Source of the DNA: a virus | Direction: 5' to 3' (one strand) | Length of the DNA: 40,158 nt | Virus record (IMG/VR): IMGVR_UViG_3300027763_000107 | Span: 1-40,158 of that record | Shown here: positions 1 through 40,158 of the stretch, piece by piece | How the letters are laid out: every line of letters starts with the position of its first letter | Position numbering within the stretch: position 1 is the first letter of the stretch | The notes under the pieces: generated by a model | Database searches by the model: none | What the model was told of the DNA's origin: nothing | The model's input: the letters and a program-made list of their open reading frames with translations, nothing else | Program-made: the position numbers and the translations under genes

Positions 1-1501
1 CAGAGAATCTATCTAATACAATGCCTGAAGAGTATTCAGCAATATTGTATTCACCAATGTTGTATTCGTAGACAACAGCGGTGTCTAGAACGTAAGTAGT
101 AGCGTTATAACTTTCAGTGTAATCAAAACCCCACTTAACTGCTACAGATTGGTTTGTACCGCCAATAAGAACCCAACCAATCTTCTTTAAAATCTTTAGC
201 TTTGTAGAAGCATCAAAATCAAAGTAGTTAGTGTAGTACTGTAAGCGATAAGTGGAACCGTTATCTGAAAACCCAAAATACTTACCAATGTAAGATGTCT
301 TACCAATCAATAGTTCTTTAGCTTGTGTAATACAAAAAGACTTGGGTTCTAAGTTATCCCAAATAGTTACTCTAGCTGAACCATCTTCTAGACGGGAGCG
401 AGTATCAAAGCAATAGACAAACTTGGTAGTAGGTAAAGACAACAAATAAATAGCATCTCTCTCGTGATAAATACTTTTAATCTTACCTAAGTCAGCTTCG
501 GAGAATACGTTAGCCATCAAATCATCACGAACATTCTTAGAAATATCGTTCATTGGAAGCGATTTTTCTTGAATGACACGAGCAAGGCTACGAACACCTG
601 AATTAGACAAAAACACTAAGTCTGTGCCGATGTTTTGAATCGAGTCTCTTGACAGACAACCAACATTATAAATAATGTCTTGTAAAACTAATGCACCTGT
701 ATCAATCGGGTTAGCGTAGATAGCAATGTTGTTACGCCCAAAGATAACTAAGAAGCCATTATGTGCTGCAAGAGCAACAACATTATCTGCATTAGGAAAC
801 ACTTCTTGTAGGTTTAAATAACCTGCGGAACCTGTTGTAAAGTCTGTACCACGCAATAAGTCACTAAAATAGACAGTCTGTGTATCACCAGTAATGTTAC
901 CTACCCAGATACGTCCATAAGCAGACAATACAGTGTTAGGTTTAAAACTAGCAGTAGTGTGGTTTGCTGGTAGTGTGCCAATGTCTCCAACTTGTTGAAA
1001 TCCAAAAGTACCTGAATCGTGAGCGTGTCCTGAACCACCCGATGTAGGTAACTCATGCCATACCAACATTGGATGTGCAGCTTGAGCTAAATAAGCATGA
1101 GGCTGAAAGTCGTTTACATCGCCATAAGGCATCGCAGCCATCTGCCAGTTGTTAGCAGTAATGGTGTAAGTAGCGTTACCTGAGTTAGTGGCATTACGAA
1201 CTAACTTCTGTGTTAATGTTGCCCGACCAGTAAATAACTTATTGTTACCAGCAGAGATAATAGTGTTGTCACCACCATCAACCACTTCCATCATGGCTTC
1301 AATAGGATTAGAACCTAAATCTGCATTGGTAGTATTTAAAGGTGTCCAACCACGTCTTGCACCAATACGACCATATCTATCAATAACACAGTTCTGTGCT
1401 TTAAGTGCAAAGCCAGAAGCTAAAGTAATACTTGATTCTTGGAGATTTAGTCCATAGAATCCCGGTGCAGCAATGGAATTGGTCTGTAGTATTCCAGCCA
1501 T
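1..1501 (-). CDS. Tail nozzle / tail tubular protein B-like, 3' end cut by window edge
   Basis: An uninterrupted reading frame of 500 codons starts at the ATG at 1501 (MAGILQTNSIAAPGFYGLNL) and is still open at base 1, so the C-terminus is missing. It lies directly downstream of an adaptor-type gene, with the start just beyond that gene's stop. That is the usual position of the nozzle (T7 gp12 / P22 gp10 role), which closes the head-tail channel of short-tailed phages. The composition is beta-rich, with many short WxxD/YGRI-type segments and no transmembrane helix, as expected for a propeller-like virion protein. It shows no obvious similarity to the other nozzle candidate at 34243-36372. Function is inferred from order and composition; a generic virion structural protein is the alternative. 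Confidence 0.7.
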   Translation of the reverse strand, partial: MAGILQTNSIAAPGFYGLNLQESSITLASGFALKAQNCVIDRYGRIGARRGWTPLNTTNADLGSNPIEAMMEVVDGGDNTIISAGNNKLFTGRATLTQKLVRNATNSGNATYTITANNWQMAAMPYGDVNDFQPHAYLAQAAHPMLVWHELPTSGGSGHAHDSGTFGFQQVGDIGTLPANHTTASFKPNTVLSAYGRIWVGNITGDTQTVYFSDLLRGTDFTTGSAGYLNLQEVFPNADNVVALAAHNGFLVIFGRNNIAIYANPIDTGALVLQDIIYNVGCLSRDSIQNIGTDLVFLSNSGVRSLARVIQEKSLPMNDISKNVRDDLMANVFSEADLGKIKSIYHERDAIYLLSLPTTKFVYCFDTRSRLEDGSARVTIWDNLEPKSFCITQAKELLIGKTSYIGKYFGFSDNGSTYRLQYYTNYFDFDASTKLKILKKIGWVLIGGTNQSVAVKWGFDYTESYNATTYVLDTAVVYEYNIGEYNIAEYSSGIVLDRFS

Positions 1502-2157
1502 TATACGCTAATCCATTCAGATTCTTCAACATAGCGTGAAGACTCTAACGAAATTGCATCTGATAAACTTTGTTTAAATAGTGCGTATGTCTCAGCAGAC
1601 TGTACACCGCCATCTTCACCACGCTCAGCTTGCGCTCTAGCCAAAGCACCAAGAATTACAGGCTCATGTGGAACTAAGAGTTTGTCTGAGTTAGCTGCTA
1701 ATTCTACTTGTGGACGAATGACGTTGAAACGAATATCATACACACCATCAGGAATAGGAAATAAATCAACCTGTGTATCGCCATTGGTGTTTGTACCATT
1801 AAAATTATAGTACATTGGTGAATTCTTATTGGTAGAACCTAACAAAAACATCCGATTCATCCAATGAGTAGTAGCGTTCTGTAGAACAGTATTGCTAGTG
1901 TCATTTAAGACATCAATCACACGGAAACGCTGACCTGTACCTGTTAAGACATAGTTAAAGATGTCCGTAGCCGTTGTGGCAGACAATGTCTCAGATAATG
2001 AATTCCAGTTATACGCATCTTCTACTTGACGCTTAGAATCATTGATATATTTAGCAATGAGCTTAACATAGGCGTTATCAGACACTGAGGAAGCCTCTGG
2101 CTCACGCAGTCGTATTAACACCTCGTTAGTGAGTTCTAGGTAGTTTTTAGATGCCAT
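1501..2157 (-). CDS. Head-to-tail adaptor (gp4/gp11-type), left module
   Basis: 218 residues, helical at the N-terminus (ELTNEVLIRLRE, then KLIAKYINDSKRQVEDAYNW) with a long helical C-terminus. This resembles the tail-tubular-A / P22 gp4 adaptor class, which sits under the portal and receives the nozzle. T7 gp11 is 196 residues, so the length fits. The central part is beta-rich and contains MYYNFNG and VDLFPIPDG, typical of this class. It is followed immediately by the nozzle-like gene and preceded by three small basic proteins. It is much shorter than, and not recognisably alignable with, the adaptor candidate at 36382-37578, so the window carries two unrelated connector sets. Confidence 0.65.
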   Translation of the reverse strand: MASKNYLELTNEVLIRLREPEASSVSDNAYVKLIAKYINDSKRQVEDAYNWNSLSETLSATTATDIFNYVLTGTGQRFRVIDVLNDTSNTVLQNATTHWMNRMFLLGSTNKNSPMYYNFNGTNTNGDTQVDLFPIPDGVYDIRFNVIRPQVELAANSDKLLVPHEPVILGALARAQAERGEDGGVQSAETYALFKQSLSDAISLESSRYVEESEWISV

Positions 2158-2203
2158 ATTTTCCTTAGTGTAACACAGTTTTGACTATGTGTCAACAATT
2201 ATT

Positions 2204-2449
2204 TTAACAATCCCACTTTTTTAATGCTAGTGCTTTACGAGTAGGTCTGCCTTTTTCATCCTTCATAGGACCTGCAACACCGCCCATTCGAGCGCAAAAG
2301 CTCTTTCGTCTACCAGCAGCTTTAGGCGACTTTGCAGCCTCTTTAGCCGATACTGGTGGCTTTAGCTTAGAACCAGTAGTCTTATTGTAGTAGTCTCTAC
2401 CTTTTTGATTGAGACCACCTTCAGGGTTCTGAAACGCTTTCTTAGGCAT
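2204..2449 (-). CDS. Small basic protein, DUF6321-like (left copy)
   Basis: 81 residues, strongly basic, beginning MPKKAFQNPEGGLNQKGRDY. It has the family signature of a G-rich N-terminus, a K-rich middle, then a RRKSFCARMGGV block and a C-terminal W-x-C ending (KKWDC). A paralogue with the same plan lies at 17044-17322 (RKASFCARMEGV and ...LKNWNC). The start codon overlaps the stop of the upstream 49-residue gene (TAATG). The molecular role is unknown. The lysine-rich composition and its place in virion operons suggest nucleic-acid binding or a packaged protein, but that is inference. Confidence 0.7.
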   Translation of the reverse strand: MPKKAFQNPEGGLNQKGRDYYNKTTGSKLKPPVSAKEAAKSPKAAGRRKSFCARMGGVAGPMKDEKGRPTRKALALKKWDC

Positions 2450-2598
2450 TATTTCTTCTTCTTTGCAGTCTTAGCAGAGTCTTTAAAGTCTTGAGCAGTG
2501 GGAGCGCCTTTGCTACCTACTTTACGCATCTTCTCACCTGAACCAGCCTTGATACGAGCTTTCTTGGCTGCGATATTGGCATAGAGTCCTTGTTTCAT
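2449..2598 (-). CDS. Small basic protein (left copy of the GLYANI/KDSAKTAKKK family)
   Basis: 49 residues, starting MKQGLYANIAAKKARIKAG and ending with the tract APTAQDFKDSAKTAKKKK. It starts by TAATG overlap with the gene upstream and ends by TAATG overlap with the DUF6321-like gene downstream. Its paralogue at 17325-17495 shares both ends (GLYANI near the start, KDSAKTAKKK at the end). Function unknown. It is predicted to be lysine-rich and helical, with no membrane segment. Confidence 0.7.
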   Translation of the reverse strand: MKQGLYANIAAKKARIKAGSGEKMRKVGSKGAPTAQDFKDSAKTAKKKK

Positions 2599-2783
2599 TA
2601 TCGACCTCTACTAGCAGATTTCTTCATCATCTTAGGCTTAGGCATCTTAGCCTCCGACATAGCGATTGCGATAGCCTGTTTACGAGATTTCACAACTGGA
2701 CCACCCTTGCCGCTGTGTAGACCACCCGCTTTGTATTCAGACATAACTTTACCTACTTTAGCTTGTTTTTGAGCCATCTTCAT
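2598..2783 (-). CDS. Small basic protein, DUF6496-like
   Basis: 61 residues with the pattern KVGKVMSEYKAGGLHSGKGG, then VVKSRKQAIAIAMSEA, and a lysine/proline-rich tail. The run of V-K-S-R-K-Q-A-I-A-I-A is characteristic of the DUF6496 phage proteins as I know them. It heads the three-gene cassette that precedes the left adaptor. The 50-residue gene at 16892-17044 has a related QAVAIAYS segment. Function unknown. Confidence 0.7.
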   Translation of the reverse strand: MKMAQKQAKVGKVMSEYKAGGLHSGKGGPVVKSRKQAIAIAMSEAKMPKPKMMKKSASRGR

Positions 2784-2792
2784 ATTGAGTCC

Positions 2793-3143
2793 TTAATTAA
2801 ATTGTTGTACAGTACTTCGTTGGTCAAGTTCTACTGTAATAGTGACTGACATTGATGAACCTGTTTCTGACGTAACCCGAATCTCATCGCCTTCGTCTAA
2901 ACATACATATAATCCTGAACCACCAAATTGTAATATCTTTCTAGCGTCTAATGAATATTGGTCAATAATGACAACTTCTGTGTTCTCACTTTTGTCGTAC
3001 CACCACAAACTGACATATTTATTAGAGCCTGTGTGGTTGCTAATATGCGCTAAAGACCATTTAGCTATCTGTCTTGTAGGGACAGTGAACAAGTTAGTCT
3101 TGGTGTTTGCTACTAAATTGACACCTACTGAGTGTGAACGCAT
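2793..3143 (-). CDS. Virion-associated beta-sandwich protein, hypothetical
   Basis: 116 residues. It contains NLFTVPTRQIAKWSLAHISN, SLWWYD and YVCLDEGDEIRVTSETGS, a pattern seen in many small structural proteins of marine and freshwater phages. The predicted fold is an all-beta jelly-roll or Ig-like domain with no signal peptide or membrane segment. It lies between an XhlA-like membrane protein and the small basic protein cassette, all on the same strand. It may decorate the tail or fibres; assignment to a specific part of the particle is not possible here. Confidence 0.6.
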   Translation of the reverse strand: MRSHSVGVNLVANTKTNLFTVPTRQIAKWSLAHISNHTGSNKYVSLWWYDKSENTEVVIIDQYSLDARKILQFGGSGLYVCLDEGDEIRVTSETGSSMSVTITVELDQRSTVQQFN

Positions 3144-3149
3144 ATTACC

Positions 3150-3359
3150 TTAAGCGAAGTGTTTAAAAATCCAATCCTTGAACAGAGTCAAGAATATACC
3201 AATACCAGAAGCTAAGAAAGCTACCCCACCTAGAAAACCTTTATAACGCATCATCTCATCACGCACTGCATGAATACAGTCTAGTATCTCTTTCTGACTG
3301 GCTTGTAGCTTTTCTACTTCAGCTTCTAACACGGCGATACGTTCTATTTGGTCGCTCAT
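3150..3359 (-). CDS. XhlA-like small membrane protein with coiled coil (left module)
   Basis: 69 residues. An N-terminal coiled coil (ERIAVLEAEVEKLQASQKEI) is followed by one hydrophobic segment (about residues 42-60, GFLGGVAFLASGIGIFLTLF) and a short basic tail. This is the layout of haemolysin XhlA-type proteins, which accompany holins in lysis cassettes. The start overlaps the stop of the upstream fibre gene (TAATG at 3359). A functional counterpart with the same plan but different sequence sits at 27891-28121 beside the holin. That again suggests that the left edge comes from a second phage. Confidence 0.6.
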   Translation of the reverse strand: MSDQIERIAVLEAEVEKLQASQKEILDCIHAVRDEMMRYKGFLGGVAFLASGIGIFLTLFKDWIFKHFA

Positions 3360-3700
3360 TATTCAGCCAATAACCAAGATGTGGTTGTTTCATGCCACAT
3401 ATACTTTTTTCCATCAGTAGGATACGGTATTGGGGATTCCCATAACCATGTAGATTGATTTAATGACCAACTGTTATAAGGTTTTGGTGAATAAAAAACA
3501 TCATTTGCTGAATCATAGGTATAACCATTTGCAGCATAATTACCACGCAAAGGAGTACCACCTAAAGAATGTTTATTTCCATGTGTGTTGTATGAAGTTT
3601 GAATCCATCCATTGCCAAACATACCGCTATCAATAACATCTTTATCGGCAACAATAACTTGTGAAACAACACCATCTATAACTTTAGCAAAATGACTCAT
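3359..3700 (-). CDS. Tail-fibre-associated protein, cyanophage-type (left copy)
   Basis: 113 residues opening MSHFAKVIDGVVSQVIVA, with GWIQTSYNTHG, then LRGNYAANGYTYDSANDVFY and a Trp-rich end (NQSTWLWESP...TTTSWLL). Proteins with this pattern are common among structural proteins of cyanophages and other aquatic phages. It overlaps the glycine-rich gene upstream by ATGA. The second copy at 37893-38279 is 128 residues: the 15 extra residues after the NTHGN motif repeat the Y-T-Y-D-S element found later in the protein, so one copy has gained or lost a repeat unit. Confidence 0.65.
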   Translation of the reverse strand: MSHFAKVIDGVVSQVIVADKDVIDSGMFGNGWIQTSYNTHGNKHSLGGTPLRGNYAANGYTYDSANDVFYSPKPYNSWSLNQSTWLWESPIPYPTDGKKYMWHETTTSWLLAE

Positions 3701-4590
3701 GCTGTATAACTCCCTGAAGCAGTAAAGCTAACAATAGTATAAGAACCGCTAGTAGTAATTGTTGGAGAGCCTGTAGTTGTTCCTGTGTATTGTGAAGTTA
3801 ATATTTTTAGAATTACAATTCCAGAACCGCCTGACCCTGATGTTCCAGATGTACTATATCCACCATTTCCACCACCACCACCACCAGTATTTGCCGTTCC
3901 TGATGCTTGACCTGAACCGGGGTTTCCAGCTCCACCTTGACCACCGCCACCAGAACCACCAGCACCTCGAGTGGAATTTCCTCCACCGCCACCACCACCG
4001 CCATAAGTTACGGAAGAACCAGTAATGCTTGATGCGTAGCCTGACCCACCAGCACCACCATTACCATTAGCATTTGTTCCAACAGTACCAGCACCGCCAC
4101 CGCCACCCCCTGAGGCTGCGGCAGCTCCATTACCGCCACGATTTCCTTGTGAAGAAATACTATCGCCACCAGCACCGCCCGGAGCAGTATCAACACCACC
4201 ACCACCACCACCAGAACCACCCATGCGACCATTTAATAAAGAGCCACCAGAATTAGGTGGAACTCCATATCCACCACCACCACCGCCATCAGCATAAATG
4301 CTTGCAAAAGAACTTCCAACTCCAGCATTTCCATATAATCCGTCTGAACCGCCAACTCCTGCACCACCAGCACCAATAGTTGCTGTGTAAACATTTCCTT
4401 TAATTAAAGAAAAGTTTGTGCCATACAAGACACCGCCAGCTCCACCACCGCCACCAAGATTTCGACCACCACCGCTACCACCACCAGCAACTACTAAATA
4501 TTCAACTCCATAAACAAGTGTTGGAGCAGTAGTTTGTGTAGAGTTATCGTTAAATGTAAGACCAGTAGTCCCGTTAATAATCATTGTCAT
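3697..4590 (-). CDS. Glycine-rich tail-fibre adhesin (left copy)
   Basis: 297 residues. A short N-terminal attachment segment (MTMIINGTTGLTFNDNSTQ, followed by VYGVEYLVVAGGG) precedes about 200 residues of poly-glycine clusters (GGGGGG separated by short polar loops). The C-terminal strand pair GIVILKI ... GSYTIVSFTASGSYTA is the usual end of glycine-rich phage fibres. Such domains form glycine sandwiches that carry exposed, hypervariable receptor-binding loops, as in T-even gp38-type adhesins. The copy at 38276-39169 has the same length and differs at about two dozen residues, several of them in the loops between glycine clusters. The His/Pro-rich reading frames on the other strand are compositional shadows. 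Confidence 0.8.
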   Translation of the reverse strand: MTMIINGTTGLTFNDNSTQTTAPTLVYGVEYLVVAGGGSGGGRNLGGGGGAGGVLYGTNFSLIKGNVYTATIGAGGAGVGGSDGLYGNAGVGSSFASIYADGGGGGGYGVPPNSGGSLLNGRMGGSGGGGGGVDTAPGGAGGDSISSQGNRGGNGAAAASGGGGGGAGTVGTNANGNGGAGGSGYASSITGSSVTYGGGGGGGGNSTRGAGGSGGGGQGGAGNPGSGQASGTANTGGGGGGNGGYSTSGTSGSGGSGIVILKILTSQYTGTTTGSPTITTSGSYTIVSFTASGSYTA

Positions 4591-4748
4591 GCTAATTGCT
4601 CCTGTGTAGGTCTAGACAATGTTGGATGTTCCCACTTAGCTATATAGTCACCTTTGCCATCTGAATCGTTTTGAAGGATGATTACAGTCATAAAATCTTT
4701 TTCTTTAAGGCTAGGATATAGAGCCATTATTTTTTCAAATAAATTCAT
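4587..4748 (-). CDS. XkdW-like small fibre protein (left copy)
   Basis: 53 residues: MNLFEKIMALYPSLKEKDFM, then ILQNDSDGKGDYIAKWEH and a PTQEQLA end. The pattern EKIxALYP...ILQNDxDGKGDYIxxW is that of XkdW-type phage proteins, which lie beside tail fibres. The start overlaps the stop of the upstream C1q-like gene (TAATG at 4748) and the stop overlaps the start of the glycine-rich gene (ATGA at 4590), so translation is probably coupled. Its homologue is at 39166-39333. Confidence 0.75.
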   Translation of the reverse strand: MNLFEKIMALYPSLKEKDFMTVIILQNDSDGKGDYIAKWEHPTLSRPTQEQLA

Positions 4749-5317
4749 TATGATGCCCTCAGTAAACAGCCTTGAAAATAAGTATATATATTTGCATCTG
4801 AACCACCCCTAAACCCAAGTGTTCCAGCTCCATTTACCCATCCATACAACTCAATATAATCAGTTGTCCCATTCATAGAAACAATAACTGAAGCAGTAAC
4901 AACATTTCCAGTAGAGATAGAATCTATACCTCTTATATATTCAGAACCATTTTTATAAAGTGAAATCATAAATCTAGTTACAGTTCCTACTGTTTCAACA
5001 GAAAAAGAACCATTAAGCTGATAGTAACCGGCTACTGTTGGAGTAAACCTACTAGAAGCAAAATTATTGTTTGTGTCCCATACTTCTGTTGCTAAATTTA
5101 TTTTTGTAAATGTAGCAGCAGTTACGGTTTGACTTCCAGCAGAATTGTAAGCATAAAAAGTTGGCATATTGCCTGATACCATAGCAACTCCAGATGCGTT
5201 TGGAACAGTAATAGTATTTGCACCAGCTTGTGTTTGAAACGAAAGATTACCGCTAGTATCACCACTAATTGCTATGGCAGTTCCAGCAGAAGTACCAGCA
5301 GAGATTATAGATGCCAT
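4748..5317 (-). CDS. Tail-fibre tip with C1q-like head (left copy)
   Basis: 189 residues. The N-terminal attachment region (about 1-50) carries the motif ISGDTSGNLSFQTQ and NTITVPNASG, shared with the genes at 5577-6173 and 39333-39974. The C-terminal domain has FYAYNSAGSQTVTA, FTKINLATEVWDTNNNF, RFTPTVAGYYQLNGSFSV and a final DYIELYGWV...GCLLRAS. That is the strand order of C1q/TNF-like trimeric jelly rolls used as receptor-binding tips. The head differs strongly from that of the right copy although the attachment region matches, which looks like tip swapping. The family call is from motifs only. Confidence 0.7.
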   Translation of the reverse strand: MASIISAGTSAGTAIAISGDTSGNLSFQTQAGANTITVPNASGVAMVSGNMPTFYAYNSAGSQTVTAATFTKINLATEVWDTNNNFASSRFTPTVAGYYQLNGSFSVETVGTVTRFMISLYKNGSEYIRGIDSISTGNVVTASVIVSMNGTTDYIELYGWVNGAGTLGFRGGSDANIYTYFQGCLLRAS

Positions 5318-5580
5318 TATGCTACCCCTAATATAGCTTTAACTTCATCGGCAGTTAAGCCAAGTGCAGTTAGTTTAGCTAGTGCAGAAGCCCTTGCTGT
5401 TATTTTATTTTCTTCAGCTTGGTCTGCTTGTGCTTTTGTAGAAACCCATAAAGCATCAAGCTCTGATTTAGTAGGCTTTGGTGAAGAATCTAACCAATCC
5501 AAACCATCATAAGAATCGCCATTTAATGACCATTGTTTTCCAACATAGTGTGTTGAAAGTATAAGTGCATAATCAATCAT
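5317..5580 (-). CDS. Small tail-fibre / fibre-assembly protein (left copy)
   Basis: 87 residues: MIDYALILSTHYVGKQWSLN, GDSYDGLDWLDSS, then KPTKSELDALW and an alanine-rich helix ending LGLTADEVKAILGVA. The PxPTxxELxALW motif followed by a helix is common in small proteins beside phage fibres (tail-fibre assembly or XkdW-like). It overlaps both neighbours (start at 5580 over a TGA; TAATG at 5317). Its last 61 codons are nearly identical to the truncated copy at 39974-40158, with one silent difference. Confidence 0.65.
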   Translation of the reverse strand: MIDYALILSTHYVGKQWSLNGDSYDGLDWLDSSPKPTKSELDALWVSTKAQADQAEENKITARASALAKLTALGLTADEVKAILGVA

Positions 5581-6173
5581 GCGGCAATCTCCAATAAAAC
5601 AATAGATGATGCAGTTCTAATTCTAGTAGAGTTATCTGTATCGTCACCAGTTGCACCAATTCTTGTAGTATTTCCAGCAGTTTGTAACGCTTGAACTTTA
5701 TAAGTTGTTGCAGAAGTTGTGGCTGGAGAATCTATAAATTGTGCTGAAATAGGGACAATATAAGCATTATCAGAGTTATAGCCGACTGCGTTACTTAAAG
5801 CTGGAGTTCTATTACTAGCAGCATCACCAACATAAATTGCAGTTGAGCCACGCAAAACTCTTGCAAAAGGATAACCAGCACCACTATTGGCTGACATACA
5901 AAAACTAACCATAACTAAGATTTTGCTTGTTGAAAATTTAGGTGTAATAGTTGCAGTTAAACCAGTTACATCAGCAAAAGAAGTAGAAGTAGTTGTAAAT
6001 ACATCTGTCTTAGTTACATTAACCATTTGGATAACACCGCCTGATTGTGGGCTACCAGTAGTTAATACTGTTCCTGTACTTGCAGGAAGTGTAATGGTAT
6101 TAGTACCAGCAACGGCAGGAGCAGCTAAAGTAATAGCACCTGATGTATCGCCTGAAATTACAACTGAACTCAT
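5577..6173 (-). CDS. Tail-fibre protein sharing the fibre-cassette attachment domain
   Basis: 198 residues from the ATG at 6173, chosen because it overlaps the TGA of the upstream fibre (ATGA) and follows an AGGTGGGTGG Shine-Dalgarno-like run; an in-frame ATG lies 12 bases upstream. The N-terminus MSSVVISGDTSGAITLAAP with NTITLPASTGTVLTTG is the attachment segment also present in the C1q-type tips. The C-terminal part (about 55-198) has SFADVTGLTATITPKFSTSK and ends SIVLLEIAA. This is a different all-beta head, often seen in aquatic phage fibres. It has no counterpart inside the window on the right side, because the window ends first. Confidence 0.65.
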   Translation of the reverse strand: MSSVVISGDTSGAITLAAPAVAGTNTITLPASTGTVLTTGSPQSGGVIQMVNVTKTDVFTTTSTSFADVTGLTATITPKFSTSKILVMVSFCMSANSGAGYPFARVLRGSTAIYVGDAASNRTPALSNAVGYNSDNAYIVPISAQFIDSPATTSATTYKVQALQTAGNTTRIGATGDDTDNSTRIRTASSIVLLEIAA

Positions 6174-8359
6174 AGAACCACCCACCTTTGACCTGAACTT
6201 ACTGTAACTGATTGACCGCTTGCTACTGTCATAGGGCCAACACTCATTGCATTGTTTCCTGTGGCTATTGTGTAGCTTGCCGATACAGTAGCACTATTAA
6301 GAACTAAACCATTAGAAGCTACTACCTGGCTTGCAGATAAATCGCCTGTGCTTGGCTTATACAAATACTTTGCATTACTTGTATAAATCGTTGTTGGAGT
6401 TCCGCTTGTAGCAGAAGAAAACAAAGGGTATAGATTGCTTGCAGTAGTCGTATCGTTGCTAATTGTTGCGCCTGATACGATTCCAGTTAAGGAAGATCCA
6501 TCGCCAAAATATTTAGTTGCGCTTAAAGCACCAGTTGAAGGGTTGTATTGCAACTTGGTAGAACTGACATTTTCAGTTGTAATATTTCCGCTTGTGGCAC
6601 TTGTAAAAGTGACATAACGAGTTGCGTTAGTAGTCGTATCATCAACAATCGCTAATCCTGTGGCTGGAAGGGCTTGCCAAGTAGGAGCTGAAGCACCATT
6701 GGAAGTAACTACATATCCAGCAGTTCCAGTTGATCCAGCCAAAGATAAAGTGCTATTGATTCTTAATGTAGTAAATGTTCCAGCTAAAGGTGTAGTTCCA
6801 CCAATAACCATGTTATCCATTACTCCAGCGCTTGTAGGCTTAATTTCAACTGAACCTGATCCAGCAGGATTTATATGAACATGACCAGTTCCAGTTGGAC
6901 TAATGTCAATCTGTGCGTTTGCACCATTTAAATTAGCAGATACATCAACTGTTAAATTTGCACCGCCACCGCCACCCCATTGCAAGCAAGCAGTTCCACC
7001 AGCATTTCTTAATGAACCACCAGCCGAATTAGCCGCATCAAAATAAGGGCTTACAAACTTAGTATTGGCAGTAATTGTTGTGCCAGTAATGGTATTTGGA
7101 GTAGCGCCACCAATAGCAGGAGGAGCTGACAAATCCAAAGAACCGCCCAAGGTAAGGTTTCCGCTAGTGGTGACTGTACCGCTTAAACTAATGCCTGAAA
7201 CTGTTCCTGTGCCTCCTACAGAGGTTACTGTGCCTGTTGTAGGAGTTGCCCAAGATGGAATACCTGATGCCAGGGTAAGAACTTGACCATTAGTGCCAGC
7301 AGCCAAGAATGTAGTTGTATCAAGAGCTGATTGATAAGGCAATGAACCAGCAGCTCCTCCTGCTAAATTGGTTGCCTTGGCAGCAGTTCCAGTAGTATTT
7401 TGGTTAAATGTAGGCCAAGTAAATGTTCCAGTTGAGAAATTGCCTGAAGTTGGAGTTCCTAGAGCTGGAGTAACTAAAGTAGGGCTTGTTGCTAAAACAA
7501 TGTTTCCTGATCCAGTTACACCAGCAGCCAAAGCAGTTGCTACACCAGTTCCAAGTCCTGTAATTGATCCTACGGCTGGAGTAATGGTTGTATTGGTTAC
7601 GCTAGAAACTTGACCGCTTGCATTAGTTGTAAATACTGGAGTTTGAGTAGCAGAACCATAAGTTGAAGCAGTTCCAACTGGAGTAATGCTAAATACTGTG
7701 CCAGTAAGAGTTAATCCTGTACCAGCAGAATAAGTTGCTGAAGTAGTAAATTGCGACCAATTAACCGCAGTTACACCTAATGTACCGCCAGGAGTTGCCG
7801 TACAGAACCAAGCTCCACCAGCTTGAGAGCCATATTCAATAAAAGAAATAGCAGAAACTAGCTCATCCCATGAATTAGCATCTAAAGACCTAGTCCAGGC
7901 AGTTGCAGAAGCCAAATAAATGCCATTATTAGCAGCATTTGACTGATTCTTAACTAATACTCGATCACCAGCTAAAGTTGTATAACCATCAATGGTTTGC
8001 AAGCCTGACAAAGTAATATTTGCCAATGTTGCAACCGCACAAGGCTGTTTCCAACTAATTCCAGCAGCATAAGACTGTAAAGCCAATAAATTGACTATAT
8101 CTGTTGCGCCTACTGGTTGAGTTGCAACTGTTCCAGTAGTTGTGCTGATGTTAGTAAAAACACCAGTAGAAGGAGCAGTATTACCAATAGGACTGCTATT
8201 TAAAGTGCTATTGGTAATCGTTAAACCTGATTGAAAAGGATTTGCCGTTGCATAGAACGGCTGACCTTGACCAATAAAAGTATTAAATGACCCATCCGTA
8301 TTGAAATAAGCCTGAACAGGCAATAGATTCTGAACAGATGAATCTGCTGGATTAGTCAT
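6170..8359 (-). CDS. Long tail fibre
   Basis: 729 residues, Ser/Thr/Gly-rich, with almost no charge. It carries the repeating phrases of aquatic-phage long fibres: GTFTNISTTTG-type repeats, GVTGSGNIVLATSPTLVTPA, and SVGGTGTVSGISLSGTVTTS. A segment near the middle contains a glycine cluster and HVHINPAGSGSVEI. The N-terminal 60 residues (SSVQNLLPVQAYFNTDGSFN) are probably the virion anchor, and the C-terminus ends ASGQSVTVSSGQRWVVL. It is the first and largest gene of the fibre cassette, downstream of two small structural proteins. I cannot tell from sequence whether it is the main receptor-binding fibre or a scaffold for the smaller tips. Confidence 0.75.
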   Translation of the reverse strand: MTNPADSSVQNLLPVQAYFNTDGSFNTFIGQGQPFYATANPFQSGLTITNSTLNSSPIGNTAPSTGVFTNISTTTGTVATQPVGATDIVNLLALQSYAAGISWKQPCAVATLANITLSGLQTIDGYTTLAGDRVLVKNQSNAANNGIYLASATAWTRSLDANSWDELVSAISFIEYGSQAGGAWFCTATPGGTLGVTAVNWSQFTTSATYSAGTGLTLTGTVFSITPVGTASTYGSATQTPVFTTNASGQVSSVTNTTITPAVGSITGLGTGVATALAAGVTGSGNIVLATSPTLVTPALGTPTSGNFSTGTFTWPTFNQNTTGTAAKATNLAGGAAGSLPYQSALDTTTFLAAGTNGQVLTLASGIPSWATPTTGTVTSVGGTGTVSGISLSGTVTTSGNLTLGGSLDLSAPPAIGGATPNTITGTTITANTKFVSPYFDAANSAGGSLRNAGGTACLQWGGGGGANLTVDVSANLNGANAQIDISPTGTGHVHINPAGSGSVEIKPTSAGVMDNMVIGGTTPLAGTFTTLRINSTLSLAGSTGTAGYVVTSNGASAPTWQALPATGLAIVDDTTTNATRYVTFTSATSGNITTENVSSTKLQYNPSTGALSATKYFGDGSSLTGIVSGATISNDTTTASNLYPLFSSATSGTPTTIYTSNAKYLYKPSTGDLSASQVVASNGLVLNSATVSASYTIATGNNAMSVGPMTVASGQSVTVSSGQRWVVL

Positions 8360-8382
8360 AAATCATCCTTCTAGAACAGTTT

Positions 8383-8736
8383 TTAAGACTGATCGCTTAC
8401 TGGAGTTATATATACAAGTGCAGGGCCTGCTGCTGAACCAATAGCTGATACTTGGAAATCATTAGCTGGAACAGCCAAAACAATAGGTCTAGTCATCAAT
8501 GGAGGCAAAATATATGAGCCAACTGTTCCATCAACAGGCAAAGTAGCTGTAACAGCCGTAATCCCTATTGGAGAAATTTCAATAGCTACAGAGTTTGCAC
8601 CAACATTTAAGAATGAAGCATAGTTGCTAAGAACATTACCACCTACAGCAGAAACAGTAACGGCTGCATGAGCTGATGCTGTAACTGATAAGGCAGTAGT
8701 TCTTCCTACTAGACGGATTACAGTTGTTAATGACAT
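8383..8736 (-). CDS. Small virion structural protein, hypothetical
   Basis: 117 residues, very poor in charged residues and rich in Ala/Val/Ser/Thr (VSAVGGNVLSNYASFLNVGA, PPLMTRPIVLAVPANDFQ). It is predicted to be all-beta, without signal peptide or membrane helix. It lies between the long fibre and another small all-beta protein on the same strand. Proteins of this type are often annotated only as phage structural proteins; a decoration or neck role is possible but unproven. Confidence 0.55.
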   Translation of the reverse strand: MSLTTVIRLVGRTTALSVTASAHAAVTVSAVGGNVLSNYASFLNVGANSVAIEISPIGITAVTATLPVDGTVGSYILPPLMTRPIVLAVPANDFQVSAIGSAAGPALVYITPVSDQS

Positions 8737-8749
8737 GATTAATCCTTAA

Positions 8750-9073
8750 TTAGACTGCTGTTGCAGGCAATGGGCCTTCAAAGCGAATAACATCAAGAAT
8801 GTAAAAACCAGCAACAGGAGTTAATGCGCCTGCTGTGCAATTACCAAATTGAACGCTTAATGTATTGGCTGCTGAAACTCTAGCATCAGCAACAAAAATA
8901 CCAGCAGTTTGTCCAGCAACAGATGAAACTGTTACATGATCGGTTGTCAATAAGCCAGGAACAGTAAATGTTTGGGCAGCAGTAATATTAGCAGCAACTT
9001 CGGCTGGAGTAATGGAAGGGGAAACATAGAAAGTTTGCAGAGCGTTTCCACGAGCAAGAGTGGTTGATGGCAT
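8750..9073 (-). CDS. Small virion structural protein, hypothetical
   Basis: 107 residues beginning MPSTTLARGNALQTFYVSPS. Beta-rich, with VTVSSVAGQTAGIFVADARV and a terminal FYILDVIRFEGPLP. The pattern is that of small outer virion proteins placed between capsid and fibre genes. It follows the glycosyltransferase gene by about 50 bases and precedes the 117-residue protein. No enzymatic motif is visible. Confidence 0.55.
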   Translation of the reverse strand: MPSTTLARGNALQTFYVSPSITPAEVAANITAAQTFTVPGLLTTDHVTVSSVAGQTAGIFVADARVSAANTLSVQFGNCTAGALTPVAGFYILDVIRFEGPLPATAV

Positions 9074-9122
9074 GATTTATCCTTTATATAGGGGTTTGTG
9101 GCTACCTAAGTTTAATCGTATA

Positions 9123-9782
9123 TTATCGGTTTCGCAAATAGTTTCCAAAATGACCAACAAATGTTTTATTTCCTGTATGACCCATTTTTATTTCAGGATC
9201 GCACCATACTTTACCGCCTATTTTGCTCCATCTAAAACAGAATGAATAATCTTCTCCGTATTTCTTATCGCCTTCAGCAATATGGGCAAAAAGGTCATAA
9301 AACAGATTATCTTTAGCTCCATCATGGAAATATTGCTCAGGATAGGCTTCTACCAATTTTTCTAAGCAATTACGGCTAATCTTCATAAATCCTGTTGCAA
9401 TAGCAGCTACTTCTAAAAGTCCAGTTTCAGGATCTGCCCAAAGCTCCTCTTTTTCAAGGTATTTAATGGGAAAGCCTAATTCATCAACTCGATAAGGATA
9501 AACACCACCTACTAAATCAACAGGATGATCTACAAGCCTTAAAAGAGCGCCTTTTTCCCAAGCTACATCAGAATCGACAAAAACAAGGCAATCTGATTCT
9601 GTCTTTAAAAAATTGGAGGCTATAGCGCCTCTACAATCGGCTATATAAGCGCTTCCTATGTCATCAATGAGGGTAAATGTATCACCTCTAGAAACTAGCA
9701 TTACAAGATCGTTTACAAGAGATCTCATAGTTGCCATATAAACTGAGCCTGTATAGGCTGGAATAGCTATGGTTATATGCAA
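9123..9782 (-). CDS. Glycosyltransferase (GT-A fold)
   Basis: About 219 residues. The N-terminus HITIAIPAYTG, the middle GAIASNFLKTESDCLVFVDS with the DSD metal/nucleotide-sugar motif, VGGVYPYR, and a C-terminal GEDYSFCFRW...H are typical of small GT-A-type phage glycosyltransferases. I prefer the TTG start at 9782, because a good GAAGGAAAG site sits just before it. A GTG at 9797 is in frame but abuts a terminator tail and has no binding site. The gene lies inside the virion operon, so it may glycosylate a virion protein; modification of host surface sugars is the alternative. It is the first gene after the terminator at 9801-9833. Confidence 0.7.
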   Translation of the reverse strand: MHITIAIPAYTGSVYMATMRSLVNDLVMLVSRGDTFTLIDDIGSAYIADCRGAIASNFLKTESDCLVFVDSDVAWEKGALLRLVDHPVDLVGGVYPYRVDELGFPIKYLEKEELWADPETGLLEVAAIATGFMKISRNCLEKLVEAYPEQYFHDGAKDNLFYDLFAHIAEGDKKYGEDYSFCFRWSKIGGKVWCDPEIKMGHTGNKTFVGHFGNYLRNR

Positions 9783-9800
9783 TTTTCTTTCCTTCACAAA

Positions 9801-9833
9801 AGAAAAAAGCCCACCCCTTTTGAGGATGGGCTT
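9801..9833 (-). terminator. Rho-independent terminator after the capsid/decoration genes
   Basis: Read on the minus strand: a 10-pair stem (9824-9833 with 9807-9816, one G-U pair) with a 7-base loop, followed directly by TTTTTTCTTTT. It is the clearest intrinsic terminator in the window. It lies just downstream of the coat and 77-residue genes and just upstream of the glycosyltransferase and tail genes, so it probably limits readthrough from the highly expressed capsid genes into the tail region. Confidence 0.85.
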
Positions 9834-9848
9834 AGTTTTACAACATAA

Positions 9849-10082
9849 TTAGGCTGTTACACCAATATTCTGCAATGCAGTAATGATGCTATTAACTGCT
9901 GTAGAAATTGCTGTGCCTGTTGCGTTAGTTGCAATAGTGGTAATTGCAGCAGCTTTCACTACTGGAGTTACACCATAAAAACCAACTTTTCCAGTTGAAA
10001 TACCAAGGGAAACACCATCTGCTGCGTTGCCGTTGAATAAATAAACTGTTGATACTGTTGATGCTGGGCCTGGATTTGCCAT
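9849..10082 (-). CDS. Probable capsid decoration / small head protein
   Basis: 77 residues, MANPGPASTVSTVYLFNGNA, then GVSLGISTGKVGFYGVTPVV and an alanine/threonine-rich end with a possible helix (STAVNSIITALQNIG). It lies 27 bases downstream of the major coat gene and just before a strong terminator, a typical position for an abundant small head protein. The sequence recurs in many uncharacterised phages beside the capsid gene. The decoration role is inferred from position and abundance logic only. Confidence 0.55.
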   Translation of the reverse strand: MANPGPASTVSTVYLFNGNAADGVSLGISTGKVGFYGVTPVVKAAAITTIATNATGTAISTAVNSIITALQNIGVTA

Positions 10083-10109
10083 GATTTAGTTCCTTTCTTT
10101 GTCCAAAAA

Positions 10110-11339
10110 TTAAGATGCAATACGGCAAGCCAACTCAGGATAGAGTGGGGCCCAACCATAAAGAACATCTAAACGAGTAGGAATAGAGTCATTGTTAATG
10201 GTGTATTGACGAACTACACGCATTGACAGACCGATTTCCTTGTCGGAAGCACGACCAGCAAAATGAACACCTTCAGGCAACTCAAGATCGGCTACTGCAA
10301 GAGTAAACGCATTTTTGTGCATGAGGATGTTTTGTGGGCTGGTTGTACCAGTTGAGTTAAAGAAAGCTACAGCTTGTGCGCCTGAACTTGTTACGCTGAT
10401 GTTTTGGAACTGACCAGCAGAAATAGGAGCAGGAGATACATTGACTGTGATTGTGCCACCTGAACCGCTAACGGCTGTGTTCACAACAAAGTTACGCAAC
10501 TTACCATAAGACTGACGATTTTGTGGGTTTACTGCATAAACACCAGCAATGGTGAATGTATCGCCTTGATTCAAGCTAACAGCGTTAGTCAAAGTCAAAG
10601 TGATGTTTGCAGATGAAGCCCAACCGCTTGTCAAGAAGCCAGTAGCTGTAGTCACATTGACTGTAGCTGTTCCAGCAAAAGAGCCGTAAGTTTGGTTCAC
10701 AATGTTCTGATCCATCTTCCAGTTCATACCAGCAGAGTCACGACCCATCAGACCTTTACGATACTGAGTAGAAATCGCTTCTTGTGGCACAAATAGACCC
10801 TTCAAGCTATCAACGATAGTTGCGCTTGAGAATGGATCAATAATGACTGATCTACGACCATCACGAGGAGCGCCTTCAGAATCAAGGTAAGCACCAGCGT
10901 TTAGGAAGGTGATTAGTCCTGTTGGAGGAGTTCCTGCTGTACCTACTGTGTTGTAAGTAGCATTTTTAGCCATTGTCAAACCATCTAAGTCGATTTTGTT
11001 TGCAATAGCTGCAACTGCTGGCTTTAAAACACGATCAGAGAACATATCCAAAGACAAAGCTAAGTCTTGAGTTGTGAATTGTGTATCCACATGGAACTGA
11101 GTTGAAAGGGTTACAGGAACTGAAGTTTCGTTGAAATCTTCAACATTCAGAGCTGGGCCTGTTGTACCGATGAAACGACCTGGTCTACGGACATTGACTG
11201 TGTTACCAATCTTTGCACCAACTACAGCGAACTGGTCATCATAGTTACGATCTACTTCGGAAGTGAAGGTTAATTCGTTTTCCAATACCATCAACGCTTC
11301 GTTGGTGATCTTGGAAATAGTTAATAAAGTATTGCTCAT
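10110..11339 (-). CDS. Major capsid protein, P22 gp5-like
   Basis: 409 residues (P22 coat is 430). The N-terminus is MSNTLLTISKITNEALMVLE; the motifs NTVNVRRPGRF, GLFVPQEAISTQYRKG and AGRASDKEIGLSMRVVRQY match the P22 coat/phage-coat family, including the late LPTRLDVLYG-like segment (here IPTRLDVLYGWAPLYPELAC). The middle region (about 225-320) is a Thr/Ser-rich beta insertion, in the place of the P22 coat's inserted I-domain. It follows the scaffold gene and precedes the small decoration-like gene. It builds the icosahedral shell with the scaffold and portal below. Confidence 0.9.
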   Translation of the reverse strand: MSNTLLTISKITNEALMVLENELTFTSEVDRNYDDQFAVVGAKIGNTVNVRRPGRFIGTTGPALNVEDFNETSVPVTLSTQFHVDTQFTTQDLALSLDMFSDRVLKPAVAAIANKIDLDGLTMAKNATYNTVGTAGTPPTGLITFLNAGAYLDSEGAPRDGRRSVIIDPFSSATIVDSLKGLFVPQEAISTQYRKGLMGRDSAGMNWKMDQNIVNQTYGSFAGTATVNVTTATGFLTSGWASSANITLTLTNAVSLNQGDTFTIAGVYAVNPQNRQSYGKLRNFVVNTAVSGSGGTITVNVSPAPISAGQFQNISVTSSGAQAVAFFNSTGTTSPQNILMHKNAFTLAVADLELPEGVHFAGRASDKEIGLSMRVVRQYTINNDSIPTRLDVLYGWAPLYPELACRIAS

Positions 11340-11368
11340 TTTCTTTTTCCTTTAAAGAAATTAGGGTT

Positions 11369-12325
11369 TTACCTGATCTTCCCTGCTTTTCGAGCTGCTT
11401 TCCACGCTTGGAACGAACCATGAAACTCACCATCTGAGCCAATAGGTGTATCCATTGCGCTTCCAGTAGCCCTAATCGGACTGAGAGGAGCTGGTGCTTT
11501 AGACTTCTGAACAACAGGCTTACTTCTAACGGCAGTTTCTTCAGCAGCTTCCTGCTTTTCAAACCGAGCCTCCAATTTCCCAATCTCTCTAAGCGCTTTT
11601 GCCATAGGTAATGCTTGGAATCTCTCAGCTTCTTCTCCATCTAGACTAGCCAAATGGTAAAGAATCTCAGGCCCAACATCTGACTCGATAATGGCATCTC
11701 TCACTTCATTGCTTACAACAACTTGAGTAGAATTCACTATTTCATCAAAATCAGCTAGATTTGGCTTCGCTTTTTGAAGTTTCTCAGACCAAGTTTTTAG
11801 AACTTTTTGTCTTTCTTCTTCAGCTTTGCGATTTAAGTCTTGCTGATCCCTGTCATACAACGCTTTCTCTGCTGACCATTCCGCTAATGCCTTTGCGTAT
11901 TCAAAAGCATCATCAAACTGATCTGCCCTAGGCTCTACTCCAATCGGATCTTCCGCAGTCTTTTGCTGTGGATTACTCCGTTCTTCGTATTCCCTAAGTC
12001 TAGCTTCCAGTTGCTCTCTTTGCTCACGCTCTTTAGCAGCATTTTCTTCTGCTAATTTGCGAGCCTTAGTAAGCTCTGAAAACCGCTTTTCAAGTTTAGG
12101 ATTTTGTTTCCGTTCCTCTGTTGCCTTACCTTCAGGTTCTTGATCCTGTTCACTCTCACCTTCTTCTGCTACTGGCTCTGATTCAGGAGTTTCCTCAACT
12201 GTTTCAGCCTCAGTAGGAGCTTCTTCGGTAGCTAAACCTAAGCGATCCATGTTCCATTCAGTTAAATTTTCACTAGTTACTACATTACTAGCTTGTTTTG
12301 TTTCTACAACTTGTGCTTCTGACAT
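11369..12325 (-). CDS. Scaffolding protein, P22 gp8-like
   Basis: 318 residues (P22 gp8 is 303). A very acidic N-terminal third (runs of E such as EEAPTEAETVEETPESEPVA) is followed by a long charged coiled coil (about 90-180). The short basic C-terminus SFQAWKAARKAGKIR fits the helix-loop-helix that binds coat protein. It is placed between the portal-side 87-residue gene and the coat gene, as in P22-type head operons. The function is internal assembly of the procapsid followed by exit. Identification rests on composition and order, since scaffolds diverge quickly. Confidence 0.75.
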   Translation of the reverse strand: MSEAQVVETKQASNVVTSENLTEWNMDRLGLATEEAPTEAETVEETPESEPVAEEGESEQDQEPEGKATEERKQNPKLEKRFSELTKARKLAEENAAKEREQREQLEARLREYEERSNPQQKTAEDPIGVEPRADQFDDAFEYAKALAEWSAEKALYDRDQQDLNRKAEEERQKVLKTWSEKLQKAKPNLADFDEIVNSTQVVVSNEVRDAIIESDVGPEILYHLASLDGEEAERFQALPMAKALREIGKLEARFEKQEAAEETAVRSKPVVQKSKAPAPLSPIRATGSAMDTPIGSDGEFHGSFQAWKAARKAGKIR

Positions 12326-12346
12326 GAGATTTCCTCAAGATTTTAC

Positions 12347-12362
12347 CCAATGAATCCATTGG
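12347..12362. other. Perfect small hairpin in the scaffold leader
   Basis: CCAATG-aatc-CATTGG gives a perfect 6-pair stem with a 4-base loop, inside the 86-base spacer between the 87-residue gene and the scaffold gene. This is one of the longest gaps in the head operon. There is no T-tract, so it is not an intrinsic terminator. It could affect translation of the scaffold or mRNA stability; it could also be chance. Confidence 0.3.
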
Positions 12363-12411
12363 TAGATTTACAACACTTCTTTTTTACCACTAAAACTTAT
12401 TTAAAACAATA

Positions 12412-12675
12412 TTACTTTGGCAAAGATGTTTCACTATCGCCCATGTTGAGTTGATGCAAAAGGGCATCCATTGCGCCTTTTTTACCAAGTTTAATTTTTA
12501 ACATTGCAAACTTTGGATGATTTTTAACTCGATTAAATTGTTCTTCATCATATTTTTTTAATCTTGCTTTGCGCTCTAAATCTTCCTTACTCATTGGTTT
12601 TTTACCAGCTTTTTCAGCTAGTTTCTTTTCCATGTATTCTTCACGATTTTCTGAGGTAACTGTTTCGATAGCCAT
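12412..12675 (-). CDS. Hypothetical protein, head operon
   Basis: 87 residues, charged and helical (EYMEKKLAEKAGKKPMSKED, ERKARLKKYDEEQFNRVK), with a C-terminal amphipathic stretch (KGAMDALLHQLNMGD). The start sits beside the portal stop. It lies between portal and scaffold, where small accessory head proteins are often found. No known motif was recognised. Confidence 0.6.
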   Translation of the reverse strand: MAIETVTSENREEYMEKKLAEKAGKKPMSKEDLERKARLKKYDEEQFNRVKNHPKFAMLKIKLGKKGAMDALLHQLNMGDSETSLPK

Positions 12676-12677
12676 GA

Positions 12678-14903
12678 TTATATTCCTTGCATTGGGGGTT
12701 GTGGTTGTTGAGGAGCTTGTTCCATAGGTTGTTGAGGTTGCATTGCTGGCATAGGCTGTGTAGCTGGTTGCTGATTTACCAAAGGATTAGCTCCCTGGCT
12801 AATATCTTGTTGAGCTTGCATAGCAAAGGCATATTGCTCCTCATTTCTGCGATCCAGCTCCGCTTTAATAGCTGAAGTATCCAAATTGGCAATAAGCATC
12901 TTAACAATCGCATCAATTTCAGTCTTATTTTGGCTAGTAATTGAGCGAGTATTTTGGTCATTAACCTTAACTTCAGCCATTGTTTCTGTATTGTGCGCTC
13001 TAGCAGTAACATCCATGAGCTTACGAGCTGTAGCTGCTCTTTCCTTGGTTTCAGTAACGGATTGACCATATTTAAGATCCATGCCCATAGCTTCAAGTTG
13101 CTGTTGCAACTGCTGGATCATCTGTTTGGACTGAGCCAACTGCATCTGAACTTGTGGAGGAATGTCTGATTTCTCATCAATTTGAGCCAATGGATTAGTA
13201 GCTGCCATGCGATCAGCAATAATATCTGCGCCTGGAAAGTCCATATTACGGAAGATTAGATCTCCAGCAGTAGCCATTAAATTAGGATCAGCAGCCAATA
13301 AAGTCATCATGGCTTCTACTGCTTCACCACGCTTAGTAGCAAAGCCAGGGCCTGTATCCATCACTACATCATAGCGACCAACTGATACATCATTAAGGAT
13401 CTTTTCAACCCCTTCTTCAGTTGTAACTCTTTGATTTAATGTAATAATTTCAGGCTTTTCATCAGCGCCAATAATCCGCATTACTCGCTCTGTGTCATAA
13501 ATCTTAGGAATTAGATCAAGAATGATGCGACCACAATAGGCAATAGAACGAGTTAAATTGTCATAGTAGTGAAAGTTCACCATATCGACTTGTTGCTGCT
13601 GACCAGCAATAGCTTTGCCTGACATATTGCCCTGTGGCAACTGGCTTGGATCATAGATTCCAACGACAGTCATCAAGTCGTTAGACATTCCTTGAGTTGC
13701 TGTAACAATACCAGCAGGAGGAGGTTCAGGCTGCAAACGCTGTGGAGCTGGAGCTTGTCTGCCTTCTGTATCGGTCTGCTTATAACGCAGAACAGGCATA
13801 GCCTTGATATTAGCTTGCGCCCATTCGTTCTCATGACCTTCATCTTGCCCTTCAGCCATAACCCACTTAGCTTTAGGAGCAAGAGCTACGGATTCAGTTA
13901 AAGCTGTAGTCCAGTAGTTATACATACGCTGTGGATCTTTAGCCATCCGAACCAAGCCAAATTTCTTGTGCTTTGCATCAATAATGCAGGATTGACCATA
14001 AACAGGAATTACTGGAATGTATTTACCAGCCCAATCTCTTTCCTCAAGGATCTCCATTGCTGTTAGCTTGCACCATTTAATCTGCTTCTTGTAAGTATCT
14101 CGCTTCTCAATAATAGTAATACCAGCTTTAGCTAATACTTCAGGAGCTGGCAATTCATCATCAAATACGCTTGTTCCATCAGATAACAGGACTAATTTGG
14201 CAGGGGTTCTAACTGTATAGAAATACTCGGCAATGCGAACATCTTCTTTAGTAACCCATTCTGCATCTGAATCGCCTGTTCCTCTGCTAGTAAAGCCTTG
14301 TCCATCATTCTTGCCAGGATACATAGCCCTAAATGTCTTTTTGCTAACAACTGTAGTAATCAGGCAGCGCTCTGCATCAGATCCATCAGGAAGCTGTGAA
14401 TTAGGATCGAAATAGACTGTAAATGGATTATCAATCGGTCTAATGTAAATTTCTTGCTCAAAAGAATCAGGGCTAATGTAATCAGTCATTACTCGGAAGT
14501 AACCCCAACCCATCTTAACTGCATATTCAGAGGCTGTATCGTAAGCCACATCAGCAGAGGATTGATATTCAATATGACGGCAAACACCGCTTAAAATGTC
14601 GGCTAATTTAGCATCAGCCTCATTATTCATGCCTTGGACTTTAATCCTAGGTCTTTGCTGACGGATTTGGTTGCAGATCTGACGAACATAGGCATCAACC
14701 TTATTAATCGTCAAGCAAGGTCTAGATTCAAGCACTCGGCTGTTTTGAACATCAACAGGCCATTGATCTCCAGCGCAAAAGCGAACATCGTCTAAAGCCT
14801 CGGCTCTATTGTTGGAATCAACATCATTGCAAAGATTTAAAAACTTCTTTGCATCATTGATTCTTGTATCTTCGCTTGAATCTTGATCCTGATAATCTGC
14901 CAT
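12678..14903 (-). CDS. Portal protein, P22 gp1-like
   Basis: 741 residues (P22 gp1 is 725). The N-terminus MADYQDQDSSEDTRINDAKK with ALDDVRFCAGDQWP and RPCLTINKVDAYVRQICNQI is diagnostic of the P22-type portal family. IYIRPIDNPFTVYFDPNSQ and the SGKAIAGQQQQVDMVNFHYY segment follow, and the C-terminal 100 residues are Gln/Pro-rich (barrel end). I chose the ATG at 14903 because GGATGG lies upstream of it. An in-frame ATG at 14918 exists but overlaps the terminase end. It forms the 12-fold DNA channel between terminase and adaptor. Confidence 0.9.
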   Translation of the reverse strand: MADYQDQDSSEDTRINDAKKFLNLCNDVDSNNRAEALDDVRFCAGDQWPVDVQNSRVLESRPCLTINKVDAYVRQICNQIRQQRPRIKVQGMNNEADAKLADILSGVCRHIEYQSSADVAYDTASEYAVKMGWGYFRVMTDYISPDSFEQEIYIRPIDNPFTVYFDPNSQLPDGSDAERCLITTVVSKKTFRAMYPGKNDGQGFTSRGTGDSDAEWVTKEDVRIAEYFYTVRTPAKLVLLSDGTSVFDDELPAPEVLAKAGITIIEKRDTYKKQIKWCKLTAMEILEERDWAGKYIPVIPVYGQSCIIDAKHKKFGLVRMAKDPQRMYNYWTTALTESVALAPKAKWVMAEGQDEGHENEWAQANIKAMPVLRYKQTDTEGRQAPAPQRLQPEPPPAGIVTATQGMSNDLMTVVGIYDPSQLPQGNMSGKAIAGQQQQVDMVNFHYYDNLTRSIAYCGRIILDLIPKIYDTERVMRIIGADEKPEIITLNQRVTTEEGVEKILNDVSVGRYDVVMDTGPGFATKRGEAVEAMMTLLAADPNLMATAGDLIFRNMDFPGADIIADRMAATNPLAQIDEKSDIPPQVQMQLAQSKQMIQQLQQQLEAMGMDLKYGQSVTETKERAATARKLMDVTARAHNTETMAEVKVNDQNTRSITSQNKTEIDAIVKMLIANLDTSAIKAELDRRNEEQYAFAMQAQQDISQGANPLVNQQPATQPMPAMQPQQPMEQAPQQPQPPMQGI

Positions 14904-14905
14904 AT

Positions 14906-16192
14906 TTAGCCCATCCAACTGCCCCCAAGGGCATAATTTTGTTTAACTGGTTTGCGTTTCTTAGGTTCATTGACCATAAGCCCAATATATCGCCAGGCAT
15001 CAGCACCATGAGAATAGATGTCATGTAACGGCTTTTGGCTAAAAGTTCCATGCTCATCAACATCATAGCGATAATGTCTTAGGCAGTTTAAACCTTCTTC
15101 GGTATTTTTTCTATCAAAATAACATCGATTAAATATAGTTCTTGCAGCATTGATTGAGTCGGTTACTGGTACTCGATCAAGTATTTGCACTTTCATTCCT
15201 GTGGCTCTGACTATTTCTTCAATGGATTTGCCAGTTCCAAGCGACTTGGCAGCAGCATCATGAGGCAGCCAAATAGTGTCATACATATAGCCAAAGGTTT
15301 GCATTAAACTTAAATAGTGCTGGATAGTCTTTTGGTTATCCTCAAAGTATCTCAATACTCGGATCTCAAAGCCTACAAATTGGATAATCCACGCTGCTGT
15401 ATTATCGGCCCAACCGAGGTCAAAAATAATATGACAAGGCTTGGTAGAGTCATAAGGAACAGTCGTAATCCTGCCTTCTAGCTCTGCCATTTCCATTTCT
15501 TTAGCAAAGATAGCCCCATCAATGGTGTTCCTTGTAGCGCCTTCCCATACATTGTTGTAAGCAGCCATATCCCTTTGTTTTAGGGATAAACGCTCTAGAT
15601 TAAGGGTTTCAGGAAACCAAGGGTTGTCATTCCAGTTTACTTTTACGACTATTGAGCTTTCAGGAGGGTTCTCAACAAAGCGTTTCCAAGTTTCATCTGT
15701 AGGCAATTCAGGGTTAAAACTGACCCAAATCTCTGAATCTTGCTTACGGATTGTAGGAATAAGCACATTCCAGCTATTAGCTGATACGCTTTGTGCCTCC
15801 TCAACCCAACATATATCTATTCCTTCTATACTTTTTACATTATTTGTATTGTTCTTAATGCCTACAAAGATAAACTCTGTCCCATTTTTGCCCCTAATTG
15901 AGGTCTGAGTGATCTCATAGAAGGTTTCCATGCCTAGAGCATAGATCTGATCTGACAATAGCTTATGAACCGAATCTTTAATGGAGGTTTGGAACTCCCT
16001 GGCGCATAAGATACGCATGGGCTGATTAGTTCCTTTGGCTAATAATGCTCTAGCAAAGCACCAGGACTTAGCACCGCCTCGACCACCATAAAATATTCTG
16101 TAGCGAACCTTATCAGGCTTAAATAGTGCCTCAAATTTCTTAGGAAACTTTATCCTAGAAATTGCATCTTTAATCTGCTGATCTATTTGCAT
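14906..16192 (-). CDS. terL: Terminase large subunit
   Basis: 428 residues. ATPase: Walker A at about 36-43 (GGRGGAKS), Walker B at about 125-132 (IDICWVEEAQ) and the coupling motif VSFNP near 157-161. Nuclease: D258 (HIIFDLGWAD), D312 (LPHDAAAKS) and the C-terminal DIYSHGADAWRY at about 391-402. These three acidic positions are the RNase H-like metal ligands. It packages and cuts DNA with the small subunit upstream and the portal downstream. It overlaps the small-subunit gene, and its stop lies next to the portal start. Confidence 0.95.
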   Translation of the reverse strand: MQIDQQIKDAISRIKFPKKFEALFKPDKVRYRIFYGGRGGAKSWCFARALLAKGTNQPMRILCAREFQTSIKDSVHKLLSDQIYALGMETFYEITQTSIRGKNGTEFIFVGIKNNTNNVKSIEGIDICWVEEAQSVSANSWNVLIPTIRKQDSEIWVSFNPELPTDETWKRFVENPPESSIVVKVNWNDNPWFPETLNLERLSLKQRDMAAYNNVWEGATRNTIDGAIFAKEMEMAELEGRITTVPYDSTKPCHIIFDLGWADNTAAWIIQFVGFEIRVLRYFEDNQKTIQHYLSLMQTFGYMYDTIWLPHDAAAKSLGTGKSIEEIVRATGMKVQILDRVPVTDSINAARTIFNRCYFDRKNTEEGLNCLRHYRYDVDEHGTFSQKPLHDIYSHGADAWRYIGLMVNEPKKRKPVKQNYALGGSWMG

Positions 16193-16589
16193 TAGGCTCT
16201 ACAAAGGTTATTTCCACACCTTTGAGCAAAGGAGCGCCATCAGCTCCAGTTAGTTCTTGCTTGATGCGCTCTGAATACTTCCTAGGGAATCTAGCAGCCA
16301 TTGATCTAGACCATAGACCAACATTGAGCCTTTCCCCATCCTTATGCTCTACAAGGTATGCCTGAGCGTGTTCTTCCCACCAAATCATCTCTCGGATCTT
16401 GGCTTCCTCCAAGGCATGAAAAAATTCTTCATGAGAATCTCTCCAGTTGCACAAAGTCCTATAGGTAATGCCTAAAGCGCCTGAAATCTGTTCTAGGGAT
16501 TTACCCTTAGTTCCAAGCTCAATAGCCTTCTGACAATATGATGAATCATACTCAGTTGGTCTGCCTACAGGATTTGCTGTTTCGCTCAT
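16170..16589 (-). CDS. terS: Terminase small subunit
   Basis: 139 residues. The N-terminal helix-turn-helix VGRPTEYDSSYCQKAIELGT ... ISGALGITYRTLCNWRDSHE (about 7-55) is followed by a helical oligomerisation region. The C-terminal end VEITFVEPNANRSAD overlaps the large-subunit gene by about 20 bases. The GRPTEYD...LGITYRTLCNW pattern is typical of small terminases that recognise packaging DNA. The start overlaps the upstream gene by ATGA. Confidence 0.85.
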   Translation of the reverse strand: MSETANPVGRPTEYDSSYCQKAIELGTKGKSLEQISGALGITYRTLCNWRDSHEEFFHALEEAKIREMIWWEEHAQAYLVEHKDGERLNVGLWSRSMAARFPRKYSERIKQELTGADGAPLLKGVEITFVEPNANRSAD

Positions 16590-16795
16590 TTTGGTTCTTC
16601 AGTAGCCTTTTCGCCATTTTCTACCATTTCTTGAGCTTTTGCATCTGCTTCTGCTTGCATCATGGCATGAGCTTGTGGAATAGCTTGAACTTTGATTTTG
16701 TCAATTACAGGGGCTACTAGGCTATATTCTCCTTTTGAGAGAGCGCCAATCATAAACTCAACATCTTGAATTGATAGGTCTTTTAGGGTAATCAT
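16586..16795 (-). CDS. Hypothetical protein preceding terminase
   Basis: 69 residues, MITLKDLSIQDVEFMIGALS then an Ala/Gln/Glu-rich helix and a charged tail. Its DLSIQDVEFMIGAL-type N-terminus recurs in short proteins upstream of terminase in aquatic phages as I recall them. It is coupled to the small terminase by ATGA. Function unknown. Confidence 0.6.
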   Translation of the reverse strand: MITLKDLSIQDVEFMIGALSKGEYSLVAPVIDKIKVQAIPQAHAMMQAEADAKAQEMVENGEKATEEPK

Positions 16796-16817
16796 TTAAT
16801 TTCCTTTGTTTGGTGAG

Positions 16818-16889
16818 CTACTCAGCAATCAGATATACCGCTAGCAAGAAAGTTCGGTATTCACATTCTAGGGATTGCATTTCGCTCAT
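16818..16889 (-). CDS. Possible very small protein
   Basis: A 23-codon frame (MSEMQSLECEYRTFLLAVYL, then IAE) starts 3 bases after the stop of the 50-residue gene and fills most of an otherwise empty gap. The upstream AGAG is a poor ribosome site. It could be real because the surrounding operon has no other gaps, but it is short enough to be chance. Confidence 0.3.
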   Translation of the reverse strand: MSEMQSLECEYRTFLLAVYLIAE

Positions 16890-16891
16890 TG

Positions 16892-17044
16892 TTAGGCTCT
16901 TTTTGGTTTAGTTTTCTTGCTTTTAGCTTCTCTTTGAACAGAATAAGCAATAGCGACTGCCTGAGTTGGTTTCTTTCCAGCAGATAGTTCTGCCTTCACA
17001 TTGGATTGAAAGGCTTGTTTAGTAGGTGATTTTTTGAGAGGCAT
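16892..17044 (-). CDS. Small basic protein, DUF6496-like
   Basis: 50 residues: MPLKKSPTKQAFQSNVKAEL, then SAGKKPTQAVAIAYSVQREA and a basic end KSKKTKPKRA. The TQAVAIAYS segment resembles QAIAIAMS of the protein at 2598-2783. Its start overlaps the stop of the DUF6321-like gene by TAATG. It belongs to the second copy of the small basic cassette, upstream of terminase. Function unknown. Confidence 0.65.
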   Translation of the reverse strand: MPLKKSPTKQAFQSNVKAELSAGKKPTQAVAIAYSVQREAKSKKTKPKRA

Positions 17045-17322
17045 TAGCAGTTCCAGTTCTTTAATGATGCTTTGGCTCGCTCCGCAGGGCCTTTAGCGTT
17101 CTTTACAACTCCCTCCATCCTTGCACAAAACGATGCTTTACGACCAGCATCAGCCTTTGTCTTAGGATTTGGAGCAGGGGCTTTTAAATTGGCATTGTTC
17201 TTAGTGTTGTATTCAGCTCTGCCTTTAGCAGTCATTCCAGCGCCTTTTTCTGTAGGATTATAGGTTTTACCCTTACCTACAGTTTTATGCTCTATTGGCT
17301 TGTCATGTTTTTTAGTAGCCAT
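17044..17322 (-). CDS. Small basic protein, DUF6321-like (second copy)
   Basis: 92 residues, MATKKHDKPIEHKTVGKGKT at the N-terminus and the RKASFCARMEGV and LKNWNC blocks at the C-terminus. The latter align with RRKSFCARMGGV and LKKWDC of 2204-2449. The internal MTAKGRAEYNTKNNANLKAP corresponds to the LNQKGRDYYNKTTGSKLKPP region of the other copy. The N-terminal 25 residues are extra here. Function unknown; conservation of the two Cys and the terminal Trp-x-Cys suggests a defined fold. Confidence 0.7.
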   Translation of the reverse strand: MATKKHDKPIEHKTVGKGKTYNPTEKGAGMTAKGRAEYNTKNNANLKAPAPNPKTKADAGRKASFCARMEGVVKNAKGPAERAKASLKNWNC

Positions 17323-17324
17323 GA

Positions 17325-17495
17325 TTATTTCTTCTTTGCTGTCTTTGCTGAATCTTTAAATGCTTGTGCAGTAGGAGCGCCTTTAGTGCCAGGCTTACGC
17401 ATGGTTTCTACTTTCTTAGCGCCTGATGCCTTTTGTTTCTCAATTCGCTCTTGTTTTGCATGAATATTGGCATACAAGCCAGGTTTAGTTGCCAT
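17325..17495 (-). CDS. Small basic protein (second copy of the GLYANI/KDSAKTAKKK family)
   Basis: 56 residues from the ATG at 17495 (MATKPGLYANIHAKQERIEK), chosen because AAGGATG precedes it; an upstream in-frame start would add only MERMLK. The C-terminus GAPTAQAFKDSAKTAKKK is nearly the same as in 2449-2598. The middle (EKQKASGAKKVETMRKPGTK) differs in length. Function unknown. Confidence 0.7.
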   Translation of the reverse strand: MATKPGLYANIHAKQERIEKQKASGAKKVETMRKPGTKGAPTAQAFKDSAKTAKKK

Positions 17496-17733
17496 TTTTA
17501 GCATCCTTTCCAAATTTAAAATCAGATCTAGGGGTTCTTCTTCTAGGTCTTTTAGCTGCTGGTTTCCTGACAGGAGCTTTAGGCATCTCAGGCTTCATAT
17601 CTTTCATGATGAATGTATGGTTGATTTCAAGGTTTTCAATCGGTAATTCAACCTTTTTGACCTTATACCAGCCAAAATGACCCATGATCTTCTCAATCAA
17701 TGAGGTTTCATCAAATACTTCAATTTCCTTCAT
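17485..17733 (-). CDS. Hypothetical protein with basic C-terminus
   Basis: 82 residues from the ATG at 17733, which has a clear AAAAGGAGCAAGC site. It overlaps the end of the GroES-like gene. The N-terminal half is acidic (MKEIEVFDETSLIEKIMGHF, with an amphipathic GWYKVKKVELP strand). The C-terminal third is Pro/Arg/Lys-rich (KPAAKRPRRRTPRSDFKFGK), like a disordered nucleic-acid binding tail. No family recognised. Confidence 0.65.
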   Translation of the reverse strand: MKEIEVFDETSLIEKIMGHFGWYKVKKVELPIENLEINHTFIMKDMKPEMPKAPVRKPAAKRPRRRTPRSDFKFGKDAKNGN

Positions 17734-18041
17734 GCTTGCTCCTTTTCGGTTATGAAACAGACATCTTGCCAACTCATCACTAAATAACGCTCATTATCTT
17801 CAAAATATTCAAAGTATTTAAGGTATTCAGCTTCTGAATCATCGTTCATAGTGCCAAATCGAACATAAGAGCCTACAGGAATGGGCATTTCTTGCCTGCG
17901 ACCATTGATTACTTTGCCAGGGCCTACAGCGACTACAGTTCCCATATTGTCTGTTTCTTTGTTTTTAACAAAAATGACAGAGCTAAGTTCTCTAATATCA
18001 GGCTTGACTACGATCTTATCGGCTAAGGGTTTGAGCTTCAT
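17730..18041 (-). CDS. GroES-like co-chaperonin
   Basis: 103 residues, the usual Cpn10 length. MKLKPLADKIVVKP at the N-terminus, then GTVVAVGPGKVINGRRQEMP (the GxVxAVGxGK core) and VGSYVRFG, ending with YFEYFEDNERYLVMSWQDV, the phage-type version of the GroES C-terminus. The mobile-loop region (about 15-33, ELSSVIFVKNKETDN) is present, so it could cap host GroEL, as T4 gp31 does for coat folding. It lies between the Cys-rich protein gene and the small basic cassette, upstream of the terminase-portal-coat genes. Confidence 0.85.
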   Translation of the reverse strand: MKLKPLADKIVVKPDIRELSSVIFVKNKETDNMGTVVAVGPGKVINGRRQEMPIPVGSYVRFGTMNDDSEAEYLKYFEYFEDNERYLVMSWQDVCFITEKEQA

Positions 18042-18328
18042 ACCTTTTTAGGTCTGCCTTTAGGTTTAGGCTCTACCTTTGATGCTTCTTCAAGGACTTT
18101 TTTACGCTTTTCTTTAGGATCTTCTTTAGTTTCCGTAGCAATTTCGATGTCCTGAACCATAGTTTCAAATACAGGATTTGGAGGAATAGCCGAGAATTCC
18201 CCACACCATTCTGAGCTGTGTCTGTTTTGGTAAAGAGGATACCTTCTACAAGATCCAATAAAGTCATTGTCTGTATTTAGGAAATATATACAGGATAGAC
18301 AACCATCTTTAGAATTTACAACAGCCAT
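18038..18328 (-). CDS. Cys-rich protein with AT-hook-like tail
   Basis: 96 residues. The N-terminal half has CLSCIYF (C10, C13), CRRYP (about C27) and SEWCGEF (about C42), a four-cysteine pattern suggesting a zinc or Fe-S site. The C-terminal part is acidic/lysine-rich and ends KPKGRPKKV, whose GRP core between basic residues is the AT-hook signature. It couples to the GroES-like gene by overlap at 18038-18041. The family is common in phages of aquatic bacteria as I recall; the DNA-binding suggestion is inference. Confidence 0.65.
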   Translation of the reverse strand: MAVVNSKDGCLSCIYFLNTDNDFIGSCRRYPLYQNRHSSEWCGEFSAIPPNPVFETMVQDIEIATETKEDPKEKRKKVLEEASKVEPKPKGRPKKV

Positions 18329-18358
18329 CTAGTTCTCCGATTACTAGGTTGGTTAGAG

Positions 18359-18385
18359 ATGCCCTAGACCTTCACGCTAGGGCAT
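18359..18385. other. Perfect 9-bp hairpin between genes
   Basis: ATGCCCTAG at 18359-18367 pairs with CTAGGGCAT at 18377-18385 around a 9-base loop. It lies 8 bases past the stop of the minus-strand 73-residue gene. On the minus strand no T-run follows; on the plus strand TTTCGCTTTT does. It may be a processing or weak termination site. Confidence 0.5.
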
Positions 18386-18392
18386 TTCGCTT

Positions 18393-18614
18393 TTAGCAAG
18401 GGTTGCAGTCACCACGCTTATGCTCATAACAAACACCAGCAGTTTTGCCAGTATTGAATTGCTTGTCTTTGCCTGTAGCATCTTGCATACCCATTGCTAC
18501 ACCGCCAACTTTTTTCTCCATGCGCTCACCAGTTTTGTCTGAGGAAGTTGCGCCAGCAGGAGCTTTAGCACCAGTTACTGAAGGAATACCCTTCATAGAA
18601 TCCATTTTGCCCAT
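18393..18614 (-). CDS. Hypothetical small protein with terminal Cys cluster
   Basis: 73 residues, MGKMDSMKGIPSVTGAKAPA, Gly/Lys/Ala-rich and probably disordered. It ends with a Cys-containing tail CYEHKRGDCNPC (three Cys). The MKKM-type start, lack of hydrophobic core and terminal Cys cluster resemble no family I can name. It stands alone between the VRR-NUC gene and the hairpin at 18359-18385. It could bind a metal or crosslink; this is speculative. Confidence 0.55.
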   Translation of the reverse strand: MGKMDSMKGIPSVTGAKAPAGATSSDKTGERMEKKVGGVAMGMQDATGKDKQFNTGKTAGVCYEHKRGDCNPC

Positions 18615-18656
18615 GTTTTTCTCCTATAGAAATGGGGTTTGAAACCATATTTTGCC

Positions 18657-18950
18657 TTATTGATTGGCATTGTCAAGCAGTTTAACTAATCTTATTGCAC
18701 CATCAATATCGTTAATTCTAACAACAGTTGAGCCTCTCCAGTTCATCATAAATAAATCTTGAGCTGCCGTAAATTTGGCTTTGTCATCCTTCTTTATCTC
18801 GCACAATACTGTTATTTGGTTTTTGCCAATAACTAAATCAGGAAAGCCTTGTCCGATCCTACTGGTATCAAAAACAGAACAACCAAGCTCTTTAAATGCT
18901 TTAACAATTTCTTTTTGGTTAGAATCAACTCTTTTAGCGTAATAAGTCAT
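18657..18950 (-). CDS. VRR-NUC domain nuclease
   Basis: 97 residues, the size of a stand-alone VRR-NUC (PD-(D/E)XK superfamily). Core: GQGFPDLVIGKNQITVLCEI, giving D38 and the E51-x-K53 pair, with a preceding Q/E-type helix (NQKEIVKAFKELG) and a C-terminal Q-helix (TAAQDLFMMNW). Phage members are Holliday-junction or branched-DNA nucleases. It is the outermost gene of the late arm and is transcribed divergently from the metallophosphoesterase gene at 19008, so it may belong to DNA processing before packaging. Confidence 0.8.
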   Translation of the reverse strand: MTYYAKRVDSNQKEIVKAFKELGCSVFDTSRIGQGFPDLVIGKNQITVLCEIKKDDKAKFTAAQDLFMMNWRGSTVVRINDIDGAIRLVKLLDNANQ

Positions 18951-19007
18951 TGATTTATCTCTAAAATAGATTAGTATCAGCTAACTTTACCATCATAAAG
19001 GCTTGTC
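18951..19007. promoter_or_regulatory. Divergent intergenic region
   Basis: The 57-base gap between the start of the VRR-NUC gene (minus) and the metallophosphoesterase gene (plus) is AT-rich. It must hold at least one start region, unless transcription enters from further away. A weak AAAGG lies before the ATG at 19008. I see no convincing sigma70-type promoter pair in either direction. Confidence 0.35.
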
Positions 19008-19973
19008 ATGAGCAAACCAGCATGTAGTGATCAAGAGTTTATATCATTATTTAAAGAGCATAGATCCCCTACAAAAGTGGCTAGGGTATTGAATGTTGAT
19101 GTTAGAAACATAAATATGCGAAGAAAAAATATAGAAAAAAAATACGATATTCTGCTTGAATCTAATGACAATAGGGGTATTCCTAAATTTATTATTCCTG
19201 AAAATAAAGTGCGTTGTGAATATGAATTAAAAAATGGCATTGTTATGGTTGGATCAGATTGCCATTACAACCCAAGCTATATCTCTACGGCTCATCGAGC
19301 TTTTGTTTATTTTACAAAACAATTAAAACCTAAAATGGTGATTTTAAATGGTGATTTGTTCGACTTTGCAACAGTTAGCCAACATCATCGAATAGGTTAT
19401 CAGCAGCATCCTACAGTCCAACAAGAGCTAGAAGAAGTTCAAAACAGGCTTGGCGATATTGAAAAAGTTAAACCTCCTGGCTGTTTATTGCATCGCACCA
19501 TAGGAAACCATGATCTAAGATTTGATGGCAAATTGTCTAATGTTCTTCCGCAATATGAAGGTGTCAAAGGTATGTCCCTTGCAGATCATTTGCCTGGCTG
19601 GTCTTATAGCTGGTCTGTCATGATTAACGACAATACAATGGTTAAGCATCGTTGGCACAATGGTATTCATGCTGTGTATAACAATGTCCTAAAAGGAGGC
19701 AAATCAATGGTAACAGGCCATTTGCACTCTTTAAAAGTCATTCCTTGGACTAATTATTCAGGCGATCTTTATGGTGTTGATACTGGAATGATGGCAGCAG
19801 TTAAGGATGAGCAGTTCTTATATCATGAAGATTCAAGCGTTAATTGGAGGGCAGGATTTGCTGTTCTTACTTATATTAATGGTCATCTAATGCCTCCTGA
19901 GTTGGTGCAAGTCATTAATGAAGATGAGGGCCTTGTGTTTTTTAGGGGTGAACTGTATGAGATTAAATCCTGA
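19008..19973 (+). CDS. Calcineurin-like metallophosphoesterase with N-terminal HTH-like segment
   Basis: 321 residues. Residues 1-50 look like a helix-turn-helix (SDQEFISLFKEHRSPTKVAR, then LNVDVRNINMRRKN). Residues 78-260 carry the metallophosphoesterase motifs: D84-x-H86 (GSDCHYNP), G115-D116 (LNGDLFDF), G-N167-H168-D169 and G-H238-L-H240. A His (H214 or H217 in KHRWHNG) probably supplies another ligand. Phage proteins with this layout are usually DNA or nucleotide phosphoesterases. It is translationally overlapped with the SprT-like gene downstream. The substrate cannot be predicted. Confidence 0.85.
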   Translation: MSKPACSDQEFISLFKEHRSPTKVARVLNVDVRNINMRRKNIEKKYDILLESNDNRGIPKFIIPENKVRCEYELKNGIVMVGSDCHYNPSYISTAHRAFVYFTKQLKPKMVILNGDLFDFATVSQHHRIGYQQHPTVQQELEEVQNRLGDIEKVKPPGCLLHRTIGNHDLRFDGKLSNVLPQYEGVKGMSLADHLPGWSYSWSVMINDNTMVKHRWHNGIHAVYNNVLKGGKSMVTGHLHSLKVIPWTNYSGDLYGVDTGMMAAVKDEQFLYHEDSSVNWRAGFAVLTYINGHLMPPELVQVINEDEGLVFFRGELYEIKS

Positions 19974-20310
19974 AGTATTAAAAAACTTATATGCAAGCCT
20001 GTATTGCTGTTATCCATTCACCAAATGGAAGATGCCATTACCTGAAGAAATAGAGTTTGTTGTTACTCCTGATCCTGAAGTGATGGGAACTTACCTATAC
20101 GATACTGGCGAGAAATGCGAGCATACGATAACTATATCTTCAGGAAGGTGCGGTCATTACTATACTGTTATTACAACCTTGGCTCATGAAATGATTCACA
20201 TGAGCTTTTATCGTCAAGAAGGCAATAAATGGGCGCAACATGGCAAACCATTTAGAGTTCGTTGCAAATTAGTAGCTGATGAGCTTGGATTAGATCCGCT
20301 GGAATTGTAA
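19957..20310 (+). CDS. SprT-like metalloprotease
   Basis: 117 residues from the ATG at 19957 (MRLNPEVLKNLYASLYCCYP), preferred because AGGGG stands before it. It overlaps the upstream gene by 17 bases. Zinc motif H77-E78-M-I-H81, with H95 (WAQHGKPF) as the third ligand, and a C-terminal FRVRCKLVADELGLDPLEL. This is the minimal SprT domain, whose cellular relatives cleave DNA-protein crosslinks. Phage SprT proteins are frequent but unstudied. Co-translation with a phosphoesterase suggests a joint DNA-associated role (inference). Confidence 0.8.
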   Translation: MRLNPEVLKNLYASLYCCYPFTKWKMPLPEEIEFVVTPDPEVMGTYLYDTGEKCEHTITISSGRCGHYYTVITTLAHEMIHMSFYRQEGNKWAQHGKPFRVRCKLVADELGLDPLEL

Positions 20311-20389
20311 AGTTTGATACTTAGAAGTGCATGAAACTTTAATAAAAAATGTATCGTATATTAAACATTTATATAAGTTTTTGTATATT

Positions 20390-20533
20390 TTATTTAGCCA
20401 TGATATACAAACCAACATTAGAAAAAGCATAGCCTGTATATACAACAGCCATAGGCATATTGCCTTTAAAGCCTTGTTCTAAGCCAATGTAGAAGTAAAT
20501 CAATCCAGTAACAATGATTAGCCAGCTACTCAT
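20390..20533 (-). CDS. Small membrane protein, hypothetical
   Basis: 47 residues: MSSWLIIVTGLIYFYIGLEQ, then FKGNMPMAVVYTGYAFSNVG and LYIMAK. Two hydrophobic segments (about 3-18 and 28-44) separated by a short polar loop. The start overlaps the end of the HNH-type gene by 8 bases. Very similar small proteins occur in aquatic phages as I recall; function unknown. The 79 bases on its other side (20311-20389) hold no gene. Confidence 0.65.
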   Translation of the reverse strand: MSSWLIIVTGLIYFYIGLEQGFKGNMPMAVVYTGYAFSNVGLYIMAK

Positions 20534-20798
20534 TTAAAAGCCTATCGGTGAGTTCAAGCAGAGCTTCCTCTGTCGTTGAGTGAGTAGATTCCCAAGCTCG
20601 CCTTCCAAGGTGGTGAATACCAAGATGGAATCGGTGATGTATTGGGCAAAGTCCGATTGTTGGTGCTGTTTTTCGTTGTCCAGCTCTGCGGATATGGTGG
20701 ATTTCGCAAAATGAGCCAGGGTTGTTTTGTGTATAGCAGAGTATGCAGCCAATATCTGCAATTTTTCTAAATCGTAATTTTTCAATTTTTGTAGTCAA
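20526..20798 (-). CDS. HNH-type nuclease, Ref/DUF968-like
   Basis: 90 residues, starting with a TTG that overlaps the TGA of the gene upstream (TTGA). Zinc/nuclease pattern: C18-x-x-C21 (GCILCYTQ), H34-H35 (CEIHHIRRAGQRK), C51-P-x-H54-H55, then GIHHLGRRAWESTHS. This is the arrangement of Ref-type RecA-dependent nucleases and phage DUF968 proteins. It probably makes double-strand breaks or processes junctions. No ATG is available, so the non-standard start is needed to keep the N-terminus. Confidence 0.75.
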   Translation of the reverse strand: MTTKIEKLRFRKIADIGCILCYTQNNPGSFCEIHHIRRAGQRKTAPTIGLCPIHHRFHLGIHHLGRRAWESTHSTTEEALLELTDRLLNE

Positions 20799-21223
20799 AA
20801 TGGTTGTGTTAAGTCAATGTATTTAAAAAGATGTTTAGGCACATCGTAATAAAACTCATGTTTTGTAGCATCTTGCATTTCCACTTGATTGTATTTTAGA
20901 GCCTCATTACCTCGAATTAAGTAAGCATGGCTCATATCATGGGTTAAAGCAAAAAACAGCGTATTTGGAACTTCAAGCATTTCTACTTTTCTTACTGGAA
21001 CATGGATTGTATAGAATGGGCAAACTGGACTCCATTGCCGAACTTCTACCTCCGCAGATCCTACTGGATTACCATTTCTGTAAATAATCAGGTCTGTTCC
21101 ATAAATATCAGGGTTATCAATCGCTTGTAAACCCCACTTCATTTGTATCCAATCGGATACAGCTTTCCTCGCTGGAGGATCGTATTTATCATGTAAAGCC
21201 TGGTCAAACTTTTTTATTTTCAT
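20795..21223 (-). CDS. Possible PD-(D/E)XK nuclease-like protein
   Basis: 142 residues from the ATG at 21223 (an upstream TTG at 21235 is possible). The segment DIYGTDLIIYRNGNPVGSAE followed by VEVRQW gives a D-(x)n-E-x-E arrangement resembling the PD-(D/E)XK core, and a later FALTHDMSHAYLIR helix is conserved-looking. Many phage proteins of this size beside Ref-like nucleases are nuclease-like. The call rests on one motif; it could be a non-enzymatic relative. Confidence 0.45.
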   Translation of the reverse strand: MKIKKFDQALHDKYDPPARKAVSDWIQMKWGLQAIDNPDIYGTDLIIYRNGNPVGSAEVEVRQWSPVCPFYTIHVPVRKVEMLEVPNTLFFALTHDMSHAYLIRGNEALKYNQVEMQDATKHEFYYDVPKHLFKYIDLTQPF

Positions 21224-21374
21224 GATCGTCTGCAATATCTTGTAGCATCAAGGCCATTTCAACAATGTCTGAAGCCAGCTCATAAGCTCGATTAGTGTTC
21301 CTATTGTTCATGTTGTCCTGATATTTCTTCAATAGGCTGTGAATTACTAAATACGGCATTGAATAATCTTTCAT
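21204..21374 (-). CDS. Hypothetical helical protein
   Basis: 56 residues from the ATG at 21374 (MKDYSMPYLVIHSLLKKYQD), chosen because it has AAGGG upstream and overlaps the preceding stop by ATGA. A TTG 39 bases upstream would lengthen it. All-helical and charged, ending DDHENKKV, overlapping the next gene by about 20 bases. No family recognised. Confidence 0.6.
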   Translation of the reverse strand: MKDYSMPYLVIHSLLKKYQDNMNNRNTNRAYELASDIVEMALMLQDIADDHENKKV

Positions 21375-21703
21375 ACTGAACCCTTTCTTCGGTTGCTTGA
21401 TAGTGTTTGCCAAAGTTCCGTAATACGGATCTCGGTATTGCGTTTGTTATCTAAAATCTTGAACTCTTTGTAAGCCTCAATCCAAAGCTCTACTGCGTTA
21501 CCAAATTTAAGGCTTGCTACGGCTTTTGCTTCCCTTTCTGCGACTGTCCCCTCAGCTACCAAAAAAGAGTGCGCCTTGGCTTGTTTAATGCCTTCCTCAA
21601 GCCTTTTAACCTCAGACCCTAGGGTTGCATGTTCCTCATCGGTAGTTGAAAGGTAAATTAATGCTTTTTCAACCCTATCTTCATCTAACTTTTCTAAACT
21701 CAT
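21371..21703 (-). CDS. Hypothetical coiled-coil protein
   Basis: 110 residues from the ATG at 21703, with GGAG seven bases before it and ATGA overlap with the upstream stop. Long helices: DRVEKALIYLSTTDEEHATL, GSEVKRLEEGIKQAKAHSFL, then a second segment rich in Ala/Lys/Glu. Such two-helix proteins are frequent in phage early regions (for example near DUF1376 proteins). No function known. Confidence 0.6.
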   Translation of the reverse strand: MSLEKLDEDRVEKALIYLSTTDEEHATLGSEVKRLEEGIKQAKAHSFLVAEGTVAEREAKAVASLKFGNAVELWIEAYKEFKILDNKRNTEIRITELWQTLSSNRRKGSV

Positions 21704-21885
21704 TTCCATTCTCCTTTTTCATCAGCTCGATTGCCTTTAACCCATTGATCTTCAAAATCTCTTACCAACTTCCAATCCAACTTATGCTTGTGCATATATT
21801 CCCTAAAAACCTTTAAACCCCAAATCCTGCGCCACATGATGAGCTGGCGAACTGCACAACGATGTTTATGTTTTTGTTCATCCAT
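21700..21885 (-). CDS. Hypothetical protein, basic/aromatic
   Basis: 61 residues: MDEQKHKHRCAVRQLIMWRR, IWGLKVFREYMHKHKLDWKL, VRDFEDQWVKGNRADEKGEW. The HRCAVRQL...WGLxxFREYxxxH pattern is seen in short proteins of many aquatic phages as I recall. Overlaps the methyltransferase end by 8 bases. Function unknown. Confidence 0.6.
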   Translation of the reverse strand: MDEQKHKHRCAVRQLIMWRRIWGLKVFREYMHKHKLDWKLVRDFEDQWVKGNRADEKGEWK

Positions 21886-22633
21886 CTATTCTTTTTCTAA
21901 GCAAATTCCATGCTGTTGCTGCACAAAGGGGAACTTGTCCGTTTCCAATGGCTTTAAGTCTGTCCATTGCAGAGGCCATCCCATTAACCACTCTACAAAT
22001 ATTGGGTTCGGTTTTCCAACTATTCCTGTCAAGTCCCTTAATGCTTGATTTAAAGGGTATTGAGCTGGATGCCCTGATGGTCTTATTGGTTTCCAATTTG
22101 GCATTGTTCCCCTCTGTCCATCGCTTGCACTTGGAGTTGGATATTTTTGCAACAATCCAAATTCTTTCTCTTTTATGGTTTGCTCCAACATCGGCTGCTG
22201 AAAGCACTCCCCATTCCGCATCGAACCCCATTTGGGCCAGGTCTGCAAGGACTGTTCCAAGTCCTCTAGAAGTGAGCATTGGGGAATTTTCCACAAAAGC
22301 GTATCTAGGTCTAACTTCGCCAATGATTCTAGCCATTTCTTTCCACATTCCTGATCGCTCTGCCTCGATTCCCCCCCCCCTTCCTGCTGCTGAGATGTCT
22401 TGGCAAGGAAATCCTCCTGATACAACATCAACAATTCCTCTCCAAGGCTTTCCGTCAAAGGTTTGAACATCATCCCAAATTGGAAAACTCGGCAAAAGTC
22501 CGTCATTTTGCCTGGCACACAATACGCTTGCTGGATAGGCTTCCCATTCGACAGCGCAGACTGTTCTCCATCCAAGAAGGTGTCCCCCAAGTATTCCTCC
22601 ACCAGCGCCTGCGAAAAGAGCCAACTCATTCAT
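21878..22633 (-). CDS. DNA (cytosine-5) methyltransferase
   Basis: 251 residues, short for a C5 methylase (a typical one is 300-400), with a reduced target-recognition region. Motif I: LALFAGAGGGILGG (F7-G13). Motif IV: GGFPCQDIS with catalytic C77. Motif VI: ENSP at 115-118 (usually ENV). Motif VIII: ANHKRERIWIVA. Motif IX/X: AIGNGQVPLCAATAWNLL. No restriction partner is adjacent, so it is an orphan, probably protecting the phage from host enzymes. Codons 85-88 lie in a G10 run (22371-22380), which is striking in this AT-rich sequence. The fusion in frame is intact. Confidence 0.85.
   Translation of the reverse strand: MNELALFAGAGGGILGGHLLGWRTVCAVEWEAYPASVLCARQNDGLLPSFPIWDDVQTFDGKPWRGIVDVVSGGFPCQDISAAGRGGGIEAERSGMWKEMARIIGEVRPRYAFVENSPMLTSRGLGTVLADLAQMGFDAEWGVLSAADVGANHKRERIWIVAKISNSKCKRWTEGNNAKLETNKTIRASSSIPFKSSIKGLDRNSWKTEPNICRVVNGMASAMDRLKAIGNGQVPLCAATAWNLLRKRIDG
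22371..22380 (-). repeat. Ten-base G homopolymer inside the methyltransferase
   Basis: Ten consecutive G on the coding (minus) strand, in the loop following the PCQ catalytic motif (GRGGGIE). Surrounding DNA has no other long homopolymer G. Such tracts are prone to slippage; a one-base change would shift translation into another open frame. Confidence 0.8.
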
Positions 22634-23385
22634 GCCACCTTCCTTTTTTTATCTCGCTGATCCTGAATAAACTTTTTCATCTCAAAATAACTGTTAAAAC
22701 GAGCCAGGCGAGGATCTCCTCCACATTCGACCCTGTATGCCTCCTCAATCTGTTGCTCAGTTCCTAAAGGCAATTCTGTGGATTTCTGCTGTGCTTGTTG
22801 AATCCAGCTTGCCTCAAATGATCTCCAGCCTTTAAAAATGATTGTTTCTAGCACTTGATCCAATGGCATCTTGGCTAATTCAGCTTCTTTTATCAGCCTA
22901 GCAAGAACTCGATCCGTTACTGGAGCTTTCAATCTTTTCCTGTAAACCAAAAAATCATTCCATAAATCAACACTAACTCCGTCAGGAGTTACGACTTTAG
23001 GAGTAGTCTTTATTTGGTTCTTGGTTAATGGTTCTTGGTTCTTGGTTGGTTGAACGGATGTTGAACGCTTGTTTAACCGAGCTTCAGCAGATGCCTTTCC
23101 TGCTTTACTGGCTTGGTCTAGACGGCTATGGTACTTAGCGATTTCCTCATCAACTCGCTTGTTATGCCAGCAATTATCTTCATCAAAAATAAAGAATTCT
23201 TGCAATATTGCATCAACAGTTTCAACGGATGATCGAATTCGTCTTGCTACAGTTGAACTGTCGTTGAACGGCTGTTCAGTCATGTAATAAAGATCAATCA
23301 TTCGCCTATAAGCCAAGTCCTCCTCATTACTTAAATGAGAGGTATGGCTGATGTAATCCCCAATATGAAATGGGTAAAAGTTCAT
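22630..23385 (-). CDS. DUF1376 (YdaU-like) replication-associated protein
   Basis: 251 residues from the ATG at 23385, with an AAAGGATTGAA site; the in-frame extension upstream overlaps the regulator gene. The N-terminal DUF1376 domain is MNFYPFHIGDYISHTSHLSN, then EDLAYRRMIDLYYMTEQPFN and a winged-helix-like DEDNCWHNKRVDEEIAKYHS (about 1-100). A basic linker (KAGKASAEARLNKRSTSVQP) and a helical C-terminal half (KLKAPVTDRVLARLIKEAEL) follow. Relatives sit in replication modules and are thought to help load the helicase at the origin. Located directly upstream of the methyltransferase. Confidence 0.7.
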   Translation of the reverse strand: MNFYPFHIGDYISHTSHLSNEEDLAYRRMIDLYYMTEQPFNDSSTVARRIRSSVETVDAILQEFFIFDEDNCWHNKRVDEEIAKYHSRLDQASKAGKASAEARLNKRSTSVQPTKNQEPLTKNQIKTTPKVVTPDGVSVDLWNDFLVYRKRLKAPVTDRVLARLIKEAELAKMPLDQVLETIIFKGWRSFEASWIQQAQQKSTELPLGTEQQIEEAYRVECGGDPRLARFNSYFEMKKFIQDQRDKKRKVA

Positions 23386-23386
23386 T

Positions 23387-23590
23387 TCAATCCTTTTTAA
23401 ATAGATCAGGTCTAAGCATTTCATTGGTCAAGCGACCCTCAGATAAAGTGCTTAATTTTCTAAGATGGCGAATAGGAATATAGCCTCTCGCAACCCATTG
23501 ATATACCGCAGAATTTCTCACTCCTAGCAGCTTAGATAGCTCATCCAAAGTGCCAAATTCCACTTGTAAAAGCTGTTTTATTTCATTCAT
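23387..23590 (-). CDS. Helix-turn-helix regulator (YdaS/Cro-like)
   Basis: 67 residues from the ATG at 23590, with a strong TCAGGAGGATTT site. The sequence MNEIKQLLQVEFGTLDELSK LLGVRNSAVYQWVARG matches the short Cro/YdaS-type HTH. The ending IPIRHLRKLSTLSEGRLTNE is like YdaS C-termini. It is first in the minus-strand early operon and faces the divergent recombination operon across 138 bases, so it probably controls this divergent pair. No CI-type partner or integrase is visible. Confidence 0.7.
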   Translation of the reverse strand: MNEIKQLLQVEFGTLDELSKLLGVRNSAVYQWVARGYIPIRHLRKLSTLSEGRLTNEMLRPDLFKKD

Positions 23591-23728
23591 AAATCCTCCT
23601 GAAATGAACAATATCATAGATTTGTGCGATTTAGCAACAAAAAAGATAAAAAAAGTATTTGCAAGGTAATGGATATGATATAGTTCTATTCAAGCAGTAG
23701 ATTTTTTAACCAAGTGAAGGAGTAAGTG
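23591..23728. promoter_or_regulatory. Divergent promoter/operator region
   Basis: AT-rich gap between the HTH regulator (minus) and the first plus-strand early gene. Plus direction: an extended -10, TGA-TATAGT (23676-23684), lies 45 bases upstream of the ATG at 23729. Minus direction: TTGCTA (23637-23632) and TATTGT (23613-23608) with an 18-base spacer, leaving a very short leader. An imperfect inverted repeat TTGTGC-gattta-GCaACAA (23622-23640) overlaps the minus-strand -35 and could be the operator. Boxes assigned by eye. Confidence 0.4.
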
Positions 23729-23821
23729 ATGAAAACAGCAATAATTGAATGGACAGCAGTTGTAGTAACTGGGATAGCTTTTGGAGCTATGTTTGCTTAC
23801 GGCCTATTAGGAGGGTTCTAA
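23729..23821 (+). CDS. Very small membrane protein
   Basis: 30 residues, MKTAIIEWTAVVVTGIAFGA then a second half ending YGLLGGF, a single hydrophobic helix (about 8-24). Preceded by a good GAAGGAG site and followed by the next gene two bases after its stop. First gene of the plus-strand early operon. Function unknown; single-span phage peptides of this size can act on host membranes. Confidence 0.6.
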   Translation: MKTAIIEWTAVVVTGIAFGAMFAYGLLGGF

Positions 23822-23822
23822 T

Positions 23823-24113
23823 ATGAGTCGCTTACATGACCATTACTACGAGCCTGACGATTACGATGATCGCTCAGATGAGATCGAGGAGCGCACTTGG
23901 GAGCTAATGAAGCCAGGCGCTGAATACGATTACAGAACAACTCAAGCAGTTGCAGAAGCTATGGGGGATCTAGATAAAGAACGAGCTGATTCCCTACAAG
24001 CCATTATTGATACCCAAGATTACGAACAAATTGGTAGAAAAGTAATGATGATGGCTTTGGATTACATGGAACACTATGCCCAAAATGCAGCAGAACGAGA
24101 AATCAACGACTAA
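23823..24113 (+). CDS. Acidic hypothetical protein
   Basis: 96 residues, MSRLHDHYYEPDDYDDRSDE at the N-terminus and very acidic throughout (DDYDD, EIEER). The C-terminal helices (QAVAEAMGDLDKERADSLQA and QIGRKVMMMALDYMEHYAQN) look ordered. Strong AGGAGGG site inside the upstream gene. Acidic phage proteins of this kind sometimes mimic DNA; no evidence for that beyond composition. Confidence 0.6.
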   Translation: MSRLHDHYYEPDDYDDRSDEIEERTWELMKPGAEYDYRTTQAVAEAMGDLDKERADSLQAIIDTQDYEQIGRKVMMMALDYMEHYAQNAAEREIND

Positions 24114-24123
24114 GGAAAAAGTG

Positions 24124-24663
24124 ATGACTAAATTTTTAGAACTACGCAAAATCAATGTAAACGAGCATACAGAGAAAAAAGGTAAATTTACCTATCTGTC
24201 ATGGTCATGGGCTGTAGATCAGCTCCTCCAACAAGATCCTCAAGCTACTTGGACTTATGGTGATCCAGTTTACTTTGCTGAAACTTTGATGGTATTTTGC
24301 TCAGTAACCGCTTTTGGCAAAACGATGACAGCTCAGATGCCTGTCATTAACAATCAAAACAAGGCTATTCAAAACCCTGATGCAATGGCTGTAAATACCG
24401 CTATGCAACGATGCCTGGTTAAGGCAATAGCTCTGCATGGCCTTGCGTTGTATATCTATGCTGGAGAGGATCTGCCTGAAGAAGAAGTTGTGGATTTAAC
24501 CAGCCAAGCAGATATTTGGGTAAAAGCAATTAATACAGCGAAAGACATAGATGAACTCAAAACAATTTATGGTAATGCCTATCACCAGCTCTCAAAAGAT
24601 AAATCAGCAGTCGCTAAGATTTCCGCAGCCAAAGATGCCAAAAAAGCAGAATTGGGAGCATAA
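24124..24663 (+). CDS. Single-strand annealing protein, Sak3 / DUF1071-like
   Basis: 179 residues from the ATG at 24124, which has an AAGGAAAA site and follows the upstream stop. The core LRKINVNEHTEKKGKFTYLS WSWAVDQLLQ and the later MAVNTAMQRCLVKAIALHGL (conserved helix) with LYIYAGEDLPEEE are typical of DUF1071/Sak3. These recombinases anneal complementary strands. A 29-residue membrane peptide and a 69-residue gene separate it from the exonuclease, and an SSB-like gene follows, so this is a phage recombination module. Confidence 0.8.
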   Translation: MTKFLELRKINVNEHTEKKGKFTYLSWSWAVDQLLQQDPQATWTYGDPVYFAETLMVFCSVTAFGKTMTAQMPVINNQNKAIQNPDAMAVNTAMQRCLVKAIALHGLALYIYAGEDLPEEEVVDLTSQADIWVKAINTAKDIDELKTIYGNAYHQLSKDKSAVAKISAAKDAKKAELGA

Positions 24664-24712
24664 AGCCATTTTTGATGAATTTTTAAGAAAAGAAAAGGAA
24701 GCTCGCAAATGA
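24635..24712 (+). CDS. Possible 25-residue overlapping ORF
   Basis: An alternative frame starting inside the end of the Sak3-like gene encodes MPKKQNWEHKAIFDEFLRKE plus KEARK and stops at a TGA that overlaps the next ATG (ATGA). It covers the 45 bases otherwise left between genes. No ribosome site precedes its ATG, so it may be chance. Confidence 0.25.
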   Translation: MPKKQNWEHKAIFDEFLRKEKEARK

Positions 24713-24798
24713 GTATTTTTATAGCATTTTTAGCTTTTACTGGAGCAGTAACCTGGTTAGTAATTGGTGCAATGCTTATTTATATATGGATGGAATGA
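24709..24798 (+). CDS. Very small membrane protein
   Basis: 29 residues: MSIFIAFLAFTGAVTWLVIG then AMLIYIWME, one long hydrophobic helix. AAAAGGAAG precedes the start. It is followed by an overlapping TGATG start of the next gene, indicating coupling. Unknown function. Confidence 0.6.
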   Translation: MSIFIAFLAFTGAVTWLVIGAMLIYIWME

Positions 24799-25007
24799 TG
24801 AACAATAAACCAGTAGCGTGGACTGCTTGTTTAAGTTGTGGTCAAAAAGTTACAAGCGATTCTATTCACACTTGTTCGCCACAATTAAAGACACTAACAG
24901 ATGAGGAAATAGAAAAAGTGTTTGTGTTGAATTGCAATCTTATAAATGAAACTTTTGCATATAGGGATTTTGCTAGAGCAATACTAAGAAAGGCACAAGA
25001 GAAATGA
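24798..25007 (+). CDS. Hypothetical protein with possible zinc site
   Basis: 69 residues from the ATG at 24798, which overlaps the preceding TGA (TGATG); in-frame ATGs at 24786 and 24795 are possible. The first part contains CLSCGQKVTSDSIHTC (three cysteines and a histidine, possible zinc knuckle). The remainder is helical (DEEIEKVFVLNCNLINETFA, YRDFARAILRKAQE). It ends by overlapping the exonuclease start (ATGA). No family recognised. Confidence 0.6.
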   Translation: MNNKPVAWTACLSCGQKVTSDSIHTCSPQLKTLTDEEIEKVFVLNCNLINETFAYRDFARAILRKAQEK

Positions 25008-25654
25008 CAACTTTTACAACAGAAGATAGAGTTGCTTGCATACAACAAGGAACTGATGAATGGCATCAACTTAGATTAGGAAAAGTTACCGCTTCTAGGG
25101 TTGCAGATATACTGGCTAAGACAAAATCAGGCCCCTCAGCTAGTCGAGGTAACTATCTGATTGAGCTTGCCTTGCAACGAGTTACAAAGACCATAGAGGA
25201 ATCATACCAAAATGAAGCTATGCAATGGGGAACTCAAACAGAACCGCAAGCCAGGGTTGCTTATGAAGTTAAAACAGGCAATTTTGTGGATCAGATCGCC
25301 TTTGTCAATCATCCTACTATTGCTGGCTTTGGTTGTTCTCCTGATGGCTTGGTTGGAAACGATGGTCTTATTGAAATTAAATGTCCAAACTCTGCTACGC
25401 ATTGGGGCTACATAAAAGCCAATGAACCACCTAACAAATATGTTATTCAGATGCAGGCTCAAATGGCAGCTACAGGGGCTAAATGGTGCGACTTTGTAAG
25501 TTTTGATCCAAGGATGCCTGAGCGCAGTCAATTATTGATTGTTCATGTTCCTAGAGATCCTGAGTTCATTTTGTTTATGGAAACAGAAATTAAGCAATTT
25601 TTAAGTGAAGTAGAAGTTGAAGTAAATCTTATGGAGAAGCGCAATGGCAATTAA
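25004..25654 (+). CDS. YqaJ / lambda-type 5'-3' exonuclease
   Basis: 216 residues, the size of lambda Exo (226). N-terminal QQGTDEWHQLRLGKVTASRV (conserved E/W-xxR-xGxxTAS), then E80 in WGTQTEPQARVAYE, and the catalytic PD...E-x-K set: SPDGLVG with D114 and GLIEIKCP with E124-x-K126. Then YVIQMQAQMAATG, the conserved Q-helix. It should resect double-stranded ends to give 3' overhangs for the Sak3-like protein. Start overlaps the previous stop by ATGA. Confidence 0.9.
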   Translation: MTTFTTEDRVACIQQGTDEWHQLRLGKVTASRVADILAKTKSGPSASRGNYLIELALQRVTKTIEESYQNEAMQWGTQTEPQARVAYEVKTGNFVDQIAFVNHPTIAGFGCSPDGLVGNDGLIEIKCPNSATHWGYIKANEPPNKYVIQMQAQMAATGAKWCDFVSFDPRMPERSQLLIVHVPRDPEFILFMETEIKQFLSEVEVEVNLMEKRNGN

Positions 25655-25892
25655 ATATTTCGTAAAAGCAGCAGTATCAGAGTATGAAGATAAGACCGAT
25701 GGCAAAATGAAAAAGCGTTATCAGTCTATTGGAGTCATCATGGAAACTAAGCATGGCCTTATGCTCAAAATTGAGTCTTTGCCTATCTATGCCATGAAAG
25801 AGGGTTCAATCTTTGCTTATTTAAATGAACCTGAAGAAAAAGGAGCAGCTCCAGCAAAGCAATCTAATGATTTGGATGATCCACCATTCTAA
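25644..25892 (+). CDS. Small ssDNA-binding protein candidate with SSB-like tail
   Basis: 82 residues. The N-terminal ~60 residues are beta-rich (MAIKYFVKAAVSEYEDKTDG, KKRYQSIGVIMETKHGLMLK) as in a short OB fold. A flexible EEKGAAPAKQS linker follows, and the protein ends NDLDDPPF, very like the acidic-PF tip of bacterial SSB (DDDIPF). It overlaps the exonuclease end, with GGAGAAG before its ATG. Role proposed: coat ssDNA and recruit host repair proteins through the tip. The family is not identified by sequence alone. Confidence 0.6.
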   Translation: MAIKYFVKAAVSEYEDKTDGKMKKRYQSIGVIMETKHGLMLKIESLPIYAMKEGSIFAYLNEPEEKGAAPAKQSNDLDDPPF

Positions 25893-25900
25893 GGAGAAAT

Positions 25901-26107
25901 ATGAACAACGAACATATTTGGACTGTTTCAGGAACTGATATTACGATTCGATGGAGGCTTGCTGGATGGACTCCTCCATCAGAATTACAGGAATATATAG
26001 ATAAATGGGCTTACTGGCAAAATCTTCCGTTGCGTAAACTAGATGACCAGGCTAAACAACAATACGAGGCTGTATTGCGTAAAGCCAAAGTTGCGAGGAT
26101 CAAATGA
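25901..26107 (+). CDS. Hypothetical protein
   Basis: 68 residues, MNNEHIWTVSGTDITIRWRL, then AGWTPPSELQEYIDKWAYWQ and a basic helical end RKAKVARIK. Good AAGGAGAAAT site. The tryptophan-rich WRLAGWTPPSE segment resembles small proteins near aquatic phage recombination genes. Its TGA overlaps the next ATG. Function unknown. Confidence 0.6.
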   Translation: MNNEHIWTVSGTDITIRWRLAGWTPPSELQEYIDKWAYWQNLPLRKLDDQAKQQYEAVLRKAKVARIK

Positions 26108-26295
26108 TTTACGAAAAAATCCCTTTTGCTGGAGAAATAGCAATTCCTGAAGATGAGTGCGAAAGACAGTTTTTTGAAACTTTTCCTGATGTCTTTAACA
26201 CCAATGAAGTTGCTTTAAAAGTTTGGACTATGGCTTGGATTAAAAGCCGTATGTTTACCCTTAAAGATATGGAACAGGAATTTAAAAAACTTTAA
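26104..26295 (+). CDS. Hypothetical protein, last of the plus operon
   Basis: 63 residues: MIYEKIPFAGEIAIPEDECE, RQFFETFPDVFNTNEVALKV, WTMAWIKSRMFTLKDMEQEF. A mix of acidic and aromatic residues, helical at the end. Coupled to the upstream gene by ATGA. Its stop overlaps that of the minus-strand gene at 26292, giving a convergent end without a clear terminator. Confidence 0.6.
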   Translation: MIYEKIPFAGEIAIPEDECERQFFETFPDVFNTNEVALKVWTMAWIKSRMFTLKDMEQEFKKL

Positions 26296-26432
26296 CCTTT
26301 CATGGGATGAGCCTTGTTCATAGGCTCTTTCTCATGTTTTTTTAGTTCTTGTTTAACTTCATAAACAGCATTACGCAGTTTAATTACTTGCGCTTCCTCA
26401 CGCTTTTCATGTTTTTTTGTTTCTTTAATCAT
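26292..26432 (-). CDS. Small charged helical protein, end of late arm
   Basis: 46 residues: MIKETKKHEKREEAQVIKLR, NAVYEVKQELKKHEKEPMNK, AHPMKG, strongly charged coiled coil. Preceded by AGGAGCATAAA after the endolysin stop. It is the last gene of the long minus-strand late arm and converges on the early operon. Function unknown. Confidence 0.55.
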   Translation of the reverse strand: MIKETKKHEKREEAQVIKLRNAVYEVKQELKKHEKEPMNKAHPMKG

Positions 26433-26433
26433 T

Positions 26434-27030
26434 TTATGCTCCTAGTATGTCCATTGCTTTATGAATTCGATCAATACGATCTTGTAACCCAATAGTGCCA
26501 CCATTGATCCGCTTGGTCATGGTAGCCCAATCTTCATTATCTGACAACGCATTTAAGCCACGCTTGTTAAAGAACCAGCCAGCAGATAGACAAGCGTTCT
26601 CAGGCTCTAAAATAAGCTCAGGATGCTCCGCAAAAGGCTTTCCTAGGGCTAGTCCACATACTGTATAGTTTGACCGCCCTGTGAGCTGAATTAGACCCCT
26701 TCCATGAAATCGCCAACCATCTCCATCTTCAGTATTTCCTAGATCAGCTCTGCCACCATAAACTTTATTGGCAATTCTTTCAGGTTTACGCTCATACTCT
26801 GAGGCAAATTCAATGTTATGGAATCGACTAGGCCATGTAGCAACTAAGCCTTTAGCGCTGTAATTGAGGTTTTCTTCTAAGACTTTAAATGAGGCAGATT
26901 CATGACCGCATTGTCCAATAAAAGCTGCCTGGCGCTTCGGAGTGTTTATTTCATACTTTTTGAAAGTAGCGTTTAATCCATCAAGCCATTTAGGATCTAT
27001 TCCTAAAGCCTGTAATTGCTCTGATGTCAT
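26434..27030 (-). CDS. Endolysin, GH19 (chitinase/lysozyme-like)
   Basis: 198 residues, typical of phage GH19 endolysins. Residues 31-60 have RQAAFIGQCGHESASFKVLE with the catalytic E44 and the next Glu nearby. YGGRADLGNTEDGDGWRFHG and RGLIQLTGRSNY (about 91-122) form the substrate groove, with ending DRIHKAMDILGA. No signal peptide, so export depends on the holin immediately upstream, whose stop overlaps this start (ATGA). It hydrolyses peptidoglycan of a Gram-negative host. Confidence 0.9.
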   Translation of the reverse strand: MTSEQLQALGIDPKWLDGLNATFKKYEINTPKRQAAFIGQCGHESASFKVLEENLNYSAKGLVATWPSRFHNIEFASEYERKPERIANKVYGGRADLGNTEDGDGWRFHGRGLIQLTGRSNYTVCGLALGKPFAEHPELILEPENACLSAGWFFNKRGLNALSDNEDWATMTKRINGGTIGLQDRIDRIHKAMDILGA

Positions 27031-27428
27031 TCTTTTTTAGCTTTCATATCCATGATCTTTTCTAGAGTGCGACCCCCAAAATAGAAAGACATAATTAACA
27101 TACCCCATTGACCTAACAGCTCTACATAAGCTCCCCTGGTTTCATGCCCAAGCATAGACATAAAAGCAAAAAATGTATAAACAGCCAAAATAAATATAAG
27201 GGTTAAAGGTCTAATATTTTTAGACAAAGTAGAATCAGAAGCCATATCAGCTTGCTGTCTTTTAGTAAGTTCTTGTTGCTCCGCAGTATCTGCTGCAATT
27301 TGAGCTAATTCGCCATTTTGCTGCATCTGCAATAACTCTAGCTGTGCTTTAGCTTTTTGCTCAGGATCAGGAAAGAATTTATCAATTAGCTTACCGCCAA
27401 TATCTAGTAATGCGCCTAATGGAAACAT
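27027..27428 (-). CDS. Holin, GTA-type 3-TM family
   Basis: 133 residues. N-terminal amphipathic region FPLGALLDIGGKLIDKFFPD, a Gln/Glu/Ala coiled segment (EQKAKAQLELLQMQQNGELA), then two strong hydrophobic segments: LTLIFILAVYTFFAFMSM and WGMLIMSFYFGGRTLEK. This matches the GTA_holin_3TM class, whose first segment is the weaker N-terminal helix. Coupled to the endolysin gene. Forms holes that release endolysin at lysis time. Confidence 0.8.
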   Translation of the reverse strand: MFPLGALLDIGGKLIDKFFPDPEQKAKAQLELLQMQQNGELAQIAADTAEQQELTKRQQADMASDSTLSKNIRPLTLIFILAVYTFFAFMSMLGHETRGAYVELLGQWGMLIMSFYFGGRTLEKIMDMKAKKE

Positions 27429-27884
27429 TTAAAAAGCTCCTAAAACAAATTTAAGCCACAAAGTGACCATTAATGCAGCTAGAAAACAATAAAACTGAAC
27501 TCTGCGAACTGCTTTTAAATCATGTTGATATTCTTCGTTGTCTTTGCGTTGCATATTCTCTATATCTAACTTTATTTTTAGCACCGCTTCCCACTCTTTT
27601 GCTCCGTATTTCTTAACAAAGTCTATTTTTAACTTTGCTTCTTCATCACTTATTTGCTTCTTATGCTTCCAAGAATCTAAAGCCTTAATTAACGCTCTTT
27701 CCTTCTTAAACTCTGTTTCTCGCCTTGATCTAATCCGTTCATTGGCTTGCTTTTGAGCTACTTCTAATCCATCTTTTTGAATGTTTTCTATGGAGCTAGA
27801 TAGCCCCTTACTGGCTTCTCTAGTCGCATCTATAGATCCACTAAGAGCTTTTACTCCTTCTGCAATTCCATACGGATCGGACAT
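27429..27884 (-). CDS. Hypothetical lysis-cassette protein with C-terminal TM
   Basis: 151 residues. Long charged coiled coil (KQANERIRSRRETEFKKERA, EEAKLKIDFVKKYGAKEWEA) and a single C-terminal transmembrane segment (VQFYCFLAALMVTLWLKFVL). Located between the XhlA-like gene and the holin in the same frame order. It may be a membrane-anchored cytoplasmic or spanin-like protein; no lipobox is visible. Family not recognised. Confidence 0.55.
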   Translation of the reverse strand: MSDPYGIAEGVKALSGSIDATREASKGLSSSIENIQKDGLEVAQKQANERIRSRRETEFKKERALIKALDSWKHKKQISDEEAKLKIDFVKKYGAKEWEAVLKIKLDIENMQRKDNEEYQHDLKAVRRVQFYCFLAALMVTLWLKFVLGAF

Positions 27885-27890
27885 ACATTT

Positions 27891-28121
27891 TCATTTTCCT
27901 GAGAAATGGCTTCCAATAAATCCCACAATTCCGCTAATTGCAGATACGATAGCCATTCCAACCCAAAAGCCACCTCTAGATTGATTTGCAAGTGCGACAA
28001 GCTCCTCTAATTTAGACTCCATTTTGTCAATTTTTTGCGACATTAGTTCTAATTGCTTTTCGTTATTCTCTACAGTATTCCAAAGAATTCCGTATTTAAC
28101 TGGATCGAGTTCAAATGACAT
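27891..28121 (-). CDS. XhlA-like small membrane protein with coiled coil
   Basis: 76 residues from the ATG at 28121 (GTG at 28127 would add MD). Coiled coil ENNEKQLELMSQKIDKMESK LEELVAL, then one TM segment (FWVGMAIVSAISGIVGFIGS) and a short tail. Same plan as 3150-3359 but not the same sequence. XhlA-type proteins assist holins. First gene of the lysis set after the collar-type fibre. Confidence 0.7.
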   Translation of the reverse strand: MSFELDPVKYGILWNTVENNEKQLELMSQKIDKMESKLEELVALANQSRGGFWVGMAIVSAISGIVGFIGSHFSGK

Positions 28122-28129
28122 ATCCACGC

Positions 28130-28870
28130 TTAGCCCTTCATAATGTAAGCAAGAGCATAGTAAGGAGGAAGATTAGCGTTAGTTCCGCTTACACCAGCAG
28201 TAGCATTAGTTACGCTAATTCCAGTTGATGCTGCAACAATACTTAATGTTGCTGGTGTTCCTGGATTAGCTACCGCACCACCAGGAGCATTTTGTTGGGC
28301 AGTTCCAACTAAAGATGTTCCAGGGCTAGTTGCATGAGTATGAGTAGGATCAGTAACACTTGCAGTATGAGTATGAGAAACAACAATAGCATCGGCAGAA
28401 CCACCAGTTGCATTTACAGCATAAGTAGATCCAGCTCCAACAATAAAGCTATTGCGTAAATCAGGAGTTCCGTTTGTTCCATCGCATAAATACCAAGTTG
28501 CAGGAATAGAACCAGTAGATCCTGACCAAAGAATAATTCCTCCAGTAGGAACAGCAGGGGCTGATGCAGGAGCATTTTGCAGAATTGGATAAATATTATC
28601 TAATGTTTGGATCAATACAGAATTTGCTGTTTGAAGAACAAACTTATATGAATAGCCAGTAAGTAGCCAAATTTCTTGTGGAACTCGACCAGCAGCATCT
28701 AAAACAATAGGGTTTGCATTAGCAATCGTTCCAGCATTAGTTGTATAGGTTACTAATGGAGTAGAAGATCCAGCTTGATAGGTATAAATCAAACCTCCAG
28801 CTAAAGGAACTCCATTGTCATCAAAAAATTGCTGACCGATTCCGTATGGGGATAAAAGAACTGATGCCAT
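28130..28870 (-). CDS. Short tail fibre with collar-like domain
   Basis: 246 residues. N-terminal anchoring region MASVLLSPYGIGQQFFDDNG with GGLIYTYQAGSSTPLVTYT, an anchor found on P22-like virions as I recall. From about 110 on: GGIILWSGSTGSIPATWYLC DGTNGTPDLRNSFIVGAG. The G-I-I-x-W...P-x-x-W-x-L-C-D-G...D-L-R-x-x-F pattern is a tail-collar domain. Its tip has HTHTASVTDPTHTHA and PPYYALAYIMKG, as in collar/T4 gp12-like short fibres with His-bound metal. It follows the ejection gene cluster and precedes lysis genes. It probably contributes to adsorption. Confidence 0.75.
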   Translation of the reverse strand: MASVLLSPYGIGQQFFDDNGVPLAGGLIYTYQAGSSTPLVTYTTNAGTIANANPIVLDAAGRVPQEIWLLTGYSYKFVLQTANSVLIQTLDNIYPILQNAPASAPAVPTGGIILWSGSTGSIPATWYLCDGTNGTPDLRNSFIVGAGSTYAVNATGGSADAIVVSHTHTASVTDPTHTHATSPGTSLVGTAQQNAPGGAVANPGTPATLSIVAASTGISVTNATAGVSGTNANLPPYYALAYIMKG

Positions 28871-28872
28871 GA

Positions 28873-31146
28873 TTATTCCTTGCCTATGTCTTTAAGTTTG
28901 ATTCCTGCGCCTGGTTTTAACGCTTCTTTAATTTTTTGAGCTTCTTTAACATTATGAATTGCGCTTCTTGCTATTGTTCCAACAGGAATGACATTTCCAC
29001 CCAAAGTGTAATTTAAACCAATTTCTGCTGCTTTTTTACCTTTTTCAGCCATTGCTGAAGTAAATGTATTAGATTCATTTACATAAGCTCCTGCTGGTCT
29101 TTCTTGAATGTTTCTTGCAGTCTTGCCCAATGCTTTTAATTGAGAATTAACTTCAGGGCCAACAATAGCTAAAATTTTAGGATCAACATTGCTTAGAGCT
29201 TGATTAAATCCTTTTTGCGTAAATGTTCCTGATCCATCAGGCAATATTCCAGCTTTAGATTTAAGCCAATTAACAATTCCAGCAGCCATAACTTGTCTAG
29301 CTTGAGAGTCTGCTCCCAAATGAGAAACCATCATGTCAATATCATTTTTTTTGCCATTAACAACAAACTTTTGAATAAAATCATCAGCTTGAACTTTTCC
29401 ATTAATAGCAGCTTTGTAAGCCTTGTCTTGGTTAATTAAATCAAAACGCTGTTTAGCAGCAGATCTAGCATCATCAGCCAAAACTTTTAATTCTTTGGTT
29501 TCGCCAATTAAAGGCAAATCTTCTAAAGCCTCCCTTACTTTTCCAAGAGCAAATTCAGCGTTTCCATCTCCAGCTCTATCGGCTTTACGCATTTCAGAAG
29601 CAAGGTTGGTTCTCATTGCCTCAAACTGCTCAAAAGTCATGGGTTCGCCACGCTTGAACGCATTAACTTGCCTCATTATCGAATCAGGCAAAAACTCTGT
29701 TTTAAGATTTTTCTTTAAAGAATTTAAAGCGTTTTCAGCAAAAGCTACACCATCTATAGGAAAATCGCCTCCAGCAGCATCTCTTAATGCTTGATATTTA
29801 GTTCCAATGACTTCTAATCTAGCTTTATCAATATCTTTATATGAATCAATTAAAGATTGACCATTTTCTACATGGTTTGTTCCATACACATCAGGAGAAG
29901 CTTTTTCTTTAATGGCATCAATGTTTTCAACAAGCTGTCTATTTTGCTCATTGTATCTATTGGCTAATTCAGGATTTTTACCTCTGCTATTCATTTCTTC
30001 AGAAAATAACTGAGGGCTTCTAGTCGCTTGACCCTCAGATAAACGAATAGGAATAGGCAAAGAATCAGCTTCTAGCTGGCGCTCTAATACAGGAGCATTT
30101 ACTTGTTCAGGCTTTAGCTTTTGTAATTCTTGTTTTAATTCAGGACTTGCTCTAGAAATTGCATCTTGCAATACAGTTTCTTTGGAAACTTGTGCAGCCC
30201 CAACTCCAGCCATAGTTGGCTTAACTTCTTCCATCTTAGGAAATGCTTCTTCAAACTTTTTGCCCAAAACAGCTTTAGCTTTTGAACCACCTTCAGACAC
30301 TTTTTCAAGAACTTTTGCACCGCCAGGAATAGCGACAAATTGTTCAGGATCATAAATTGCACTCTTAACAACCTCTCCAGCAAATCCACCAGGATTCTCT
30401 GCGATTGCGCTTAATGCTTGTTTTGTAGTTTCTACTGGGCTTTGAGCAAACTTGCTGACACCCTCAACAAAACTCTTACCTTTTTTAATTAACTTTTCTT
30501 CGGCAGCTTTTTTATCAGTTTCAGTAAAACCTGGGATGCCAAGGCTTGAAGCTGTATATTCAATAACAGGAGCTAATAAGCTCTTTTCTTGCCAATCTTT
30601 AGCAGATATTTCAGATAAAGGTTTTACAAATTCTTTGCCCAATTTTTTAGACATTTCGCCCATTTGCTTAATAGCTGGTTTTTCAACTTTTTTGCCATCT
30701 GAAGGCGCAACATCGCCAACTTCAGTCCAAATATCAGCAAAGCTAGTGCTTGCAGGAGCGCCAGCAACTGTTACTGATGGGCCTTTAGCAACATAAGAAG
30801 ATTTTGGGTTAATCTCTACATGAACTGGATCTTTAGATCCAAATGGTCTATGAAGTCCAAATTGATCTAAAAATGCAGCAGGAACTTCAGAAGAAATATC
30901 CGCAGCCATACCTTTTTCATGCAAACTTGTGCCAGGCTTTGCCACCAAATTAGGGTTAGATTTTCTTTTTCCAAATAGCTGTATTTGTTCTTCGGTTGAT
31001 CTTGCTCCGCTAGTTAAAGGCAATTCTCTGCCTGTTTTAGCTTGCCAAGCATCATTAGCAGCTCTAAGCCTGCTAGACATATCCTCATTTAAACCGCCAA
31101 ATCTATCAACTGGCGCTGCTTCCCAAAGATCAGCAAAATTAGCCAT
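28873..31146 (-). CDS. Ejection protein with N-terminal M15 peptidase (P22 gp16 position)
   Basis: 757 residues (P22 gp16 is 609). Residues 22-115 form an M15 (VanY/L-Ala-D-Glu endopeptidase-like) domain: LTSGARSTEEQ, SLHEKGMAADIS with H76 and D83, and DPVHVEI with H109. The remaining ~640 residues are helical and Ala/Lys/Glu-rich, e.g. AMAEKGKKAAEIGLNYTLGG, without known motifs. This is typical of a DNA-injection channel protein. It is the last of three ejection-type genes. It would cut the host peptide crosslinks during entry and line the injection channel. Confidence 0.8.
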   Translation of the reverse strand: MANFADLWEAAPVDRFGGLNEDMSSRLRAANDAWQAKTGRELPLTSGARSTEEQIQLFGKRKSNPNLVAKPGTSLHEKGMAADISSEVPAAFLDQFGLHRPFGSKDPVHVEINPKSSYVAKGPSVTVAGAPASTSFADIWTEVGDVAPSDGKKVEKPAIKQMGEMSKKLGKEFVKPLSEISAKDWQEKSLLAPVIEYTASSLGIPGFTETDKKAAEEKLIKKGKSFVEGVSKFAQSPVETTKQALSAIAENPGGFAGEVVKSAIYDPEQFVAIPGGAKVLEKVSEGGSKAKAVLGKKFEEAFPKMEEVKPTMAGVGAAQVSKETVLQDAISRASPELKQELQKLKPEQVNAPVLERQLEADSLPIPIRLSEGQATRSPQLFSEEMNSRGKNPELANRYNEQNRQLVENIDAIKEKASPDVYGTNHVENGQSLIDSYKDIDKARLEVIGTKYQALRDAAGGDFPIDGVAFAENALNSLKKNLKTEFLPDSIMRQVNAFKRGEPMTFEQFEAMRTNLASEMRKADRAGDGNAEFALGKVREALEDLPLIGETKELKVLADDARSAAKQRFDLINQDKAYKAAINGKVQADDFIQKFVVNGKKNDIDMMVSHLGADSQARQVMAAGIVNWLKSKAGILPDGSGTFTQKGFNQALSNVDPKILAIVGPEVNSQLKALGKTARNIQERPAGAYVNESNTFTSAMAEKGKKAAEIGLNYTLGGNVIPVGTIARSAIHNVKEAQKIKEALKPGAGIKLKDIGKE

Positions 31147-31148
31147 AG

Positions 31149-32411
31149 TTATAGCAATCCAAGTGATTTAGCCAATTTAATCTTATCGCCCATTCGTCTT
31201 TGTTCATCAGGACTCATAGAAGCCTTTAGCTTTCTAACTTCTTCAGGACTAGATTCTTGGAAAATTCTGTAATCATTAATTTTATTAAAAATTGCCATCT
31301 TATCTTGATACTCTTGAGGATTTTTAACATTACCCAAATAAGTAGCTTTTGCTTGATTTAAGCGTTCAACACCAATAAGCTGATCTGCCATTAACTTGAT
31401 AGCGCCTTCAGTCATTTTCTTATTAGGATTGGCTGCTTCTGCAATTTGACGAGCCAAATCAGTATTGCCACCAGTTAAGGTTAGCATTGCTGAATTTTTA
31501 GCCAATTCATCTGTAGCAGTTTTTTCGGCTGTATAAATATCAATTCCAAGTGCTTGAGCAATGCCTGATGCCAATTCTTTTCTAGCACCGCCTGTGCTTG
31601 TAAATGCTTCAGAAGAAAGTTTTTTAATGTTTTGAAATGTTGCAATTCTAGGTTCTGCACCTTTAGCCAAAGCCATAGTTTCAGTCAAATCTTTAGAAGC
31701 AATTTCTGATGGAGTTGTAGCAAATGCCACATCAGCTCTAGATGGATTTAGCTTTTTAGGAGCAAACTGTCCTTGCAACTGAGCAGGAGCGCCTGTAGTA
31801 GGAGCAGTAGAAGCACCAACTTGAGCGTTACCCTCGCTTGGAGAAACAATTTGATTAGGCCCTGATTTAAGACCAATAATCTCGCCAGCAGCATTAGTAG
31901 TGTATTGAGGAGTTTGAAGTCCTTGCTGACCAGTTGCGCCTATACGAGCTTGAATTGAATTCAGCATATCTTGACGAATATTTCCTGCTTGGTTTGGATC
32001 GTTAAGCATTTGAAAATATTTAGCTGTAATGGTATGAGCCATAGGAGCAGGAACTCCTTGCTTAATCATACGCTCAGTAGCCCCAACCAAAGCATCTCCA
32101 GCAGCAGTAACTGTTTTACTGTCTTTAGGATTAACATTTTTTAATCTTGGATCATCAACTAAAGCATTTGCTTCATCGGCAGCAATACCAAAATAATCTT
32201 TTTGAAGTCCTGCTTTTGCTTTTTCAGCACCAGTAACGGCAGTAGAAGTTTCAGCTTTGGCTTTTTCAATAGAAGGCTGAAATAATTCTTTTTCTTTTTG
32301 CAAAGCAAGATTAGATCTTCCAAGATTAACTAAATCCTGTATAGATGTTGCTTGTGGAGCTTGAGCATTTCCATAAATGCTTGCATCAGGTAGAGAGCTA
32401 AGTGCTGGCAT
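31149..32411 (-). CDS. Ejection protein (P22 gp20 position)
   Basis: 420 residues (P22 gp20 is 471). Predominantly helical, rich in Ala, Lys, Gln and Glu (ALQKEKELFQPSIEKAKAET, MPAL SSLPDASIYGNAQAPQ at the start). It lacks Cys, and signal or TM segments are absent. Its place between a gp7-like and a gp16-like protein in the same order as P22 gp7-20-16 marks it as a DNA-injection protein. Sequence identity to P22 is not visible, so the call is from order and composition. Confidence 0.65.
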   Translation of the reverse strand: MPALSSLPDASIYGNAQAPQATSIQDLVNLGRSNLALQKEKELFQPSIEKAKAETSTAVTGAEKAKAGLQKDYFGIAADEANALVDDPRLKNVNPKDSKTVTAAGDALVGATERMIKQGVPAPMAHTITAKYFQMLNDPNQAGNIRQDMLNSIQARIGATGQQGLQTPQYTTNAAGEIIGLKSGPNQIVSPSEGNAQVGASTAPTTGAPAQLQGQFAPKKLNPSRADVAFATTPSEIASKDLTETMALAKGAEPRIATFQNIKKLSSEAFTSTGGARKELASGIAQALGIDIYTAEKTATDELAKNSAMLTLTGGNTDLARQIAEAANPNKKMTEGAIKLMADQLIGVERLNQAKATYLGNVKNPQEYQDKMAIFNKINDYRIFQESSPEEVRKLKASMSPDEQRRMGDKIKLAKSLGLL

Positions 32412-32421
32412 GATTTATTCC

Positions 32422-33177
32422 TTATGCTACTTGAACTGGAGAAACAGCAAAAGAATTGCCTGAAGTGGGAGTAAATGATCCTCCTCCTGCATTACCACCC
32501 ATTGCAGCTTGCGTTGAATTAATTGGCTGATTCATATTATTCATAGCATAATAAGCTGCTGCATTTCCTGCTGTATTAGCTATGCCACCATAAATATTGC
32601 CTTGTGCAATTTGAGAAGCAGCTTGAGCATTACCAGCAGCAGAAGTTAAATTTGCAACATTTGTGCCAGTTCCAATCATTGCGTTGGCTTGACCAGTTGT
32701 TCCTGTTAATCCCATAGATGCAATATTTTGCAAGTTAGAATAAATATTACCTCTTTGAACTTGAAATTGATTAAAAGCATTGGCATATTCGCCTGAAGCA
32801 AAGTTTTGGCTATAATCCTGTAAACTACGCAAAGCATTACCACCTATAGCTCCGCCACCAACATTACTAGCCATCATATTAGCTTGCTGACCTTGACGCA
32901 ATCTAAAGTCATAACCAGGAGCTAAAGTAGCATTTAAATCTTTATTAGTAAATTGTTGAGTAAAATAAGGATCTTCACTCATTTTATTAAGAGCTGTAAC
33001 TCCTTTATTGACATAAGGGTTATAAACATCAGCTGCTGCTGCTCCAGTTGCCAATAATTGACCTTGCGCTCTAGCTGCTGCATCGGCTTGAGTTTGAGCT
33101 GCGCTTTTAGTTGCTTGGCTGGTCATGTAACCGCCAATAACTGCGCCTCCTACGATTGCTGTTGCGACTGCTGACAT
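32422..33177 (-). CDS. DNA transfer/ejection protein, P22 gp7-like
   Basis: 251 residues (P22 gp7 is 229). The glycine/alanine-rich N-terminus (MSAVATAIVGGAVIGGYMTS) is membrane-active-looking. QTQADAAARAQGQLLATGAA, VNKGVTALNKM, the ...APGYDFRLRQGQQA motif and SGEYANAFNQFQVQRGN are recurrent in small phage ejection proteins of this type. The C-terminus is Asn/Gly/Ala-rich. First of the ejection triad. It leaves the virion with the DNA and probably forms part of the membrane channel. Confidence 0.7.
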   Translation of the reverse strand: MSAVATAIVGGAVIGGYMTSQATKSAAQTQADAAARAQGQLLATGAAAADVYNPYVNKGVTALNKMSEDPYFTQQFTNKDLNATLAPGYDFRLRQGQQANMMASNVGGGAIGGNALRSLQDYSQNFASGEYANAFNQFQVQRGNIYSNLQNIASMGLTGTTGQANAMIGTGTNVANLTSAAGNAQAASQIAQGNIYGGIANTAGNAAAYYAMNNMNQPINSTQAAMGGNAGGGSFTPTSGNSFAVSPVQVA

Positions 33178-34011
33178 TTAATCTCTCCTTATTGCAAGGC
33201 TTAATGCTTGCCGATAGTCAATAGTAATTTCTTCGCCCAAATTACCACCTTGGCATCCATTTATAGCCTTTTTTGCCACTAAATCAATGTTCCCATTATC
33301 TCTTAAAACCATGATTGCGTTAATATTTTTTGAATGATTTGTGTATCTACCAGCAGGGGTTCGTTTGCCATTAATACGAGCTGGAGCAATAATTTCACTT
33401 TCTGCAATATTGCCTGTAGCAAATACACCTTTTCCATCAATTCTTGAATTAGCAACCATTATTTTGTAATTGCCAAAAGGCATAGGAATTTGATCTTCCA
33501 TGTTTTCAGTCTGTTTTCTGACTGTTTCATGGTCAAATCCAAACTCTGCTATTGCCAAATAATAATCGGCAATATCAGGCGAATGGTCTAAAGTAAGAAG
33601 TAATTCCTGTGATTTTTGATTTTCTTGCCAAGTAATGCTTTTATTTAAATAAATAGCTTCTAGCTTTTCTACTTCAGTTTCATTAGTTGAATAGACATTT
33701 TGCCAAACCATATCTTCATGGATATAGCCTATTTTGCGACCTGGCTTTGAAACAAAAGTCTGAGGAGCTACCAATTCTGTATGCGATCCATCCTCATTAA
33801 CCATTGTTACTCGACCTTTGAGCATAATGTTTAAATGCTCAGTAGTCTGATAATGCCCAATAGAAAATGTTCCTGCTGGAATGGATACTTCTCTAATGTA
33901 GATATTAGGAGCAAATATATGCTTTACAGGGCAATCAGCCTGTTTTTCTTTTAAAAAGTGCTTTTCAAGTTCTTGCACCTTTTGTTCTATTATGACTTGA
34001 AGTTCAGACAT
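33178..34011 (-). CDS. Cupin-SET fusion protein
   Basis: 277 residues from the ATG at 34011, which overlaps the end of the preceding gene; the in-frame upstream extension would overlap it further and has no ribosome site. N-terminal cupin (about 30-125): YIREVSIPAGTFSIGHYQTT EHLNIMLKGRVTMVNEDG, with H53 and H59 as candidate ligands. A helical linker (about 126-182) follows. The C-terminal SET domain (about 183-267) has GKGVFATGNI, the GRYTNHSKNINA segment (matching R-F-x-N-H-S-x-x-P-N) and GEEITIDY (matching G-E-E-L-x-x-D-Y). SET proteins methylate lysine using SAM. The target is unknown; it lies between nozzle and ejection genes, so a virion or host protein is possible. A non-catalytic binder is the alternative. 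Confidence 0.75.
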   Translation of the reverse strand: MSELQVIIEQKVQELEKHFLKEKQADCPVKHIFAPNIYIREVSIPAGTFSIGHYQTTEHLNIMLKGRVTMVNEDGSHTELVAPQTFVSKPGRKIGYIHEDMVWQNVYSTNETEVEKLEAIYLNKSITWQENQKSQELLLTLDHSPDIADYYLAIAEFGFDHETVRKQTENMEDQIPMPFGNYKIMVANSRIDGKGVFATGNIAESEIIAPARINGKRTPAGRYTNHSKNINAIMVLRDNGNIDLVAKKAINGCQGGNLGEEITIDYRQALSLAIRRD

Positions 34012-34243
34012 TGTAATAAGGCACTTTATAGATCTTGCCATTAACAGACATTTCAATAAATCCTACAGGATTAGCTGGCAAAACAGCCCCCCCTGATGTT
34101 GCTGAAGGCGCTGTTCTATTAAAATTAAGCAAATTTGAAAAGAAAATCTGCCAAGCTCTTGTCGGTCTTTTGGTCTGCTCATCCATAAAATCAGTCTGTG
34201 GATAAGGATTATCTTGGCTTGGCCCAAATATCTGATTAGCCAT
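34004..34243 (-). CDS. Hypothetical protein of the tail-ejection module
   Basis: 79 residues: MANQIFGPSQDNPYPQTDFM, DEQTKRPTRAWQIFFSNLLN and an ending VGFIEMSVNGKIYKVPYYNV. The TRAWQIFFSNLL and GFIEMSVNGKxYKVPYY elements recur in small proteins of this place in P22-like aquatic phages as I recall. Start overlaps the nozzle stop; end overlaps the cupin-SET start. A structural or assembly role is likely but unproven. Confidence 0.6.
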   Translation of the reverse strand: MANQIFGPSQDNPYPQTDFMDEQTKRPTRAWQIFFSNLLNFNRTAPSATSGGAVLPANPVGFIEMSVNGKIYKVPYYNV

Positions 34244-36372
34244 TAGTTTTCTCCAACTGATGCTTTTAAGTTAGCAGACACTATCACCGCTTTAACTGGA
34301 TCAGTAACTACGACTTCATAGATTCGATCCCTTGCCTGACCTAATCTGCGCCAAATAATACGATTTTGGTATTTACCGACTTTACCAATACCAGCCCAAT
34401 GCTCATTTGACCAAGTAGAACCGCCATCATTTGACCATCTCAGCATAGCTTGAGGGTTTATACCAATGTCGTTATCGCCCAATGGAAAAGTTTCTACGCC
34501 TTGCAATCCAACTCCAGGTTGGAACTGTATCTGCAATTCATCAAAATACTGCCTTTGGAAGTCTGTTACCAAATGAGGGCATCTACGCATCCTACGGATA
34601 TTCTGACCATTATCGGTATAGTTATTAGGATCTAAGCGATAAATCTGCCCATTCTCCCAATCTCCTACCAAAACTGAACCTTGGAAAAAGGCAGCGCAGT
34701 TTGATCTGTGGCGCTTATAGTTGTTTTGGTTATCGCACCAAAGCCATTTATGCCACATTTGGGTAGAGCCGTCATAAACCCAAGTTAAGTCTAGGCTTGG
34801 AAATGTCACTACATAGCACTCATGCCCTTCTAGCTGATATGTATAAGCTACAGCATCGCCAATATATTGATTAACAAGGGTATTTTCTACAGCATGAGTA
34901 GAAATTCTTTGTGGAAAATAGCCATTCATTTGCACAATAACGGCTTGACCACGATCATTTCTTGAAACATAAGCAAAAGAATTGCCAAATCGAGCCATAC
35001 TAAATTCAGCAGCTATTCCATGTTGGCTAGATGCGCCAGGAATACGCTGGAAAGGAAATGGGAAAGTTCCAACATCTGCCCACACTTCTGAAGTTTTTTC
35101 GCCTAATAAATAGATTTGACCATGATCCACAATTAAAGAAACAAGATCATCAGGCCCTGTAAATTTACTAGCAAAAGCCAATCCATAAGTAATAGGGGAA
35201 AGCAGATCAGAAGAAGCATATTGCTGAGTATTAGGTCTGTTATAGACAAAGTAGTTATCTACTACATCAACAGAAGATCCGCCTGTAAATGCTCCATCTG
35301 TCGCTGGTAACTCGCTAAAGTTCAGCGCATACATAGTTCTAGAGGTAACAGTTTGGCTATTATTGATAACATAGTTACCAGTAGTTCCAGTTCCTGTACC
35401 AAAAGTCAAAGTAAGAGTTAGCCCTGTTCCTGCTCCATCTGAGGAAGTTGAAGCATTGTTTGCAGGGTTAGATGTATATTGACCTGAAAAAGTCCTTGTA
35501 AGCCCTGTAACAGCTCCTGAGCCTCCAATACTTGTTACTGTATAAGTAGCAGGGCTAGAACCATAAACACCGCCCAAAACAGTTATATTTTCGTTTACTG
35601 CATATCCTGTGCCAGCAGCAGCGATTGTTTCGCTAAGAACTGTTCCGCTACCTAAAGCAGTAATAATGGTTTTAGCCGTTACTGTAGAACCTTGAATAGT
35701 CTGTCCAACATACAAAGTTCCGCTTGCTACAGCGCTAACAGTCAAAGTGGTTGTTGCCATAGAAGCTGTTATTACCGCAGCTACAGTAGCTGAATTCATG
35801 CGAATTGCAGTAGAAATAGTATGACTTTGATTTAAAGTCCAAGTGCTTCCTGATCCTGAAACAATGACAGTTTCATTAGAAATGCCAACTCCAAATAAGG
35901 CTTGATTGGCAGCAATAGTTCCTGAAAGAACTCTAGTTACAGTTAAAGTAGTTCCGCTAATTGTGCCTTCAAATACAGCAGAATTTGGGTTAGAAATGCG
36001 CCATGTATAGCGATTTGAACCATCTACGATATAGACATTAGTGCCATTATCGGCAATGCTAACTTGACCAGTTGAGGTATTTAATTGACCAATAATAGTT
36101 GCTGTAAAGTTTGTTCCCATTACATAAACATAAGGGCCACATACCGCTACAAGGTAATCTTGACCTGAAACGGCTCTCATTCCTCTAACAGCTTGAGCAG
36201 TTTGTAGTGTTACGACATTAGTAAGACCTGGAGTTGGATAAAGCGCAACAACTCCCCTTGATCCTGGTTGTTTTGTAGGATCAATTTCAGGTCTAAAGTT
36301 TATACACTCCTGTGCATCTTGATAGATGGAAGGAGCTTCATAAGCCGAACCAACAAAGCCAAAATCAGCCAT
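34243..36372 (-). CDS. Tail nozzle, P22 gp10-like, with beta-repeat insert
   Basis: 709 residues; P22 gp10 has 472. The N-terminus MADFGFVGSAYEAPSIYQDA with ECINFRPEIDP and the region LYPTPGL are typical of gp10 (packaged DNA stabilisation). The core resumes from about 346 (YALNFSELP, DNYFVYNRPNTQQYASS) to the C-terminal region YRLDPNNYTDNG. Between about 134 and 345 lies a Thr/Ser/Gly-rich insert with several [18 protein letters not shown] units. Without it the length (about 497) is close to gp10. It plugs the portal-adaptor channel until injection. Located beside the gp4-like adaptor. Confidence 0.8.
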   Translation of the reverse strand: MADFGFVGSAYEAPSIYQDAQECINFRPEIDPTKQPGSRGVVALYPTPGLTNVVTLQTAQAVRGMRAVSGQDYLVAVCGPYVYVMGTNFTATIIGQLNTSTGQVSIADNGTNVYIVDGSNRYTWRISNPNSAVFEGTISGTTLTVTRVLSGTIAANQALFGVGISNETVIVSGSGSTWTLNQSHTISTAIRMNSATVAAVITASMATTTLTVSAVASGTLYVGQTIQGSTVTAKTIITALGSGTVLSETIAAAGTGYAVNENITVLGGVYGSSPATYTVTSIGGSGAVTGLTRTFSGQYTSNPANNASTSSDGAGTGLTLTLTFGTGTGTTGNYVINNSQTVTSRTMYALNFSELPATDGAFTGGSSVDVVDNYFVYNRPNTQQYASSDLLSPITYGLAFASKFTGPDDLVSLIVDHGQIYLLGEKTSEVWADVGTFPFPFQRIPGASSQHGIAAEFSMARFGNSFAYVSRNDRGQAVIVQMNGYFPQRISTHAVENTLVNQYIGDAVAYTYQLEGHECYVVTFPSLDLTWVYDGSTQMWHKWLWCDNQNNYKRHRSNCAAFFQGSVLVGDWENGQIYRLDPNNYTDNGQNIRRMRRCPHLVTDFQRQYFDELQIQFQPGVGLQGVETFPLGDNDIGINPQAMLRWSNDGGSTWSNEHWAGIGKVGKYQNRIIWRRLGQARDRIYEVVVTDPVKAVIVSANLKASVGEN
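35338..35973 (-). repeat. Beta-repeat insert in the nozzle gene
   Basis: Codons for about residues 134-345 of the nozzle contain repeated units of the type G-T-x-x-T-V-x-x-V-x-S-G-x-(x)n-G-x-G-I/V. The same unit type appears in the adaptor (36940-37323). They resemble extended loops or Ig-like add-ons on an otherwise conserved protein. Confidence 0.6.
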
Positions 36373-36381
36373 TTTCCAGCC

Positions 36382-37578
36382 TTATCTAAAGAATCCACCA
36401 TTAAGAATCCAACCAGCATCTTTTTGACGGCTAGAAAGCATTGCATCAGCAAACTGAGCGCTTTGCATTGGTTTCATATTAGTGCGTTTAAGAGTTGCTT
36501 TAGCTTGTGCAGCATAAGCGTTAATCATCTGTATTTGCGTTGCAGAGGCTTTGCCATACATAGGCATCAAACGCTCTGCCAAACACCATCTAAGAGCCAT
36601 TGAATAGCCTTGTGGAAGAACTATATCGTCATACATAGTGCCATAGTTACTAAATATGGTTTGAGCAAACAAATGGACTTCGCCTTGGGATGGATTAGGC
36701 CATAAGAAAACATTTCCTGATTGCTCATTTGCATTGAAATAAACAGCTTTAGGCCAAGGGCCATTGAGCGTTTTCAAACCAATAGAATTGTAATTATCCA
36801 AAGCCAAAATTGCCATTTGGTAATCTAAACCGCCATTAGCAATAGGCTGACCATTAGAGCTAGTGTTTACCCTTACATAGGCAGAATCTAATCCTAATGG
36901 TTTTTGATAGTAAGCAGTTATCGTTGTAGGAACAATAGTTCCAGTAATAGTTGTAGAAGCTACAGTTTGAGATGCGCTTACTGTATAAGTTCCAGTTCCA
37001 CCAGTTCCGCTAACTAAAGCGCTGATGGTTGTTCCAGCAGTAATACCAGTTCCGCTAATCACCGATCCAACATTGACAGCTCCTGAAGTAACCGCAGTTA
37101 CAGTAAGGGTAGTCCCTGATATTGAGCCTGTAAATACTGGGGTTTGAGTACCTTGAACAATATTAAGCAAATAAGTGCCTTGTTCATTTACATTACCGCC
37201 AGCTCCAGTTAAAGAGCGAACAATACGAGTTCCAGCAGTAATGCCTTGACCTTTAAGATATTGTCCTTGTGCTACAGCTCCTGAATTAATGCCAGTAACT
37301 GTCATTACATTGCCTGAAAAAGTAGCAGGAAATGAAGCTCCAATAAAGTTTGCAGTAGATGGATCAGGGCCAATCGTATATTGAACTTGTCCTGGAACAA
37401 CTGGGAAAATGATCTCAGTAATGTTAAAAACCATCATATCCTCATTTGACCATTGGTCTATGAGGTCATTCATCATTTCAAAAGCATCTTGAGCAGCATC
37501 GGCTGAAGGCTGTTCTCCAGCCTCTAAAGCTCCAATGTCTTTAAGCGATCTACTAATAATATCAATCGGCTTTGTCAT
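36382..37578 (-). CDS. Head-to-tail adaptor, P22 gp4-like, with beta-repeat insert
   Basis: 398 residues; P22 gp4 has 166. N-terminal helices [20 protein letters not shown] and [20 protein letters not shown] match the gp4 pattern, and the C-terminal helices [20 protein letters not shown], with a final MLSSRQ-containing tail, are also gp4-like. Between about 86 and 213 are two ~63-residue beta-repeats ([20 protein letters not shown] and [20 protein letters not shown]). Next to the P22 gp10-like nozzle. The adaptor joins portal and nozzle. The repeat insert accounts for much of the extra length. Confidence 0.75.
36940..37323 (-). repeat. Two tandem beta-repeats in the adaptor gene
   Basis: Codons for about residues 86-150 and 151-213 of the adaptor are two diverged copies sharing T-V-T-x-(V/I)-x-S-G-A-V, G-x-G-I-T-A-G-T and a T-Y-L/T-V ending. 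The unit type also occurs in the neighbouring nozzle gene. Confidence 0.6.
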
Positions 37579-37581
37579 AAT

Positions 37582-37893
37582 TTATCCAATGTTAAAAGTA
37601 TTGGTTTCCCAAGGAAAATCAATCTTTTTGCTTGTTTTTAGTGCTTCTAGCTGGTTTTCTAGGTTTGATTTTATAAGGTTTACATCATCTTGGGTAGTAT
37701 CTTGCTCAATCCAGCGAGTTAAATCATCTTCTTTAATTTCTGATACAGGCTTAATAATTGTGCCTTCAAGGAAAGTATGCTCTCCTTCAGTTTCAACAGT
37801 ATTTTGCTCATCTTGTGCTTTCAGTAAATAACGAACTTTGGAAATCGTCTGATCCCCAAATATTTCTAAAATTGACCATGTATAAGTAATCAT
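37582..37893 (-). CDS. Hypothetical protein, fibre-adaptor junction
   Basis: 103 residues: MITYTWSILEIFGDQTISKV, RYLLKAQDEQNTVETEGEHT, then an acidic helix ending KKIDFPWETNTFNIG. The ITYTWxIxxxxG and DxxVxxVRYxLxAxD patterns recur in short proteins of cyanophages and other aquatic phages. It overlaps the fibre-associated gene by TAATG-type contact and precedes the adaptor. A structural role is likely but not proven. Confidence 0.6.
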   Translation of the reverse strand: MITYTWSILEIFGDQTISKVRYLLKAQDEQNTVETEGEHTFLEGTIIKPVSEIKEDDLTRWIEQDTTQDDVNLIKSNLENQLEALKTSKKIDFPWETNTFNIG

Positions 37894-38279
37894 TATTCAA
37901 CCAATAACCAAGATGTAGTTGTTTCATTCCACACATACTTTTTTCCATCAGCAGGACATGGTATTGGCGCTTCCCATAACCATGTAGATTGATTTAATAC
38001 CCAACTTGAGTATGGTTTAGGCGCATAAAACACATCATTTATTGAATCATAAGTATAGCCATTAGCAGCGTAATTACCACGCAAAGGAGTGCCACCTAAA
38101 GAAAACGCATTATTTTCTGAATCATAGGTGTAGTTATTAACGGCATGATGTCTGTTTCCATGCGTATTGTATGAAGTTTGAATCCATCCATTGCCAAACA
38201 TACCGCTATCAATAACATCTTGTTCAGCAACAATAACTTGGGAAACAACACCATCTATAACTTTAGCAAAATGACTCAT
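37893..38279 (-). CDS. Tail-fibre-associated protein, cyanophage-type (right copy)
   Basis: 128 residues, opening MSHFAKVIDGVVSQVIVAEQ. Compared with 3359-3700 it has an extra 15-residue stretch (HHAVNNYTYDSENNAF region) that duplicates the later YTYDS element before LGGTPLRGNYAANGYTYDSI. The Trp-rich end NQSTWLWEAP...TTTSWLL is kept. The ATGA overlap with the glycine-rich gene is the same as on the left. Confidence 0.65.
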   Translation of the reverse strand: MSHFAKVIDGVVSQVIVAEQDVIDSGMFGNGWIQTSYNTHGNRHHAVNNYTYDSENNAFSLGGTPLRGNYAANGYTYDSINDVFYAPKPYSSWVLNQSTWLWEAPIPCPADGKKYVWNETTTSWLLVE

Positions 38280-39169
38280 GCTGTATAACTCCCTGAAGAA
38301 GTAAAGCTAACAATAGTATAAGAACCGCTAGTAGTAATTGTTGGAGAACCAGTAGTTGTTCCTGAGTATTGTGAAGTTAATATTTTTAAAATTACAATTC
38401 CTGAACCGCCTGACCCTGAAGTGGCAGATGTACTATATCCACCATTTCCACCACCACCACCGCCAGTATTAGCTGTTCCTGATGCTTGACCTGAACCAGG
38501 GTTTCCAGCTCCACCTTGACCACCACCGCCTGAACCGCCAGTACCTCGAGTGGTATTAGCTCCACCGCCACCACCACCGCCATAAGTTACGGAAGAACCA
38601 GTAATGCTTGATTCGTACCCTGAACCACCATTACCACCATTACCATTAGCATTTGTTCCAGCAGTACTAGCACCGCCACCACCACCGCCTGAAGCTGCGG
38701 CAGCTCCATTACCGCCACGATTTCCTTGTGAAGAAATACCATCACCACCAACACCGCCAGGAGCAGTATCAACACCGCCACCGCCACCACCTGATCCACC
38801 CATGCGACCACTTAATAAAAATCCACCTGAATTAGGAGGAACTCCATAGCCACCACCACCACCGCCATTAGCATAGATGCTTGCAAAAGAACTTGCAGCT
38901 CCAGTATTTCCAATTAATCCGTCTGAACCACCAACTCCAGCACCACCAGCACCAACAGTTGCTGTGTAAACATTTCCTTTAATTAAAGCTAAGTTTGTGC
39001 CATATAAGACACCACCAGCTCCACCTCCACCGCCAACATTTCGACCACCACCGCTACCACCACCAGCAACTACTAAATATTCAACTCCATAAACAAGTGT
39101 TGGAGCAGTAGATTGTGTTGAGTTATCGTTAAATGTAAGACCAGTAGTCCCATTAATAATCATTGTCAT
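38276..39169 (-). CDS. Glycine-rich tail-fibre adhesin (right copy)
   Basis: 297 residues, the same length as 3697-4590 and about 92% identical by eye, with no gaps. Differences cluster in the loops between glycine runs (for example GNAGVGSSF versus GNTGAASSF, GSGYASS versus GSGYESS). N-terminal MTMIINGTTGLTFND and C-terminal GIVILKI and ITTSGSYTIVSFT are almost unchanged. Two related alleles of the same adhesin in one window are the main sign of a duplicated or chimeric fibre region. Confidence 0.8.
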   Translation of the reverse strand: MTMIINGTTGLTFNDNSTQSTAPTLVYGVEYLVVAGGGSGGGRNVGGGGGAGGVLYGTNLALIKGNVYTATVGAGGAGVGGSDGLIGNTGAASSFASIYANGGGGGGYGVPPNSGGFLLSGRMGGSGGGGGGVDTAPGGVGGDGISSQGNRGGNGAAAASGGGGGGASTAGTNANGNGGNGGSGYESSITGSSVTYGGGGGGGANTTRGTGGSGGGGQGGAGNPGSGQASGTANTGGGGGGNGGYSTSATSGSGGSGIVILKILTSQYSGTTTGSPTITTSGSYTIVSFTSSGSYTA

Positions 39170-39333
39170 GCTAATTGCTCCTGTGTAGGTCTAGACAATG
39201 TTGGATGTTCCCACTTAGCTATATAGTCACCTTTGCCGTCTGAATCGTTTTGAAGAATGATTGAACTATATCTTCCAAAATCAGCTTCGGTTAATGTCGG
39301 ATATAAAGCCATAATTTTTTCGTATAAAGTCAT
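39166..39333 (-). CDS. XkdW-like small fibre protein (right copy)
   Basis: 55 residues from the ATG at 39333 (MTLYEKIMALYPTLTEADFG), which forms TAATG with the upstream stop; a longer frame starting 21 bases upstream exists but overlaps that gene. The C-terminal 35 residues (ILQNDSDGKGDYIAKWEH, ending PTQEQLA) match the left copy (4587-4748). The KEKDFMTV part of the left copy is replaced by TEADFGRYSS here. Confidence 0.7.
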   Translation of the reverse strand: MTLYEKIMALYPTLTEADFGRYSSIILQNDSDGKGDYIAKWEHPTLSRPTQEQLA

Positions 39334-39974
39334 TATGCAGCCCTTACTAAACAACCATTTAATGTAGTTCCACCTGAACCGCCATTTAATGCACCATTAG
39401 TTCCACCAGTCATATAAACATATAATTCTGCATAATCAGTAGAACCATTCATATAAACTACTACGGAAGTGCCAATAGAAAAAATTTGATTTGTTCCGCT
39501 AGAAAATTGACTAGCTGAAACTGCACCACCATTTTTATAAATAGCTACTTGTCCATTATTAGGATAAGTTCCACCAGCAGAACCCATGCTTGCATAACAA
39601 TTAAACTGATAATAACCAGCAACAGTAGGGGTAAAACGATAATTAGTGGTATTAAAGTTACTGTTGGTATCAAAATCTTCTGCACTTAAACTTGCCTTAG
39701 TCCAAGTCGATTGTGAGATACCGCCTTGATAGCCTGATATGTACCCACTAAAAGCTGGTCCATTACCGACTACATTGGTTGCTAGTTTAGCTTGTGTTAC
39801 TGAAGCATCAGAAGGTGTAATCGTACTTGCAGTAGTTAATATTGTTCCTGTTGCATTAGGAACAGTAATAGTATTTGCACCATTTTGAGTTTGAAAAGCA
39901 AGATTACCTGATGTATCACCAGCAATAGCTATTGCAGTTCCACTTGTAGTTCCAGCAGATATAGTAGATGCCAT
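39333..39974 (-). CDS. Tail-fibre tip with C1q-like head (right copy)
   Basis: 213 residues. The N-terminal attachment region MASTISAGTTSGTAIAIAGD and NTITVPNATGTILTTAS align with the left copy's. A linker (DASVTQAKLATNVVGNG) absent from the left copy follows. The head TWTKASLSAEDFDTNSNFNT, RFTPTVAGYYQFNCYASMGS and ELYVYMTGGT...GCLVRAA keeps the C1q-like strand order but differs from the left head in most loops. Suggests tip replacement after the conserved anchor. Confidence 0.7.
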   Translation of the reverse strand: MASTISAGTTSGTAIAIAGDTSGNLAFQTQNGANTITVPNATGTILTTASTITPSDASVTQAKLATNVVGNGPAFSGYISGYQGGISQSTWTKASLSAEDFDTNSNFNTTNYRFTPTVAGYYQFNCYASMGSAGGTYPNNGQVAIYKNGGAVSASQFSSGTNQIFSIGTSVVVYMNGSTDYAELYVYMTGGTNGALNGGSGGTTLNGCLVRAA

Positions 39975-40158
39975 TATGCTACCCCTAATATAGCTTTAAC
40001 TTCATCGGCAGTTAAGCCAAGTGCAGTTAGCTTAGCTAGTGCAGAAGCCCTTGCTGTTATTTTATTTTCTTCAGCTTGGTCTGCTTGTGCTTTTGTAGAA
40101 ACCCATAAAGCATCAAGCTCTGATTTAGTAGGCTTTGGTGAAGAATCTAACCAATCCA
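39974..40158 (-). CDS. Fibre-assembly-like protein, 5' end cut by window edge
   Basis: The last 61 codons of a homologue of 5317-5580 (SPKPTKSELDALW, then the helix and LGLTADEVKAILGVA). One base differs from 5317-5501, and the change is silent. The upstream part, including the start, lies beyond the right edge. Confidence 0.75.
   Translation of the reverse strand, partial: DWLDSSPKPTKSELDALWVSTKAQADQAEENKITARASALAKLTALGLTADEVKAILGVA

Follow-up and report, generated by a model that had tools for sequence, protein, structure and literature searches.

SET domains are the enzyme domains that mark histones in human cells, and the locus described here raises the question of what such a domain does when it is fused to a cupin and encoded among the virion genes of a phage. 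The DNA analysed (the window, 40,158 nt of an IMG/VR virus record) belongs to a P22-like podovirus, as seen from its portal (phrog_156), coat (phrog_283), scaffold, terminase, gp10-like and gp7-like genes.

The fusion gene and its slot among the virion genes

The fusion gene, its domains and its neighbours are arranged as follows:

33178..34011 (-): cupin-SET fusion gene, 277 aa, ATG start; matches PHROG 34170 (function not assigned) over its full length, E 6.3e-95; AlphaFold2 model available
33682..33942 (-): predicted cupin (RmlC-like) domain, residues about 24-110; phrog_12032 E 5.9e-36; VIA-align Z about 10 to cupins
33481..33681 (-): predicted helical linker, residues about 111-177; helices 114-121, 126-138, 144-156 and 161-168
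33202..33480 (-): predicted SET domain without SET-I, residues about 178-270; G193/G195, R217, R222, N225-H226-S227, E261 and Y266
34004..34243 (-): small upstream protein, 79 aa, overlapping the fusion gene by 8 nt; no family match
34243..36372 (-): head-closure protein Hc3, P22 gp10-like; phrog_578 E 6e-102
32422..33177 (-): DNA ejection protein, P22 gp7-like, directly downstream; phrog_598 E 5.1e-18
31149..32411 (-): probable second ejection protein (P22 gene-20 position), 420 aa; assigned by position, no convincing family match
28873..31146 (-): probable third ejection protein (P22 gene-16 position), 757 aa; assigned by position; PF02557 E 1.3e-5
28130-28870: tail collar fibre-like gene, separate from the cupin-SET gene

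The start is shared with close relatives, which align with the protein from their initial MS or MT. Besides the overlap with the upstream gene, the open reading frame directly abuts the downstream gene, which starts at position 33177, in line with the coupling to its neighbours noted in the initial annotation. The AlphaFold2 model of the protein, calculated from 34 rows, reached a pLDDT of 90.4 and a pTM of 0.86 and contains both folds that had been claimed for the fusion. Among 21 near relatives, the median pairwise dN/dS amounted to 0.12 for SET, 0.10 for the cupin and 0.07 for the linker. The fusion protein is under strong purifying selection, and the values for SET and cupin argue that both domains are maintained.

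The placement among virion genes, also part of the initial annotation, holds beyond the window. In the search for the same fusion in other phages, 96 distinct fusions were obtained. A gp7-like gene was detected downstream of the fusion gene in 84 of 101 cases and downstream of the cupin-only gene in 47 of 73 (genes with at least 500 nt downstream were counted, nine more being too close to a contig end), and a gp10-like gene upstream of 63 of 85 fusions and 47 of 71 cupin-only genes (genes with at least 2500 nt upstream); since the neighbour profiles were built from the neighbours themselves, the misses may be divergent genes.

The slot between the gp10-like closure gene and the gp7-like ejection gene is that of gene 14 in P22, which directly precedes gene 7, and of gene 13 in T7, which directly precedes gene 14. 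Cupin-only proteins occupy the gene-14 slot in P22-like phages and the exact gene-13 slot in the T7-like Sphaerotilus phage SnaR1. In Pfam, T7 gp13 is named 'probable scaffold protein' (PF11090) and P22 gp14 is DUF2824. On the basis of this slot, of SnaR1 and of the scaffold name, we favour an assembly factor over an adhesin as the role of the cupin. The proteins of P22 and T7 share the gene position with the cupin and are similar in size to the cupin-only proteins. A common descent of P22 gp14 and the cupin was rejected: the hhalign comparison of gp14 with a cupin-only profile gave a probability of 0.3, and no sequence relation was found. T7 gp13 weakly matched an acetyltransferase (E 0.39) and P22 gp14 a glyoxalase (E 0.008).

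A competing idea sees in the protein a short tail fibre that binds the receptor, the cupin serving as adhesin and SET adding a further recognition domain. It takes its appeal from PHROG and record names, namely 'short tail fiber protein' (phrog_12032) and 'tail fiber adhesin' (phrog_24280), and from a paper that reports an RmlC-like cupin of phage phiAP1 as annotated short tail fibre, with no experimental validation (PMC8703784). The two PHROG families comprise cupin-only proteins whose cupin is homologous to that of the fusion and which lie in the same slot, as in Thalassomonas phage BA3, Vibrio phage 234P9 and SnaR1, where the first gene for an ejection or internal virion protein follows them. 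However, such names appear to be annotations, and together with the strong purifying selection, the assembly-factor slot and the separate tail collar fibre-like gene in the window, this makes a tail fibre very unlikely.

Some further features of the window were observed. In the probable third ejection protein, residues 36-87 at the N-terminus form a stretch resembling VanY-type carboxypeptidases, which makes it a candidate for a virion-borne cell-wall peptidase. Residues 123-189 of the gp10-like closure protein and residues 146-213 of the adaptor-like protein encoded at 36382-37578 (-) (SU10_adaptor, PF24175) each match phrog_21413 and phrog_38233, which gives the impression of one module inserted into two neighbouring tail proteins. 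In the adaptor-like protein, residues 108-209 additionally match multicopper oxidase PF00394 (E 6.5e-5, above the cut-off), probably a beta-sandwich insert. The 297-aa glycine-rich proteins encoded at 3697-4590 (-) and 38276-39169 (-) (phrog_2295) are 92% identical to one another, and their neighbours at 4748-5317 and 39333-39974 (phrog_15750) are also paired, with 44% identity; by sequence, this is a duplicated gene pair.

SET fold, active site and the missing SET-I segment

Pfam SET (PF00856) matched the window protein with E 3.9e-4 and 21.2 bits, just below the cut-off of 22.4, which was exceeded by seven of eight relatives scanned. A SET-only profile of 10 rows retrieved, from the solved structures, MLL1 (E 3.4e-8) and vSET (E 4.6e-6), the latter being PBCV-1 A612L, a minimal viral SET with H3K27 methyltransferase activity. 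Residues 177-270 of the model superimposed on MLL1 with Z 10.8 and on vSET with Z 9.8, in each case over 80 aligned residues at 2.0 Å, with 32% identity to vSET, so that the fold prediction suggested in the initial annotation did return a SET fold. A second AlphaFold2 model, calculated for L215, a distant lineage with 31% identity to the window protein, showed the same two folds, its SET part reaching Z 12.6 to MLL1 and 11.3 to vSET.

The NHS and GEE-x3-DY motifs first noticed in the window protein are present and are widely kept. In the 96 distinct fusions, some of which are also part of the profile used for aligning them, G195 is conserved in 96, R222 in 95, N225 in 94, H226 in 93 and Y266 in 94. 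One Gln replaces H226; the other non-matching letters at these five positions are X or gaps, and two relatives (L029 and L034) end at a contig edge ahead of the Tyr. At the third position of NHS, 67 of the fusions have Ser and 26 have Ala. A loss of the Tyr or of the NHS motif in homologues was thus not observed, and in a 12-row alignment all three SET lineages retain the cofactor-binding and catalytic positions. A chance match is ruled out, as the two fold models, the profile matches and the residue conservation concur. By predicted fold and by its GxG, NHS-type and E-x-x-x-(D/N)Y motifs, the domain is assigned to the SET family, and with its intact-looking active site it looks like a working enzyme.

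The domain differs from known members in one respect. In 87 of 87 scorable fusion sequences (21 further sequences, each missing one strict pattern, were left out), the GxG motif and the Asn of NHS are spaced by 32 residues. The same spacing is about 66 in MLL1 (KMT2A), as read off the SET-profile alignment, and 53, 53 and 60 in three free-standing bacterial SETs out of a sample of six loci, the other three of which (L308, L309 and L313) had no frame with both motifs. MLL1 is the top match both by structure and by profile; MLL acts on histone H3 as part of a large complex. The phage domain has the compact SET core in common with vSET, a single free-standing SET without pre- or post-SET, but it is fused to a cupin and lacks the SET-I segment that vSET has. 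A post-SET is also absent, since 9 to 20 residues remain C-terminal to the Tyr in the fusions. In known SET enzymes SET-I lines or helps to build the substrate groove. Its absence means that substrate binding must differ or be lost. On account of the short spacing, we file the domain as a SET-fold variant and not as a standard SET enzyme. Because the shortening is identical across the scorable lineages, the loss of SET-I looks like a trait of this SET subfamily.

The missing segment and the fixed spacing are also what would be expected if SET were structural or regulatory, keeping the fold and perhaps SAM binding, with no protein methylation, and serving as a C-terminal decoration or as an oligomer or adhesion domain of a tail protein. 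The naming of the related cupin-only family as short tail fibre or adhesin fits this too. We consider it rather unlikely, since the cofactor and catalytic positions, including Tyr266, are among the most conserved of the protein, and this in all three lineages.

Occurrence of the family and exchange of the SET module

In IMG/VR, a relative of the whole protein is encoded in 463 of 537 stretches with the family pattern and a relative of the SET part in 359 of 376 (stretches, not contigs); the loci analysed number at most 80 per search. Among 50,697 phage records, 57 gave a match, eight of these over at least 80% of the length. Species genomes contributed seven loci, all in metagenome-assembled genomes (MAGs), and of 369 genomes from the class to which one such MAG belongs, 14 gave a SET match with E <= 0.001, two of these being already known fusions. 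The statement in the initial annotation that SET proteins are mainly eukaryotic or effector-type proved too narrow: free-standing bacterial SETs occur in the sampled genomes, and phage SETs are already annotated.

The family itself is not new, because PHROG 34170 covers it and one GenBank record carries a SET-type name. This record, MW202744 (49% identity to the window protein), is named 'pbcV-1 histone H3-lys 27 methyltransferase structure', and gives no function beyond that structure-based name. Like the Rhodoferax phage P26218_30 protein (52% identity), it is a cupin-SET fusion; the named-phage fusions and PHROG 34170 have the same full-length architecture and gene neighbourhood as the window protein and differ just by divergence. 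For phage Ps15, ORF62 is reported as a SET-domain protein (PMC9025141). In the open-access papers searched, neither a cupin-SET phage protein nor methyl-lysine in phage virions was found. The present analysis adds the modular history of the family, the absence of SET-I and the assignment of the slot.

The N-terminus of the window protein is predicted to adopt the double-stranded beta-helix (cupin) fold: the single-sequence search with Pfam Cupin_2 gave E 0.19, and residues 23-110 of the model aligned with HP0902, ectoine synthase and other cupins with Z about 10. Of the metal-ligand-type histidines noted initially, the window protein does carry H53, H59 and H98, whereas a metal site is not conserved in the 96 fusions. 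H53 is found in 85, H59 in 92 and H98 in 58 of them. At position 55, all 77 distinct cupin-only domains have His, and the fusions have Gln in 68 and His in 21 of 96. The canonical cupin metal motif consists of three His and one Glu. With H98 in just 58 fusions and mostly Gln at position 55, the canonical metal site is not a common feature, and a metal enzyme as the general role of the cupin is ruled out.

The cupin is a widespread phage protein that usually occurs without SET. In the 302 loci listed, 301 cupin frames were counted, duplicates included. The cupin-only proteins differ from the fusion in position 55 and in having, instead of SET, 6-47 residues C-terminal to the domain (frames cut at contig ends left out). 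No third type of C-terminal module was seen among the 301 frames listed.

A cupin tree was calculated from 100 rows, 39 of them with and 61 without SET. The SET label changes on it at least five times, and the AU test rejects a single clade of SET-bearing proteins (p 0.00017). This tree leaves out two of 102 rows, L162 with a split frame and L245, which runs off its contig and whose label 'cupin-only' is wrong because the start of the SET linker is visible at the contig end. A quick tree of all 102 rows gave six label changes, from an alignment of only 103 columns with many forks unsettled. SET-bearing proteins form three groups: that of the window, that of Pseudoalteromonas phage PH1, and L271. 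The boundary of the exchange is seen in L219 (with SET) and L220 (without), the frame of the latter closing at a stop codon 87 nt short of the contig end: their cupins are nearly identical and diverge just ahead of the first helix common to the SET forms. The exchanged cartridge thus consists of the linker and SET. The second half of the linker occurs only in SET-bearing proteins. In these sequences, SET forms an exchangeable module at the C-terminus, carried by at least three separate lineages of the cupin.

A free-standing phage SET gene was not found, either in the 80 SET-only loci listed or by tblastn of the SET part against the 50,697 phage records, which yielded eight records, all with the cupin fusion. 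In 77 of the 80 loci, cupin and SET share one open frame; of the other three, L149 and L189 start at the edge of a contig, and the frame of L162 is split. An origin by a single fusion of a free-standing phage SET is thus unsupported, with the cupin in frame nearly always and the single SET clade rejected. In L162 (246-1158), cupin and SET lie in separate overlapping frames, which may be a sequencing error or a genuine split.

Candidate function and substrate

Our best explanation, to which we would give an even chance, is that the protein is a tail- or ejection-assembly cupin carrying a SAM-dependent protein-lysine methyltransferase cartridge that acts on a phage protein. It would be expressed late from the operon shared with the ejection proteins. 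The cupin would dock on a structural or ejection protein of the phage, SET would methylate one or more lysines of the phage protein at or near the docking site, and this methylation would tune assembly or ejection. The basis consists of the two predicted folds, active-site conservation, purifying selection, operon position and the modular gain and loss of SET, and the recurrence of the pairing in separate cupin lineages lends it support. From sequences and models we infer SAM binding, methyl transfer and a phage-protein substrate; the assembly role is suggested by analogy to the P22 gene-14 and T7 gene-13 slot. SET must be dispensable for the slot, as many cupin-only phages do without it.

A scan of the gp7-, gp10- and gp20-like proteins, the adaptor, the small upstream protein and the coat protein for conserved lysines revealed no compelling substrate. 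In 62 SET-linked orthologues of the adjoining gp7-like protein, no lysine is kept at 60% or more, which speaks against a fixed-site lysine in this protein. The gp10-like protein has no invariant lysine, the best being kept in 24 of 31 and 29 of 38 rows. K269 and K364 of the adaptor are present in 25 of 25 SET-linked sequences, and also in four and all five, respectively, of five from cupin-only phages. In the 79-aa upstream protein, K73 is conserved in 21 of 21 SET-linked and also in both cupin-only rows. K25 of the same protein is found in 20 of 21 SET-linked rows and replaced by Arg in both cupin-only rows; as these are just two, it is a lead only. SET-linked rows numbered only five for the gp20-like and nine for the coat protein.

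The outcome of the scan could also point to a host protein as the one methylated, either late from the cytoplasm or by an effector ejected with the DNA, two options partly foreseen in the initial annotation. Host proteins are the targets of SET enzymes from intracellular bacteria, and the gene directly adjoins the ejection genes. Nevertheless, the slot proteins of T7 and P22 are small and are annotated as internal virion or probable scaffold protein and for head morphogenesis, and expression would presumably be late, when host take-over is already past. A host substrate therefore seems quite unlikely to us.

Returning to the assembly cupin with a methyltransferase cartridge, we propose more tentatively, and at less than even chances, a wider hypothesis. 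Podoviruses might possess an exchangeable SET-I-less lysine-methyltransferase cartridge that methylates their own tail or ejection proteins (or host proteins, if ejected), with the cupin and the linker replacing SET-I as docking surface. If active, the protein would represent a protein-methylation step inside phage virion assembly, in a common phage group, and a SET enzyme able to work without SET-I, substrate docking being handed to the fused domain. Cupin-only and cupin-SET phages constitute natural pairs, in which a methylated lysine would be expected to be present in the one group, whereas in the other the position could vary freely. Another methylation gene of the window, encoding a DNA methyltransferase (21878-22633 (-), phrog_363, E 3.8e-65), is separate from the cupin-SET gene.

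Follow-up and report, generated by a model that had tools for sequence, protein, structure and literature searches.

The described phages closest to the genome that fills most of the window, by which we mean the whole stretch of 40,158 bp analysed here, are podophages with a P22-type portal. The window's portal is 66.7% identical to that of Caudoviricetes sp. MW202674, 68.3% to that of MW202520 (both from Manatee Spring), 40.3% to that of Rhodoferax phage P26218 and 39.5% to that of Thalassomonas phage BA3, in records of 33.6–37.3 kb, and the first three also match the nozzle gene on the right-hand side of the window. However, all four have only distant sequence similarity to the window, and the 17 records with a match to the nozzle gene at its left end include none of them. 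A P22-type portal (phrog_156), a large terminase (phrog_2/3717) and an Hc3 nozzle (phrog_578) occur together in the genome that we call A, which, with a circle that fits the range of about 34–37 kb, is a P22/BA3-like podophage. Its large terminase (14906–16192) has relatives of 56–59% identity in Nitrosospira and Nitrosovibrio chromosomes, in probable prophages; this is no more than a hint that lineage A may have betaproteobacterial hosts.

The ends that assemblers leave on contigs have also been described. In the COBRA simulations, end sequences of maxK length were found at breakpoints for both metaSPAdes and MEGAHIT (PMC10914622), and the published JGI recipes use the k list 33,55,77,99,127 for metaSPAdes (PMC7171226) and --k-list 23,43,63,83,103,123 for MEGAHIT (PMC6081815). 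The window resembles the COBRA cases in having a suffix of exactly maxK bases that is shared elsewhere, at a branch from a shared region or strain variant, but differs in that its overlap points inside its own contig, 5.4 kb from the start, which makes the contig a lasso. Checking whether the two ends are equal does not reveal this overlap, and the record is classed as 'linear'.

The last 185 bp of the window (39974–40158) equal 5317–5501 at an offset of 34,657 with a single mismatch, a match far beyond chance expectation, and on this our comparison agrees with the preliminary description. The mismatch is a silent base, T at 5374 and C at 40031, after which the two copies are identical for 127 bp (40032–40158 and 5375–5501), up to the contig's final base. 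No exact repeat in the window is longer, and the next has 85 bp; the left end of the contig has no match elsewhere within the window. The right edge cuts through an 87-aa gene on the minus strand, so that 39974–40158 is the 3' part of a copy of 5317–5580; rebuilt across the join with 5502–5580 as its 5' part, the gene has the same translation as 5317–5580. Beyond what had been noticed earlier, a wider likeness links 39846–40158 with 5189–5501 (91.7% identity) and 37890–39356 with 3356–4771 (88.0%).

When a variant is followed by a shared stretch, the graph of a de Bruijn assembler branches where the shared k-mers begin, and any edge ending at that point carries k shared bases. The terminal match of 127 bases is as long as the largest k that JGI's published recipe gives for metaSPAdes, and T5374 and C40031 stand immediately before the shared 127-mer. 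A second record, L083 (IMG record 3300009180_000417), which corresponds to window positions 25141–40154 across 15,014 bases at 99.99% identity, stops 123 bp past the same variant, and 123 is the largest MEGAHIT k. A toy graph of the circle plus the arm held a single internal branching 127-mer, at 5375/40032, which had two incoming paths and one outgoing path. Its first copy (5375–5501) is where the left and right arms both enter the circle; its second (40032–40158) is the vertex at which the contig stops, and the silent base at 40031 creates the branch. So the window contig and L083 end at one assembly-graph branch, and the ends at variant plus 127 and variant plus 123, together with the single branching 127-mer, place the right edge under the control of the assembly graph, not of biology. 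The window record was presumably assembled by metaSPAdes at k=127, and L083 probably with k=123; the assembly graph at the branch and the abundance of the arm are inferred.

A short near-exact repeat at a contig end would also fit a linear genome whose direct terminal repeat varies between strains, but the partner copy (5317–5501) lies 5.3 kb inside the contig and not at the opposite end, and in two assemblies the match breaks off at the value of k, 127 in one and 123 in the other. Moreover, relatives differ in the gene at which they are opened, and their ends overlap exactly by 127, 123 or 118 bp, as expected of circular paths. We consider a terminal repeat very improbable and rejected it, since a repeat should stand at both ends and the second copy is internal. 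The preliminary description had offered a terminal overlap with strain variation as its alternative; the overlap does sit at a SNP, but the end is the SNP plus k and not a biological repeat.

The join is present in a third contig. Record L244 (3300027973_000590, 9,324 bp) follows window positions 36696–40158 and then directly 5502–11362, with one mismatch, and carries the C variant. The IMG identifiers of L083 and L244 differ, but the two may derive from the same lake, or even be two assemblies of one set of reads. At 98% identity or more, 5189–24918 and 25141–40158 are covered by records other than the window, and L083, L163, L164, L192 and L244 together cover the circle at this level except for 24919–25140 (222 bp). 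Four relatives of genome A close by exact end overlaps into circles of 33,490, 34,361, 34,502 and 35,582 bp, and the complete relatives have their genes in the same order as the joined circle. From the offset, the join in L244 and the circular relatives we take 5375–40031 as genome A, a circle of 34,657 bp that was linearised by the assembler at the branching 127-mer and is probably circularly permuted in virions. That the contig closes into a circle of about 34.7 kb, with one continuous late arm across the join, had been proposed in the preliminary description; the circle is borne out by the passage of L244 from 40158 to 5502, by the shared gene order and by relatives circular at 33.5–35.6 kb.

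The late genes of genome A lie on the minus strand. A head module of capsid, scaffold, portal and large terminase (10110–16192) is found in A records only, as is the native nozzle or head-closure Hc3 gene (34243–36372; phrog_578, 343 bits), whose product has sequence matches in the PDB to 9vyg 'Stabilization protein' and 7eeq 'Needle head proteins'. The native adaptor-like gene (36382–37578) has a SU10_adaptor domain in its C-terminal half (Pfam, 29 bits) and is 91–96% identical in the closest A relatives and 62–65% in more distant ones. Its product carries an additional N-terminal region, for which Pfam gave a weak Cu-oxidase match barely over the cut-off, and part of it resembles residues 128–302 of the nozzle protein. 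The native fibre cassette (37890–40158; 128, 297, 62, 213 and 87 aa) is contiguous with 5502 in L244 and is present in L083 at 100%. Elsewhere in the circle, a segment of a DNA methyltransferase gene (22196–22648) shares 75–77% identity with segments in unrelated phages of Acinetobacter, Salmonella and Klebsiella.

The left 5,374 bp (1–5374) have other relatives, and from the comparison of lineages among the records we assign them to a second podophage lineage, B, as a foreign arm whose fibre cassette is mosaic. No other record covers 1–5188 at 98% identity or more, and the best relatives of 1–3359 (L003–L006) are about 91% identical in nucleotides and carry other head genes. All genes of the arm described here are on the minus strand. 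At its end is a nozzle-like gene truncated by the left contig end (2–1501; phrog_5107, and phrog_578 at 51 bits), which is found at 76–99% identity in 18 B records and is absent from 22 A records. Its top PHROG match, phrog_5107, is labelled 'amidase', a label that may be wrong; position and phrog_578 suggest a nozzle protein. Since a search of solved structures with this protein gave no match, its role is assigned from position, phrog_578/5107 and the neighbouring adaptor. The latter, the lineage B tail adaptor (1501–2157; SU10_adaptor, PF24175, Pfam, 48 bits), is 69–99% identical in eight B records. Both lineages use the same kind of tail, with a SU10-type adaptor and an Hc3-like nozzle, and the arm is thus functionally redundant with the right arm. 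Next come four small genes (2204–3359; 81, 61, 116 and 69 aa), all with homologues in B records, of which only the 81-aa gene (DUF6321) also has homologues in lineage A (41–45%). This gene, at 2204–2449 and matching DUF6321, is homologous to a small gene at 17044–17322, with about 42% identity between the lineages; the B copy stands in the tail module and the A copy upstream of the terminase. The proposal that the left 5.3 kb or so are a foreign, redundant arm with its own adaptor and nozzle therefore stands, as SU10_adaptor and phrog_578 are found in both arms, but the XhlA-like gene that had been named there is not supported, 3150–3359 having given no PHROG or Pfam match.

Of 40 records, 18 have the left nozzle, 19 the window's portal and 19 the right nozzle; the 22 without the left nozzle have the portal or the right nozzle, and in no record does the left nozzle occur with either. 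Two IMG/VR records with the tail of the left arm, 3300027763_000194 (G002) and 3300042445_000177 (G018), share its nozzle (99% and 88–89%), its 218-aa adaptor and its small-gene order, but they have other portal, terminase and capsid families (phrog_1216, phrog_267) and are without the arm's 113- and 297-aa cassette genes. G018 is circular, at 34,694 bp, and has its own capsid, scaffold, portal and terminase. As phmmer found no match between the window's portal, terminase or capsid and ten late proteins of G018, the owner of the arm is not a close strain of A. The idea that the contig joins two related phages sharing a fibre cassette is therefore upheld for the cassette, but not for close relatedness.

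A genuine linear genome of 40 kb or longer, with a real duplication of the fibre cassette and two sets of tail-tip genes, is how the deposited contig reads, and the 88–92% identity between the cassettes would suit an old duplication. Against this, L244 contains the join, near-identical contigs of genome A exist without the arm, neither tail type is accompanied by the other in any of the 40 records, and the terminal match is exactly one k-mer. We rejected a real duplication, which the join in L244 already contradicts, as having next to no chance of being correct.

The fibre cassette of the arm (3356–5501; 113, 297, 53, 189 and 87 aa) is homologous to that at 37890–40158, with the 88.0% and 91.7% identities given above and a profile compared per 100 bp. 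The right arm thus contains the entire small fibre cassette a second time, in a form in which the 189/213-aa gene between the conserved parts is strongly diverged. The arm's 113- and 297-aa genes were not found in B records, and a search for relatives of the 297-aa gene yielded nothing but the right-arm version (92%) and a single weak match, the arm version being found nowhere else. L003 and L005 have a homologue of the 87-aa gene immediately ahead of the B 69-aa gene, so that in the arm four genes stand between genes that adjoin in other B phages. The arm is thus itself a mosaic, in which a tail module of type B gives way at about 3356 to a fibre cassette resembling the one in the circle. The junction at 3356, the boundary of the 113- and 69-aa genes, was compared with L003:3226–3302. 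There is no exact 127-base repeat there, so a k-mer shared within the window does not account for the change at 3356; a natural exchange of fibre cassettes between co-occurring phages is the more likely origin. The C-terminal motif ALAKLTALGLT of the 87-aa protein is also present where the homologous genes of G002, G036 and G038 end, which demonstrates a common gene family but does not date the exchange.

A natural hybrid is conceivable, in which the head and body of A are combined with the tail module of B, the arm continues from 5502 on, and the hybrid co-occurs with the A circle. The arm's fibre cassette already resembles that of A, and its last 185 bp are near-identical to A, so that a departure of B upstream of 5501 would be out of sight. 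However, the left nozzle and the A portal are not combined in any of the 40 records, and the 51-bp stretch with the arm's T variant at the branch had no exact match when all viral contigs were searched. We regard such a hybrid as unlikely, and it is similarly doubtful that in some virions the A body is truly continuous with 1–5374, with adaptor and nozzle swapped in from an unrelated lineage and the A portal and capsid kept.

Almost certainly, the window is a lasso contig, made of the 34,657-bp circle of A and a 5,374-bp arm of a second podophage lineage that shares the fibre cassette. The overlap, its exact length, the way two assemblies end at SNP plus k, the presence of the join in a third contig and the mutual exclusion of the tail types were observed directly. 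Being circularly permuted, the 34,657 bp of A would yield a circular path in the graph. The B sequence (1–5374), from a second phage in the sample, would be identical to A in a stretch of the 87-aa cassette gene after one silent SNP, and its path would run into the A circle at the 127-mer 5375–5501. The assembler would have walked in along the B arm and once round A, and stopped on meeting the same vertex again, which accounts for the terminal overlap of exactly k bases; B's own sequence probably leaves A again upstream of 5501.

The 40-kb genome with two adaptors and two nozzles is thus a product of the assembly rather than a novel type of phage, and the deposited record of 40,158 bp should be read as circular A (5375–40031) together with a 5,374-bp piece of a B-type phage. 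Read literally, the record gives wrong gene counts, a wrong length (40.2 instead of 34.7 kb) and a false phage with two adaptors and two nozzles; biological interest is limited to the mosaicism of the arm. Lassos are missed by circularity checks for equal ends, and a simple test is to look for an exact suffix of length k inside the contig. A survey of other loci for such ends gave no more cases, an outcome of little weight because most of the loci are cut stretches or fragments. Among 18 other full-length records examined, five (G046, G026, G029, G008 and G023) are lassos with a short tail, in which the suffix recurs exactly (125–127 bp) at 6–211 bp after the contig start. These records are classed as linear, and the circles they imply are of 35,020, 36,452, 39,791, 36,771 and 39,332 bp, respectively.
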